From Rhynchopus sp. YZ270_cl-10 (Eukaryota; Euglenozoa; Diplonemea; Diplonemida; Diplonemidae): a stretch of DNA of 64,000 nt. Under the pieces are notes generated by a model that was not told where the DNA came from, ran no database searches, and saw only the letters and a program-made list of their open reading frames with translations. The stretch is from NCBI GenBank assembly GCA_964035575.1, contig OZ037930.1, forward strand, positions 124,001 through 188,000, given 5' to 3'. The position numbers were made by a program, and so were the translations under genes. Positions 1-64,000 of this stretch are shown piece by piece (position 1 is the stretch's first letter; the number at the start of each line of letters is the position of its first letter).

Positions 1-437
1 TGTGCAACAGACGTCCCGCACTGCAGTGCACACCCCATCTTCGCCGCACACGCTGTCGGTGCAGTGCATGTGTTCTGTGTGCACGACAGCACACCGTGTG
101 CACACGTGCACGTGTTGCAGTTGTTTGACCCCATGTCGCTTCCACTCCAGCCGTGCGGCACCACCTCATCCGGGCACGCAAGCGTGCACGTCGCACCACA
201 CGCAGCACCAGGCAGGTTGCACGGGGGCAGCACTCCACCCACCCTACTCAGACACACCAAGTCCCCGTTGTCGCAGATGCACCGGTGGCAGCCACTTGGG
301 CCCTCGTCGCTTCCGCTCCAACCATGCGGCACACCCGTCCCACATGCAAGCCTGCACCCCATGGAAAGCGCCGGAGTACTGTGCTGTGCCACCACTGTGG
401 CACAGAGAGACGCAAGACACAGCAGGGCTGCCTTCAT
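1..437 (-). CDS. Secreted cysteine-rich repeat protein (5' part, runs off window)
   Basis: The minus strand reads openly from an ATG at 437 to the window edge, about 145 codons. Residues 1-18 form a typical signal peptide (Met-Lys, then Ala/Leu-rich, ending near VVAQ). Two copies of a cysteine module follow, each with VPHGWSGSD, a few spacers, then a C-x-x-C-x-C cluster, a Gly-x-Leu and another Cys. Small secreted Cys-rich modules of this kind occur in extracellular or cell-surface proteins; no enzyme activity is implied. The sequence TTCACACAG ends 25 nt upstream of the ATG and could be a splice or trans-splice acceptor. The opposite-strand frame over the same bases is a low-complexity Cys/His/Pro shadow and lacks these features. 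The 3' end lies outside the window. The reading is firm; the function is unknown. Confidence 0.8.
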   Translation of the reverse strand, partial: MKAALLCLASLCATVVAQHSTPALSMGCRLACGTGVPHGWSGSDEGPSGCHRCICDNGDLVCLSRVGGVLPPCNLPGAACGATCTLACPDEVVPHGWSGSDMGSNNCNTCTCAHGVLSCTQNTCTAPTACAAKMGCALQCGTSVA

Positions 438-1143
438 TGTGTTGCTTGGGTGGGGTGGATATCTGTGTGAACAGTGATTATAAAGGAGAACAAGGCTTGA
501 GTTCAACGGGGGAAAAAAAACAGCTGTCGATTAGGGTGCTTCACTAGCAGCTTGCACACATACACAAAGGCGCAGGGTTAGATAGGGTCATTTCCTTCTT
601 TCCTCCTGAAAAACAAATCCCTGTTCTTTTTGCGATCTCCCCCCAGCCCACTCTCCCCTCTCTCTCTCATGCAATTTTTCCTTCTTTTTTTGTTTTCTTT
701 GGAATACTACCTTGACACCTTGCCTCAGTGGCAACGCATTCAGATTCGCTCCAAAAAAATTTGGTTCGTTCACCAAACACCACCCTCACAAGACCACGTT
801 GCGTTTGCTCACCAATCTGCAGAAGTGTAAGCAGAAGGAGCCTTCCGAGAACCGGAAAGTAAAAGACGTTCGTCGAGCACTCCCTCCCCTCCCCCCCCAG
901 TGAGTCCCCCCACCCATCACATGAAACGGTGCCGTGCACCGTTTCATCAGACCCCATACGTCGCAACAGAAGGTGTGTACGGCCGGTCTTTTTATCCATC
1001 AGGCTTGAGAAGGGTCAGAAGGCTGACTCATCCATTAGTCTTGCAGAGGAAGAGGAAGAGGAAGAGGCCCTTTGAAAGGCTCCCACGGACCTTTGTTCCC
1101 CTCTCTTCCCAAAGGCTCGGGATGCACACGGCGTCAAAACGAA
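438..1143. other. Non-coding stretch
   Basis: No reading frame here has codon texture or splice signals that I trust. It contains pyrimidine-rich tracts and a short purine run (GAGGAAGAGGAAG) near 1050. It separates the 3' end of the minus-strand solenoid gene from the next minus-strand gene start. Confidence 0.5.
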
Positions 1144-1281
1144 CCTAGGCATACCTAGGCAAATTTCGTATTCGCCTTCTAGGTATGCCTAGGCATACCT
1201 AGAAAGCGAATACGATATTCGGCCTATATTCGGATCCGAATATAGGCCGAATATCATATTCGCTTTCTAGGTATGCCTAGG
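1144..1281. repeat. Palindromic element with CCTAGGCATA ends
   Basis: Bases 1189-1280 form a near-perfect 92-bp palindrome centred on CGGATCCG at 1231-1238. It begins CTAGGCATACCTAG and ends CTAGGTATGCCTAG. A further partial copy of the same ends lies at 1144-1188. The terminal word TAGGCATA is shared with larger elements at 13299, 20828 and 33873. It lies about 35 bp beyond the stop codon of the minus-strand solenoid gene, so a transcript reading through would fold into a long hairpin. Confidence 0.75.
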
Positions 1282-1314
1282 GGAGATCACAACCGTGGGG
1301 TCCTCCCCTCAATC

Positions 1315-4300
1315 CTACAGCCCTTCCTCCTCACAGTACAACGCGCAGAAGGCGGCCCGTGCGCTTTGTGCTCGGGAGACCACCTGCTTGATAGGTGCTG
1401 CACGCATGCCCTTCCCTGCAAGCAGCTTGGCGATGCCTGTCAAAGACTGTGCGAAGACCTGAAGGAAGCGCAGAAGCAGAGCTTTCTCGACTGTGCGGCT
1501 GGCGGGCCCGGGGACGTGGTAGACCTGAGTGAAAGAGAGTGGAATTATTGTTTTTTTTTTCTCGGGGGAGATTTTGTTTATAGAACCCTGAAGCCAAGAG
1601 GCTTTTAAAAAACCCCCCCCCCTTTTTTTTTGTCAAATCCAACGATGATCATTGGAAACTATAGAATATTTTTTGGTTAAAAAAGCAGGCCTTTTGCTAA
1701 CCATCATGCCATCATGCCACGTTTTTGGGCGTTTTTTATTTTTTTTTTCCATCATGCCACCATCATGCCACGGGGGGTGGTGGGGCAAGGCTTTCGCTAT
1801 CCATCACCTGGGGATTTCCCCCCAGATGGCATGATGGCATGATGGCACCTTAAAATTTTTCTGCTCGCTGCGCTCGCGGAGGTATACCTCAAAAAAAATT
1901 CCGCTCGCTTCGCTCGCGCTGTACACCATTTTCTTCCTGCCTACGGTGCCATTTTACAATGTCTAGGGGGATTCCCTTGCATTTTACAGCCAAAAATGAA
2001 ACTTGACCCAAGCTGCAAAAGTTTGACCATTTTTAGTTCAAAGTGACCCAACCGTTGCAACAGCCCCTGCTTCTGGAAGACGTATTGATTTTGTACGGTT
2101 AGTGTACGTAAGGCGCAAGACCAAGCGCCGTTAATAAAGGATTAGATTCCGTTTTTGTTATCTTGCAAAGCTGACCCTTCGCCTCTCCACACTGTGGCTG
2201 GCAGGGAGGCGCGCGCGAAGCGCGCGACGACCGCTTTCACCAGGTGGGAAAGCTCGGAATGTACTTTTTTTCCAGGAAATTATTTTTTTTTGACCATCAT
2301 GCCATTCAGGGGGAAAATCCCAACGTTAGCAAAAGGCCTGTTATAAAAGACACAACTTTCCCCAAACAACGATGTTCCAACCAAGCCCCCCCTCCCCTAT
2401 CCCTTCATAGTACCCTCTCTCTCTCCGTGAACGTGACATACCTCAGTACACACCCACCTGCATGCGCATGCAAAGGCGGTGCTGCGGACCACCATGCCCT
2501 CCTCTGAGTCGAGGGCGGCTGCTTGCATGACGTCCACCACCGCCATCCCTAGAGCTGCAAACTCTGCACTCATCTGCGTCCCAGACAGCAGCTCGCCGAC
2601 CCCCGCCTGCGACCCACAGGAAGCGTCCCCAGGCAGGAGCCCCTCTGCCCTGAGGCCCTGGGCAGCGTTGAGAAGCGCATCCGCACAACTGGCCTCTTCC
2701 AGATGCGGGGACGAGGCGCGTGCAGCAGAGGCAGCGAGCGCGAGATACTGTAGGAAGGTGTGAGGATAAAGGAGGGGAGGGGGAGGGAAGTGTGCACCTC
2801 TTTGCTTTGAGGAAAAAAGAAAAGTTTATGAGGGCTTTCACTATTTGGGTGATCTAGGAAGTCTCTGTGAGACACGCAACAGGCTGTGAGAGCCTGTGAG
2901 ACGCTACTGAGAGCTAGTGAAAAATGCTCTCCCCATTTATAGATCACCCACTATTGCGGAGAAGTCAAGATGGTCGCAAAATATATTTTAAAAAAACGGG
3001 GATTGGTCATATACCTCCTCCTTCTTGCCTTTCCCTGCAATGGCTGCGAAGGCATCTCCCTCTGAGAGGACAACGTCACGCCTTCCGTACGCCTCCTCAG
3101 CTGGGAGGTGCTTTATGTCGCGTGCGATACGTGCCTCAGCCTCGCGCCTGTCGCGCTCCAGCTCGTGCACACCTGCCTGGGAGGCCTCCATCGCCTGCCG
3201 GATGCGTGCGTGGAAGGTGTACACCTCCTCGCCCAGCGCCGCTCGGCTGTCCTCCTCCAGGATCACCACGTTGCCGAGCTGCTCAATCCACCAGAATGTC
3301 TGTTGTTTTTTGTGTTGTGAAAGTGGAGAAAAAGGAATAATACAGTATGCCCCCATAATTCGCCTTTGTAGAAAAGCATATCAAGCCTTTCTACATTGAT
3401 TTGCATTATCATTTCCCCAACATTCCTTCGACCAAAAAATGAAATACCCCCCCTTCTTTGTTTATTCGTTGTTTGTTGTTTGTTGATCGCATCCATCCAT
3501 CCAACCCCAAAAGTCCCGAAAACCCCGAAAAACCCGCGTCCTGAAGTACGGTGGAGAGGTGGAGCACAAGGGGGGAAGGGGAAAACGGTAAAACTCATGA
3601 CCACCGACGAGCGCGTCTTTCATTTCCAGACGTATTGCATACTCGTACAAAAAAAAAAATAAGGCAAATAAGGCTCAATTCGCGACCGACATCGTCTGCC
3701 TCTCTAAGAAGCATTTTTACCTCCTCACAGAACAGTCAGCAGGACATTCCACCCATTTTGAGGGTGTTCAGCATCCGGAGAGGCTCCCCCTCCCCCCTTT
3801 TTTTTTATTCCTTCCACCTCTCCCTTAACGATTCAAAAGACAAAATGATGCATACCCTCTCCTGCTCCGCGTCGCGTCTAATCTCAAATCGTGCAAAGTC
3901 TCTTTCCTCCTCCACCTCAATTGTATGCCGCGTTAGGTCTTCTTCTAATTCAGCGCTGCAGACCCGCCATTTCCCCCACAGCGTCCAAGCAGGGTTGTGG
4001 TAGCCATGGGTATAGAGGTGACGACGCTGCTGCAGTTCTGCAGACTGCAGTACCTCCGCATCCTCGATCTGCCCTCTCTTACGCATTTCGTACGACGCTG
4101 TGTCCCGCAGCCCCACCTCTCCCCCGACCACTGCAAAGCGGGCTTCAATCTTCCCCCTGCGGGCTGCCTCCTTAATAACAATCTCCACAGCCCCAGCGCC
4201 TTCTCCAAGCAACACCAAAAACTGTTTGTAGAAGCTTTTCACCTCGGAGGAAATCGCCTTCCTCCCCACCGCTTCCCCTTCCACAACCAGAGACATCACT

Positions 4301-7300
4301 CCAGACAGTTCTTCGGAAATGAGGTCGCAACGGAGCTTCTCCTCTTCTCGAGAGATGGGCAAAGCGATGCGCATCGTTTCTTGCGCGGAAAGAAGGTTAT
4401 CACGCACTAAACGCTCCTCATCAACGCATAAAAGAAGCAGAATATCACAAAGATCCACAAATTTTGAAGAAATTTGGGTAGATACTACCACATGGTACTC
4501 TCTCTCCACCTCGCCACGAAGATCGGTTTCGTGCTGAATGAGAAGATTAGTGGCTTCGGGAAGGAGCTGTGTGGTGACTTCAATTTCTTCATTGATTCTG
4601 ATGTTTCTGCGAAGCTTTGTTTCTTCTGCTGATAGAGTAGAAAACGACGCGGTGTCACCCATATTCGCATACTCCTCATCCTCTGAACACATAATAGCCA
4701 ACCTTGCTCCGGCTTCATTTATCACCACTCTCCCGCATATTTCCTCCATCGCCGGCCCTTCTTGCGCCGTCGCCAAATACTGCCTCAGCAACCTCTCCGC
4801 CAGCACCGTCGCCTCACGCACCGCCACCTCGTTTCCCTGCAGGGCTTGCACCGCTTCCTCTGCGAGGATCGTTTCCTTAGCCGTCGCGCCCTGCGCAACC
4901 AACGACCCTGCATGAGACACCATGGTGTCAACCACGTCCCCTAAATCTACCCCGGTCGCTGCTGTATAGTCGGAAAGAAGTGGAGACGTGGAGTACGTTG
5001 TGTATAAACTCCCCTTTTCAGCAAAGGATGACACCAAAGCAAGCAGTGCGGTGTCATCTTCACAAGTGGACATTGCTTGGGCGGTCAGTGCAGACCATTC
5101 TGAGTAACCCAAATTTGACCCAAAATGGGAGAGTACGTCGGCGGCAAATTGATGTAACTCTTTTTGGCCCAACCCTTCCGCATTCAGGCAGCACAGCAGC
5201 GCCAGGTCGCTCCTCCACGCCTTTTTCGCAAAGGAAAGCACCTCGGTTGTCACCTCCCTCCGGGTCATGCCGAGGCACAGTACTGTTTTTGTTAAGGCGG
5301 CGAGGACGTCTGCTGCAGGGAGGTCCGCCGTTGACGCTAAAATCGCCGAAATAATCTCCTTTGGTTCCCCTGGTGTCACCACAGCCGCTGCTTCCGGAAA
5401 GCGGTGCGCAATTTCCATCAACGCAGATCGCCTCCTTCCCACCTCATGAACTTCGCCCTCGATTTCTGGGTTGGATTGAAGAACGTTCTGGTGGTCCTCT
5501 TGAATTTCCGTCCAGAGTGCTAAAGTATCTTCACAGGTTCCTAGGTTAGAGGTATCAAGAAGACATTCGGCACGTTCCAAATATGATTCAGCCCCCTTCG
5601 CCACCGCGTTTGCAACGTTCGTTAACAATCTGATTGCTTCAGAGGGGGTGACGCCACCGACCATGCGGAGCGGTGCTAATAACGCACCGATATATCCTCT
5701 CGCAGATTGAAATCTTCCACTCGAAAGGAGGCCTCTTATCAGCACCGATTCTAGCGCATCTACTGAGGCTATCATATGCATTTCTTCTAAGAAGGAGTGA
5801 AATCGGTCGGGATCCCGATCGACACATTCCGCAATTTCTGACGGAAGTGCTGACGAAGCGTACACCGCATGCACCACCCTGCTGAGTTGATTCTGTTTAA
5901 CCGGAATTTCAAATAATTTTTCTTTTCCAATCCGCATCATTTTCGTGAACATCAGGAGATTCGGTAAACGGCTGCTTTGAAATCGAGATGCACTGCAAAG
6001 ACGCGAAACGGTCGTCTCATCCGCTCCGCTTTCCACCGCCCCGCAAAGACGGATGAGGGGGTGAAGCTTTGAGTATTCCATCAAATCTGGGTTGATTTTT
6101 CCTTCAAAAAGAAGGTCCCTTCCAGCAGAGTGCTCCGTAGAGTATAACGCGGCCAGCTCGCAGGCGGAATTCACTATGTGCTCTGATACACCCCCTTTTC
6201 GCGCAGTTTCCCATGCCACAGAATAGAGCCCCAACCCCGCAGCCCGCTTTGCAGCGCGCTCCGCAATCTCCTTGAGAGCCTCTTCTGAGATGGTCTCCCC
6301 TTCCTCCTTAACCTCGAATTTGATCTCTCCATCCAATATTGCGAGCTGCGGTCTCACATTGATGACATCTTTGACAGCATCCAATGGCAACGTTGCAGGC
6401 AGCGTAGTCGTAATTTCTATCAGACCCGCTTCAGGTATGCCCTTCCATTGTGAAGTCCGAATTGAAAGAAGGTGGCTCAACCTCGAAAGCGCTCCTTTTG
6501 CGGCAAGGCGTTTTGCGGAAGAAATGAGGGCTCGGTCTGAGCGCAGGTCTTTAAGGAGGGTAGAGTAGTCCTTGAGGGAAGGGGTTTTTGCGGGGATTGA
6601 AGCGAAGGAGAAGGCAGCGAGGAAGTGGTCCAAATCGACCCCACGGTCTTGCAGGAGACATAACACAGCACGCAGCGCCCCTGCCGTCGCAGGCGCACAT
6701 TGCGCACTACCCCCTGCCGCCTCGCAGACCCCCTTCAGATACCGTTCCCCTGTGTGCACAAGGTATGCCTGCACCTGGCTGTGTTTTCGTGGGGAGGCTT
6801 CCCAGGCCATTTCGTAGGCAAGCTCTGGTCCTGCCCCAGCAGCTTCGGAGAGGCAAACTGCGGCAGCGATGTTATGTGTGCGGATTGCTTCCGCGACGCC
6901 TAGTTTAAAATCCTTGCATTTTAGGGTATGAAACGCTATTAAGGCAATGCTGGGATCGGCTTCCTCTCTGGATAGAATTGCAAAGGGTGCCGCGTCTTGC
7001 ACCTCTGGCAGCCACAACGGCAACAATACGGACCGCGAGACACCAAACCCTGGCATCCGCAGCACCGCTCTCCCACCCCCAAAGGGGTCCAATACGAACA
7101 GCGTGGACTCTGTTGCGGCGATGAGACGCACCCCGCGGCCTACTACAGACGGCATCCATGCTATATCGAGCACCCGGTCCTCCACTTCACTCCACTCATC
7201 GCATAGAAGCTCTGCATGCACCACTTCATACCTCGCGGAGGCGATGAAGTGGATTCCGGGGGAAGGAGAAGAAGAAGAACCTCGGATCACATCGTACACC

Positions 7301-7887
7301 GCCAGCCTACCGCGCTGCACCACAGCAAGCACGTCGTTGCCGTGGATTGAAGCAAAGCGTGCGGCCTCCCCAAACACACAAACACACCGCACCCCACTGT
7401 GCGTCGCGCTGTACGCTACAACAGGCGCGGAGGCGCTACCTTGTACACTGTGCGCCTCGAAGACCGCGTCGGGGACTGGAGTGAGGGGTTTGGAGGAGAG
7501 CGTCAGCTTGACCTCTGAGGTGGACCCTTCTGCGGAGGCTATGTGGATGTGTTCACGCCCTGATGCGGAGGTGACGTGCATGCCGACAACCTTTGCCTGG
7601 CCTTTCACAAAGAGCTCTGCGGGATAGGCAGAAGCGGAAGACGCACCGCGTATGTGCGTGATGAGGAGTCGGTTGGTGTCGGAGTAGACACACACAGTGT
7701 TCTCGGAGGCAGCCACAATGCGTGCCATGTCGTATGCGCATAAAGGGTGCGTCTCACTGCAGGCGCTGTCCGCGAGGAAGGCGGGGGTCACGGCAACGCC
7801 GTCGCGTGCGATGACAGGGCGTCTCTGAGGTGCGTCGGACCAGATGCACCGGACGTCTACATCGCCCCGTGCTACTTCGTATTCCAT
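1315..7887 (-). CDS. Large beta-propeller / alpha-solenoid protein, four proposed exons
   Basis: Exons are 7887-3856, 3299-3015, 2747-2442 and 1524-1315, all phase 0, giving about 1610 residues. Donors are GTATGC, GTATAT and GTATGT; acceptors are AACAG, CTACAG and CTCAG. ATG 7887 is preferred over the open frame upstream because that stretch is proline-rich filler and a GCAG ends 23 nt before the ATG. Residues about 10-330 read like a WD/beta-propeller (repeated Val-x-Val-Tyr and Leu-Phe-Val-Leu-Asp strands). About 340-1120 is a long helical solenoid, followed by a Glu/Arg-rich helical tail. This resembles tethering or kinetochore proteins of the NBAS/Sec39/ROD type, but the match is by architecture only. 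The first exon is one 4-kb frame, so it is surely coding. Its junction to the exon at 3299 is inferred, because the intervening intron carries a retroelement relic; exons 2-4 could be a separate gene. Confidence 0.7.
1686..2340. mobile_element. TIR element in last intron of solenoid gene
   Basis: The ends are exact inverted copies of CAGGCCTTTTGCTAAC (1686-1701 and 2325-2340). Both ends carry repeats of the word CATCATGCCA or its complement. The interior has no coding frame I believe. It occupies most of the intron 1525-2441 of the minus-strand gene. It fits the window-wide pattern of non-coding elements with inverted ends and a private subterminal word. Confidence 0.65.
3438..3650 (-). mobile_element. 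Terminal-repeat relic of VIPER-like retroelement
   Basis: This holds the two terminal-repeat segments of the retroelement found at 48137-53082, directly joined and with no coding part. It is a fossil, clearly broken, and somewhat older than the large copy because the repeats differ by a few bases. It sits in the proposed intron 3300-3855 of the solenoid gene. Confidence 0.75.
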
Positions 7888-8046
7888 ATTTGTGGTGGTG
7901 GGGGGGACCACTGCACTGGGGTGGGGTGTCTGGGATTGTAGTGCGGGGGAAAAAGAGGTTTTTAGGTGAGGGGGAATTATCGTACCCTTGGGGGGGTCCA
8001 CCTTAGGGGAAGCTGGCTGAAAAAGTGCAAGCCAGAGAAAAGCCGC

Positions 8047-8498
8047 ATGGAGAGTGGTGCCAGGAAAATGGCACAAAATATATCACCGCAAGGAGGACAA
8101 GACAGTGAGGACAGTGCAGAACTTAATGTTTTTGATGTGTCCGATGATGATGGAGGCAGTGAGGCAGGAAACACCATCCGCGACGGCAGGAAAAGGGCTG
8201 CCCGCACCAAAGCAGATGGCGAGGACGGGACGTAGGTGGTACTGCGTGCATCGACATACAACTATGTAGTGGGCACAGTACCCCACAGACACCGGCGACG
8301 CTGGAAAAACGTAAGGCGAAGCACCCAGCCGCTGCCGATTCCAGTGCCCTGGAGCAGGCGGATTGGCCCCAGCCTCAACCATGGATGCGGATGAGCAGTT
8401 CCCGCTGGTTGACGTACAGCAGAATTATTTCGGCCGATGAGTGGGGGACCAAACAAGACAGGGATTGGGGTCGGGGAGAAGGAGGTACCTCAAAACAT
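8047..8498 (+). CDS. Hypothetical acidic/basic nuclear-type protein, divergent gene
   Basis: From ATG 8047 (or ATG 8068) the plus strand encodes a hydrophilic stretch with an acidic patch (DVSDDDGGSE) followed by a basic one (RDGRKRAARTK). A natural continuation uses a short intron from about 8235 to 8277 (GTAGGT to GCACAG). It leads into a frame rich in Lys/Ala (LEKRKAKHPAAADSS) that stays open to a stop near 8498. The donor is not GTAT, unlike all firm introns here, so the splice is uncertain. A different frame at 8500-8686 (ending in a Glu/Lys-rich stretch) also looks protein-like and may be a further exon. This is the only clear plus-strand host gene, and its start lies 160 bp from that of the solenoid gene, suggesting a shared divergent promoter. 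No family recognised. Confidence 0.4.
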
Positions 8499-8689
8499 TC
8501 GATATGAAGGTCAAGGATGCGGGGGGAGTTGGGGACTCCCAGTTCAAGGCGGTCTCCATGGTAGTGGGTCGTGGTCGTGCACGGAGAAGAAGCGACGGAG
8601 CAACGCTCTCTTGCCTGAGAGCGATGGTGGAGGAGGAGTTGAAGAAGTCCGGCTTAGGAATTGGACGGAGCCTTGGTGGAGGGTAGCTA

Positions 8690-9700
8690 CCAGATTTTAT
8701 ACTGCACCATCGAGTATAAAAATGCAACAAAAAAAATGGGGATTTGTGGGTTTCACGTTTTTTTTTTTGCAGAAAGAAGCTGTTTTTTTCTCTAAATTTT
8801 TGCCTCTGGTTTTTTGTTATCACTAAATGGGAGAGGGGAGGAGGGAAGGTTTTTTTTTTTGCCTAGTTTAACAATCAAAATATACAAATTCTAGGGGAGG
8901 GTTGGAGGGAGATAAGGGGTGGGGGGGTGGGGGGTGGGAAGGTTTTTCTCTCTGTGGTTGTTGAGAGAGGATGATGAATGAAGACGAAAAGCGTTTGTGA
9001 AAAAAAAAGAAAACATGAAAATGTGCCTCTCGTGCACACGCACATCTTTCAAAAAAAAAAAAAAGTGAAAAATATTTGAGGCAGAGCTACAAGGAGAAAC
9101 GAAACCCCCATTGGGTCTGACCCCCCGTATTTTTTTTTCTCCCCCATCTGTCGCATCAACAAAATCACTTATTGAGGTAGTTTCTTGTACACATGGTGTC
9201 ACCCGAAGGTGAAATGCACAAAGATATAGAACGCAAATCGTCCTGTTTTTTTGTTTGTTTGTTTTGGGTTGGGAGGATAAGGGAGAAGATGTTTTTTATG
9301 ACAAGTTTGGTGTGACACCACAGAATACTTTGAAACACACGCTGTTTTTTCCCCCTTCTTTTTATCAACACCGTTTTTTGTGTCGACAATCACTTTATAC
9401 ACTAGCTGGGTAAATCCTTTTTTTCCTTCTCTTCTTCTTACTACTGTTACACCACGGTGGGGCCATGGTCTGTAAATCAACACTGACTGCTTTTGTTATA
9501 GTATTGCCTTTCTCGACAATCATCTAAGTCATCCACCGTTCGCTAAGGTCTGTGCTCAATTATTAGCCGAGCCTTTTGCACGTTTTATTTTTTGAAAAAT
9601 TGTTGGAATAGTTTTAGCTGCCACATGCGCTCCACTGCCCCTAAAGTCACTCACGTAATATCCTCGGATTTTTCAAAAAGTTTTTTTTTTCAGGCCCCAA
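8690..9700. other. Intergenic, homopolymer-rich
   Basis: The tract is dense in runs of T, A and G (for example 8830-8860 and 9051-9064). I see no coding frame, repeat family or structured RNA. It is the downstream flank of the coiled-coil gene. Confidence 0.5.
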
Positions 9701-11704
9701 CTACTCATCAATCGAGAACACCAACGGGGCATATGCTCTTGCCCGCGGGTTTGATACCCTTCTTGGGGCTGGAGAAGCACTTGGCCTCGCCCCACCCCCA
9801 ACACCACCTCCACCACCACCTCCCCCACGCATCCCTGCCCTCGGGCTCGACCCTCTCCTCACTGCAGGCGACGTCGTTCCATTCGACACTGTCCCGGCAC
9901 TGCTGCGCTGCGCGGAAAGCCTGTCGTGGGCTGTGGTGTAGAAGTGGTGGTTGTGGTGCACCCCTCCTCCTCCTCCTCCTCCTCCTCCTCCACCTCCCAC
10001 CTGCCCCTGCGCCAGCGTCACCGGAAGCGACGAATACCCTGATGAGGTGGACGACGCATTGGAGCCCCGGCGTTGAAACTGTCGCCGTACTTCGTTCTGT
10101 CCAGCATAGGTCACGCTGTTGCCGTCGCTCCCTCGTCGGTAGCCTGCGCGGGGTGACAGCGAGGTGGACCTCCCCTTTTCTAATACCGGAAGAAAGGTGG
10201 AGCACATCGACGCCGTCGGGGAGATTGAAAACCCCGGAGCGCTGTCAGAGTTGTCGGAGATGTGAACGCTTCCGGAACACCCTCTCGCAGTGCTGCCACT
10301 CAGGCCACGAAGCGAATTGGAGCTGCTTCGTCTGCTGATCTCTGAAGACGGTGCGCAGGAGTGACGCAGCATTGGCGATTCAGATGAATGCGCGCAGGGC
10401 AGCCCTGGGGTTTCGGTACCGCTTGCGCGAGAAGGCGCTTCGGATCTGGGACGGTCTCCCCAATCGGTGCTGCAGCACTCATCTTTCTCATCAAATCTGC
10501 GTGGTGGAGCGGCAGGGGCTACCGGAGGCGATCCTTTTGGGAGAGGAGGGAGGCCTGGTCGTGCGGGAGCGGGGGCTGTCCTGGAGAGGTCGGCAAGGTG
10601 CTGTCTCTGCTGGCCTACGATGGTGCGGAGGGTGTCGCGCTCCTCTGTGATGCGGGAGAACTCTTCGGGGGTTTTGCTGCGTTTCAGCTGCGCCTGGTGG
10701 CGTTCTAGCTCCTCTCGGAGGTCGCTCATCTGGCTTTCCCCGTCCTCCTGCCTGCGCCGCTCATCCGCCAGCACCTCACGCAACGCATCGCTGGTTGCGA
10801 CCTCGCCTTCCACAGCGTCCTGCCACCGCACGGCACGCTCCTTCACCGCAGCCACCTCCGCCTCAGAACGCTCCCGCTGGCTCTCTGCGGCGTCATGTGC
10901 TTCCTGCAGACGTCTCTCTAGGACAGCCACCTTATCCTCCAACACTGCGACAGCAGAAGAAGCATCAGTGGAGGGTTGATTGAGCTCTTCGGCGGTCTGA
11001 GAGAAGAGAGAGAAGGGGGGGAAGGGAGGTTGAAGGAGAATTTTTTTTGGGTGGAAAAAATGGGATTTTGGGTGAGAAAAGGTTATCGAAATCGTGTTGA
11101 TTTGAAAAAAAAGTAAGAGTTGAAATACAAAAGCCCTTTCGTGGCAGTGTATGTTGGTATGATTGGTGTACCGGGGGGGGGGTGGACACCCAATCCATTT
11201 CGTGGTTTACATCTGATACAAAAAAAGAGATACGGTTTGCATACGCGTTTCCACCGTTGTGTCTCCTCTTCCGCGTGTTGAAGGCGTTGTGTGAGTGAGG
11301 CGATGGTCGCCGCATCCGCATCGTGCCGTGCGGTAGGTGTGGGTGCAGTGGGTGTGGCGGGGCTTGGTGCTGCGTGGGCGGCCTCCTGGTCCTCCTCGAG
11401 GGTCGTGATGTAGTCCACCAGCTGCTCGTTCTCGTCGATCTGAGTGTTATAATATATACGTGGATGTGAGGGGGTAGGGGGGCCTATATGACACACTGCA
11501 TACCTTCTCCTGCAGAAGCACCCGCAGACGGTTCACCTCGTCATCCTCCTCCCTGCACGCCGTCTGCGGCGTATGTGCGTGCACCTCTCGCTGCTGCTGC
11601 CGTGACCGTGGTGTGTGCGGCCTTGACGGAGAAGGCGACACAGGCACAACACCCTTCCTTCCACTCGATGGCGGGGACAGGCAAGACCGTGCTTGCACCG
11701 GCAT
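9701..11704 (-). CDS. Coiled-coil protein with Ser/Pro/Gly-rich tail, three exons
   Basis: Exons are 11704-11504, 11439-11245 and 10996-9701, all phase 0, giving about 563 residues. Donors are GTATGC twice; acceptors are CACTCAG and CTCTCAG. The first exon is basic and Ser/Pro-rich. Its end, the second exon and the first 110 residues of the third carry clear heptads rich in Glu, Arg, Leu and Ala (for example LEDKVAVLERRLQEAH), so a long coiled coil is expected. The remainder is low complexity: Ser-rich, a 12-residue glycine run from a TCC repeat at about 9965-9995, and Arg/Ser patches. The tail could be a phosphorylated scaffold region. ATG 11704 is the first in frame, but no AG lies close upstream, so an earlier exon is possible. 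The 248-bp second intron holds a copy of the 110-nt dispersed repeat. No named family. Confidence 0.75.
11112..11214 (-). repeat. 110-nt dispersed intron repeat, copy 1
   Basis: On the minus strand this starts near GATGTAAACCACGAAATGG, passes TGTCCACCCC and ends GGGCTTTTGTATTTCAA. Related copies are at 14862-14940, 18650-18722, 56283-56398 and 63592-63702, with partial ones at 46741-46776, 46990-47022 and 59623-59660. This copy lies inside the second intron of the coiled-coil gene, shortly after the donor. Confidence 0.8.
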
Positions 11705-12136
11705 TGGGGGGAAGGGGGGGAGTGGGGGTGTGGAAGGAGATGTGTGTTTTTTTTTATGTGCCGGGGGATCGACTCTCGGGTGTTGCCCCTGTGCAGTGGT
11801 TTAGATACTTTGTGTGAAAAAAGAATGGAACCACAATGTAAATAGAGAACTAATGATAATGGAACCCGCTTGCACCTCTTTGGCTGAGTTGACATCAAGC
11901 CGTCCCTCAAGAAGCTGCGACATCAACCAAAAAAAAAAAATGCTCGAGAGACTCGTTTTCTCTTTTGCTTGTTGCTCAAAAAGACTATAAGCGGGAGGGG
12001 AGAAAAATAAAGGTTGTTCGCTTTCACAATATCGCATCTCTGGACAGCGAGGGTAAAATAGAATAAGAAGAGGTGCTAGGTGCTAGGTGCTCCTGAAAAC
12101 CCCACATTGCGTACTTGTTGTGTACTTCGTGAAACC

Positions 12137-12745
12137 GGGGGGGGGGGGGGGGGTAGGGGATACGACTCCAGCCATTTTGGCTGGGACCAAACGCACGGAA
12201 AATTCATTTGGCATTATCTGGCCATCTCCAAGGCAACTGCGGGTGAAAAACACCCTCAGAGTGGGTCACAGGGGGCCTGTGGGTCGAAAAACGACCCAGA
12301 AGCCACCCCAGAATACAAAAAAATGGAAAAAAATAGTGAAAAAACGGCTTTTTTCACGTTTTGGCCACTTTGGGCAAAATAGCGATTTTTCGAGAAAAAA
12401 ATCAAAAACCGGGATATTTTTTGACATCACAAAGCCTCCTTTGGCACAAATATACCCCAAAAGTGGCCTGTGAGTCCATTCCAACCTGTTTTGGACATAT
12501 TTGACACTTTTGGAAGTGTTTTTTTGGTGTTTTTAGGTCAAAAAAATGCCCAAGACGTCCCCAAGACATCCCCAAGACACTTTGCACACCCCCTGTTACG
12601 GTCATATTTTTTTCGTTTTTTTGCCTGAAACCCCCAAAATACCCCTCCCGGACCCCACATAGTCCCGAATATCCATCACACACCCACTCAGAGTGAGTAG
12701 AAGCACCCCAAAAAAAATATTTTTTAAAGCCCTTCAACTTCAACA
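12137..12745. repeat. Single arm of the 33-kb palindromic element
   Basis: After a 16-G run, the sequence matches the arms of the inverted repeat at 32686-33872 closely (shared GGCCATCTCCAAGGCAACTG and CCTCAGAGTGGGTCACAGG). There is no coding. Short adjacent frames are shadows of this repeat. Confidence 0.8.
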
Positions 12746-12781
12746 TGGATGCTGCCGAAACTGAAGCACAATTTTAGGGCT

Positions 12782-12885
12782 GTAAAATTGACCCTTTACT
12801 CCCCCCCCACATCGATTTCAATACTATACCTTACTTCACCTACGGTTACCCTTACAGGGGGGGTGAAGGAAGGTAAGTTGAAAAA
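12782..12885. repeat. Fragment of the 262-bp tandem-repeat unit of 55.5-56.3 kb
   Basis: About 100 bp match the 3' half of each unit at 55488-56277 (shared CACATCGATTTCAATACTAT and GGTGAAGGAAGGTAAGTTG). Confidence 0.8.
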
Positions 12886-13298
12886 AAAATTGCCCATGAC
12901 TGGTACCGGCCCCACCAATTCCTTAAGGAATTAAATTCCGATTTTTTTCATTTTTTTTGCGATTTTTTTGCTCAAAAATTGACGATACCCTGTTTTCGGG
13001 GCAAAACTCTCTAATTTTGGGCAGTTCCGTGTGAAAATATGCAAAAATAGTCAAAAATTGGAAAATCGTTAAGGAAATCGTTAAGGAAATCCTTAACGAC
13101 TTAACGTGGGGTACCAATCATGGGCAATTTTTCAATTTTCACGTTTTAGCACCTCCTGGGCCCGAAAAATGGGTCAAAACCGACCGACAAACAGTTTTCC
13201 ACACGATATGTGTCACATTTTCGGGTCAGATTCACTTAGAAATGCGTTTTTATCAAAAACTGAAAAAAGTGGGTTTGTATCACCCATTTGACCGCCCC

Positions 13299-13525
13299 TA
13301 GGCATACACTCGATGCGAGTCGCATGCGAGAATCATTCTCGCATTCTCGCACACCATTCTCGCACCATTCTCGCATGCGAGAATCATTCTCGCACACGTA
13401 GAAGGATTTTGGTCGTGCGAGAGTGAGCGAGAATGAGCGAGAATTGTGCGAGAATTTTTCGTCAGACCAGAATTGTGCGAGAATGCGAGAATGCGAGAAT
13501 GCGACTCGCATCGAGTGTATGCCTA
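13299..13525. mobile_element. Small TIR element, word GCGAGAAT
   Basis: Inverted ends of at least 26 bp begin TAGGCATACACTCGATGCGA. The interior is mostly repeats of GCGAGAAT and its complement. It is absent from the matching point of the right arm of the large palindrome, so it inserted after the duplication. A related element is at 39717-39917. Confidence 0.85.
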
Positions 13526-13639
13526 CACGACGGACTAGTTATGACCATGACAGGTGATCTTACTAGTAAAATGACAGGTGAAATTTTTTGACAGGTGGTA
13601 CCTGTCATTTTGACAGGTACCACCTGTCAAAATACAGGC

Positions 13640-13735
13640 ACCAGGTACCCAGGTGCCCAGGTACCCAGGTACCCAGGTACCCAGGTACCCAGGTACCCAG
13701 GTACCCAGGTACCCAGGTACCCAGGTACCCAAGTA
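13640..13735. repeat. 8-bp tandem array (TACCCAGG), about 12 units
   Basis: Near-perfect 8-mer repeats next to the TGACAGGT words of E1. The mirror copy in E2 has about 28 units. Frames through it give endless Gly/Tyr/Leu/Val/Pro repeats and are not genes. Confidence 0.9.
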
Positions 13736-14795
13736 CCCCCAATGACATAACGAAGTATCGCTTGAAAGTACCGTTCAATAACCTTTCTTGGGTGTGCATG
13801 AAGTAGGACACAAGGTATATCAAACGATAAATCAATCAGATAAACGTTACATCATCGGAAAATTGTTGGCACCGCCGCCCTGTCTTCGTATTTATTACGT
13901 CGACAGGCCAAACAGCGTTGGGCTCAGAAGAAGCAGTGCAAAACACTGGGGATCAACATGAGAACCAACTCCCAACAACACAGGCTACCAAAGTAGCAGG
14001 TGGGGTGTTGCGGGTGTTTGGGGTGAAAGAAAATCGATTTTGGTAAGTTCCAGCAGAAAATTCTTAAGTTTGCACTAGTCGAGAGAGGCTTACCCGCTGC
14101 AGTGAAGCAGTGCACCCATTTAAGGATGGAGAAGCGTGACACGCACATACAAGTATGTACGTTACTTCAACAAAGGCTGAATTCTGGTAATTCTAAGGGA
14201 TGTGAATTCAGCCACCACGCAGGTAGTGTTTTAAGGTTCCTCGCTTTGTTCTGCACAGCGGGCTTATGATACAAAGGAGTTGCCCCCGCTCTCTTTCGCG
14301 CAAACTTAAGAAAATTCTGAAGTAACTACAACCTGGCGTGCGGGTACAGATGCATTGCTTTGTTCTTTCCTCAAAGTCATGTGTGATCTCTCGGGTCTGT
14401 ACTAAAGTCAGTGTTTAGATAAGCATCCACTTGACTCGTTCTAACAACCGTTGAAATCTAGAACAAAACAACACACTGCCCCTTCTCACACCAAGCCGCC
14501 ATGCTTCAAGAGCATGCCCTGGGCAAAAATTACTGTGACAAAAATTGGTTTCTGGGGGAACGCAATATTTTCTTGTGCCTAGTCCTCCGCAAGCAGAGGA
14601 CAGACTTTCCGGATCCCGAAGTCGAATTTCTTGCACTAGCTATGCTCCCTGGGTTAAATGGCTATAGCAGTGACTGACTAAGAGTTTCATAATAATTGGG
14701 GTGGTCTCGGTCGCCACCTGATTTTGAAATATTTGCACCAGCTCGTCCGTCGGCACTGCTTCGCTGTCACAATGAAGGGTCGTCGGTTCGGGTAC

Positions 14796-15200
14796 CTGTT
14801 AAGAGAAATTGAGGACAAAAGTGACGTTACTAACAAAAAAAAAGAAGTTGAGTCAATGACTTGAAATACAAAACCCTCTCGTGAACAGTGTACCTTGGTA
14901 CATGACCGGCTGTACCGGGGCGGACACCCAACAAGAGATAGATAGAGGAGCACAAATCTTGGTAGTCGCTAATTTGGGCGGGAAAAAATAGCTTCAATTT
15001 ACATCCGGAGACGAGACGTACATCCAGAGCGGGACAATGTCGAAAAGGGGGAGCGGGGGTGGTGAAAACCGGGGGTTAAAAACATACCTCGCACTCGGTC
15101 CACTCTCCAGGTACGAGAACATCATTGGACGTACAAACCCACCACTGCGTCAGTAAATAGCTATTTCCCTCCCTCCCGCCAGGTTCGAGGGAGCACTTGA
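14796..15200 (-). other. Two-exon reading frame of module M, left copy
   Basis: On the minus strand an exon ends GTGCGAG at 15090 with donor GTATGT. The intron runs to an acceptor CTTAACAG and the frame continues from about 14796. The joined ends read GEWTECE then VPEPTTLHC. The intron holds a copy of the 110-nt repeat. The same arrangement exists at 18400-18900 and 36240-36580. The product would be short and unknown, and may be a captured host-gene piece. Confidence 0.5.
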
Positions 15201-16056
15201 GGGAGGACAAAAAATGCCTGGTTCGCGCAGGTAGTTTTCTTACGGGAAAAATCTGGGGGGCCGGGCGGGGCCGTGTTGCTGAGAATAACTCGCACTCTGC
15301 CCGGTGTGAACAAGCCCACACCAAAGCAATGGCTGTACAAGTCGATTTTTGCAGGGGTGGGCGGGACCCGGGCTTTTTCCATTTTTTTGGATCGGGCACC
15401 AGGTTTTTTATAAGGATTTCAGGTGATTTTTGGATTTTTCTGAGAACACGCTGCCCCCCTGCCGAAACATGTTCTCGTTTTTCCCTTTTGGGGGGATTTT
15501 TGGCCTTTTTCGGGTTTTCCGAGCATCTCCGCAAACTTTTACCCTCACTGTAACGGGGTCATTTTGAAAAAAATGGACAAGTTCTTGGCTGATACACGTT
15601 TTGGTCGAGTTACTTAGCGGGGTTAAATTGAACTACGATTCTGGACCCACTGTAACGTGAACCGCCCCCTCGAAATTCAAGAAGGGGTCCCAAACCCGGG
15701 CGCGCTACGTGCGGCGCCGCAGGCGAAAAAAAATTAGGGTACATTGTAAAAAATGCAGCGGGATTTTTGATGAAGAATAGTGATTTTGTGCATAAAAGGT
15801 AAATACGTCCCGAGCCCGGCGCGCGTAGCGCGCCGGAAGTTCTGGGCCTCCGGCGGAGAAACTAGAATTCCTGGCCTAAAAAGGGTCCGAGCTTTCGCAC
15901 GGTGGTGGGTGGGGTGGATCTTTATGATATTCAAAGAGATGCAGAAGCTCTGCGGACACCTCCTCACTGAGGTACTCGCGGGATGGTTCTTGGCATGCAA
16001 GAGTGCATCAAGGGGTTCGTCGACAACTTGTGAGCGGAGACGTGTCTTCACCAACT

Positions 16057-16326
16057 TCAATCACGAAAATTCCCGCTCATCTTCGCAAGACGAAACAGGG
16101 GGTCAGAAGGCGAGTCGCACAAACTCGCATTATCCCGTACTCCTTCTTCAGTTGCGTCTTCATCTCCTCTCTGCTTGTCCCCGGCTTCGCCGGATCCACC
16201 AGGAGCTTCTCCCCACTCCTTGTCATCTCCGAGGTCGGGTTGCAACGGAAGGAAATAGTCGGCAGATGGCTCGGGCGAGGAGGCTGGGAGGAAGATGAAA
16301 GAGGTGGGCGGCCCTTCGGGCCCCAC
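16057..16326 (-). pseudogene. Captured protein-coding fragment in E1
   Basis: A frame of about 90 codons reads as a normal hydrophilic acidic protein (for example PDLGDDKEWGEAPGG and GDEDATEEGVRDNASL) and ends at a stop. The mirror copy in E2 near 17690-17890 has one base fewer in a G run, which diverts the frame, so at least one copy is dead. No similarity recognised. Its place between TIRs suggests capture from a host gene or a lost element protein. Confidence 0.4.
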
Positions 16327-16529
16327 CCCACCTCTTCAATTTTTTTATTTGTATTTTTATTTTTTTCCAATGAAGAATTCTTCATCGGATTCTTCAGCGC
16401 GGAAAGACTGATTATGGCTTAGTACCGCACTCCCGTGTATTTGGTGCACCCAGATGGTCAAACACCCGATTTTTGCGTTTTTTTTTTGCATTTTTTTGCA
16501 TTTTTTCGCCCAGTATTGAGGACGTGTGG

Positions 16530-16765
16530 GGGTGAGGACCACCGAGGGCAATTTTGTGAATTTTTTTGGGGTCAAAAATTGACTTGTCTTTCGTAAATCC
16601 CACGAAAAATCGGGTGCGCAAAATCGCGTTATAGACCCCCATAGATGCTCAAAAGTGTCAAATTTTGCTTTTAATGGCCTCAAATCGTCGAAATTCGCCC
16701 TAAAAGGGGGCAAAAAAAAAAATTCGAGAGTCCCTTTCCCTGGGAGGCAATAGCCACCGGCAAAA
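16530..16765 (+). repeat. Scaffold module L, copy 1
   Basis: The module contains GACCCCCATAGATGCTCAAA, TTTAATGGCCTCAAATCGTC and ends TTCGAGAGTCCCTTTCCCTG then GGAGGCAATAGCC. Here it abuts the TGACAGGT array. Other copies: 17213-17450 (minus), 24140-24345, 25070-25190, 25600-25787 and 27890-28045 (plus), 35018-35210 (minus). Confidence 0.9.
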
Positions 16766-17212
16766 ACACCTGTCATATGACAGGTGGTACCTGTCATTTT
16801 GACAGGTACCACCTGTCATTTGACAGGTACCACCTGTCAAAATGACAGGTGCACCTGTCATTTTACAGGTACCACCTGTCATATTACTAGTAATATTCAA
16901 TTATCACCTGTCATATTTATAACTAGTAACACCACCTGTCATATCACCTGTCATGGCCATAACTAGTCCGTCGTGTAGGGGGGGGGGGGGGTAGGGGCGC
17001 ACGACGGACTAGTTATGGCCATGACAGGTGATATGACAGGTGGTGTTACTAGTTAAAAATATGACAGGTGATAATTGAATATTACTAGTAATATGACAGG
17101 TGGTACCTGTAAAATGACAGGTGCACCTGTCATTTTGACAGGTGCACCTGTCAAATGACAGGTGGTACCTGTCAAAATGACAGGTACCACCTGTCATATG
17201 ACAGGTGTTTTT

Positions 17213-17450
17213 GCCGGTGGCTATTGCCTCCCAGGGAAAGGGACTCTCGAATTTTTTTTTTTGCCCCCTTTTAGGGCGAATTTCGACGATTTGAGGCCGT
17301 TAAAAGCAAAATTTGACACTTTTGAGCATCTATGGGGGTCTAAAACGCGATTTTGCGCACCACGATTTTTCGTGGGATTTACGAAAGACAAGTCAATTTT
17401 TGACCCCAAAAAAATTCACAAAATTGCCCTCGGTGGTCCTCACCCCCACA
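17213..17450 (-). repeat. Scaffold module L, copy 2
   Basis: Reverse-orientation copy, mirror of the one at 16530-16765. Its GGAGGCAATAGCC end faces the palindrome centre and abuts TGACAGGT words. Confidence 0.9.
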
Positions 17451-18399
17451 TGTCCTCAATACTGGGCGAAAAAATGCAAAAAAACGCAAAAATCGGGTGT
17501 TTTAATCTGGGTGCACCAAATACACGGGAGTGCGGTACTAAGCCATAATCAGTTTTTCCGCGCTGAAGAATCCGATGAAGAATTCTTCAAAAAAAAAAAA
17601 AAAGGTACAAATAAAAAAATTGAAGAGGTGGGCTGGGGCCCGAAGGGCCGCCCACCTCTTTCATCTTCCTCCCAGCCTCCTCGCCCGAGCCATCTGCCGA
17701 CTATTTCCTTCCGTTGCAACCCGACCTCGGAGATGACAAGGAGTGGGGAGAAGCTCCTGGTGGATCCGGTGAAGCCGGGACAAGCAGAGAGGAGATGAAG
17801 ACGCAACTGAAGAAGGAGTACGGGACAATGCGAGTTTGTGCGACTCGCCTTCTGACCCCCTGTTTCGTCTTGCGAAGATGAGCGGGCATTTTCGTGATTG
17901 AAGTTGGTGAAGACACGTCTCCGCTCACAAGTTGTCGACGAACCCCTTGCTGCACTTTTGCATGCCAAGAACCATCCCGAGGGTACCTCAGTGAGGAGGT
18001 GTCCGCAGAGATTCTGCATCTCTTTGAATATCATAAAGATCCACCCCACCCACCACCGTGCGAAAGCTCAGAACTTCCGGCGCGCTACGCGCGCCGGGCT
18101 CGGGACGTATTTACCTTTTATGCACAAAATCACTATTCTTCATCAAAAATCCCGCTGCATTTTTTACAATGTACCCTAATTTTTTTCCGATCCAAAAAAA
18201 TGGAAAAAGCCCGGGTGCCCGCCCACCCCTGCAAAAATCGACTTGTACAGCCATTGCTTTGGTGTGGGCTTGTTCACACCGGGCAGAGTGCGAGTTATTC
18301 TCAGCAACACGGCCCCGGCCCCCCAGATTTTTCCCGTAAGAAAACCACCTGCGCGAACCATAGGCATTTTTTGTCCTCCCTCAAGTGCTCCCTCGAACC

Positions 18400-18885
18400 T
18401 GGCGGGAGGGAGGGAAATAGCTATTTACTGACGCAGTGGTGGGTTTGTATGTCCAATGATGTTCTCGTACCTGGAGAGTGGACCGAGTGCGAGGTATGTT
18501 TTTAACCCCCGGTTTTCACCACCCCCGCTCCCCCTTTTCGACATTTTCCCGCTCTGGATGTACGTCTCGCCTCCGGATGTAAATTGAAGCTATTTTTTCC
18601 CGCCCAAATTAGCGACTCAGGATTTGTGCACCTCTATCTATCTCTTGTTGGGTGTCCACCCCGGTACAGCCGGTCATGTACCAAGGTACACTGTTCACGA
18701 GAGGGTTTTGTATTTCAAGTCAACTTTTTCTTTTTGTTCTAAATGTCACTTTTGTCCTCAATTTCTCTTAACAGGTACCCGAACCGACGACCCTTCATTG
18801 TGACAGCGAAGCAGTGCCGACGGACGAGCTGGTGCAAATATTTCAAAATCAGGTGGCGACCGAGACCACCCTAATGAAAAAGTCG
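18400..18885 (+). other. Two-exon reading frame of module M, right copy
   Basis: The exon ends at 18495 (GAGTGCGAG) with donor GTATGT. The intron is about 280 bp with acceptor TCTCTTAACAG, and the second exon starts near 18775 and ends in a stop. The frame is maintained across the junction (VLVPGEWTECE then VPEPTTLHCDSEAVPTDELV). The intron contains a 110-nt repeat copy (18650-18722). The copy at 36240-36580 lacks that repeat but keeps both splice sites. Confidence 0.55.
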
Positions 18886-19889
18886 GGTTTATAAACCAAC
18901 TTTTCCATTAACCCACCCCATAGACCACCCTAATTATTATGAAACTCTTAGTCAGTCACTGCTATAGCCATTAACCCAGGGAGCATAGCTAGTGCAAGAA
19001 ATTCGACTTCGGGATCCGGAAAGTCTGTCCTCTGCTTGCGGAGGACTAGGCACAATAAAATATTGCGTTCCCCCAGAAACCAGTTTTTGTCACAGTAATT
19101 TTTGCCCAGGGCATGCTCTTGAAGCATGGCGGCTTGGTGTGAGAAGGGGCAGTGTGTTGTTTTGTTCTAGATTTCAACGGTTGTTAGAACGAGTCAAGTG
19201 GATGCTTATCTAAACACTGACTTTAGTACAGACCCGAGAGATCACACATGACTTTGAGGAAAGAACAAAGCAATGCATCTGTACCCGCACGCCAGGTTGT
19301 AGTTACTTCAGAATTTTCTTAAGTTTGCGCGAAAGAGAGCGGGGGCAACTCCTTTGTATCATAAGCCCGCTGTGCAGAACAAAGCGAGGAACCTTAAAAC
19401 ACTACCTGCGTGGTGGCTGAATTCACATCCCTTAGAATTACCAGAATTCAGCCTTTGTTGAAGTAACGTACATACTTGTATGTGCGTGTCACGCTTCTCC
19501 ATCCTTAAATGGGTGCACTGCTTCACTGCAGCGGGTAAGCCTCTCTCGACTAGTGCAAACTTAAGAATTTTCTGCTGTAACTTACCAAAATCGATTTTCT
19601 TTCACCCCAAACACCCGCAACACCCCACCTGCTACTTCGGTAGCCTGTGTTGTTGGGAGTTGGTTCTCATGTTGATCCCCAGTGTTTTGCACTGCTTCTT
19701 CTGAGCCCAACGCTGTTTGGCCTGTCGACGTAATAAATACGAAGACAGGGCGGCGGTGCCAACAATTTTCCGATGATGTAACGTTTATCTGATTGATTTA
19801 TCGTTTGATCTACCTTGTGTGCTACTTCATGCACACCCAAGAAAGGTTATTGAACGGTACTTTCAAGCGATACTTCGTTATGTCATTGG

Positions 19890-20115
19890 GGGTACCTGGG
19901 TACCTGGGTACCTGGGTACCTGGGTACCTGGGTACCTGGGTACCTGGGTACCTGGGTACCTGGGTACCTGGGTACCTGGGTACCTGGGTACCTGGGTACC
20001 TGGGTACCTGGGTACCTGGGTACCTGGGTACCTGGGTACCTGGGTACCTGGGTACCTGGGTACCTGGGTACCTGGGTACCTGGGCACCTGGGTACCTGGG
20101 CACCTGGGTACCTGG
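19890..20115. repeat. 8-bp tandem array (TACCTGGG), about 28 units
   Basis: Near-perfect 8-mer array, mirror of the shorter one in E1. Long frames through it are repeat artefacts. Confidence 0.9.
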
Positions 20116-20827
20116 TGCCTGTATTTTGACAGGTGGTACCTGTCAAAATGACAGGTACCACCTGTCAAAAATTTTCACCTGTCATTTTACTAGTAAAATC
20201 ACCTGTCATGGTCATAACTAGTCCGTCGTGCGGTCAAATGGGTGATACAAACCCACTTTTTTCAGTTTTCGATAAAAACGCATTTCTAAGTGAATCTGAC
20301 CCGAAAATGTGACACATATCGTGTGGAAAACTGTTTGTAGGTCGGTTTTGACCCATTTTTCGGGCCCAGGAGCGCCTAGACGTCAAAAATGAAAAAATTG
20401 CCTGTGATTGGTACCCCACGTTAAGTCTTAAGGATTTTCCTTAACGATTTCCTTAACGATTTTCCAATTTTTGACTATTTTTGCATATTTTCACACGAAA
20501 CTGCCCAAAATTAGAGAGTTTTGCCCCGAAAACAGGGTATCGTCAGTTTTTGAGCAAAAAAATCGCAAAAAAAATGAAAAAAATTGGAATTTAACTCCTT
20601 AAGGAATTGGTGGGGCTGGTACCAATCATGGGCAAATTTTTTTTTTTTTTGGAATTTCACCATTTGGGGTGCATGTGATCCCCCTCTGGCATGAAAACCA
20701 CCCCCCACGATGTTTTTGAGAGGTTCTTGGTCAAAATTTCTACTCAATCATCCAAAATAATGCGTTTTTATCAAAAATTCGAAAAAATGACGTTTGTATC
20801 GTTTTTTTAAGTGCATTTGACCCCCCC

Positions 20828-21834
20828 TAGGCATAGGTGCCCGCCGAGTCGTTTTTGGGCGAGTTGTCGGAACTTTACGATTTCACCTAACAACTCGCCC
20901 AAAAACTCGGACAACTCGGCCACAACTCGCCCTATACTCGGCACAACTCGCCCTATACTCGGCACAACTCGGCCACAACTCGGCCACAACTCGCCCATTT
21001 TTACAGGCAAAAACATACGGGGATGGGAGGTGACGTTGTAAGGTTACACACATGTAACGTTGGTACAACACATAATCTCAAGAAAAACAACCAGGGCTAA
21101 GGCCAAACGCCACTCATTACATGCACCTTGTCATATGACTAGTCATAGGTGGTAACTAGGTCGTGGTGGTCCATGGGCCACCGTGCACACTCACGGTTTT
21201 TGGTAATTGCTGGGGGGAATGGGATATACTCCGTACATGGATACCCACACAGAACACACGGTTCCCCAGACATCTGTCAGGCAATCACTGATTCACTTCA
21301 CACAGGTCGGGCAGGCGCTGCCTGCCCATCCTCTTTTCCTGTCTGCTATCGATTCCAGGTTCACAACGTTCACACGTTTAGTCAAAATGCTTTGGGCGAC
21401 GACTTCCTTTGGGATACACAAAACCACACAAAGCGCACATTCACAGACCAGCTGTGAAGCGTGGGATGCACAAGATAAAACGTGATGTGGTGTACCTGTG
21501 TACCTGTGTACCTGTGTACCTGTGTACCTGTGTACCTGTGTACCTGTGTACCTGTGTACCTGTGTACCTGTGTACCTGTGTACCTGTGTACCTGTGTACC
21601 TGTGTACCTGTGTACCTGTGTACCTGTGTACCTGTGTACCTGTGTACCTGTGTACCTGTGTACCTGTGTACCTGTGTACCTGTGTACCTGTGTACCTGTG
21701 TACCTGTGTACCTGTGTTTTTGTAGCCATAAAAAATCCCAAAAAAAAACAACTCGCCCAAAAAAAATGGGCGAGTTGTTGGCCGAATTTGGGCGAGTTGC
21801 CGAGTTGTTTTAACTCGCCGGGCACCTATGCCTA
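20828..21834. mobile_element. TIR element, word GGCGAGTT
   Basis: The inverted ends are TAGGCATAGGTGCCCG. Subterminal regions repeat GGCGAGTT/AACTCGCC many times. The interior has an unassigned 400-bp stretch and an 8-bp array (TACCTGTG, about 28 units, 21490-21717). It is followed by a run of about 25 G. No coding seen. Confidence 0.85.
21490..21717. repeat. 8-bp tandem array (TACCTGTG), about 28 units
   Basis: Differs by one base from the TACCTGGG array of E2 but sits in a different element. Reading frames through it repeat Val-Tyr-Leu-Cys-Thr-Cys-Val-Pro and are not genes. Confidence 0.9.
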
Positions 21835-23629
21835 GGGGGGGGGGGGGGGGGGGGGGGGACCCACCACCCCTACACGGCGGGGTCCACACACCCGAGGGTC
21901 CGTAAATTTTACGGACCCTCTTTACGGACCCTCAAGTGCGGACCCGGGTCCGTAATTACGGACCCTAGGGTCCGTAATTACGTACCCTAGGGTCCGTAAT
22001 TACGGACCCTAGGGTACGTAATTACGTGGTCTAAGGTGGGAAATCACTGTTTGGATGTGTGACTGCTGGTCGAAAAGCCCTGGGAGCAAACCGAGTGGTA
22101 CACAGGTACCACATGATAGACCATGATCATGTGGGCCTATCCCAAGTTACATACCGAAAAAAGTCGTGAGCTCGGTTAGTTGTCAAAGACGTCTTCCACC
22201 ATGCACTGAGGAGATAATGATCCAACAATTTACAAGAAAGATTACTTAACCTACTGCTGGAAATTGCCAGGTCGTAGTAACACACAAAGTGTGCCTCCGT
22301 TCGGGAATACCGGATATTCTAGAGACCAAAAAGGCCTCAAGAATATCTTCCGGTAGTCAAGGTATAACCGAATGAACGGCCCAAGACCCCCGTGGAGAAG
22401 TTAAATGTTGTAATGCTATCAAGTAGAAACTGCGAACACTGTCTTACCCTCCTCAATACATGGTGGAATATTTCTTTGACAACAAACCGAGCTCAAGAGT
22501 TTTTAAACTTCCCTGAGGGAATGCGAGACGCAAAATTTACCACCAGACCCTGTCTTCGTGCACCTTCGGTGCAACGCTGCAGACAGGCCAAACTGCGTTG
22601 GACTCAGAGGAATGCCTGCTGTGCAGTGTATCAATGAGAACCAAGTCCCAGCAACAAGGGGCGCCTTTTGGCGGGCGTTGTTGAGGGTGTTTGGGGTGCA
22701 AAGTTTTCCACAATTTTGATGCGCGGGTACAGAAGTGTTGTCTTGTTCTTTCATCTTTAGGAATGTAAATGTCAATCGCGTTTAACTACCACTAGGGCTT
22801 GTTCAGTGAACCCACAAGGGGTCGAAGGGGGTTGGTTATCCCATAGCTATCAAAGGTTGTGTCGACCAGGCTAATCCACTATGTTACGCTGTACGTTGTT
22901 AAATCCGAAGAAATAACACTTTAGCAGCCGCAGGAAGTTTGTTAAAAAGAGTGCCTCACGCTACACAAACCACCACCCGCGATTGACTTAGATGTTATAA
23001 CAAAGAGAATTCAGAACAAAACAACACCCTGCCCCATACACACTAAATTGTCATGCTTCAAGAGCATGCCTGGGCCAAAATTACTGTTGACCAAAAAGGC
23101 AACAAGACCACCCACAAGGAGTGTGAATTGTGCACTGGTTTTCTGGGGGAACGCAATATTTTCTTGTGTCTAGTCCTCCGCAAGCAGAGGACAGACTTTC
23201 CGGAAGGTTTCCAAAGTCGAATTTCTTGCACTAGCTATGCTCCCTTGGTTAATGGCTATAGCAGTGACTGACTAAGTGTACCCACCCCCCTCCACCCAGA
23301 TCTTCGTCCGCAAACTCAGAATAGATTGATGCGGGTAGATTTTGAGTTGTTGAATGTCGGACCGCGGTGAAGCTTCTCATCGCAATCGCGGGTGCAGTTC
23401 AGACTTCACGATCCTGTATAAGTGTAAATGTGGGGTGTGATTAAGTTATGGTATACAAACGTAGTAGTCGGGAAAGGTGAGGTTAATAAAAAAGGCTATT
23501 TATTGCCGTGAAATAAGATAGATTTTTTCCACGCTACAGGTCGAGAGAGTGACCTGCTGCACAAATGGTTCGAGTGAAGCGAGGTGAATTATGTGAAGCA
23601 GGTAACGAGCGCCTGTGGAACCAAATAGA

Positions 23630-23785
23630 AACGTAACACTCATCACACGATAAAACCCATGGGAGAGGTTGTGGTGAAACGCACACACCTCGACCTGAGG
23701 AGTGGCTCTGCAGCGCGGTTCGTCCCCAGAACCGCAAGTGTGTTCAAAATGCTTTGTTTCTATTTCCTCCTTCATGTCATGAGGT
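23630..23785. repeat. Dispersed ~160-bp repeat with a perfect hairpin
   Basis: A second copy is at 57100-57250. Both contain GCGGTTC and GAACCGC separated by seven bases, a 7-bp stem that is unchanged while flanking bases differ. It is not a tRNA: no acceptor stem or anticodon arm can be formed. Confidence 0.6.
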
Positions 23786-24139
23786 GACACAAAATGATTG
23801 GTGCGTAAAAAAATAGCTATTTAATAGTGTGAACATTACGCGTTTATTTCGAGTTGAAAACACGAACAAGTTGAAATATGCGGCATTTTTTTGTTCAATC
23901 TTCACTAGTAACTGAAAGTTAAACATAATTACATACCTTGTCTTCCCCGTAACCTGCGCCTTCGCTGCTTTTAAGGTGCTTTCTCTGGGTGCCCAGTACC
24001 CAGTACCCAGTACCCAGTCACAGGTACACAGATACACAGGTACACAGGTAAAACCCGTTAAAATTGTGTGTGAAAGTTAAAAATAGCTATATTTGCATTT
24101 CATTGAGGACACATAGGCCCACCAAGGGCAATTTTGTGA

Positions 24140-24345
24140 TGTCAAAAAAATTTTTTTTTCGGCCCAAAAATTGACTTGTTTTCGGTAAAACCCACTAAAA
24201 ATTGTGGTACTCTAAACTGCGTTTTAGACCCCCACAGATGCTCAAAAGTGCCAAATTTTGCTTTTAATGGCCTCAAATCGTCGAAATTAGCCCTAAACGG
24301 GGGCAAAAAAAAATTTTCGAGAGTCCCTTTCCCTGGGAGGCTCCG
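24140..24345 (+). repeat. Scaffold module L, copy 3
   Basis: Its distal end breaks off at GGGAGGC and continues directly into the TCCGTAATTACG words of E4. Confidence 0.85.
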
Positions 24346-24616
24346 TAATTACGTACCCTAGGGTCCGTAATTACGGACCCTAGGGTCCGTAATTACGGAC
24401 CCTAGGGTACGTAATTACGTACCCTAGGGTACGTAATGACACTCCGTAAAGAGGGAGTGTCCTAACATGCCGTTTTACGGACCCTCGGGGTGTGCGGACC
24501 CCGCCGTGTAATCCGTGTTGGCCTGCCTACCCCCCAGTTAGGCTGAGGCCTGGGTGTAAAAACCGGGGGTTAAAAACATACCTTGCAGTACTCGGCCTAC
24601 TCTCCAGGTACGAGAA

Positions 24617-24996
24617 CATCACTGCACGAACAAACCCACTAATACTGATACCTGCATTCTATTTGCCACATGGTCATGAGTATTTACAACCCTCCCGCTG
24701 GGTTTTTTGCTCGAGGGACCCTGTTGGACCACGAGGGGACCCGTGTGGGCGCGAGGCTGGAGCGCCATACCGGCGTAGAACGGCACGATGGTCGGGAGGG
24801 CTGTAGGAACGGGTTGAGAGCCGCTCTTCGATTGTGTGTACGTGCTGGGGGCCGAAGTGGCGTCAGACAAGGGGACTGCGAGTTCGGACTCATCGACGAG
24901 GTCCATAGAGAACTCGCTGTCCTGCGAAGGGACGGGCGGCCGCTCTCTCGCGTGGATGGAAGAGGGAGCTGCTACAGACACATTTTTTGTCTTCAC
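24617..24996 (-). pseudogene. Partial copy of OTU-like gene, middle segment
   Basis: The minus-strand frame matches the Ser/Pro-rich middle of the protein at 26246-27565 (shared SEFSMDL, DESELAVP, SDATSAPSTYTQ and PFYAGMA) at roughly 85 percent by eye. It then diverges where the element junction lies. Neither the protease nor the zinc-binding part is present, so this is a broken fragment. Confidence 0.75.
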
Positions 24997-25069
24997 AATT
25001 TGCTCAATCTGAGACTTTGGATTTTTTGGGCCATTTATGACCTACCACGCTTGGGCGACAAAAAAATTT

Positions 25070-25190
25070 TTTTTGGGTCAAAAATCGACGTGTCTTTGGT
25101 AAAAACCACGAATTTTCGGGTGCGCGAAACCACGTTTTAGACCCCCATAGATGCTCAAAAGTGCCAAATTTTGCTTTTAATGGCCTCAAA
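25070..25190 (+). repeat. Scaffold module L, copy 4 (partial)
   Basis: Contains GACCCCCATAGATGCTCAAA and TTTAATGGCCTCAAA, then breaks off into a palindrome-rich array built on CCTCGTNACGAGG (25191-25375). Confidence 0.85.
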
Positions 25191-25375
25191 GGATCATGGG
25201 AGCACCCCTCGTAGTTACGAGGGCACCCCTCGTCATGACGTCGTCGTGAGGAAAACCCCACGCCGTGCGTCGTCATTACGAGGGGCTGCCCCCGTCGTGA
25301 CGACGTCATTGCGCGCGTAATTTCCCACGTATTTTCCCTCGTCGCTCGTCACGTAATGTCATTACGAGTCCATGG
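25191..25375. repeat. Palindromic array, word CCTCGTNACGAGG
   Basis: Repeated CACCCCTCGT and its complement with several CGTCATGACG-type palindromes. It is found nowhere else in the window. It looks like one end of an element whose other end is lost or outside this block. Confidence 0.6.
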
Positions 25376-25599
25376 TCACATGATGGTGCGGGCGTGGTAG
25401 GTCATAAAATGGCCCAAAAAATCCAAAGAAAACCTCAGATTGACCAAATCGAGAAAAAAATTGTCAAGTCGAAATTCCAGCCAAAATACGGTCATTTTGG
25501 TCATACCCCGGTGTATGTAGTAGCTAGAACTACGTACACAGTCAATTTCCTGTGTGATTTCCTTCACAAAAAAAAAATTTTTTTTTTGTGAAAAATTGG

Positions 25600-25787
25600 T
25601 CAAAAATCGACTTGTCTGTGGTAAAAACCACGAAAAATTGGCTGCGCAAAACCGCGTTTTAGACCCCCACAGATGCTCAAACGTGCCAAATTTTGCTTTT
25701 AATGGCCTCAAATCGTCGAAATTAGGCCTATATAGGGCAAAAAAAAAAATTCGAGAGTCCCTTTCCCTGGGAGGCAATAGCCACCGA
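25600..25787 (+). repeat. Scaffold module L, copy 5
   Basis: Runs to GGAGGCAATAGCCACCG, then abuts the GGGGTACCCC array. Confidence 0.85.
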
Positions 25788-26050
25788 GTGTGACGGGGTA
25801 CCCCGCGGGGTACCCCGCGACGAACCCTAGGGTACGTAGCGGGGTACCCCGCGGGGTACCCCTCAGGTTTTGGGGTACCCCGCGGGGGTACCCCAAAACC
25901 CGGCTAACACCCCCCAAGGGTACCCCCCGGGGTACCCCGCGCGGACCGTACCCTACCCTGCGGGGTACCCCGCGCGAGGGGTACCCCTCGCGGACCGTAC
26001 CCTACCCTGTGGGGTACCCCCCGGGGTACCCCTCAGAGGGTCCAATGGGC
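25788..26050. repeat. Palindromic array, word GGGGTACCCC
   Basis: Fifteen or so copies of GGGGTACC/GGTACCCC with CGCGG spacers. Private to this location. Frames through it are Gly/Tyr/Pro repeats and not genes. Confidence 0.8.
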
Positions 26051-26245
26051 CACCGTGTAGTCTTTTTTGGTGAAGGGGCTTGGCCGACGACACTGAGAAC
26101 CTCTTTGGTTCATAGCTGTTAACGACGTCTGGTCCTACCTAGCTGTACACTCTAATTCTAAAAATAAAATAAAATAAAACCAATAGGCAAAGGGGGAGGG
26201 GGGAGGCTAAAAGCCAAACAAAAGTAAAGAATGAAAAAGAAAAAC

Positions 26246-27565
26246 TCAAGTGCTCTGGGACGGCCGCGAGTTCCTGCTCCGCTTTAGGCCCCGCAGACGG
26301 TTGTAGAGGGTGTAAGCCTCTTCCACCTCGTCGGAGCTCATCGACGGCTTCTTCGCTTCTTTCCACAGGTAGAGGCAGGTGAGGGCGTCATCCACCGACT
26401 GCCAATCCCCTCCCGCTGCCAGCGACTGGTGCTGAAGCGTGTTCGGGTAGAACGTGTCCTTCCACGCCTCGGCGGTCGCTGGACACCCCATGTTGTTGAA
26501 TCCTGGGCAGGGCGCCATACCGGCATAGAACGGCACGTTGGTCGGGAGGGCTGTAGGTGCGGGTTGAGAGCCACTCTCCGATTGCGTGTACGTGCTGGGG
26601 GCCGAAGTGGCGTCAGACATGGGGACTGCGAGTTCTGATTCGTCGATGAGGTCCATAGAGAACTCGCTGCCCTGCGATGCGGCGGGCGGCTGCTCTCTCG
26701 GGTGGACGGAAGAGGGAACTGCCTCAGAGGAAGAAGATACGGGGAGGGCTGAGTGGGTGTTTGAGAAGCCACTCTCCGTACCGGTCTGAGGTTGTGTTGC
26801 CCCGTCCGAACCAGGGTGTGTCTGCGCAGAGGCGCCGGGACGGGCAACTGCTTGTGCGACAGGGGGCACCGAGGACGCGACCGGAGTAGGGAGGGCTGAA
26901 TGTGTGGTGGAGTAGCCGCTCTCTTGTCCCTGGACGTCTGATGATGCCTGTCTCATGTTGCGTTGCGTCTGTGCCCTCCGCGCCTTTGCAGTCTCCACTT
27001 GGCTGGTCACGCGAGCTTCACGCTGTACCTTCACCAAGTTAATGCTCTTGGGGTCAATCATCTCGTGCGCGCGCGCAATGATCCTCGCCGCGCATGGCTT
27101 GCTGGACACTGGCAGGGCCCGCGGGCAGGTTGAGGGGAGGGAACGACACGGCACACACACCCAAACTGAGCACTCCCGACACTCCCAATGACGTTCACGA
27201 CCGAGGACCGCAGCCGAGCACAGCTCGCATTTCCCGAAATCCGCCCGTGAGTCTTCCAGGGGGCAGTCCAGAAGCCCCTCGCGTGACACACAAGTGAGAG
27301 GCGGCAGGCGCGGGGTCGGTTCATGCATGAGGAGGAACTGCGTCAGCTTCTCGGGGATATTGACCGGCGTGAAGTGACCTGCGGTGCGGCCATCGTGGGC
27401 TAGTGCGAGCACCTGACGGTATCCCACTTCGCCTGAGGGGGTGAAGACCGACGGTCGATGGCCACCAATGAACACCACCACCAGGGAATGCAGAGCTCGG
27501 GCCAGGCCGCTAACCGTCACCATGTCAGCCCAAGTGTCAGGACGCGCACACCCAGCGATGCTCAT
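26246..27565 (-). CDS. Truncated OTU-protease-like protein with zinc-binding motif
   Basis: A 439-codon frame from ATG 27565. Residues about 10-70 (WADMVTVSGLARAL, then a hydrophobic VVVFIGG, then ALAHDGRTAGHFTPV) resemble the C-terminal half of an OTU cysteine protease, with the His of GHFTPV as candidate catalytic base. The N-terminal half with the catalytic Cys is missing. A cysteine cluster follows (CELC, then CRECSVWVCVPC), typical of a zinc ribbon or RING-like fold. The rest is Ser/Pro/Thr-rich with repeated HSALP and ends in a short helical region. GCGACAG lies directly before the ATG and may be a splice acceptor, so earlier exons may be lost; upstream is only module-L type repeat. The gene lies in repeat DNA and has a partial second copy at 24617-24996, so it is probably element cargo. 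Confidence 0.5.
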   Translation of the reverse strand: MSIAGCARPDTWADMVTVSGLARALHSLVVVFIGGHRPSVFTPSGEVGYRQVLALAHDGRTAGHFTPVNIPEKLTQFLLMHEPTPRLPPLTCVSREGLLDCPLEDSRADFGKCELCSAAVLGRERHWECRECSVWVCVPCRSLPSTCPRALPVSSKPCAARIIARAHEMIDPKSINLVKVQREARVTSQVETAKARRAQTQRNMRQASSDVQGQESGYSTTHSALPTPVASSVPPVAQAVARPGASAQTHPGSDGATQPQTGTESGFSNTHSALPVSSSSEAVPSSVHPREQPPAASQGSEFSMDLIDESELAVPMSDATSAPSTYTQSESGSQPAPTALPTNVPFYAGMAPCPGFNNMGCPATAEAWKDTFYPNTLQHQSLAAGGDWQSVDDALTCLYLWKEAKKPSMSSDEVEEAYTLYNRLRGLKRSRNSRPSQST

Positions 27566-27579
27566 CTGTCGCGCCCATA

Positions 27580-28060
27580 CTCCGACACTTGGTTTTTTTG
27601 CACTTTTTGGTGCCCAAAAACCCAACTCAGGGGTCGAAATTTTCCCGAAAAAAAAAAAATTTTTTTTTTGAGATTTTTTGATTTTTTGACAAGGCGCTGT
27701 CCCATACAAAATGCACTGGTGGTACAGAAAATGACTGGGGAATTAACTCTAGATGCTCAAAACAGCCCAATTCTTGCTTTTTTTGACTTTTTGGTCCCAG
27801 AAGGGTACCTAGGGTGTAGTGAGCAGGCCTCAAAAACACTTGTGAAAAAAAAAAATTGGGATTTTTTTTTTTGAGATTTTTTCAAAAATCGACTTGTTTT
27901 TGGTAAAAATCACGAAATTTTGGGTTCGCGGAACCGCGTTTTAGACCCCCACAGATGCTCAAAAGTGCCAAATTTTGCTTTTAATGGCCTCAAATCGTCG
28001 AAATTAGCCCAATATAGGGGCAAAAAAAAAAAAAAATTCGAGGGTCTAGGTATGGAGAGC
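27580..28060. repeat. Repeat block with module L copy 6 (27890-28045)
   Basis: Contains a relative of the segment at 35220-35330 (GGGTCGAAATTTTCCCG region) and then module L ending TTCGAGGGTCTAGG. This abuts the CCGGTCT element at 28080. Confidence 0.75.
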
Positions 28061-28079
28061 GAGCACCTTAGAAGGAAGA

Positions 28080-28240
28080 TCGTACGTAAATTTTTGTGTG
28101 TACAATTGTATACCCGGTCTGCCGGTCTTTTTCGAGGGTGGGTAGGACCGGCCCTTATAGCCGGTAATCCTTAAGAGCCGGTCTTTTTACGGACCCTAAA
28201 GACCGGCTAAAGACCGGCTGTACACACTAATTACGTGTCT
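28080..28240. mobile_element. Small inverted-repeat element, word CCGGTCT
   Basis: Ends with GTGTGTACA and its complement in opposite orientation, enclosing repeats of CCGGTCTTT and AAAGACCGG. No coding. Confidence 0.55.
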
Positions 28241-28367
28241 GGTCGTTGCCGGTCTATTTACGGATCCCCCTTGGATCCCGAGCTTTTCCCCCGTAAAAGC
28301 GGTAGCTGCGCAAAGTTCCTAGAAAAAAAACCCTGCAGTGTAAATAAAAAAAGGAAATGGAAATTTG

Positions 28368-30173
28368 CTACATGCTTTGTAAAGAAGAATTGTCGGAAAA
28401 GACTGCATCCTTCTTGTATTGTCTCCTGCAGGTCGCAGGAAGGTACAGAACATCACAGCCCCAAGAAGACGCAACCACGTTCACAGGTGTGTATGCTGGC
28501 CCCTTGCTCTCAGCTGCCGCAACATCTTCAGCAGAGCACTCTCCCCTCATGAAGCGGCGCACTGCCAAGTTGTAGTCCTCCCAGTCCTTCTTCCCGCCAA
28601 CCACGTACATCCACTCCTCCGCTGGTGATGTGGTCGCGGCGCCTTTTGGAACAACCAACTCAGCAACAACCTCCGCATCACAGCCGGCAGCAAGCTCGAT
28701 CTTGCAGGGGATCAGACGCAGTTGGTGTTCGCACTCAGCATCGCTGAAGCAGAGGCGGTTGCACAGCACACTGCACCCCAACACACGGCCAGCACGTTCC
28801 AGCACGTTCACGTCACGAGCAAGTGTGCCCACCATGCTGAAGCGGCGCATCACTTCACATCCCATGTCACCACGCAGCACCTTCCCAGTTGCAACTCCCA
28901 TGTTCACATGTGGTGCAATGTTGTTGTCATCATCACACAGCAACAATGTAGCAGCGTGCAGTGCTGAGGTTGAGTGTGACGCACAAGTTTTCGACGTGTT
29001 GAACGAGCAGTGGATCCTGTCCCCAACAAAGACGTCCACCATCCCACGACGCACTTCTGTTGCCTGCAACGTCTTCAGAAGAAGAGTTGTGAACAGGCCG
29101 GAGAAGCGTGCACTGTCCTCCTCCAAGCGGTGCAACGTGTCTTTGATATTCAGTGTCAGCAGTGTTGCGTTCCGAGGCGACAAGCCCAATGACTGTGCTA
29201 CTCCCCCACCCCCCTCGCTCGCAACAGTGGACCCTATGCTGTAAGTGGCGATGCTGGACGACCCCTGCTCACTTACCTGGGGGAAGTGTCTACTTCGTTC
29301 ATCATCATCCTTCATATCGTCCTTGTCAAACGGCAGACACGTCAGCGGGAGGTAGGCCTTGTACTTCCGCAGGTTCTCCTCTATACTCTGCAGTGCGTCC
29401 CTCATCCCCTCAGGCAGCTCAGCTTCATGAAACTTCAGCATATCCGCAACCCCCTCTACGTCGTACCCCGCAAGCAGCGACGCGATCTCCTGCACGGTGT
29501 TGATCGTCCGCTGCATTGTTGCCTGCTCCTTCAGGATCGCCGTTGCAAACCCTTGTGTTGCGACGAAGTCGACGACGAAGACGCTGACAGCACCCAAGGT
29601 CACAGTAACAGAAGGGATGGCACACGGGAGCTTATCGCAGCTGCTCCTCTCCTCGAGGTACGCCCTCCTCCCGAACTCACCATCCTGCGGCACAAGACCA
29701 GGTAGGTCGAAGATGCCAAACCTGAAGAACTCCTCCGCAGCCATGAGAGCCAACCACACAAGCACAGCACACACCAACCCAGCAGTGTAACGTGTGGGCA
29801 CCTGCATCACGAGCAACATGTCCACAATGAGCACGAGTGGCGCCCAATACGTGACACTGTAGCAGCGACCAATCAGATCGGCAGAAAATACACACAACGT
29901 ATACATGCAACAAACACCAACCACGACAGGTGTCGTCAACTTCTTCTTGCACAAGATGTGCACTATTGAGAACACTGACGTGACCACCCCTACCATCGTG
30001 GACCACCTACGCAGCCCACCGTGCTTGAACCCAAAAAGCGAGAACATCACGTTGAATACAAGCGAAGAACAGTTGATCGCAAAGAACAACTCACGCTTCC
30101 TCCTCTCCTTTGCGTCAAGTGTTCCATCCAGCGTCAGTGCACCCTCAATGCAACGTGGCCACTGCAGCTTCAT
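28368..30173 (-). CDS. Multi-pass membrane protein with class III cyclase-homology domain
   Basis: 601 codons. ATG 30173 is chosen because TTAACACAG ends 19 nt upstream. Residues about 30-205 contain six hydrophobic segments, so the protein is integral to a membrane. About residues 335-500 resemble the catalytic fold of class III adenylate/guanylate cyclases: a strand LLTLNIKD, the VFVGD loop, and the NMGVATGKV...GDMGCEVMRRFSMVG region. The aspartate of VFVGD is kept, but the first metal-binding aspartate position reads Asn in LTLNIKD. The domain may therefore be inactive or regulatory, as seen in protist receptor-like cyclase relatives. The C-terminal 60 residues are hydrophilic. The gene is single-exon as read. 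Membrane topology is firm; the cyclase assignment rests on motif spacing only. Confidence 0.6.
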   Translation of the reverse strand: MKLQWPRCIEGALTLDGTLDAKERRKRELFFAINCSSLVFNVMFSLFGFKHGGLRRWSTMVGVVTSVFSIVHILCKKKLTTPVVVGVCCMYTLCVFSADLIGRCYSVTYWAPLVLIVDMLLVMQVPTRYTAGLVCAVLVWLALMAAEEFFRFGIFDLPGLVPQDGEFGRRAYLEERSSCDKLPCAIPSVTVTLGAVSVFVVDFVATQGFATAILKEQATMQRTINTVQEIASLLAGYDVEGVADMLKFHEAELPEGMRDALQSIEENLRKYKAYLPLTCLPFDKDDMKDDDERSRHFPQVSEQGSSSIATYSIGSTVASEGGGGVAQSLGLSPRNATLLTLNIKDTLHRLEEDSARFSGLFTTLLLKTLQATEVRRGMVDVFVGDRIHCSFNTSKTCASHSTSALHAATLLLCDDDNNIAPHVNMGVATGKVLRGDMGCEVMRRFSMVGTLARDVNVLERAGRVLGCSVLCNRLCFSDAECEHQLRLIPCKIELAAGCDAEVVAELVVPKGAATTSPAEEWMYVVGGKKDWEDYNLAVRRFMRGECSAEDVAAAESKGPAYTPVNVVASSWGCDVLYLPATCRRQYKKDAVFSDNSSLQSM

Positions 30174-30192
30174 TGCAAACAACCCCAGCTGT

Positions 30193-31060
30193 CTGTGTTA
30201 AGAATGCGACAGTCGCTTGCCGCTTGTTCCTTCTCGAAACTGTGTAAAAACTCTGGGTGTAGTGTGGTGACAAAACGTACTGCTAAGTTCTGACGCAAAA
30301 AGGGTATGGCAACCAGGTGCCCAAAAATGCAACAATTCAATCTGATTTGGACACTTTTGAGCATGTGAATTGTGAACAGGTAAGCACGACTTATTCTCAG
30401 CAAAAAACGGGGCGGAAGCAAAGGAGCGGGAGCGTGCACGTTTGTCTGGTATTGAGTCAATCTTGATGGTATCCCACTGAATTCTCCATTGCGGGGCTGC
30501 ACCGATGTGCAGTCAGAAAACTGGAGGACTTCAAACCAGCTTCCGACAAATGTCAAAACAACGAATAATTGAATGGTTGAAGGGAACCGACCAGACCCGT
30601 CAATGAAGTGTAGGTTACTTTTTTTTTTTGTATGTTTGAAAATAGATTCATAAGGGGGGTTACGGTGGTGGGTGGTGTAGATGAGTGAGGCAAGCGAATC
30701 TTACGACGATTTAAAGAGAACAAAAAGAATCCATAACGTATCTCTCTCGTTTGCACACATTAAATGGAAAGCGGTAAATCAGTGTGCGTCGAGACCCATC
30801 GTAACAAAAATAACCCCACAGTTTTCTGGGACCCTCAACCTTCACCTTGAAAAGTGCAGCTTACTTAACATTACACAACTTTTTGACATGTAAACATCAA
30901 AAAATGCCGTATTCATACAAATTATCGTAAGAATTCGACCATTATGGCCCATAGAATATTTCAAGAAGTTCGACCTTCTTTTACCGATATTTTTTTTTTC
31001 GTACGACGGTAACCCAAAAAACACCTTTGCAGCGCCTCCCTCCTTTTTTACCCTCTCCCC
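30193..31060. other. Intergenic, no gene seen
   Basis: AT-rich with T and G runs. I find no frame with coding texture and no member of the repeat families described here. Confidence 0.5.
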
Positions 31061-34000
31061 TCACTTCTCAACTCTTCTTGGCTCGATGTCGTAATGGTAG
31101 AACTTTCTGTTCAGCACTGTAAGGTAGACATTGCCGTACAGGTCTCCGTACATGAGGGAGTGCCGCTTGCTGCGTGTGAGTGCGTGCACCGGCGCCTTCG
31201 TGTATAGCGTGAGGTACGGCGTGAGGACTGCGCCGTCGCCGTTGTCCTCCTGGTCGAAGCACTCCTCCATCTCGAAAAGGAGGATGCTTCCGGTCTTCTG
31301 CCCGTTGTGCGCTGCTGCAAAGTATGCGGACCCAAGCAGCCCCGGGGCAAAGCACGACAAACTCCAGAACATTTCCGGCATCGCCGGAATACGTGTAATG
31401 CTCACCCCTGTCTTCGTCTCGGAGTGCCAGGACCACAGGATAACGTCGTGCACGTCGTTGGAAAGGATGATCTTGCCTGAGTTCGAGAGTTGTGCGCTCA
31501 GGACAGTGTTGCGGTGGCCTGAGAAGGTGAAGAGGTGTTCGCCCATGGCAGCGTTCCAGAGCTGCACCGTGGTGTCTGCGGAGGCGCTGACGACGGTCTC
31601 GCCCTGCATTTCGAAGAAGACGCTTGTGATGACGCTGGTGTGCTCGCGGTAGGACACAATGCTTTTCTTGGCGCGCTTTCCTTTCACGCAGAAGAGGCGG
31701 CATCTGGTGGAAGGTGGTCATGGTGGTGGTGGGGGGAAAGGGTTGTAAAATGATAGCAAAGTCGGATAAAATACTTCATGTGTACTTTCTACTGAATAGA
31801 AGGTGTACTAAATGTACCCAAACTAGCCAAAAAAAAATGGTTGAGAGAACATACTGCCAATCCTGACATCCGGTCACAACGTAGTGGCTGTTCTTGCTGA
31901 AGGTGCAGCTGGTGACGACCATGGGATGGTCGTACAACGAGAGCTGTCTCGCCGTGGCCAGGTCCCAGACAATCATGGTGTTGTCACGCGAGGTGGTGAC
32001 AAGGAGCTTGTCGTCATTGGAGATGAGACTGCTGGTTATGATGTCTTGGTGGCCGAAGTAGCGCTGCACCTCTTCGCCGTAGAAGGTGAGGGCGACGACC
32101 ATGGTTGACTTGCTGGAGGTGGTGATCAGGATCTGTTCGCTTGCCGAAATTGAGAGGCATTTGACGCGCGCAGAGTGACCTGGGAGCAGCTTAGTCTCAT
32201 GGTTCTGGATGCCCCCCTGCACCCGCCGCCGAGCAGGCGCAATCGTCGACAGACGCAAACACTTCTCCGAACTCATATCCGCCGCAAGCTCCGAACAATC
32301 TCCACTCACGCTCTTCTCTGGCGCCTTCGCCTTCCCCACAGTGAAGTCGCCAAACACAAACATCTCTGACTCCCCATCCACATCCGAGGAGAGGTCCCTC
32401 TTCGAATTGATCTCCTCACAGATCGCATCGTCCAGGTCGTTCTCCAGCTCCACAGCGAAGTCCGAAAACGCAAACACCGCGCCCGTTTCGCGCTGGAAGT
32501 CTGGGTGCTCCGTGTCCGGCTCCTCGTCACGGTCTGTATCAAGGCTAGAGATGCGCCGCAGGCGAACGGAGTCCTCCACAGTCTCCTTCTTCATCCCAAG
32601 GATGCGTGCGTCTCCAAAGGAAAACGACTCCGCAGGTACCAGGTCGTTGATCAGTAGGTCTTCTGTGAGAGCGGGGGGGGGGAGTAGGGGGTCCGACTCA
32701 GCCGTTTTTGGCTGGGACCCAACGTACAAAAAACTCATTTTTAAACTTCTGGCCATCTCCAAGGCAACTGCGGGTGAAAAACACCCTCAGAGTGGGTCAC
32801 AGGGGGCCTGTGGGCGAAAAACGACCCAGAAGCCACCCCAGAATACCAAAAAATGGAAAAAAATAGTGAAAAAACGGCTTTTTTCAGGTTTTGGCCATGT
32901 TGGGCAAAATAGCGGTTTTTCAAGAAAAAAACCAAAAAACGGCATATTTTTTGACATCACAAAGCCTCCTTTGGCACAAATATACCCCAAAAGTGGCCTG
33001 TGAGTCCATTCCAACCTGTTTTGGACATATTTGACACTTTTGGAAGTGTTTTTTGGTGTTTTTACATAAAAAAAATGGTATGGCAATGGTATGGCAGCCA
33101 CTCCGGTATGCTGTTTGACCCATATAGGGGTCAAGAAATGGCCAAAAACCCCCGAAAAAGGACCCTGGGAGCCCAGATAGTTCCGAATTTCCACCACATC
33201 CCCACCCAAACACTGCAAAAACACGACAGAAAATCGTCTTAAAAAACACACTTTTTTCAAAAAGGTCGTCAGGCAGGTTCCATAATGGACTTTTTAAAAA
33301 AAGTGTGTTTTTTAAGACGATTTTCTGTCGTGTTTTTGCGGTGTTTGGGTGGGGATGAGGTGGAAATTTGGAAAGATTGGGGTTCCGGGGGCCCTTTTTC
33401 GGGGGTTTTAAGCAAAAATATGGCCGAGAATGTGGTCGGAGCAATGGTGGCAGTGCTGTCCAAGGACCGTCCAAGGATTTTTTGGGGGTGTTTTTCAGCG
33501 TGAAAACACCAAAAAAACACTTCCAAAAGTGTCAAATATGTCCAAAACAGGTTGGAATGGACTCACAGGCCACTTTTGGGGTATATTTGTGCCAAAGGAG
33601 GCTTTGTGATGTCAAAAAATATGCCGTTTTTTGGTTTTTTTCTTGAAAAACCGCTATTTTGCCCAACATGGCCAAAACCTGAAAAAAGCCGTTTTTTCAC
33701 TATTTTTTTCCATTTTTTGGTATTCTGGGGTGGCTTCTGGGTCGTTTTTCGACCCACAGGCCCCCTGTGACCCACTCTGAGGGTGTTTTTCACCCGCAGT
33801 TGCCTTGGAGATGACCAGAAGTTTAATAATGAGTTTTTTGTACGGTCATTTACTATAGGGAGTCGGACCCCCTAGGCATACTGTGCGGGCGAGTAAAAAA
33901 AACTCGCCTACTCGCCAAAAACTCGCCTAAAACTCGCCCATTTTTGGGGGGCGAGTTTTGGCGAGTTTTTTTTTTGGGTAGGGATTTTACCTTGGGAAAA

Positions 34001-37000
34001 GTGTACACACGAAAATATGAGGGAAATTTGAGTTTTGAAGAGAAATTTTTTTTCGTTCCACTTGAACAAGACCTCTGCAGTTTGCTTTGTAGGCTTCCAC
34101 AACCAGTACCACCAGTCCAGCTGTAGCTTCTGCGGATCCATGAAGCTTGCACAGATGGGTGCGATGTAGTCGTGGGGGAATACCGCCAAGGGGTTGACTG
34201 CAGGGTTGCCATTTACCGGCATGGCGAGGACATTGTTGTATAGCGAGTGTAGCCCCGGCTCATGTCTTCGTCATCCTCCGGATTGTAGCACGTCTTGTCC
34301 CCCGGGATCTATGGCACGCTTGGATCTTCCCCTGGAGCAAATGTTTACATACATGCCTGTCAGCCACTGCCGTGACATGGTTGCCTTTAGACGTACAAGT
34401 GACACAATTTCAATTTTTTTGTGTGTTTTCGAGTGGCATGTTGTCATCAGTCACCCCCGCCCTCCATTTTCACATCCTGGTGCACATTTTCACCCCCAAG
34501 GTGCGTATGTGCACCAGGATTTGCACCCAAATGTGGGCGAGTTTAGGCGAGTTCAGGCGAGTTTTTGGCGAGTTTTGGCGAGTAATAGGCGAGTAGGGCG
34601 AGTTTTTGGCGAGTTTTTCCTGAAAATCAGGAAAACGAAAAACTCGCCTAAAAACGGCTCGCCTGCACAGTATGCCTAGGGGGGGGGAGGGGGAGGGGGA
34701 GGGGGTTTCTTATAGTAGGACTCAGTATAAGAAACCAACTTATTTTTAAAGCAAAAGGTCACATTGGGTCCAAAACTGGGGGAATGTCATTACATAAACG
34801 TCTAAATACACGGATGCTGCCAGATCTGGCCAGATTTGGGGGCCAATTTCCCAGATCTGGCTCGTTTTCCAGATGTGGAGATCTTGTTTCCAGATCTGGC
34901 CAGATCTGGCCAGATCTGGGAATCTGGGAAATTTTTTTTTTCAAAAAAAAAAAAAAACTCCCCAGATCTGGCCAGATCTGGAAATCTGGCCAGTTTTTTT
35001 TTTCCCTCAGATTTCTGGCTATTGTCTCCCAGGGAAAGGGACTCTCGAATTTTTTTTTTCGCCCCTAAAAAGGGCTAATTTCGACGATTTGAGGCCATTT
35101 AAAGCAAAATTTGGCACTTTTGAGCATCTGTGGGGGTCTAAAACGTGGTTTTGCGAACCCGAAATTTCGTGGTTTTTACCAAAGACAAGTCGATTTTTGA
35201 AAAATCTCGAAAAAAAAAAATTTTTTTTTTCCGGGAAAATTTTGACCCCTGAGCAGGGTTTTTGTGTACCAAAAAGTGCAAAAAAACGCAAGAGTCGGGT
35301 GTTTTGACGATCTGGTACCGCCATATGCAGTACAGGGGCCCACAATTTCGACTTTTTCTTAGCAATTTCCTTCATAATTTTTTTTTCTTCGATATTTGGC
35401 AAAGGCAAATCTCAGACAAAAAAAATTCACCCCTGATAGTGGGTCCTTGGGTGTCCAAAGATGCCAAAAACACAAAAATTTTGATGTTTTGACCATCTGT
35501 GGGCGCCTAAAACGCACTTCTCTGCCCAAAAAATGAAAATCGATTTTTCCTTAGCGTTTTTATAGCCGTGATTTTTGGGTATTTTTTCGCAAAGGGAAAA
35601 AAAAAAATATCAACCAAAATAGTGGGTCCTTGGGTGACCAAAAATGCAAAAAAACGTTTTTTTTTGGTGTTTTGACCCTTCAGAACCACCCAAAACGCAC
35701 TTTTGTGTACCAAAACACGCATATTTCACATTTCCTCAGCAATTCCTTCACAAGTGCAAGGTGATTTTTGACCAAACTAATTTTGTGCACTTTTTTTGTG
35801 GTCACGTAACGCTAAAATCCTCTCCGTGATGCGAGAATTACATGTGAGAATGCGATAATGATTCTCGCATGCGAACGCCCAAAACCACGAAGGAGGACGC
35901 AAGCAAGGCTTCAGTGCACTTAGGTACAGGATGCGTCGTTTTCAGTTACAAAAAAGGGTACTGTGAAGCGGTTGAGGCACACACACAGACCCGTTGCAAA
36001 ATGCATCTGGGACCCACGCTAGACCCCCCAAAAGCTGTAAAACCATATATTTCCATCTCGCGACCCCAGCGGATGTGGACTGAGGTGTTTTTTTTTGGGT
36101 GTTTAGAAAGGTTTTTGTCCGATTGGAGAATTTTTTCGGTAAGTGTTGCATTTTGTCCCCACTGAGTGTGCACTCAGAAAACACTCATCAATAAAACGAC
36201 CTTTCTGTTCGGTAAAAAATAGTTATTTTCTATCGTAGTAGTGGGTTTGTCGTGCAGTGATGTTCTTTGTACCTGGAGAGTGGGCCGAGTGCAAGGTATG
36301 TTTTTAACCCCCCGATTTTCTCCCTTTTCGACATGTTCTCTATTTTTTAGCTATTTTTTTTTTTTGTCAACAAAAATGTCACTTTTACGTTTAAGGGGTA
36401 CGGGGCGGCTTCTTGTTTGTTTGTTTGTTTTTTTGTTGTAGTCTCTACTTTTACATTCAATTTCTCTTAACAGGTACCCGAACCGACGACCCTTCATCAT
36501 AACAGCGAAGCAGTGCCGACGGAAGAGCTGGTGCAATTATTTCAAAACCAGGTGGCGATCGTAAAAGTCAGGTTTATATACCAACTTTTCCATTAACCCA
36601 CCCCATAGACCACCCTAATTATTATGAAACTCTTAGTCAGTCACTGCTATAGCCATTTAACCCAGGGAGCGTAGCTAGTGCAAGAAATTCGACTTCGGGA
36701 TCCGGAAAGTCTGTCCTCTGCTTGCGGAGGACTAGGCACAAGAAAATATTGCGTTCCCCCAGAAAACTAATTTTTGTCACAGTAATTTTTGCCCAGGGCA
36801 TGCTCTTGAAGCATGGCGGCTTGGTGTGAGAAGGGGCAGTGTATTGTATTGTTCTAGATTTCAACGGTTGTTAGAACGAGTCAAGTGGATGCTTATCTAA
36901 ACACTGACTTTAGTACAGACCCGAGAGATCACACATGACTTTGAGGAAAGAACAAAGCAATGCATCTGTACCCGCACGCCAGGTTGTAGTTACTTCAGAA

Positions 37001-38337
37001 TTTTCTTAAGTTTGCATGAACGAGGAGGGGCGAATCATTCTTCGGGAACCATAGTTGTATACCATGGAATGATTTTCTCAAAAACACCACGTGGGGGCTG
37101 AATTCAATCCCTTAAGAATTGCGAATTCAGCCTTTGTAGAAGGTACGTCTTACTTGTACTTGTACTTGTATGCCGTGTCCACCCTTCTCGACCTTACCGG
37201 TTCACATGTACGAATAATATTAGGCAGTGGTAACACCCTTCTCAATTGTGCAAACTTAAGAATTTTCTGCTGTAACTTACCAAAATCGATTTTCTTTCAC
37301 CCCAAACACCCGCAACACCCCACCTGCTACTTCGGTAGCCTGTGTTGTTGGGAGTTGGTTCTCATGTTGATCCCCAGTGTTTTGCACTGCTTCTTCTGAG
37401 CCCAACGCTGTTTGGCCTGTCGACGTAATAAATACGAAGACAGGGCGGCGGTGCCAACAATTTTCCAATGATGTAACGTTTATCTGATTGATTTATCGTT
37501 TGATATACCTTGTGTGTCCTACTTCGTAACTTGCACACACGAGCAACGTATATTGAACGGTACTTCAAGCGATACTTCGTTATGTCATTGGGGGTACCTG
37601 GAAAAAAAAATTTTCCCAGACGTCCCAGATCTCCCAGATGTGGCCAGATCTGGCCAGATCTGGGACGTCTGGGAAAATTTTTTTTTTCAAAAAAAAAAAA
37701 ATTTTTTCCAGATCTGGCCAGATCTGGGAGGCCCAGATCTGGAGATCTGGCCAGATCTGGCAGCATCCGTGTAAATAAGTTTATAGGCTTGGGGATTTTG
37801 CCCCAAGCGCGAAAGTGGGGGGAAAAAAACGTATTTTGTGAGGGAGGATGTGCACCTCAAACAAACGATATATTTCCCCCTTTTCTCCAAATATTGTGAT
37901 CACATACGCCCGTACTCCCAATGGTCATCCTCGCCATCGCCGTCGTCCAACATGAAGTCCCCGTACGCAAAGGCTTCCTTCACGACTGGCTCCACGCACG
38001 ACGCTGCGCGCTGTGTCTTCTTCATTAAACGTGACGGCTTCTTCGTCATGGGGAGCGGGAGGGGGACGAGCTGTGTGTGGCGTGCGACCGACGCCACTGC
38101 TGCTGCGAGAGCCACGGCTACCGCTATCCCTGCGTGGCTCTGATGCTTTACATGGTTGTAGAATGACCCCCTCGCCGAGAGAGCACGAAACCCCCCCAAA
38201 ACGCCACTCCCAGACGACCCCTTCAATTCCGCAACATTCTCAGCCGCAACAACCAGCGGGCTCCGGTACCGTGCACGCGGGGCGAACAGAGAGTTGCATG
38301 TGTCCAGCAGTGTCTGTGCCTCCGCAAGAGAAATCAT
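31061..38337 (-). CDS. WD40-repeat protein, three exons, 5.2-kb first intron
   Basis: Exons are 38337-37908, 32662-31855 and 31703-31061, about 626 residues. Donors are GTATGT twice; acceptors are CTCACAG and CCACCAG. Phases agree (1, then 2). The exon 1 to exon 2 link is supported by a shared acidic motif, Phe-x-Phe/Tyr-Gly/Ser-Asp-Phe (AFAYGDF in exon 1; SFSFGDA, VFAFSDF, MFVFGDF in exon 2). Residues about 65-80 are an Ala/Val-rich hydrophobic segment that could cross a membrane. From about residue 310 there are at least five WD40 blades (GHSARVKCLSIS, GHQDIITSS, DNTMIVWDL, DTTVQLWN, GHRNTVLSA), expected to form a propeller that docks partner proteins. The 151-bp second intron is compact. 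The first intron (32663-37907) is packed with the elements at 32686, 33873 and 34809. The role is unknown; the architecture is clear. Confidence 0.75.
32686..33872. mobile_element. Foldback element with ~590-bp inverted arms
   Basis: The arms are reverse complements from GGGGGTCCGACTC at the left to GAGTCGGACCCCC at the right, meeting near 33280. They contain only AT-rich non-coding sequence. A single arm occurs at 12137-12745 and a diverged one at 40210-40620. It lies in the first intron of the WD40 gene, just upstream of the acceptor. Confidence 0.85.
33873..34678. mobile_element. TIR element with word GGCGAGT and captured fragment
   Basis: Inverted ends are TAGGCATACTGTGCGGGCGA, with one or two mismatches. 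Both subterminal regions repeat GGCGAGTT/GGCGAGTTTT. The interior (about 34040-34345, minus) contains protein-like sequence such as FPHDYIAPICASFMDP and LDWWYWLWKP, probably picked up from a host gene. It inserted directly against the end of the foldback element. Confidence 0.8.
34040..34345 (-). pseudogene. Captured coding fragment inside TIR element
   Basis: The minus-strand frame from about 34222 down to 34040 has aromatic-rich normal protein texture. A second frame at 34240-34345 (PGDKTCYNPEDDEDMSRGYTRY) is also protein-like, so the fragment does not read as one frame. The source gene is not identified. Confidence 0.35.
35018..35210 (-). repeat. Scaffold module L, copy 7
   Basis: Reverse-orientation copy. 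Its CCCTTTCCCTGGGAG end abuts the AGATCTGG array of E9. Confidence 0.9.
36240..36580 (+). other. Two-exon reading frame of module M, third copy
   Basis: Exon end GTGCAAG with donor GTATGT at 36298, acceptor TCTCTTAACAG at about 36472. The second exon keeps the frame with conservative changes relative to the copy at 18775 (Asp to Glu, Ile to Leu). This intron is about 175 bp and lacks the 110-nt repeat present in the other two copies. A base difference upstream changes the start of the first exon. Confidence 0.5.
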
Positions 38338-38550
38338 GATCAAACAGTCAGGTGTGCCCAAGGAGGAGGCTCATGTGTAAGGTACTTTTGTGTTGCTGAG
38401 GGGGTGGGGGTTATGTGAGAGATAAAAATGAGTGAAGGGAAAACGCCGTAGTGACCCACTCTAAATCTAATTATTCGGAACCTGGATGAGCGAAAAAATT
38501 CTGCCCAGGACCTCGCCAACAAAATCGACTACGGCGACAGAGCCCGCAAC

Positions 38551-39628
38551 TTAAGGAGATAGTCCGGCATTGTTCAAACGCCCAATGTCTGCCCCTGCAT
38601 CAATGAGCACCTGCACCACGTTTGTATGTTTTCTTTCCGTAGCTAAGTGCAACGCAGTGCGGTCGTTGATGCCTTGGTGATTCAGGTCCACCACTGTCAA
38701 GCTCACAAGATAGCGCACAGTATCGGTGTGTCCAAAATATGCTGCAAAGATAAGACACGTGTTTCCTTCGGCATCTGTGGCACGTGCATCCGCACCTGCT
38801 TTGACCAACTTCGTCACAATTGTGGGTTCTCCTGAAATGCTAGCCACGTGCAGAGGCGAGCGTCCTTCATCATTCTTTGTCTCAATGTCAGCCCCTGCAT
38901 CAATGAGCACCTGCACCACGTCTGGGTGTTCCTCCTGCACAGCGAAGTGCAACGCAGTGCAGTTGTTGCTGTCTTGGTGATCCAGGTCCACCTCCGGCAA
39001 GCTCACAAGATAGCGAACAGTATCAGTGTGTCCATAATACGCTGCAAGGATAAGACACGTGGCTCTGTTGTCAGATGTGGCACGCACATCCGCACCTGCT
39101 TCGACCAACATCTTCACAGTTGTGAGTGCTCCTGAACGGCTAGCCAATTGTAAAGGCGAACGGCCTTTGTCGTTCCTTGTCTCGATGTCTGCCCCTGCAC
39201 CGATAAATACCTGACACTGCAGGGTCCTCCCACATGGCTGGACATAGACCTGCACTGTCCTCGGAGTCGTGTGGGACAAACGCAACGTTGCTGCAGACTG
39301 ACTTCCAATGCTGCAAGAGGACCTCCGTGCATGCAGTGTGGTCTGCGTGGACACACTCACTCAGCAGGATCCCGAAGCCCGTCTGCGTTGTCTCGACATA
39401 CGGAAGAAGCAGTGTGAGGCATTCATCGTGGTTCCCTCTGCATGCCTCGTGCGCAGCTTCGAAGGCGACCATTTCAGCTTCGCTACCTGGGGAGAGCTTC
39501 TCCCATAGTACTGCCCGCACTACAGCGGTGCTGCGGTTCCTGACAACTTCCAGCAGGTCATCGTAAGAGAACTTTCTTCTTTTTGGTGGGTTCTCGTTTG
39601 GTGTGCTGTCTAGATGTCGCTTCGACAT
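38551..39628 (-). pseudogene. Ankyrin-repeat protein paralogue 1, frameshifted
   Basis: It starts like the intact paralogue at 42684 (SKRHLDSTPNENPPKRRK, a likely nuclear-localisation signal) and is nearly identical for 150 codons. Near 39215-39255 it differs by a 2-base loss in a CA run and a 12-base loss. The shift moves the ankyrin repeats into another frame (38551-39220). That part has about six repeats in the same three-repeat order, ending in a short divergent tail. Unless an unseen intron restores the frame, it yields only the N-terminal domain. A 201-bp element is inserted just upstream of the start codon. Confidence 0.75.
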
Positions 39629-39716
39629 GGTGCTGTGTGTATTGCTGTGAGGTTGATGCTTTGTGTTATATGCGAGGTTGCGGGGATGGAGGGAAGGACC
39701 TACAAAGAAGCTCACC

Positions 39717-39917
39717 TACCCTACGCCGAGAGCATACACCCGATACGAATCGCATTCTCGCACAAAGACTGGTCTGGCGAAAAATTATCACACAATTATC
39801 GCTCACTCTCGCACGACCAAAATACTTCTACGTGAGCGATAATGATTATCGCATGCGATAATGGTGTGCGACAATACGATAATGATTCCCGTATGCGAAT
39901 CGCATCGAGTGTATGCC
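39717..39917. mobile_element. Small TIR element, word GCGATAAT, with empty site in paralogue
   Basis: The ends contain GCATACACCCGATACGAATC and its near inverse. The interior repeats GCGATAAT and GCGAGA-type words, as in the element at 13299. The other ankyrin gene reads continuously CTCACCCAGGG at the same point (42767-42777), so the insertion boundaries are visible directly. Confidence 0.85.
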
Positions 39918-40209
39918 CAGGGTGCACAACACACTCGTGAACGATGCACAGCGCTTGCCCCTTCCAGGGCCTGTCCTTGTGTAACGTTCTGTGACTCAAT
40001 GCACCAACGCGCAGGGTGCACTCAAAAGACTCAAAGACGAAGGCTCTTCACAAAGCAAATAATCACCCTTTTTTTTGTTGTGCCACATATTCCCCTTCGC
40101 TTCTTTGGTTGTCGTTATTTAAAACACAAAAAGAAAGCCTCTTGGTGCGAAGAGGCAAAAAAAAAGGAGTGAAGGAACGACACCGTAGGAGTGACCCACT
40201 CTCAAATCT

Positions 40210-40620
40210 AATTATTCGGAACCTGGCGCAAACTCGTACAGGAGGTCCCAAAATGACCGTTTTGAAAAATGTGTGTGGGATGTGGTGGACATTTGGAACT
40301 ATCTGGGTTCTCGGAGTGCTTTTTCGGGGTTTTTTGACCCATTTTTGTGCCCATATATTGGTCCAGAATGGGACAAACGTTAGTATAGGACTATCATAGG
40401 ACCATCATAGGACGTTTTTTTTACCAGAAAATCACCAAAAAAACGCCCAAAAAAAGTACCTAAAGTGTCCAAAAAAGGTCGGAATAGACTCACAGGACAT
40501 CCCTGGGGCAGTTTTGTCCCAAGCAGCAGCTGTCATGATGTCGAAATTTTGCTGTTTTTTAAAAAAAGGGCCATTTTGCCAACATGGCCAAAACCGTCAA
40601 AAATCCGCTTTTTCACCACT
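40210..40620. repeat. Diverged arm of the 33-kb foldback family
   Basis: Shares GGACATTTGGAA-type stretches, the CTTTTTCGGGGTTTTT core and GGCCAAAACC with the arms at 32686-33872. It lies between the two ankyrin genes. No coding beyond the overlap with the 3' end of the next gene. Confidence 0.55.
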
Positions 40621-42684
40621 TATATAACAGTAAGCCTCGCGAAGAATCCGTTTTTGGGTTCGGTTGCGCCGACCCTCAAGCCTGAGGCGAAGGAGCAATC
40701 TCTCACAACCGACATTGTTCAAACGCCCAATGTCAGCCCCTGCATCAATGAGCACCTGCACCACGTCTGGGTGTTTTCCTTCCACAGCTAAGTGGAACGC
40801 AGTGAAGTTGTTGCTGTCTTGGTGATCCAGGTCCACCTCCGGCAAGCCCACAAGATAGCGCACAGTATCAGTGTGTCCAAAATATGCTGCAAGGATAAGA
40901 CACGTGACTCTGCTGTCAGATGTGGCACGTACATCCGCACCTGCTTTGACCAACATCTTCACAGTTGTGAGTGCTCCTGAAATGCTAGCCACGTGCAGAG
41001 GCGAGCGCCCGCAATCTGTCTTTCTTTCAATGTCAGCCCCTGCATCAATGAGCACCTGCACCACGTCTGGGTGTTCCTCCTGCACAGCGAAGTGCAACGC
41101 AGTGCAGTTGTTGCTGTCTTGGTGATCCAGGTCCACCTCCGGCAATCCCAACAGATAGCGCACAGTATCAGTGTCTCCATGATACGCTGCAAGGATAAGA
41201 CACGTGTTTCCTTCGGCATCTGTGGCACGTACATCCGCACCTGCTTTTATCAACTTCGCCATAGTAATGAATTCTCCTGAAATGCTAGCCGCGTGCAGAG
41301 GCGAGTGTCCTTCATCATCCGTTGTTTCAATGTCAGCCCCTGCATCAATGAGCACCTGCACCACGTCTGGGTGTTTTTGCTGCACAGCAAAGTACAACGC
41401 GGTGCAGTTGTTGCTGTCTTGGTGATCCAGGTCCACCTCCGGCAAGCCCACAAGATAGCGAACAGTATCAGTGTGTCCATGATACGCTGCAAGGATAAGA
41501 CACGTGGCTCTGTTGTCAGATGTGGCACGTACATCCGCACCTGCTTTGACCAACATCTTCACAGTTGTGAGTGCTCCTGAAATGCTAGCCACGTGCAGAG
41601 GCGAGCGCCCGCAATCTGTCTTTCTTTCAATGTCAGCCCCTGCATCAATGAGCACCTGCACCACGTCTGGGTGTTCCTCCTGCACAGCGAAGTGCAACGC
41701 AGTGCAGTTGTTGCTGTCTTGGTGATCCAGGTCCACCTCCGGCAAGCTCACAAGATAGCGCACAGTATCGGTGTGTCCATAATACGCTGCAAAGATAAGA
41801 CACGTGGTTCTTTGGTCTGTGGCACGTACATCCGCACCTGCTTTTATCAACTTTGCCATAGTTGTGATTTCTCCTGAAATGCTAGCCGCGTGCAGAGGCG
41901 AGTGTCCTTCAACATCCGTTGTCTCAATGTCAGCCCCTGCATCAATGAGCACCTGCACCACGTCTGAATGTTTTTGCGGCACAGCAACGTGCAACGCAGT
42001 GAAGTTATTGCTGTCTTGGTGATCCAGGTCCACCTCCGGCAAGCCCACAAGATAGCGAACAGTATCAGTGTGTCCATAATACGCTGCAAGGATAAGACAC
42101 GTGGCTCTGTTGTCAGATGTGGCACGCACATCCGCACCTGCTTCGACCAACATCTTCACAGTTGTGAGTGCTCCTGAACGGCTAGCCAATTGTAAAGGCG
42201 AACGGCCTTTGTCGTTCTTTGTCTCGATGTCTGCCCCTGCACCGATAAATACCTGACACACTGCAGGGTCCTCCCACATGGCTGGACATAGGTACGACGT
42301 CTGACCTGCACTGTCCTCGGAGTCGTGTGGGACAAACGCGACGTTGCTGCAGACTGACTTCCAATGCTGCAAGAGGACCTCCGTGCACGCAGTGTGGTCT
42401 GCGTGGACACACTCACTCAGCAGGATCCCGAAGCCCGTCTGCGTTGTCTCGACATACGGAAGAAGCAGCGCGAGGCATTCATCGTGGTTCCCTCTGCATG
42501 CCTCGTGCGCAGCTTCGAAGGCGACCATTTCAGCTTCGCTACCTGGGGAGAGCTTCTCCCATAGTACTGCCCGCACTACAGCGGTGCTGCGGTTCCTGAC
42601 AACTTCCAGCAGGTCATCGTAAGAGAACTTTCTTCTTTTTGGTGGGTTCTCGTTTGGTGTGCTGTCTAGGTGTCGCTTCGACAT
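40597..42684 (-). CDS. Ankyrin-repeat protein, about 16 repeats
   Basis: 695 codons from ATG 42684, with CCTCACAG ending 16 nt upstream. Residues 1-20 carry a basic bipartite signal. Residues about 20-170 form a helical N-terminal domain with Cys and His that I cannot assign. From about 170 to the end there are about 16 ankyrin repeats (pattern T-A-L-H-x-A, V-x-x-L-I-D-A-G-A-D) that mediate protein binding. Three unequal repeats form a supramodule of about 100 residues, iterated five times; two supramodules are almost identical at the DNA level, which indicates recent internal duplication. The last 40 residues (Arg-rich, then SGEKADF) run into repeat DNA, so the natural 3' end may have been replaced. 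A frameshifted sister lies immediately downstream at 38551-39628 with a duplicated upstream region. Confidence 0.85.
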   Translation of the reverse strand: MSKRHLDSTPNENPPKRRKFSYDDLLEVVRNRSTAVVRAVLWEKLSPGSEAEMVAFEAAHEACRGNHDECLALLLPYVETTQTGFGILLSECVHADHTACTEVLLQHWKSVCSNVAFVPHDSEDSAGQTSYLCPAMWEDPAVCQVFIGAGADIETKNDKGRSPLQLASRSGALTTVKMLVEAGADVRATSDNRATCLILAAYYGHTDTVRYLVGLPEVDLDHQDSNNFTALHVAVPQKHSDVVQVLIDAGADIETTDVEGHSPLHAASISGEITTMAKLIKAGADVRATDQRTTCLIFAAYYGHTDTVRYLVSLPEVDLDHQDSNNCTALHFAVQEEHPDVVQVLIDAGADIERKTDCGRSPLHVASISGALTTVKMLVKAGADVRATSDNRATCLILAAYHGHTDTVRYLVGLPEVDLDHQDSNNCTALYFAVQQKHPDVVQVLIDAGADIETTDDEGHSPLHAASISGEFITMAKLIKAGADVRATDAEGNTCLILAAYHGDTDTVRYLLGLPEVDLDHQDSNNCTALHFAVQEEHPDVVQVLIDAGADIERKTDCGRSPLHVASISGALTTVKMLVKAGADVRATSDSRVTCLILAAYFGHTDTVRYLVGLPEVDLDHQDSNNFTAFHLAVEGKHPDVVQVLIDAGADIGRLNNVGCERLLLRLRLEGRRNRTQKRILREAYCYISGEKADF

Positions 42685-43009
42685 GGTGCTGTGTGTATTG
42701 CTGTGAGGTTGATGCTTTGTGTTATATGCGAGGTTGCGGGGATGGAGGGAAGGACCTACAAAGAAGCTCACCCAGGGTGCACAACACACTCGTGAACGAT
42801 GCACAGCGCTTGCCCCTTCCAGGGCCTGTCCTTATGTAACGTTCTGTGACTCAATGCACCAACGCGCAGGGTGCACTCAAAAGACTCAAAGACGAAGGCT
42901 CTTCACAAAGCAAATAACCACCTTTTTTTTGTTGTGCCACATTATTCCCCTTCGCTTCTTTGGTTGTCGTTATTTAAAACACAAAAAGAAGGCCTCTTGG
43001 TGCGAAGAG

Positions 43010-44349
43010 GGCCAGCCTCCGGGGGCAGTGCTACGTAAACGCCTCTCCCAGGCAGGCAACTCACTTCATTTTTTCTACTCGTTCAAATTTTAGAATACAA
43101 TCACTTTTTTTTTTTTCACTGTAACCTACCATGGTAGGCCCACTGGTACTGCCTCTTGCTTAGTTTTGTTGTTGTGCTACTTTGCGGGGGTTCCACACTG
43201 CGACGGGGCAGGGGGGGACAGCTTCCCTTTTCCTCTTGGAGACACAGTCCGCACAAATTTTAGAATACAATCACTTTTTAAAAAACCCCCCCTCCCCTCA
43301 CCTGGGAAAGACCTCTCCCCCCCCGCAACTAAAACCAATCTGAGATACACACCCCACAAAAAAATACAGTTCGGAGCGTTTTAACGGTCCCGAAGAAGAC
43401 AAATCTCATGAGACACTTACCCCTTTAGAATTACTCCAAATCTTTGCGGTCTCACGAGAAGCAATACAGAGAGCGCCAACCCAATCCTCAACCTCTCGAG
43501 AAAGCCTAGCCAAAGACCCTCGCAGTCCGAGAGAGACGGAATCAGAACATTAGCTTCATTTGGTGGGGACACGAAGGGGGGGGCGGGGAGCCACGAACAT
43601 ACACACAATTACGGTGGACGCCAAAATACTACGGGTGTCAATAACTATCTTCGCCCACACAAAGGAAAAATGGGAAACGAAACAGGGGGAGAGTTTGTTA
43701 GTTGTACGCTTCCACCAAAGAAACACTCCTCCATTCATCAAGAAGGAGGTAAAGGATTAAGTAGTCAAAGAGAATAAAGGCGACACTAAAAACTACTTTA
43801 CATTGTTTCATAATATTATACAAACTATTCCACTGAATAGAAGGTATAATAGGGTGCACTAAATGTACCCAAACTGTACTTTACAAAAAAAAACTGCACG
43901 ATATCGTGCGATTCCATTCCCCACCCTCCCCCGCTTCTCCCAATGGTGTGGTGACGCTGTGATGCAGACCAAAAAATGAGGCACGTCTGTTATAGCTTGC
44001 GTGCAAATACGGTACATTGTAACAAGTTACAACGGATTTTAATGGAGGTCTTCTTCTTGTGTACATATTGTTCTGTTATGCAACGTTGGCGTGCGTAGTA
44101 TACAGAAACCCATTTTGTGTGTGCTCAGCAAGACACACACACCAAAAGGAGGGGGAGGGGGGCACTTAAGAGAAGAAGAAAACACAGGGTTCTGTACGTA
44201 AAAAATATGACCGGCTGTGGGGTGGACCCCAAACCGACCCAAGCAGTGTAGGAGAAGCCACTATGGAGCACAAACCCTGCGCTAAGTTGGGCGGATAAAA
44301 AGAAAAAGAGTGTTCCAGCAAAAAATAAAAACTCCGTTCGTCTTTCTGT
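43010..44349. other. Mostly non-coding, possible minor exons
   Basis: Two copies of TTTAGAATACAATCACTTTTT (43090 and 43257). A minus-strand frame at 43425-43560 reads like protein (ANVLIPSLSDCEGLWLGF) and stops at GTAAGTG, which is not the usual GTAT donor. I keep it as a weak exon candidate only. A stretch at 43840-43880 resembles part of the WD40 intron at 31790-31820. Confidence 0.35.
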
Positions 44350-44522
44350 TTAGTTGGTACGCTGTGTATTCCCCCATCCCCTGCTAGCCACATTAAACAT
44401 CAGGAAAAAAAACCCCCTCCCTTCTTCAGCAGAGAACATCCAAAAACACATCCAAGCCTGCTGGTATTTCGCTACTGCACTCCGAACCTGCTGTTGTTGA
44501 GACTCGGGTTCGAAGATACTGC
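44350..44522 (-). CDS. Possible terminal exon of an unknown gene
   Basis: After a strong acceptor (pyrimidine tract then CTACACAG) the frame reads IFEPESQQQQVRSAVAKYQ and onward for 57 codons to a stop. It is amphipathic with a Gln run and two Trp. The upstream exon is not found in the 600 bp before the myosin 3' end. No family recognised. Confidence 0.4.
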
Positions 44523-45126
44523 CTGTGTAGAGAGAGAGGGCGGTTATGTTTTATGGGGGGCAATAAAAGGGGCACAATAAGAAAGTTCGATGTTCCAGAG
44601 AGGTGTGGTTTCGGGGGAAAAAAACGGTTGATATTATATAACCGCACCACAAAGCAGAAGCGGGGGGTCAAGAGAAAGAGTGGGGAAGAGAGACTCTCTG
44701 TAGAGATGGCTGTGCATCAGATCCAAAAAAAACTTGTTTGAGGTGCGGAGGGTGGGAAATTTGGAAAAGGTGTCGTTGAGAAAAAACAAACAACGGACCT
44801 GCTGTGCGAAAAAACGAGCGCTTCTCCGCGCGCGACATTTTGTGGGGGAGAATAAAAGTTAAAAACATTTTTGAAAAAGGCTTGTTGCATTCCCACTATC
44901 GTTTCCGCTCTGCTGTCACTACGTTTCCACTCCATTCGGTTTTCTCTAACTTTTAACCCACGACGGAGGGGAAAAATGTACATACTGGAGATACAGGTTC
45001 TGGAAACGGCATCGGTTCACCAAAGGTAGAGGATGCGTTAAGGAACTGTCGGTTCGTGGTGGGGCTCGTCACAAGAAAGAAGCTGTGTTGATTTTTTGGG
45101 GGTGTGTTTCGTTCAAGAGTACACGA

Positions 45127-48100
45127 TCATATTACATACGATTCAGTGGTGTGCGGACCATGCTCACACACATCAGACAGATCACACCAGAGAAAGCCGC
45201 CATCTTTGAACTGCACACGGAACTGCGTACCGTGCCCTGGCTCGAAGCTTTCCACCTTCCCAAAGCTATGCCGGGATTGAATGTAGACTGTCTCGCCCAG
45301 CTCCACTGCTGCGGGGTGCGTGGTGCGGATCTCCACGGGGGTGGTGTTGAGCGCGCCGTCGAGCTCTGTGCTGCCAGCAGGAAGCACACAGAGAAGCGCC
45401 GCCTTGCGTGGGTATGCAAGAGGCGAGCCTGTGGGCGACCCGCTGCCCTGCGAAATGATTTCGTCCATCAGACGTTCCTCTAGCTGCCGCTGCAGTGCGG
45501 CCTCCTGCCCTGCACGCAACTCCTCCTGTGCGGCCTCATTCAGCTCAGGTGAGCCAGGCAGCGCCAACCGCTCTACAAGACTCCGTTCGATGCTCCGGTT
45601 CCGCTCGCGACGCTCAATCTCCTTCCGTGCACGCTCATCGCGGCTTCCAACCAAAGCCTCCTGTGCAGCATGCTTCATCTGGTCAAGCTCAAGGAAATGC
45701 TGCATCTCGGACCCTGCAAAAAAAAAAAGGAGGTAAAATGTCGTTTTTCAGCGAATTTTCATACCGTACGACGCAATGTCGAAATTCGCCTCCTCCTCGT
45801 CAAGCTCTATGGCCCTGCGTGCTGTTTCTTCTGCCTTTTCTAACGTCCACCGCTGCATCGCTGCGAGATGTGTTGCGTGCTCCGTCGCCTCCGCTGCAAG
45901 GAGTGCTGCCCAGGCTGCGTCCTCCTCTGCTGCCACCGCGGCACGGCCTTCGTCCTCATCCTTGAGGAGAAAGGCAGAGGCGTTTGCCATGCGCTCTGCC
46001 AGCTCACGTTCGGCACGTTCCCGCTCCTCAGCTGCGTATTTCTCTGCATTGGCAAGCCGGTCCGCCTCCTCCTGACGTTTCTTCTCGGCAAGCTCCGCAA
46101 GCACCTCTGCACGCACCTTGTTCAGCATTTCCACATTCGCCTCGAGAATCACCTTCCGCACAGCGCTCAACGCTGTCAACGCCCGCGACCATGCCTGCAC
46201 AATCTCAGCAGATCCCTGAAGGGCGTCCTTCCGCAGCTTCTCCAAATGCAAGAACGCCTCTGCCTTCATAAACACCTTGGTCTTCCCAAGCTGCGCCATT
46301 TCCTTTTTAAGTCCAGCGACATCAAGAATCTTGACACAAGTGTCGGTCCCTTTCGCAGCGCCAGGGCAGAGTACGCGGTACTTAAAAAAGAAGTCGTCGT
46401 GAAGAAGACGGACAGGGAAGCCTGCTTTGCGGATTCGAACCTGAAAAGAGAAAAAAACGTTTATACGAAAGACTCTCGTCTTCAAAAGGCGGGGGTTGGT
46501 ATGAGGTATCAAATGCGCGTTGAGGGTTTAAGAAGGGGAACATACCGTGCCGAGCACGCCGGAGCTGCTGAGCTGTGCTAGGGTGGAGACGCCGTCGAAG
46601 TTGAGTGGCTTCTTTGCGGGGTGCGGTTTGATGCATCTGTGGTGGTGTTGTTTTGGAGGATGTGTGGCGAGCCGACGTGGTTTCAACAGCAATGAACCAA
46701 TTTTGAAAGAAAATTCGTTCATTTATCAGTGTGGGGTGGACCTCAACCATGCTGTCCTACACCCATTTTCGACAAGCTAACATACCTGATCCAATGTGGA
46801 TTCGTAGCGTTGATGAGGTCCATCAGATCCTTCAGCTGGTTCTTGTAGAACCCACCCACCGTAGCGCGGGCTCCCTTCGCTTCCAGGTCAGGCTCTGGCA
46901 GCAAGCCTGCGGTTGTTGTGGTTTGTGTTTGAGTTCTAGTATAAAACCCCCCCTTTCGTCCTAAACGATAAAAATGAAAGATTAACACTTGAAATACAAA
47001 GCCCGCTCATGGCACTGTACCTCTATGAAATACCCCCCCTTCTTTATGGATTTGTTGTTTGAAAACTTGGTTGTATTAGTGTAGCCACCCTAGAGTGTGC
47101 TCCACGTTGTGTTGATCGCATCCAAGAAATATACCTTGCAAATAAGTGTCGGCAGAGGCCCTCATCATCATCTTGAATGCGTCCTTGAGGGTGTCTCTGT
47201 TCTTCTCCAGGAAGCCTGGGGTCGAGTAGTTCACATCCTTCGCATAGTGCTTCACAATGAAGCTCTCTTTGCTCAGCTTCTTGATCGCGAAGAACTCGTT
47301 TGGCGAGTGGTACTCCATCACCTTGTCGAGGAAGCTTTCGTCGCTTCCACTCCCGAGGGCACACTCCTCGTCGAGAAGGGACATGATACCACCTTTGCCG
47401 CACACCATCTGGAGACAGGGAGTGTTATCGGGGAAGATGACGGACGTTACATCGATGCCTTCTGCCCTGCATTCATCCATATCACGTTGGAAGATGTAGG
47501 TGTTGTAGTGGTGCTGGAGACTTTCGTTGGCAAGGTTGATGCAGAGCTGTTCGAAGGAGTTTACCTCAAAGTCTTCGAAGCCGAAGATATCGAGGAGGCC
47601 GATCCAGTTGCCGTCCCCACCTACGTCGAGGAGATCGTTGCAGGTGCTGATGAGGGCGCTGAATTCGTTGTCGTAGAGATGCTTGGAGAGGGAGTCGCGG
47701 CAGTCGGCAGCCTTGACAGGGGGGAGGAGACGCTCGACAGAGTTGCCGCCGATATTCATGACAGTGACGCAGAGCTCGCGCTGCATGATGTCGCCGTCGA
47801 TTTCCCACAGCTTGATGGTCGTCTGCAGAGCGGGCATCGTGGAGGCCTTGATGTTGCTGCCCTCGCCGTTCGCGTCGAATTCGACGTTCTGCAAGTGCAG
47901 AATACCCCCCACAACCTTCCACATAGACTTCACCTCCTCCTCGGTCTGCCCAATCTCCTTGAGCGCGTCGACGACCTCCTGGTACTCTTCGGCGGAGTCG
48001 AATTCTTTGTTGGTCGTGCAGTTGCCGGAGGTGATGCTTTTGTATTCAGAGTCGTTTCCTGTTGAGGGGTGAGGGAGGGGGGTATTTGGTAAGGCCCGAG

Positions 48101-51100
48101 GGGGGCCTGCTAGTGACACGTGGAATTTGGTGTATAAAATGAAATACCCCCCCTTCTTTGTTTATTCGTTGTTTGTTGTTTGTTGATCGCATCCATCCTC
48201 GTCCGTACTTCAGGAAAAGCACACAGCACTTTTGGTGGTATTGAAATGCCCTGTGAAACCGTCCGCACTTTTTTTTTTTTTTTTTTTTTTTTTCAAACCC
48301 CAAAAGTCCCGAAAACCCCGAAAAACCCGCGTCCTGAAGTACGGTGGAGAGGTGGAGCACAAGGGGGGAAGGGGAAAACGGTAAAACTCATGACAATCGA
48401 CGAGCGCGTCTTTCATTTCCAGACGTATTGCATACTCGTACAAAATGAAATACCCCCCCTTCTTTGTTTATTCGTTGTTTGTTGTTTGTTGATCGCATCC
48501 ATCAGGACCCTTAATAGGGACGCGCAGCGCTCTCGAAGAGAGAAGTGATCGCCTGTAGCTGCTCGTTTGTCTTCGCTTTGTCTCCTCTGGTGAATCGGTC
48601 CGCTCTCTGCTGTTTTGTCCCCACGTGAGCGCACCTCAGGGTCATCCCGTTCTGCTTTGCCGCCGCAAACATCTCCGACAGAATGGCGTTCGCCGCAAAG
48701 TTGCTGCTGTGTCCCCGCTCAATGCAGAAGACGGCAGACAAGTTGTCGACCTTCATGTGTACAGTGCACGCGCTGGTGTATTTTGCCGCCAATAGCACAG
48801 ACTTAGCTGCCGCATACAGCTCCTTCAGGAAGATTGAGGTGTCCTCGTGGCCTGCGCCGAACGTTCCCTGCGCAACCTTCTCGTCTTCGTCGTCTTCCAG
48901 GATTGCTGCCCACTCTGCTTTTGAGGCGTCTGACCACACTGTGATTGTCTTAGTGGGGGGTTGTAGGATCCAGCTGTTTGTCGTCATCAATGATATCCGC
49001 TTTCGCACTTCAAAATTCACACTGGGAGGTACTTCGACATGTATGTCCCACAAAAGAACGTTCTGAAGTGTCTTCGAAGCCAGGTTTTGCACGAAGGTGA
49101 TGGCTGCTGGTAATGTGCACAGTGGTGTGTGTGTTGTGTACGAATGCCACACTATGCATCCAAAAACTACGTAGAACTGGCGTGGCGTCAGCTTCCCCGT
49201 GCGCAGCGCGGCCAGTTCATCCTTCTGCACAAACTTTTCGAGCCATGCCGGTTCAGATCGGAATGTGTGTTTCTCCAAGTTAAATTCCACTCCGAATACG
49301 CAGAACTGTTGTGTAGGGGTACCGTACGTCGGATCGTCCATGTTGAGTTCGACGTTTGCTTTGTCGCATCGTTCGCAGAATGACGAAAATTGTGCCACCG
49401 CTTCCTCTCGGGATTGTTGTATGACGATGAAGTTGTCTATCCAGCAGATACCAAACTCTTCGGGCAATAGTACACGCGAGCAGCGTTGTGCAATCGCTGG
49501 AGCGAACGACCAACCCATCGCCAAGCAATTTAACACTGTCCTAGTGAATTGTCCCCGTTCTCCTGCGGTGTTGACACCAAAAAACGGTCGGATGCTTGCG
49601 TCTACTTCGATTTGGTAGAACCAACTTCTAGCGTCGGACAGAACGACCCAATTGCTGTTCACTATTCTGTGGATAACAGCCGTGATGTGCGGCAGTCTCA
49701 TCTGCGGTGGCGGACCCATCGACCTGTTCAGCTTTCTGCCATCCACCACGAATCGCAAACCCCCCGACTTTTTCTCCACAGTGAAGGCATGCAGAATCAC
49801 TTCTTGGGGTGCAGAAGTTCGCGACAGGACGCCGAAGTCGATGAGGGTATCCAGATGTTGAGCCATGTGACGCGAGGTACCTCTCCTTATCCCAGCTTGC
49901 TTGTCCCAACCCTCCTTCAGGTGTGATACGAATGTTTCTCTCTTACGGATGATCTGCAGAATGTCTTCCAGCTCGTTCTCCTTGTCGAGGCTCTCCAATG
50001 TGTCTAAGCAGATGCGTCCTCTCGATATCGCAGCAATGTAGTCCTGGTCTGTTCCTCCTGCACGCGCCTCGGCGGGAGGACGAATGTTCGTGGCGCTGCT
50101 TCGTACGCATAGCGAGTTGTCGTACAGGCTCAGAAGCCCCGCATCCTCAGACGGTGATTGTGAGTCCTCCAATATGGTTTGTATGAAAGTTTGTTCTGAA
50201 TCTGCGGGTAAATCGTCGCATGTTCCTTCTTTGTTGTGGACGGGGCTAAGGTCGTGGTTGTAATATCTTGGGTATGGTATTTTAAAAGCCTGCGGGATGG
50301 GTGCTTCATGCACGAACTTCAGTCTTCTAGGTGCAGGGGCTTCGACAGCAAAGTCGTCTGTTCGACCCGTTGCAGACCTCCTTTCGGCAAGTAGCGGATG
50401 AGACCCTCCACCGTGTCGTGTCGCGTGATCATCTGGATCTGTTCCAACGGTACTCTCTTGTTGTTGAGGTGGTGCGCCGCTCCTCGCCTTAGGGAGTGAG
50501 GAGTGAGGTTCTGATTTACTCTTTTCAACGATTTGCCTATTGTCCTGTAAGAGAGGTCTTTGAATAGTCGGTCGGAGCCCTTCGATTTCTTCATCTGACC
50601 CTTTAAAGCTTTCAACATCGACGGAGCCATATCCATTCCTGTGTGTTTCCCGAGGCGGAAAGGGTCTGACTTCGTGTCGACCCAGTGGACCCCAATCTGT
50701 GCAGTATGGTCGTTCATCGAAATTTCTTCTGCTTTGAGTCCCAACACGTCTGAGCATCGTGCTGCCCCTTGCCACATCATCGTCAACGCCAGCTTCAGCG
50801 ATGGGTTTTTGGCTAAAGATATAGCCTTGCGTATCTCCTCTGTTGTCGCCGGAGGTGCTTGGGTCGTCGGCTTCAGCGCTCCCAATCTCCTCAGTGCCCG
50901 TTGGTAGTCGGCCAACAGTTGCGAACCTTCGGTTCTCGTATTCGCCATTCGTTTCAGCGCTGCCGACGCTACGATTGAGGTTTGTAATGCTGCTGATGGG
51001 AGCATGTTTTCCATTGTTCGCTTCTTCTCTAACCACAGAATGATCGCCTCGTCGTACCCTAGCTCTGTCTTCATGTGTTGCTCCCAATTTGTTTTGAACT

Positions 51101-52895
51101 CGTTCAGACGGCGCCACACGCTTCGCAGCTCCCCCATGTACGACCCCGATAACGCCTGTGACAGAGTGTGTTGCGCCTTCTCCATGACCAGCCGAGCTTG
51201 TTCTGTGGTGAGTGGCATTTCCTTCTGTCGTGGACGTCCGAGATGCGAAGGAGGTCTTTCTTCCAGCAAAGCGCTCAGGCTGAGGTTCCTCGGGGGCGCC
51301 GCCCCCCGTGAATTTTCTTCCCTGTTGTCGGGTTCTAGGGTTGTCTTCTCTTTTATCTTCTTCTTCGTCGCCAATATTCTGCCTCTGATCCCCAATGACC
51401 CCATTGTTGCCGGTGTTGTCTTGCTTGGTGTAGTGTTTTGAATTTTCTTCCCTATTGTAGTCATTAAGTTGTCGTCTTTTGTTTGGTATTGTCCCCGTAT
51501 CGTGCTCGGTGTAGTGTTTTGAATTTTCTTCCCTATTGTCGCCATTAAATTGTCGTCTTTTGTTTGGTATTGTCCCCGTATCGTGCTTTGTGTCGTGTTT
51601 TGAATTTTCTTCCCTATTGTCGCCATTAAATTGTCGTCTTTTGTTTGGTATTGTCCCCGTATCGTGCTTTGTGTCGTGTTTTGAATTTTCTTCCCTATTG
51701 TCGCCATTAAATTGTCGTCTTTTGCTTGGTATTGTCCCCGTATCTTCTTTTTTGTAGCGTCCTGCATTGTCTTCCCTGATGTCCTCCCGATAGTACTCCT
51801 GTTTTCTTGTATTTCTTCCCCTGTCAGTCAACGTCTGGGCCCTGCGTACCTTCTTAACTCCTTTCCCGTGTTGCCCCAGTAGTCTCGGTCGCGCCCCCTC
51901 GTATCGTCTCCTCCCCTGTCCCTGTCGTCTCTCTTCTCCTTGGCGTCCCTCCCTGAATCCCGCGTCTTCGACGGTACCTCTGCGTGCGGCTGCTTCTTGG
52001 CCGTGTCCATAATGCGAGCTTGGATGACTTTTGAGAAGTCATCCACCGCGTATCCCTTTGCTTTAGACTCGTACATCATCCTTCCGGCAGCATTAGCCCC
52101 AATAATTGTGGTCGAGGTGAGTTCTACTATGGTGTTGTGTATGGGCGTCAGGAACTTGGTTGCGGGTGGGTCCTCTGAGTCCTCGATCAGCGCCAGGGAG
52201 TTGTCCAGCGCCTCGAAGCATCTTAGGACGCCCTTTTGATACTCGAGTGCATTGTCAAAAGTGGGTAGGGTCGACTCCCTGAATGCCTTTCCTACCTTTT
52301 CCCTGATCTCCTTTCTGATGCGGCTGTTTTGGATGTTTTTCCAGGTTGCAACAACATACGGCGAGAAATCAGCGTCGAGTGCCGTTTGCTGGGACTTCTT
52401 GATAAACTCTATAGTTTTCTTGAGACTCTCGTTCTCCTGCTGCAGAAAATCCAAACGTGCAAAAGTGTGCATGAAAAGCTTCTTAGCGGTTTCCGGAATC
52501 ACTGCGAGGAGCCCTTCCACCGTGTCCTCTGCGTCGTCGTCCTCCTCGTCCTGCTGCTGCTGCTCGATCGGCTTTTCCTTTTTCACCTTCGTTCTTGGCG
52601 CACGTCTCCACGCGCACACCGGACACACCCATCTCTCTGTCTTCTTGAGGAAGTCTGTGATCACCCCTTCAGGGATTAGCCCCGTGTTCCGCATGCACGT
52701 CTTCGTGCACTGTCTGCCGCAGCCCATGCAGCCAAGGACACCCTTTTTGTGCATGACACCGCACGAAGGAAAAATGCACTCATCTTCGGTGTCCGGTTCC
52801 ATTGCATTTGCTTTGGGTACTGGGGGTTTGATCTGATCCCAAATGACCTTATCCCCACCCGGCCAGCTATCCCAGGGAACAGCCACAGATGACAT

Positions 52896-52929
<34 letters not shown>

Positions 52930-53920
52930 CAAACCCCAAAAGTCCCGAAAACCCCGAAAAACCCGCGTCCTGAAGTACGGTGGAGAGGTGGAGCACAAGG
53001 GGGGAAGGGGAAAACGGTAAAACTCATGACAATCGACGAGCGCGTCTTTCATTTCCAGACGTATTGCATACTCGTACAAAAAAAAAAGTCATACCTAAAT
53101 GGTACATCCCCTTATCCGCCCCACGCACCACCAAATAGAAGGAGTGGTAGCACCTCTCCCCTGGCCCTGCGAAGATGATTCGGCTCTTCTCAAGAAGGTA
53201 TTTAATCACGAACGCGCCGACCAGGTTCCCTTCGTGGTCGAACTTGACCTTCATGAACTTCCCGAAACGCGAGGAGTTGTCGTTGCGCGCCGTCTTCGCG
53301 TTGCCCCAGGTTTCCAACGGCGGCGACGTCATGTTGATCTTCCTGCCTACATTCAGCCCTGCCTCCTTCATCTCTTGGTTGCCTGCCTTTGTTGAGACAT
53401 TCGCTAGGTATTTCATCACAATCTTTGACGCCTCGGTTTTCCCCGCACCACTTTCCCCGGAAACTAAAATGCATTGGTTTTGGCTGTCATTTACCATTTC
53501 GTGGTATGTGTTGTGCGCGACTGCCCAGGAGTGCGGAAGTTGTGTTTCAACCCTGTCGCCTTCTGCGAGGTACTTTGGCATGTTGTCGTCGGTGTACCAA
53601 GGGATTTGGAAGTTGAAGGGGTTGAGGGCAACAACGATGGGCCCGATGTTGGTGTAGATGACATCTCGCATGTAGCGGAGCTTGAGGGAGCGGAGGATGG
53701 TCGCATCGTGGAGCAGGGTCAGGTCCATCAGGTCGTCTTTGTCCTCGTTGACAGTGTCCTCCCTCGCTATGGTGATCTCATCGATCGAGAGCTTCCCGCA
53801 CACACCGCCCCCCTCCGTCGCCTTGCACTCCCCAACCTTTCCGTCCCATTTCGTTACCGTTCCGACAGTCCAGCTATCCGTAGGGTCATGATAGAACACC
53901 AAGGCACCCTCCTCAATCAT
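45127..53920 (-). CDS. Myosin heavy chain, six exons
   Basis: Exons are 53920-53095, 48058-47135, 46906-46786, 46636-46546, 46440-45765 and 45713-45127. They total 3225 bp with consistent phases, giving 1074 residues. All donors are GTAT. A short SH3-like N-terminus precedes the motor. P-loop GESGAGKT is at residues 155-162, switch I NDNSSRFGKF at 213-222 and switch II DIFGFE at 432-437. The actin-binding/converter region includes LINATNPHWIR and CIKPHPAKKP. A short neck with one IQ-like stretch (QAWSRALTA) leads to a Glu/Ala/Arg-rich coiled coil. The C-terminus has a compact beta-rich segment (VELGETVYIQSRHSFGKVES) resembling an SH3/Tudor-type fold. It should be an ATP-driven actin motor; the class cannot be fixed. 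TTGACACAG ends 21 nt before the ATG. Intron 1 (5036 bp) holds a retroelement; without it the intron would be about 90 bp. Confidence 0.93.
46741..47127. repeat. Repeat fragments in myosin introns 2 and 3
   Basis: Bases 46741-46776 (intron 3) and 46990-47022 (intron 2) match opposite halves of the 110-nt dispersed repeat. Bases 47026-47127 match the outer parts of the retroelement terminal segment (CTTCTTT region and GTTGATCGCATCC). It is a decayed relic. Confidence 0.6.
48511..51831 (-). other. Retroelement part: reverse transcriptase / RNase H frame
   Basis: A long open frame overlapping the recombinase frame in its 5' half. The C-terminal 550 residues carry RT and RNase H homology (regions VVLSDARSWFYQI, LAMGWSFAPAIAQ and VWSDASKAEWAAIL). 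Part of the VIPER-like element; open throughout. Confidence 0.85.
50319..51767 (-). other. Retroelement part: tyrosine recombinase frame
   Basis: 482 codons. The C-terminal half has the recombinase signature (GAARCSDVLGL, then HSLRRGAAHHL, then the RHDT region). A tyrosine recombinase in place of a DDE integrase places the element among YR retrotransposons. The N-terminus has a short internal repeat. Confidence 0.85.
51828..52895 (-). other. Retroelement part: gag-like frame with zinc-binding cluster
   Basis: 355 codons. Cys pairs near residues 45-95 (FPSCGV, CMGCGRQC, WVCPVCAW) suggest a PHD-like zinc fold. A Gln/Asp/Glu run and a charged C-terminus follow. Its stop overlaps the start of the next frame. 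Confidence 0.8.
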
Positions 53921-53941
53921 TTAACCCAAACCGTTTATTTT

Positions 53942-54940
53942 CTGTGTCAATGGACACAAAAAGAAGAGATTAAGATATTATCGATGGAGTTGATCCACCC
54001 GCGTCGTCTCCTCTAAAGAAAAAGAAAAAAATGAGAATATAGGAATTAAGATGACCCCTAGGCGTAAGGAAGGATACCTTACTTAGGAGGGAGAAAGGGA
54101 GGAGATGAACGGCACTGCTATCTTGCCATTGAGGGAGCAGAAAGTGGCAGGGGGGGAGAGGAAGGGGAGAGAGTGAGGTTAGTTGTGTAGAAGCGGGGAG
54201 AGGGAGGGGAGGGGGTGGGGTGGTGGTGCCTGTGGTGATTGTTGTAGTATTGGTGTGGCCGACTGACCCCAAAATAGCAGAAAGTAGCACAAAAAAATAG
54301 CACCCCCCTTTCAGCCACACCAAGTGTGCCTTTTTTTGCGATAAATCTGTTGTTGTGGCGGGCGCGTCAGTTTTTCTCATCGGGGGGAGAGGGGGATCAA
54401 CAAAACAAAAGAACCGCACCTTTTTTTATTATTTTGTCACCAGCCCTGGCGGGGTTGTGTTATTCAATGGGTCTTGCAATCGAAAGAAGTTTTTTTTAAC
54501 TCAGCATCGAAGTCCGAACACCGTTGCATGAGTGGGGTTGACACCCTCATCCCCTGGAGACAGCACCACCTTTTCCCCAAGGGTGCGGCAGGGTCCTAGC
54601 TGAAAAGCGCGAAAGGGGGTGGATCTGGCCTCTTTTTCTAGCCCCCCTTTTGAAAGATTTGTTGAGAGAGTGATGATATATTCGTTGCGCTGTTCTAAAA
54701 CGAGCGATAAAAAACGCAAAAGAGAAGGGCAAAAAAGCATGCCTCAGTCTCTTGCACACATCACCACAGAAAGAAAGAAGTTGTACTAATGAGAACTGTC
54801 CACGAGGGACTATAAGTAAGGTAAAGATATCGAGCTGGGGGGTGGCGAGTGGGGGGGGGAGACCGTCAGAGGATGTAGACAACAATATGTAATGTGGAAT
54901 GTATACATCACAAAGACATGTAAATGCAACCAAGTTTTCA
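53942..54940. other. Upstream flank of myosin, no gene seen
   Basis: Polypurine and G-rich stretches (54080-54240). No frame with reliable coding texture. Confidence 0.5.
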
Positions 54941-54947
54941 AAAAAAA

Positions 54948-55382
54948 ACAAGTAATTGCTATCGGAAAAAAAAACGGGGTGTGCTGTGGAACTCCACCCT
55001 ATAGAAATAATCTACAACACCCAGCACTCTGCTCTTCTTCAGGTATGCTAACGCTCTTCGTACGCTGCCAGACCCACTGGACGCCTGCATCTGATGAAAC
55101 GTTCAAGAAGGGGGGCTGTCCTCTTCATCCAGCACCATCTGATCGATAGCGTTGTTGGAAGTAGGCTCGGCGTGTTCCAGCTCGTTTTTGTCCACAGGGT
55201 CCCACGCAGTGTCGTCGTCGTTGGAGCAGTGTGGAAGAAGCACAGAATGCACAGACGACAACACGTCGATCACACCAGGTACATCAGCACCTCCAGCAAA
55301 TCGCTAGGATGCTATGGTGGTTTCGAAAATCGCGCGGGGTTTTTCGCAGCACACCCCGTTTTTTTTCTTAGCAATTACTTGT
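54948..55382. mobile_element. TIR element carrying a captured 3' exon
   Basis: CAAGTAATTGCTA at the left and TAGCAATTACTTG at the right are inverted; similarity continues inward as AAAACGGGGTGTGCTG. The element encloses the minus-strand exon at 55103-55303, which begins right after an AG, as if a spliced gene end had been captured. Confidence 0.6.
55103..55303 (-). CDS. Acidic C-terminal exon, possibly captured
   Basis: After the acceptor ATCCTAG the frame runs 66 codons to a stop: GADVPGVIDVLSSVHSV, then an acidic stretch (SNDDDTAWDPVDKNELEH) and VLDEEDSPPS. It has no ATG near its start, so it depends on an upstream exon that I cannot find. No family recognised. Confidence 0.5.
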   Translation of the reverse strand, partial: RFAGGADVPGVIDVLSSVHSVLLPHCSNDDDTAWDPVDKNELEHAEPTSNNAIDQMVLDEEDSPPS

Positions 55383-55487
55383 TCTTGTTGTTATTGTAAT
55401 TTTCAACCACCTTCCTTCAACCCTTGTAGGATCAGTCATATTTTTTTTCGCGAACATATGAAATGACATATTTCAAGAGAACAAATT

Positions 55488-56277
55488 AAAAAGGGTCCTT
55501 ATTTGCATTTTTGGGATCCGCCCGTGCAGTGGTGGGGTCAATCTCGAAAATTGGACAATTTTTTGACCACTTAAATTTTGAGAAATATGAGCCCGGTTGC
55601 TTATACGTGGGGCCCATTTTTGGCTAAAATTTTCCTCAAAATCTGGTTTTGTAAAATTGACCCTTTACTCCCCCCCCACATCGATTTCAATACTATACCT
55701 TACTTCACCTACGGTTCCCCTTACAGGGGGGGTGAAGGAAGGTAAGTTGATAAAAAGGGTCCTTATTTGCATTTTTGGGATCCGCCCGTGCAGTGGTGGG
55801 GTCAATCTCGAAAATTGGACAATTTTTTGACCACTTAAATTTTGAGAAATATGAGCCCGGTTGCTTATACGTGGGGCCCATTTTTGGCTAAAATTTTCCT
55901 CAAAATCTGGTTTTGTAAAATTGACCCTTTACTCCCCCCCCACATCGATTTCAATACTATACCTTACTTCACCTACGGTTCCCCTTACAGGGGGGGTGAA
56001 GGAAGGTAAGTTGAAAAAGGGTCCTTATTTGCATTTTTGGGATCCGCCCGTGCAGTGGTGGGGTCAATCTCGAAAATTGGACAATTTTTTGACCACTTAA
56101 ATTTTGAGAAATATGAGCCCGGTTGCTTATACGTGGGGCCCATTTTTGGCTAAAATTTTCCTCAAAATCTGGTTTTGTAAAATTGACCCTTTACTCCCCC
56201 CCCACATCGATTTCAATACTATACCTTACTTCACCTACGGTTCCCCTTACAGGGGGGGTGAAGGAAGGTAAGTTGAA
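55488..56277. repeat. Three tandem copies of a ~262-bp unit
   Basis: Units start near 55488, 55752 and 56014 and are almost identical over GGGTCCTTATTTGCATTTTT, GAGCCCGGTTGCTTATACGT and the CATCGATTTCAATACTATAC part. A fragment is at 12782-12885. The short frames in it are repeats, not genes. Confidence 0.95.
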
Positions 56278-56282
56278 AAAGG

Positions 56283-56398
56283 TTGACTTGAAATACAAAA
56301 GCCCTCTCGTGCCAGTGTACCTTGGTACAATGACCGGCTGTACCGTGGGGTGGACACCAACCATGTTGTCCTACATCCATTTCGTGGTTTACATCTTA
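56283..56398 (-). repeat. 110-nt dispersed repeat, fullest copy
   Basis: Minus strand: GATGTAAACCACGAAATGG, GTGTCCACCCCACGGTACAG, CCGGTCATTGTACCAAGG and GGGCTTTTGTATTTCAA. It contains short inverted segments (GGTACA/TGTACC). No poly(A) tail or clear RNA polymerase III boxes. Confidence 0.85.
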
Positions 56399-56946
56399 TA
56401 AAAAAACTCCACAAAAAAAAAATTGCAATCAAGCTATTAGTTTTTTTCTAAAAAAGCGCCAGTGCACAGTGTTCAGATATATATCATAAAAATAGACAAA
56501 AAATTCTTGTACCTGTACAAAAAAATAGTCCCAAGTTGGCCTGAGGTCTCAAAAGTATCAACGAAATGAGAATTTTTTGAAACGTGCAAACGCCCCACAC
56601 CGTACATTTCGGGCAGACGCACTGATTCTCCGCTCAGCCATCAAACCCAGAGACTTCTAATACTGTGCCAACCATTTTTACGGGTCCTATGATACGGTAC
56701 AACACTATTGTTATTATCTACTGTACGTGAAAAAAAAACGGGAAAGAAAAAGACTAGCGAGGGAGGAATTATTTTACTTTATTTTTTTTGCAATGAATAT
56801 CTCCCCTTCACCTCTCACGAAGAGAAGTGGGAGAGGGACTCGATCAATCCATGCACGTAAAGTAAGGGGAGCTTTTTCTGTTGATGACATGCCCATCATG
56901 CAACAGCAGGGGTATAGAGTAAATGCGAAGCAAAAAAATAATAATT

Positions 56947-57080
56947 GGTGCTCCTGAAAACCCCATTTTGCGTACTTGTTGCGTACTTTGTGCACGGAAA
57001 AAAAAAATACAGGAATACCCTATATTGCGTACTTAGTGCGTAGTTGTTGCGGACTTGGTATTTTTTATTTCAGGAACACC
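56947..57080. mobile_element. 134-bp TIR element
   Basis: Ends are GGTGCTCCTGAAA and its near inverse TTTCAGGAACACC. The interior repeats GCGTACTTGTTGCG-like words. A fragment of the left end is at 12086-12125. Confidence 0.7.
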
Positions 57081-57084
57081 AATA

Positions 57085-58700
57085 ATGGAAAATCAGGTGG
57101 AACATAGAAACCCAACACTCATCACACGATAAAACCCATGGAAGAGGTTTGTGAAACCCACACATCCTCGACCTGTTTGGTGAGGAGTGACCTCTGCAGC
57201 GCGGTTCGTCCCCAGAACCGCAAAAGTGTGCTCATGCTTTGTTTCTATTTTCCTCCTTCATGAGGTGACAAAAAAAAAATATTTTTTGAGATAAAAAATT
57301 CCTCGCTGGAACCTACAATTTCACAAAAAAGGAAAGAACGCTTGGATGGGTGCTCTGGGAGGGGTCTATATTGACAGGTCCCTGACAGATCGTTGACCGA
57401 TCTCCAAAAGTACCATATAACAAAAAAAAGGCTTCGGCCAACATTGAGTACAGACCCTATTAGCCCCAAGTGGGTTCTTAGGCGATTGTTGACACAACAA
57501 AAAAGAGAGAGAAGTTTAAAGTGAAACCACCTATTTACTGGGCAATCTCTCAGGGGGGGGAAAAAAACACTGCGAGCAAAGACACGTATCGATCAAGGTT
57601 CAAAGGAAAGAGGTGACAATTTGGAGAGGAAAAGAGGATATTAGATATCAGATGAGATTAACAAGTTAACTACAAGATGGATCTTTTGCCTTCCAACGTT
57701 GTCTCTTCGTCTTTTTTTTTATCTTGGAAGGTTGTTGGACGGTAGGAAGGTTGTACGTGTTACACCCTTTAGTGCTTACTGTTTGTGTTATAAATAGTAA
57801 GTACATGAATGTATTATCTTGTTTTTGGTTTTGTTTTGTGGGGGGGAGAAAAAAAGGCAGAATTTTTTTCAGGGGATTTCGCGCAAAAAAAAAAGGGGGG
57901 GGAGGAGAGGTAAAGCTTCTTGATGAACCGTTGGTTTTAGTGTAGCTGCGATTCAGGCAGTGTTCACTATCTAGTTTTTGAAACACTATTTTTAAAGTGC
58001 AAAAAAACAAAGACCACAAGGAGACGCACTCACAAAAGTAAAATTGAAAATATGGGGGGGGGAAACGCGTGGAGGAAAATAAACGTTGAAAGTGCAAAAC
58101 ACCACCGCGCAGCGGCGGATGCAGGCACACAAATGACACCTCGAAATAATCGCATTTTTTTTTTTCGAATTGATTGAAATAAAATCGATTGAAATAAAAC
58201 GTAGAGTTGGATAGAATAGTAGGAGATAAAAAAACTTACCAAAAAAAGGTGTTTCTGGGAAGAAACAGATGCGAATTGAAGAAAAAGAAATCACAAAAAT
58301 GGTGCTCCGGGAGGGGTCGATATTGACAGGTCGTTGACCGACTTCCGAAAGCACCAAAAAAAAAAAAAGTTGAAAATGCATAAACACAACAAGCCTCATC
58401 TAAGAGTGTGTGGTGCATATAAGGCTACATATAGATTTGTAGAACTGTGGTCCAACACACCAAACGTATGTATCAAAATGAGGTTTGTTTGGTAGTGTGT
58501 TTTTTCCATCAGTGGCGTGACCTAAAAATGGTAGCTGTTGATGCAGGCACCTCCGAACGATGTACGAAGCCAGCCCCGGATTAAAAGCACATAGTATTTG
58601 CCATCAGCTTCAGAAGGTGTACCAAAAGGAAACCCTCATCGCTTGCCCTGTACCGTAGTGTGAATCCGGGGTGAGCGGTACACAACCCGCTCTCAACCCG
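57085..58700. other. Non-coding stretch with small repeats
   Basis: 57100-57250 is the second copy of the hairpin-bearing 160-bp repeat. 57346-57415 and 58300-58356 are short elements starting GGTGCTC and ending near AAAGCACC; a third is at 59408-59509. Otherwise I see nothing coding. Confidence 0.6.
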
Positions 58701-58720
58701 CTCGAGTGGCCCACCTTAAA

Positions 58721-58818
58721 CCACCTGATTTTTACCCCGCGTAAAAGCCCGTATAGGCCAAATCCCACCCATTTTTCCCAGATTTTACGCGCCTATACGC
58801 GGGGTAAAAATCAGGTGG
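58721..58818. mobile_element. 98-bp element, TTAAA target duplication, word GCCTATACGC
   Basis: Ends are CCACCTGATTTTTACCCCGC and its inverse, flanked by identical TTAAA at 58716-58720 and 58819-58823. It has the same ends and words as the 2.1-kb element at 60185, so it is a short non-coding relative. Confidence 0.9.
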
Positions 58819-58823
58819 TTAAA

Positions 58824-60180
58824 GAAGAAAAAGCTAAGGCAAATAAAAAAAGACAGAAAATTGTTTGTTTGGTTATCGACTACTGTCACTAGATAGCAGC
58901 CACGAGTGAAGAAAAAGACAGAAAAAAAAAAGACAAAAAGAAAGGGATTTTTCAATGTCGCAGTCTGGGCGGCCCAAAGTCAAAAATCTTTGTGCAAATA
59001 AATGCTAAGATGCACGCCAAGGGTGGGGAAAGCGAGAGATGGGGAATATGAAATAAACAGAAAGATGGAAAGACGGAGACGAATGCGAATAATAACAAAA
59101 TAAAGAAGTTTGAAAAGTTGTTTCATATACATTCTTTTTCTAATGAAAAGAAGGTACAGAGGGTGCTAAAGAAGTACCCTTGCTTTGCTTGAAAAGTGCA
59201 AAACGCCTCACTGTTTATCGGCGGACGCGGGCACAAAATAAAATAACCCCCCTCCTACACGGCAAACAGAAGATCTTACCTCAGATATGGATAAAGCATT
59301 TCCCGATGAGACAATGGGGGGTTTTTTTTGGGAAAAATCCATCACCTCTTAGTTACGATCTTTCTGTACACCATTTGCCCCTAGCAAAAAGACATAGATT
59401 TCTCCTATGGTGCTCTGGGAGGGGTCGATTTTGACAGGTCGCTGACACAGGGACTTTATAGACACCCCCCTGATATTGACAGGTCGTTGACCGACTTCCG
59501 AAAGCACCATCCAGGCGTAAAAACGCACAAAGAAGTTCCCCACGATATATTTGTTCTCAAGGCTTCGGCTGGTCTGAGGCTAGCTTCTGTGCCCCATCCC
59601 TTAGAGTGTAGAACAGGCAAATTTGACTTGAAATACAAAAGCCCTCTCATGCCATGTGTGATTTCACACAACAACAAGACAACAAAAAGCACCCTGAGGT
59701 TATCTGAATGTAAACATTTTGTTGCCCCGTTTTAATAAAGACTACAACCCAGGGGGGGCAGTAGCTGTGAACAATAAAGGAGGAAAATCTTGAAAGTGCT
59801 GACAACGCGTTTTATCTTAGAAAGGGTTGTGGCATTGCAAAACAACAGATCATAATAATAACATAATGGCGAGAGTACATAACGCCTCCGGTTGGCAAAA
59901 ATGCACAAAAACACAAAACTGAACAAAAAACAAATTCAAAAACTTTCAAATAAAAACTTGAAAGCATAAAAAAGAGAAATTGCAAAAAAAGTGGTAACAG
60001 GACCTGGTGCAATACACATCTAGAATAAAAGAAACGTTTATAAGATGAACCTAAGCCTCTCTCTGTGCTTAGTCACCTTTACCACTTATAAAATTTGAAA
60101 GAAAAACAGATGAAATATTTGAATGTACCTTACGTGCACAGACATACTTGAAGAGCTTTGCTTTTGAAAAACTCTGAATA
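58824..60180. other. Non-coding stretch with small repeats
   Basis: Contains the GGTGCTC element at 59408-59509 and a partial 110-nt repeat at 59623-59660. 59190-59235 resembles 58088-58135. No gene seen. Confidence 0.5.
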
Positions 60181-60947
60181 AAAACCACCTGATTTTGCCC
60201 CCAAAAAAAAAACGGGATTCGGGCCTATACGGCCTCTACGCAGCCTGTACGGGCCTATACGGCCCTTTACGCGCCTTTACGCGCCTATACGCAGGGCCGA
60301 AAATCCAGAAAAAAAATTTTTTTGGGTGGGTTCTAGTGGGGGAAATTTTGTGGGTGAGGGTTGGGGTAACGTAAAAATGTTGGGAGTGGGTGCCCAAACC
60401 CTGAAACTTCACGCACATCTTCAGAATCCCCTTCCGGAGGGACAGAATGTCACACGCTCGCAACACCCCTAAAATCGACAAAATGGATATCCCTCTTTCT
60501 CACACCGGGGTTGTTGCAACCGTTGCATAGAGGAAGGCACCCGTTTGGTTGCTTCTTATACAAGTCAGAGTAGCACGTATGGGGATTCTGCTGCAAGTAC
60601 TCCTTCACCAACGAAGTGTGTGGATAAGTCCGACGCTTCGCGAAGGAAGGAGTACAACACTACCATTCAACGATTTAACAAAATCATTGAATGGACTGCT
60701 AAACACTAGGCCGGGTGCAGTGGCCGCCTCAGAGACCCTTGTCATCGACACCCCAACGTGGTTCCCTTTGCGGAAAATTTCGGCAGCTCGCTTCCATAAC
60801 TTGTTCGCCAAGATCTTGCCAATCAGACGGCGTGTCGCGTCCTCCCACGTCATGTCGTCGGTCATCCTGATTGCCAGGTGCGAACATCAGCAACGCTGAT
60901 CTTCGGGTGAAAGAGCTGCTTCTTCGTACGACGGTGGCAATGGCGTT

Positions 60948-61680
60948 ATGCGGCCGCCACTACGAGGCGATTCGGCCGGTGGGGAAGGCGGACTTACCAG
61001 AGGAACAAATGATGTGTCGTCGGACTTGATGAAGAAAGCGACGCTGAACCCGGGCCTCCTTGGCCACCTGAGGATCCACGTGCGGAAAATGAGTATGTCC
61101 TGGACCACATCTTCTCCTTCGGATTTAAGAATTCCAACGCTCTGGATGGGATACAGGACCAGCCGAAGTGGACACGGGGGATACTTTGGGGTCACGCCAG
61201 AAGCGCTCTCGAGTGAAGACGGCAGCGGGACTCCCACGCCAGGCCTTGACTTCCCTCACCAGCGATGGTCTCGCCCCGCATGGACCTGCAACGTTTGCCA
61301 AGCTTAAGGACAAGCACCCTACGGCGCCCCTACCTTCTGTGCATGGGGACATGAAGAACCCCTCTGGCCCCGCCGACTTCACCACCAAAGAGGTCATGGC
61401 AGCAATCACCAGCATGCCGCGAGCCACTACAGGTGGCCCGTCAAACCTGACAGATTCACTCCTCCGCACCTTGTGTGTTGTGCAACCAAAAGCACACCCC
61501 TGGCACGCTTGCTGCCCTGGCGAAGGTGCTGTCATCACTGGCAAAAGGCGAGGTTCATCGATCGATCGCAACTTTCTTCGCTGTGCCAAGCTAGCCCTCA
61601 TGAAGGTGTCATGAAGGCAAGCCTGGCGATGCGCTCACTCGGTGGATTGATTGGCATCAAAGGCACTGCAAAGTAAGACC
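60948..61680 (+). pseudogene. Decayed reverse-transcriptase-like sequence
   Basis: The segment 61250-61460 reads KLKDKHPTAPLPSV, then FTTKEVMAAITSMPRATTGGPSNLTDSLL. This resembles the start of a non-LTR (LINE-type) reverse transcriptase, where an E-V-x-x-A-I...GPS motif precedes the catalytic domain. Downstream, matching texture (ALAKVLSSLAKGEVHRSIATFF) appears in a different frame, so the gene is broken. No catalytic motif remains. Its position inside a TIR element suggests nested insertion or capture. Confidence 0.45.
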
Positions 61681-61920
61681 ACCTTGCATTGCGTCTCTTC
61701 GCATTTAGGCGCAACCTCAACATCGTCATCGTCCAGTCGGTGGGTAGGACGGTGGAGAGGAGCGCCTAGCACATGACTGCAGCCAAACGGCCATTCACCC
61801 CGAGGGGTGGATGGCCGCTAGGCTGCAGTCATGTGTGAGGGTGTGCCACGGTGGGCTCGGACTTCCAGAACTTTGTCGACCTCATGTGCCTGATCCCCGT
61901 ACTCTGCGGACGAAGTGGCA

Positions 61921-62110
61921 TCAACGCATCCACCACAACTGGTTGTGAGGGAAGTATTCCTCAAAGAAATCCCAGTAGTCAGCCTCTTCGTCACACAGCC
62001 CCCATGCCCAGTCGTCGTCTCCTTCTACGATCTCGTCGTCCCAGAAAGCGACCTCCTCATCCTCCGCTTGGCGCAGTGGTGATGCCCGAACAAAGCGGTG
62101 CCGAAGGTGT
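61921..62110 (-). pseudogene. Acidic C-terminal coding segment
   Basis: The frame (RQAEDEEVAFWDDEIVEGDD, then WAWGLCDEEADYWDFFEEYF) runs to a stop at 61921. Strong Asp/Glu/Trp bias is not expected from random DNA. No ATG or acceptor is convincing. It may be the tail of the protein that once mobilised the element, or a captured host exon. Confidence 0.45.
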
Positions 62111-62468
62111 CCCAGGGAGAGGGAAAAGAGTGGCTTTGGCGGGTTGTGGGGGATATATACACGTATAGAGGGAAAAATGGGTGGGGATGTGCCTTTACGG
62201 ACCTATACGGGCCTGTACGGGCTTATACGAGCCTATACGCGCCTATACGCGGGGTAAAAATCAGGTGGAAAAAGAGAAAATACACAAAAAAAAACCGTTG
62301 GGCGCCGAGATGAATTATTTTGAGGAGGGCTTTTTTTTTTTGACAAAAAAAAAAGCATTTCGTCCCATTGTTGTTTATCCCCTCCAAGACTGCGTAGATT
62401 TATTATGCTGTATTGACAAATCACTACCTACTGGTCTCAAGAATCTTTATTTTTCACAACACATAATA

Positions 62469-62571
62469 CAGTGAGACAACAACCATCGGAGGGGTAAAAA
62501 CCTTCCTTAGAGTTTTGAAATCCCAAAAATCCACCTTAGTTTTTACCCCTCCGGTGGTTGTTGTCTTACTG
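62469..62571. mobile_element. 103-bp Tc1/mariner-like miniature element
   Basis: Ends are CAGTGAGACAACAACC and the near inverse GGTTGTTGTCTTACTG, flanked by TA on both sides. A TA duplication and CAGT ends fit the Tc1/mariner superfamily. The arms extend about 32 bp (through GGAGGGGTAAAAAC). Too short to code. Confidence 0.85.
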
Positions 62572-62573
62572 TA

Positions 62574-63110
62574 TATAAACCTCTGCAAAATGACAGCATG
62601 ACGTGATGTGCACTACAGACTACCGAGACGGATATGTACCGGCCTCATGTGACAGATGTGACTCAACACCCACGACAGTTGACTCACTATGAGGGAAGGG
62701 AGCCATTTAGGCGGGCAACATCCGCTCATGACAATTCCCTTTTGTTCCGCCAGAGTTTTGAAGTTCTTTTTTTTTTTTGAATCGGGCCTTTTTTTTGGGG
62801 GCCGCAGTCTTCTGTCACTGCACCCCCTTGCAGCCGTCGATCATCGCAGGGCGTGGTACAAGAAGAGCGCGCTGTCCAATTCGAGTGTCCGTGTGTACCC
62901 TCCGGAGAGGGGAGGCGGGAGGATCCTGTGTGAAGATTGCGTGGTGGGGGGAAAAAAGTTTATAAAATGAACCTAAGCCTCTCTCTGCTTCCACCAAGAA
63001 TCTGTTCCGCTTGAGCAGATCTCGATTGTTGCATTGCACGCTTCGACAGGAGATAATGGATGGTTGAGGGGGGGGGTCCCACCCCAGGCGCACTGCACCT
63101 TTCGTGATCA
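62574..63110. other. No gene assigned
   Basis: Frames at 62689-62970 (plus) and 62815-63171 (minus) lack convincing texture or splice sites. Nothing further seen. Confidence 0.4.
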
Positions 63111-63570
63111 ATGCGACTCTCGTTCGGGAGATTGCGGGATACGGAGGGTGAAAAGGAGGCCCCTCACCCAATGTTGGGGTGCGACCCTGCGACGGTGGAC
63201 GTGCGCGCCTGGGAGTCCTACTTCGCCGATACGCACGACTGGATGTCGTTCAGTCGCAGTGCGACCGGCTTTGCACCGTGGCAGTTGACCAAGCCGTACG
63301 ATACGTACTGCAAAGGGTTTTCGCAAAGAAACTTTATTCTGGCATGGTCTGGTGTACCTGAGGCATCGACCTTCGTTCTCGGAAGGTGCTGAGTTCGAGG
63401 CACACCTTCCAGGTCTTCCCATCGATGAGAAGACTCTTTCGAAGGAGGCGTGCACTCTGGGGTGGCTTTTTCTGGATGCTGCTCTTGACGAGATTTGGGA
63501 TGGATCGGGATTGCCCTACACGCTTCCTCTCAGTCAGATGAAAAGATCATTGGAAACGCAGGCTGCGTGA
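63111..63570 (+). pseudogene. Unrecognised coding remains in two frames
   Basis: The first part (about 63170-63390) reads VRAWESYFADTHDWMSF, then PYDTYCKGFSQRNFILAW. The second (about 63365-63570) reads EGAEFEAHLPGLPIDEKTL, then LFLDAALDEIWDGSGLP. Both look like protein but lie in different frames that meet near 63385, so either a base has been lost or an intron lies there. No family recognised; plus strand, unlike most host genes here. Confidence 0.35.
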
Positions 63571-63591
63571 TTTGGGGTCCCAAAAAAAGTA

Positions 63592-63702
63592 GAGTTGAAA
63601 TACAAAGCCCTCTCGTGACAATGCAACATTGGTACAAAAATGACCGGCTGTGGGGGTGGACACCCATGCAGTCCTACATCCATTTCGTGGTTTACATCTA
63701 AA
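63592..63702 (-). repeat. 110-nt dispersed repeat in an intron
   Basis: Nearly full copy placed 42 nt after the donor GTATGA of the exon at 63745-63948. Its orientation relative to the host gene is the same as in the coiled-coil gene. Confidence 0.85.
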
Positions 63703-63744
63703 AAAAAAGGAGAAAAAAACAAGAAAAAAAAGTCAAAATCATAC

Positions 63745-63948
63745 CGGCCGTGCGGACAGCGACGATGCCCCGCGAGCGTACGACCTCAGGCTCCCACGAA
63801 GGCTCCCTACGGAGCGCTCTGCAGTGTCCTCGAGAAGCGATCCATGCAGTGAGTCTGGCGGCGAGATGATCAGCGACAACGACGCCAGGGAGTAGTCCTT
63901 CACAGGGGATTCACGTGGGGTCACCTCAGGCTTGCTACCACTGCTGAC
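63745..63948 (-). CDS. Internal exon of an unknown Ser-rich protein
   Basis: 204 bp, phase 0, between acceptor CTCTGCAG and donor GTATGA. Encodes SSGSKPEVTPRESPVKDY, then SLASLSLIISPPDSLHG and SLRGSLRSYARGASSL: Ser/Pro/Arg-rich, likely disordered, with many possible phosphorylation sites. Upstream exons are outside the window. The next exon downstream is not identified; the intron begins with poly-T and a 110-nt repeat copy. Confidence 0.55.
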
Positions 63949-64000
63949 CTGCAGAGCGTATGGTTTTTTTTGGTTGGAACACATTACAAAGCGAACAAAA

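Follow-up and report, generated by a model that had tools for sequence, protein, structure and literature searches.

In the sequences compared here, DNA transposons with differing end words appear to have nearly one body, and their ends seem to travel with a transposase-like gene. We observe shared bodies, matched ends, co-segregating paralogs, two target duplication lengths, and discordant histories of interiors and ends. The elements are better described as distinct lineages sharing an interior than as a single family rebuilding its ends. The window is the whole stretch analyzed, 64,000 nucleotides long (C98:124001-188000), and the searched genome comprises 152.4 Mb in 126 contigs. Two inner modules are followed throughout, I on the left and L on the right.

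Module L in the window

The initial annotation listed seven copies of module L, and self-BLAST of the window confirmed all of them near the positions given there, each oriented toward the neighboring array (7/7). Five of the seven copies lie in true transposon ends; the exceptions are those at 25070, which adjoins a cut array, and 27890. It also named six end words. Proper ends were found for TGACAGGT (twice), TCCGTAATTACGGACCCTAGGG, GGGGTACCCC, and CCAGATCTGG, but CCGGTCT marks no end. The features of the window are as follows.

13526..16975, plus strand: E1, class B element; word TGACAGGT, tip CACGACGG, target duplication TA (sequence, self-BLAST); modules I (~13738-14841) and L (16535-16756, plus strand) (self-BLAST)
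13641..13738, plus strand: 8-bp satellite CCAGGTAC in E1, between the left array and module I
17000..20230, minus strand: E2, second class B element, mirror of E1; target duplication CG; L at 17215-17440, minus strand
21873..24508, plus strand: class A element; word TCCGTAATTACGGACCCTAGGG, tip CACGGCGG, duplication TA; L at 24115-24341, plus strand
~25036-25406, plus strand: small element with GACCTACCACGC repeats, delimited by eye; piece of L at 25059-25190, plus strand
25568..26057, plus strand: right end of a class F element; L at 25568-25786, plus strand, then GGGGTACCCC array and tip CCACCGTG
27592..28086, plus strand: class-D-type L copy; L at 27846-28046, plus strand; broken inside the first class D word
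34809..37771, minus strand: E7, class H element; word CCAGATCTGG, tip CACGGATGCTG, duplication TAAATA; L at 35016-35230, minus strand, and I at ~36428-37601 (self-BLAST)

The satellite CCAGGTAC recurs in E2 as a longer copy (19890-20115), and the interior of the class A element is only 77% like module I over 270 bp. The L copy at 25070 adjoins a CTCGTNACGAG-type (class C) array that is cut inside its tip; by eye, it is a class C end piece within a different small element, the one with GACCTACCACGC repeats. A second copy of this stretch (25036-25406) occurs at locus L047, with 98.6% identity over 426 bp. At 27890, the L copy matches a class D element (L107) with 98.2% identity across 495 bp, and it ends abruptly within the first class D word, directly after ...GAAGATCGTACG. 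The CCGGTCT cluster (28114-28255) was rejected as an element end, as it starts ~68 bp past L and no tip was seen after it.

E1 and E2 face each other in a nested inverted arrangement (12881-20644), with further inverted arms outside (415 nt, 93%). The class-D-type L copy is adjoined by a 487-amino acid frame with a cysteine-rich stretch (26246-27709, minus strand), which matches no Pfam family at E 0.001 and has one weak solved-structure match (E 0.21). Fragments of this frame occur at L047, L066, and L032 and in the window at 24763-24978.

Word arrays at both boundaries of the body

A match to the terminal 26 bases of L, with at most one mismatch allowed, was found at 624 places genome-wide, and the reversed control gave 0. 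Among the 100 matches listed, the 30 earliest exact copies by contig order (C1 to C4, L031-L060) were read. A word array lay directly beyond L in all 30, and these arrays fall into six classes: A (word TCCGTAATTACGGACCCTAGGG, 12/30 loci), B (TGACAGGT, 9/30), C (CTCGTAATTACGAG, 4/30), D (TACGATCGTA, 3/30), E (GACGCTATCCC, 1/30), and F (GGGGTACCCC, 1/30; L047, assigned by eye because its end is interrupted). The L pattern finds near-type copies, and the counts refer to these; classes whose L differs, H among them, are therefore underrepresented. Class D tips of the CCTACG type can likewise carry an L variant; we had considered such tips to be without L and rejected this, because the pattern had missed the variant and L107 shows L.

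The most frequent 8-mer in the 160 bases past L exceeded 200 of 200 dinucleotide shuffles in 28 of the 30 copies, the exceptions (L035 and L046) being class A arrays reduced to one unit. Across the 30 loci, its mean count was 7.8 in the arrays versus 3.1 in the 160 bases further out. The outer 160 bases exceeded their own array at three loci (L036, 5 versus 4; L049, 17 versus 11; L046, 3 versus 2), and the count of 17 at L049 is due to a satellite. None of the 30 right-hand loci joined L to random sequence, and genome-wide several palindromic word families, mostly unrelated, meet the body at the same boundary, as the initial annotation had anticipated.

On the opposite side, the left edge of module I occurs 296 times (at most three mismatches; control 0). 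The 24 left loci read were all exact matches, which favors class B: 17 were class B, 1 was class E (L068), 1 had an E/F-type tip with little array (L089), 4 were class J (TAACGTTA words), and 1 had no array (L066). The class J tip CATACTGTGGG was read in three of its four loci, and the fourth, L085, has a truncated array. A recognizable end thus starts 23 of the 24 loci, with L066 as the exception. This left edge is sharp: CCCC gives way directly to AATGACATAACG, and the adjoining 8-bp satellite has 2 to 40 units. The right edge, that of L, is staggered over about 20 bp. Class A left ends were fetched by guessed distance, and the tip appeared in two of nine; no class D left end was present in the fetched L092 and L104.

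Eight word classes (A-F, H, and J) carry module I or L, class H being known from the window. Class I (word TGACCAGGT) was seen at two loci, in one of which (L064) it is joined to an interior that looks, by eye, like the class A interior; it would be the ninth class carrying the body. Class K (word TGACAACC) was seen at one place, where 1.28 kb read held neither I nor L, and it may not share the body.

The words are matched within elements. Left and right arrays aligned with each other above all 100 shuffles in all eight two-end elements tested (B, A, H, C, D, E, J, and a second D). The expectation that each word has a matching inverted partner was thus borne out wherever both ends were read (8/8). 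Between classes, the words compared are mostly unrelated, with few cousins, because just 4 of 45 class pairs (A-F, B-I, C-I, and D-I) exceeded all 60 shuffles; the pairs B-K, H-I, and A-C were borderline, reached by 1, 1, and 2 of the 60 shuffles, respectively. A single ancestral word was rejected as the source of all, as 41 of 45 pairs did not exceed the 60 shuffles.

Tips begin with CAC... in most classes and with CATACTG... in class J, and none of those read is CACTA (CACGACGG, CACGGCGG, CACCATGG, CACGGGTT, CACGGTGG, CACGGATG, and CATACTGTGG). Tip patterns of classes A, C, D, and E had 0 matches in the control and the J pattern (at most three mismatches) had 2; all 100 J tip places among the matches listed were exact. 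Some D, J, and C tip pairs lie tens of bases apart (e.g., G000:C17:799144-799217 and C7:1904042-1904093) and look like fold-back remnants consisting of ends alone. Other tip pairs mark long elements, of class J at C21:1064401-1071453 and C72:616413-624013 and of class D at C14:427071-433725.

By eye, we also noted a second element group in the window, with outer tips GGCATA.../...TATGCC, often at CCTAGG (13305-13525, 20842-21830, and 33870-34680). Its inner words differ (GCGAGAAT, GGCGAGT, and GACGAACA), so that here again the tip appears constant and the word changes. An element of this type, likewise recognized by eye, also lies past the class A tip of L057.

Two target duplication lengths

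Duplications were taken as the longest direct repeat from paired flanks in 26 pairs. A 6-bp repeat was present in all seven D, H, and J pairs (D 3/3, H 1/1, and J 3/3). These repeats are A/T throughout except for one G, and two of the seven (L065/L032 and L086/L095) are weaker cases through poly-T runs. A 2-bp repeat was present in 15 of 19 A, B, C, and E pairs (A 3/3, C 2/2, E 1/1, and B 9/13); of the four B pairs without a clear one, one is a poly-C run and the other three have 0 or 1 bp. Inverted ends with a clear duplication of class-wise constant length, 2 or 6 bp, as in cut-and-paste transposition, were therefore found in 22 of the 26 pairs. Target duplication length is set by the transposase, and with both 2-bp and 6-bp classes present, two transposition systems are likely at work.

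Interiors and ends have different histories

Modules I and L recur in most classes at ~84 to 99% identity. We compared 31 copies of module I over 925 bp in a tree that omits E_L061 (a duplicate of L068), keeps the truncated L066 as unclassed, and has the class labels of L078, L034, and L039 set by hand. Interiors of classes E and F are 98.6% and 96.8% identical, respectively, to those of the main class B group, yet the mutual resemblance of B, E, and F ends is not above shuffles. Classes C and J have 98.1% identical interiors despite differing in duplication length (2 and 6 bp, respectively). Identity between B and C is 93.7%, a comparison made with non-coding C copies (L034 and L039), the T5-bearing element described below being known by a 36-bp I edge alone. 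Classes D and H form a third interior clade.

In this tree, a single class B copy (L083) clusters with classes C and J at a support of 0.987. Its interior is 97.3% identical to C and 94.2% to the main B group; its left end is identical at 111 to 115 of 117 positions to 15 of 16 other class B left ends and at 91 of 105 to that of L078. By this tree, class B ends occur on two interior lineages, with interior support coming largely from one copy, L083, and bodies and ends have apparently had different histories.

Transposase-like paralogs accompany different ends

Two coding elements, on C3 and C4, have 7.7 kb between the I edge and L; a comparison over 4801 bp shows no difference between them. 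The left ends of both are class B, as is the one right end read, on C3. They encode a 608-amino acid protein with three C-terminal C2H2 fingers (T1, P0005) and a 336-amino acid companion without a Pfam match (P0004). Public collections yielded six relatives of P0005: P0006, a 392-amino acid stretch identical to T1; P0007-P0010, full length and 40 to 45% identical to P0005; and P0011, partial, at 39%. P0008 is T2, from the same genome as T1. No relatives in viral contigs were confirmed.

A Pfam scan of P0005 and five relatives returned essentially zinc fingers only, with no recognized catalytic domain and no Mutator-type transposase domain. Tnp2/Transposase_21 was likewise absent from P0005 and its relatives, and a genome search for it gave 0 matches, as did the control genomes. 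Conserved acidic positions are visible in alignment A1, where a catalytic role is putative.

T1 is present in eight full-length, identical copies, and T2 in 16 places at 99 to 100% over its whole length, with further partial places and more distant paralogs. Identities are 46% between T1 and T2, 38% between T1 and T5, and 31% between T2 and T8. The companion adjoins T1 in all eight places and also occurs beside T2 (~30% identity) and T3 (31%); it diverges faster than the transposase-like protein, because these values compare with 46% for the latter. A 30% companion match that we had considered a remnant in E1-type elements belongs to a neighboring class K element.

Each of these paralogs keeps company with particular ends. 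In all six copies that could be checked, the end of T1 lies 1639 to 1642 bp from the I edge, with class B. For T5 or T9, the latter matching T2 residues 7-240 only, all three copies on the listed contigs (C13, C23, and C40) are bracketed by a pair of class C tips, and on C40 the left end is class C and leads into the first bases of I. Both checkable copies of T8 have a class A left tip at a distance of 1.22 to 1.24 kb, and T2 lies beside a class K end in the one place read, on C3. Comparison by eye placed none of the listed P0005-like places within paired tips of class D (first 100 of 286 tip places listed) or class J (first 100 of 206). The word-specific transposases for which the initial annotation proposed a search thus have plausible candidates: paralogous transposase-like proteins appear to accompany different end classes (T1 with B, T5/T9 with C, T8 with A, and T2 with K). 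Further paralogs, ~30% identical to T1, occur as 525-amino acid frames in ten places (e.g., G000:C60:215969-217363 and C7:1452130-1453524) and as 691-amino acid frames in three (e.g., C16:1264885-1266132).

The small elements contain no long intact gene. No RNA gene was recognized in the interior, with no Rfam match at a family's curated score in the window from 12000 to 39000, where the matches at E up to 0.1 are hairpin look-alikes; ARAGORN found no tRNA in the window.

Comparison with described systems

The initial annotation knew of no described family with this behavior, which is too strong for the words alone: diverging end motifs are described in CACTA and VANDAL elements. Diverging words have precedents, and the unusual part is a body that spans two duplication lengths and several paralogs. 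In the titles and abstract openings returned by searches of one open-access library, we recognized no description of one transposon body with many unrelated ends, which does not prove its absence.

Like CACTA (En/Spm) elements, which have CAC-type tips and direct and inverted subterminal repeats that vary between subfamilies (PMC2613891), the elements here have direct and inverted subterminal arrays at both ends (8/8 elements, with 28/30 arrays above shuffles). In the soybean elements Tgmt* and Tgm1, these repeats differ between subfamilies, and a transposase and a DNA-binding protein for the repeats are described, as is a 3-bp target duplication for Tgmt* (PMC2613891). By contrast, tips here are not CACTA and duplications are 2 or 6 bp, not 3 (PMC2613891). 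Interiors are moreover common to several end classes, and Transposase_21 has no match (the control being silent too). Where CACTA has its repeat-reading DNA-binding protein, the fast-diverging companion P0004 stands beside T1, T2, and T3 and is a putative reader.

In Arabidopsis VANDAL elements, tandem short motifs also change fast between related elements and are matched by element-coded VANC proteins (PMC5735166). Those motifs, however, are anti-silencing targets in non-coding regions (PMC5735166), whereas here matched arrays stand at both ends, and whole ends and the transposase paralog differ on a common body. Galileo, of the P superfamily in Drosophila, resembles our elements in its restructured terminal repeats with tandem repeats, and inter-copy exchange and template switching in gap repair have been discussed for it (PMC4168063). 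Its subfamilies belong to one superfamily (PMC4168063), whereas duplication length differs here among classes sharing a body. In Pack-TIR and FoSTeST elements, too, gap filling or template switching places a foreign interior within the ends of a transposon (PMC8277862). The filler there is other genomic sequence (PMC8277862); here, it is the body of other transposons.

Models for the shared body

We consider it probable that transposon lineages, each with its own ends and transposase, have exchanged a common interior, probably via repair or recombination. The elements look like cut-and-paste DNA transposons, mostly non-coding derivatives, and a lineage would consist of a short tip and 100 to 300 bp of array of its own word. 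Classes A, B, C, and K would each have their own paralog of the ~610-amino acid zinc-finger transposase-like protein, and T1, T2, and T3 are accompanied by the small companion protein. We infer that the zinc-finger protein is the transposase and that the words are binding sites of this protein or of its companion. Modules I and L would be untied to any lineage and copied between lineages, giving one body with different matched end pairs. Template switching, ectopic repair of excision gaps, or unequal recombination are candidate routes, and body replacement would be expected if an excision gap were repaired from another element or through unequal exchange.

The initial annotation instead favored one family that swaps or rapidly rebuilds its ends. 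For this, new tandem palindromes would expand in place, ends would be kept alike by conversion, and transposase and words would co-evolve, as in VANDAL and VANC, where target motifs in tandem repeats differ between related elements (PMC5735166). The cousin words A-F and B-I, and the borderline A-C, B-K, and H-I, fit such a history, but it must then place unrelated ends and tips on 98 to 99% identical interiors and class B in two interior clades. Array, tip, and paralog change together, and duplication length changes as well, between 2 and 6 bp; we judge in-place rebuilding unlikely. A functional or homogenized interior, inherited vertically while just the ends and transposases diverged fast, would explain I and L across most classes at ~84 to 99% identity. 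Such a history is improbable, given the lack of a long intact gene in the small elements and of an RNA family at threshold, the split of class B on the tree, and a body common to the 6-bp classes too.

It is also quite improbable that each end type took the single body as cargo once, by Pack-TIR-like gap filling, with no continuing exchange. Gap filling is described for other transposons (PMC8277862), and the sharp left and staggered right edges would suit it; however, two interior lineages lie under class B ends, and coding B and C elements have the I edge beside their own paralogs, so the body is not just non-coding cargo. That a single broadly acting transposase moves all classes, leaving end words free to vary, is hardly credible with different paralogs at different ends and duplications of 2 or 6 bp, even though the proteins found are related and most tips start with CAC.

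Exchange among lineages could amount to a modular transposon community, in which a common body is recombined with word-specific modules for recognition, made up of tips, word arrays, and a transposase and its companion, and in which at least two transposition systems take part, leaving 2-bp and 6-bp duplications; we hold this wider reading tentatively, as a real possibility that falls somewhat short of even odds. If true, one body would be the object of competition among transposases from different lineages, which would also spread it. Naming and dating, which usually assume one history for interior and ends, would be misled by interior similarity, as bodies 98% identical lie between ends that leave different duplications. 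The genome also provides a natural set of related zinc-finger proteins of transposase-like type, together with the word arrays that belong to them, making joint specificity change of transposase and end repeats directly testable.

Other features of the window

Frames for myosin, WD40, and reverse transcriptase were found in the window and mark the DNA as eukaryotic. An imperfect long inverted repeat (32723-33844; 87.6% over 1149 bp) matches Rfam hairpin models below their curated scores. Tandem arrays with 300-bp units lie in long minus-strand frames at 38583-39199 (82% matches) and 40728-42188 (86%). Two further tandem arrays (51422-51777 and 55488-56282) have an 81-bp unit in a 1106-amino acid reverse-transcriptase frame and a 262-bp unit in three copies (99% matches).
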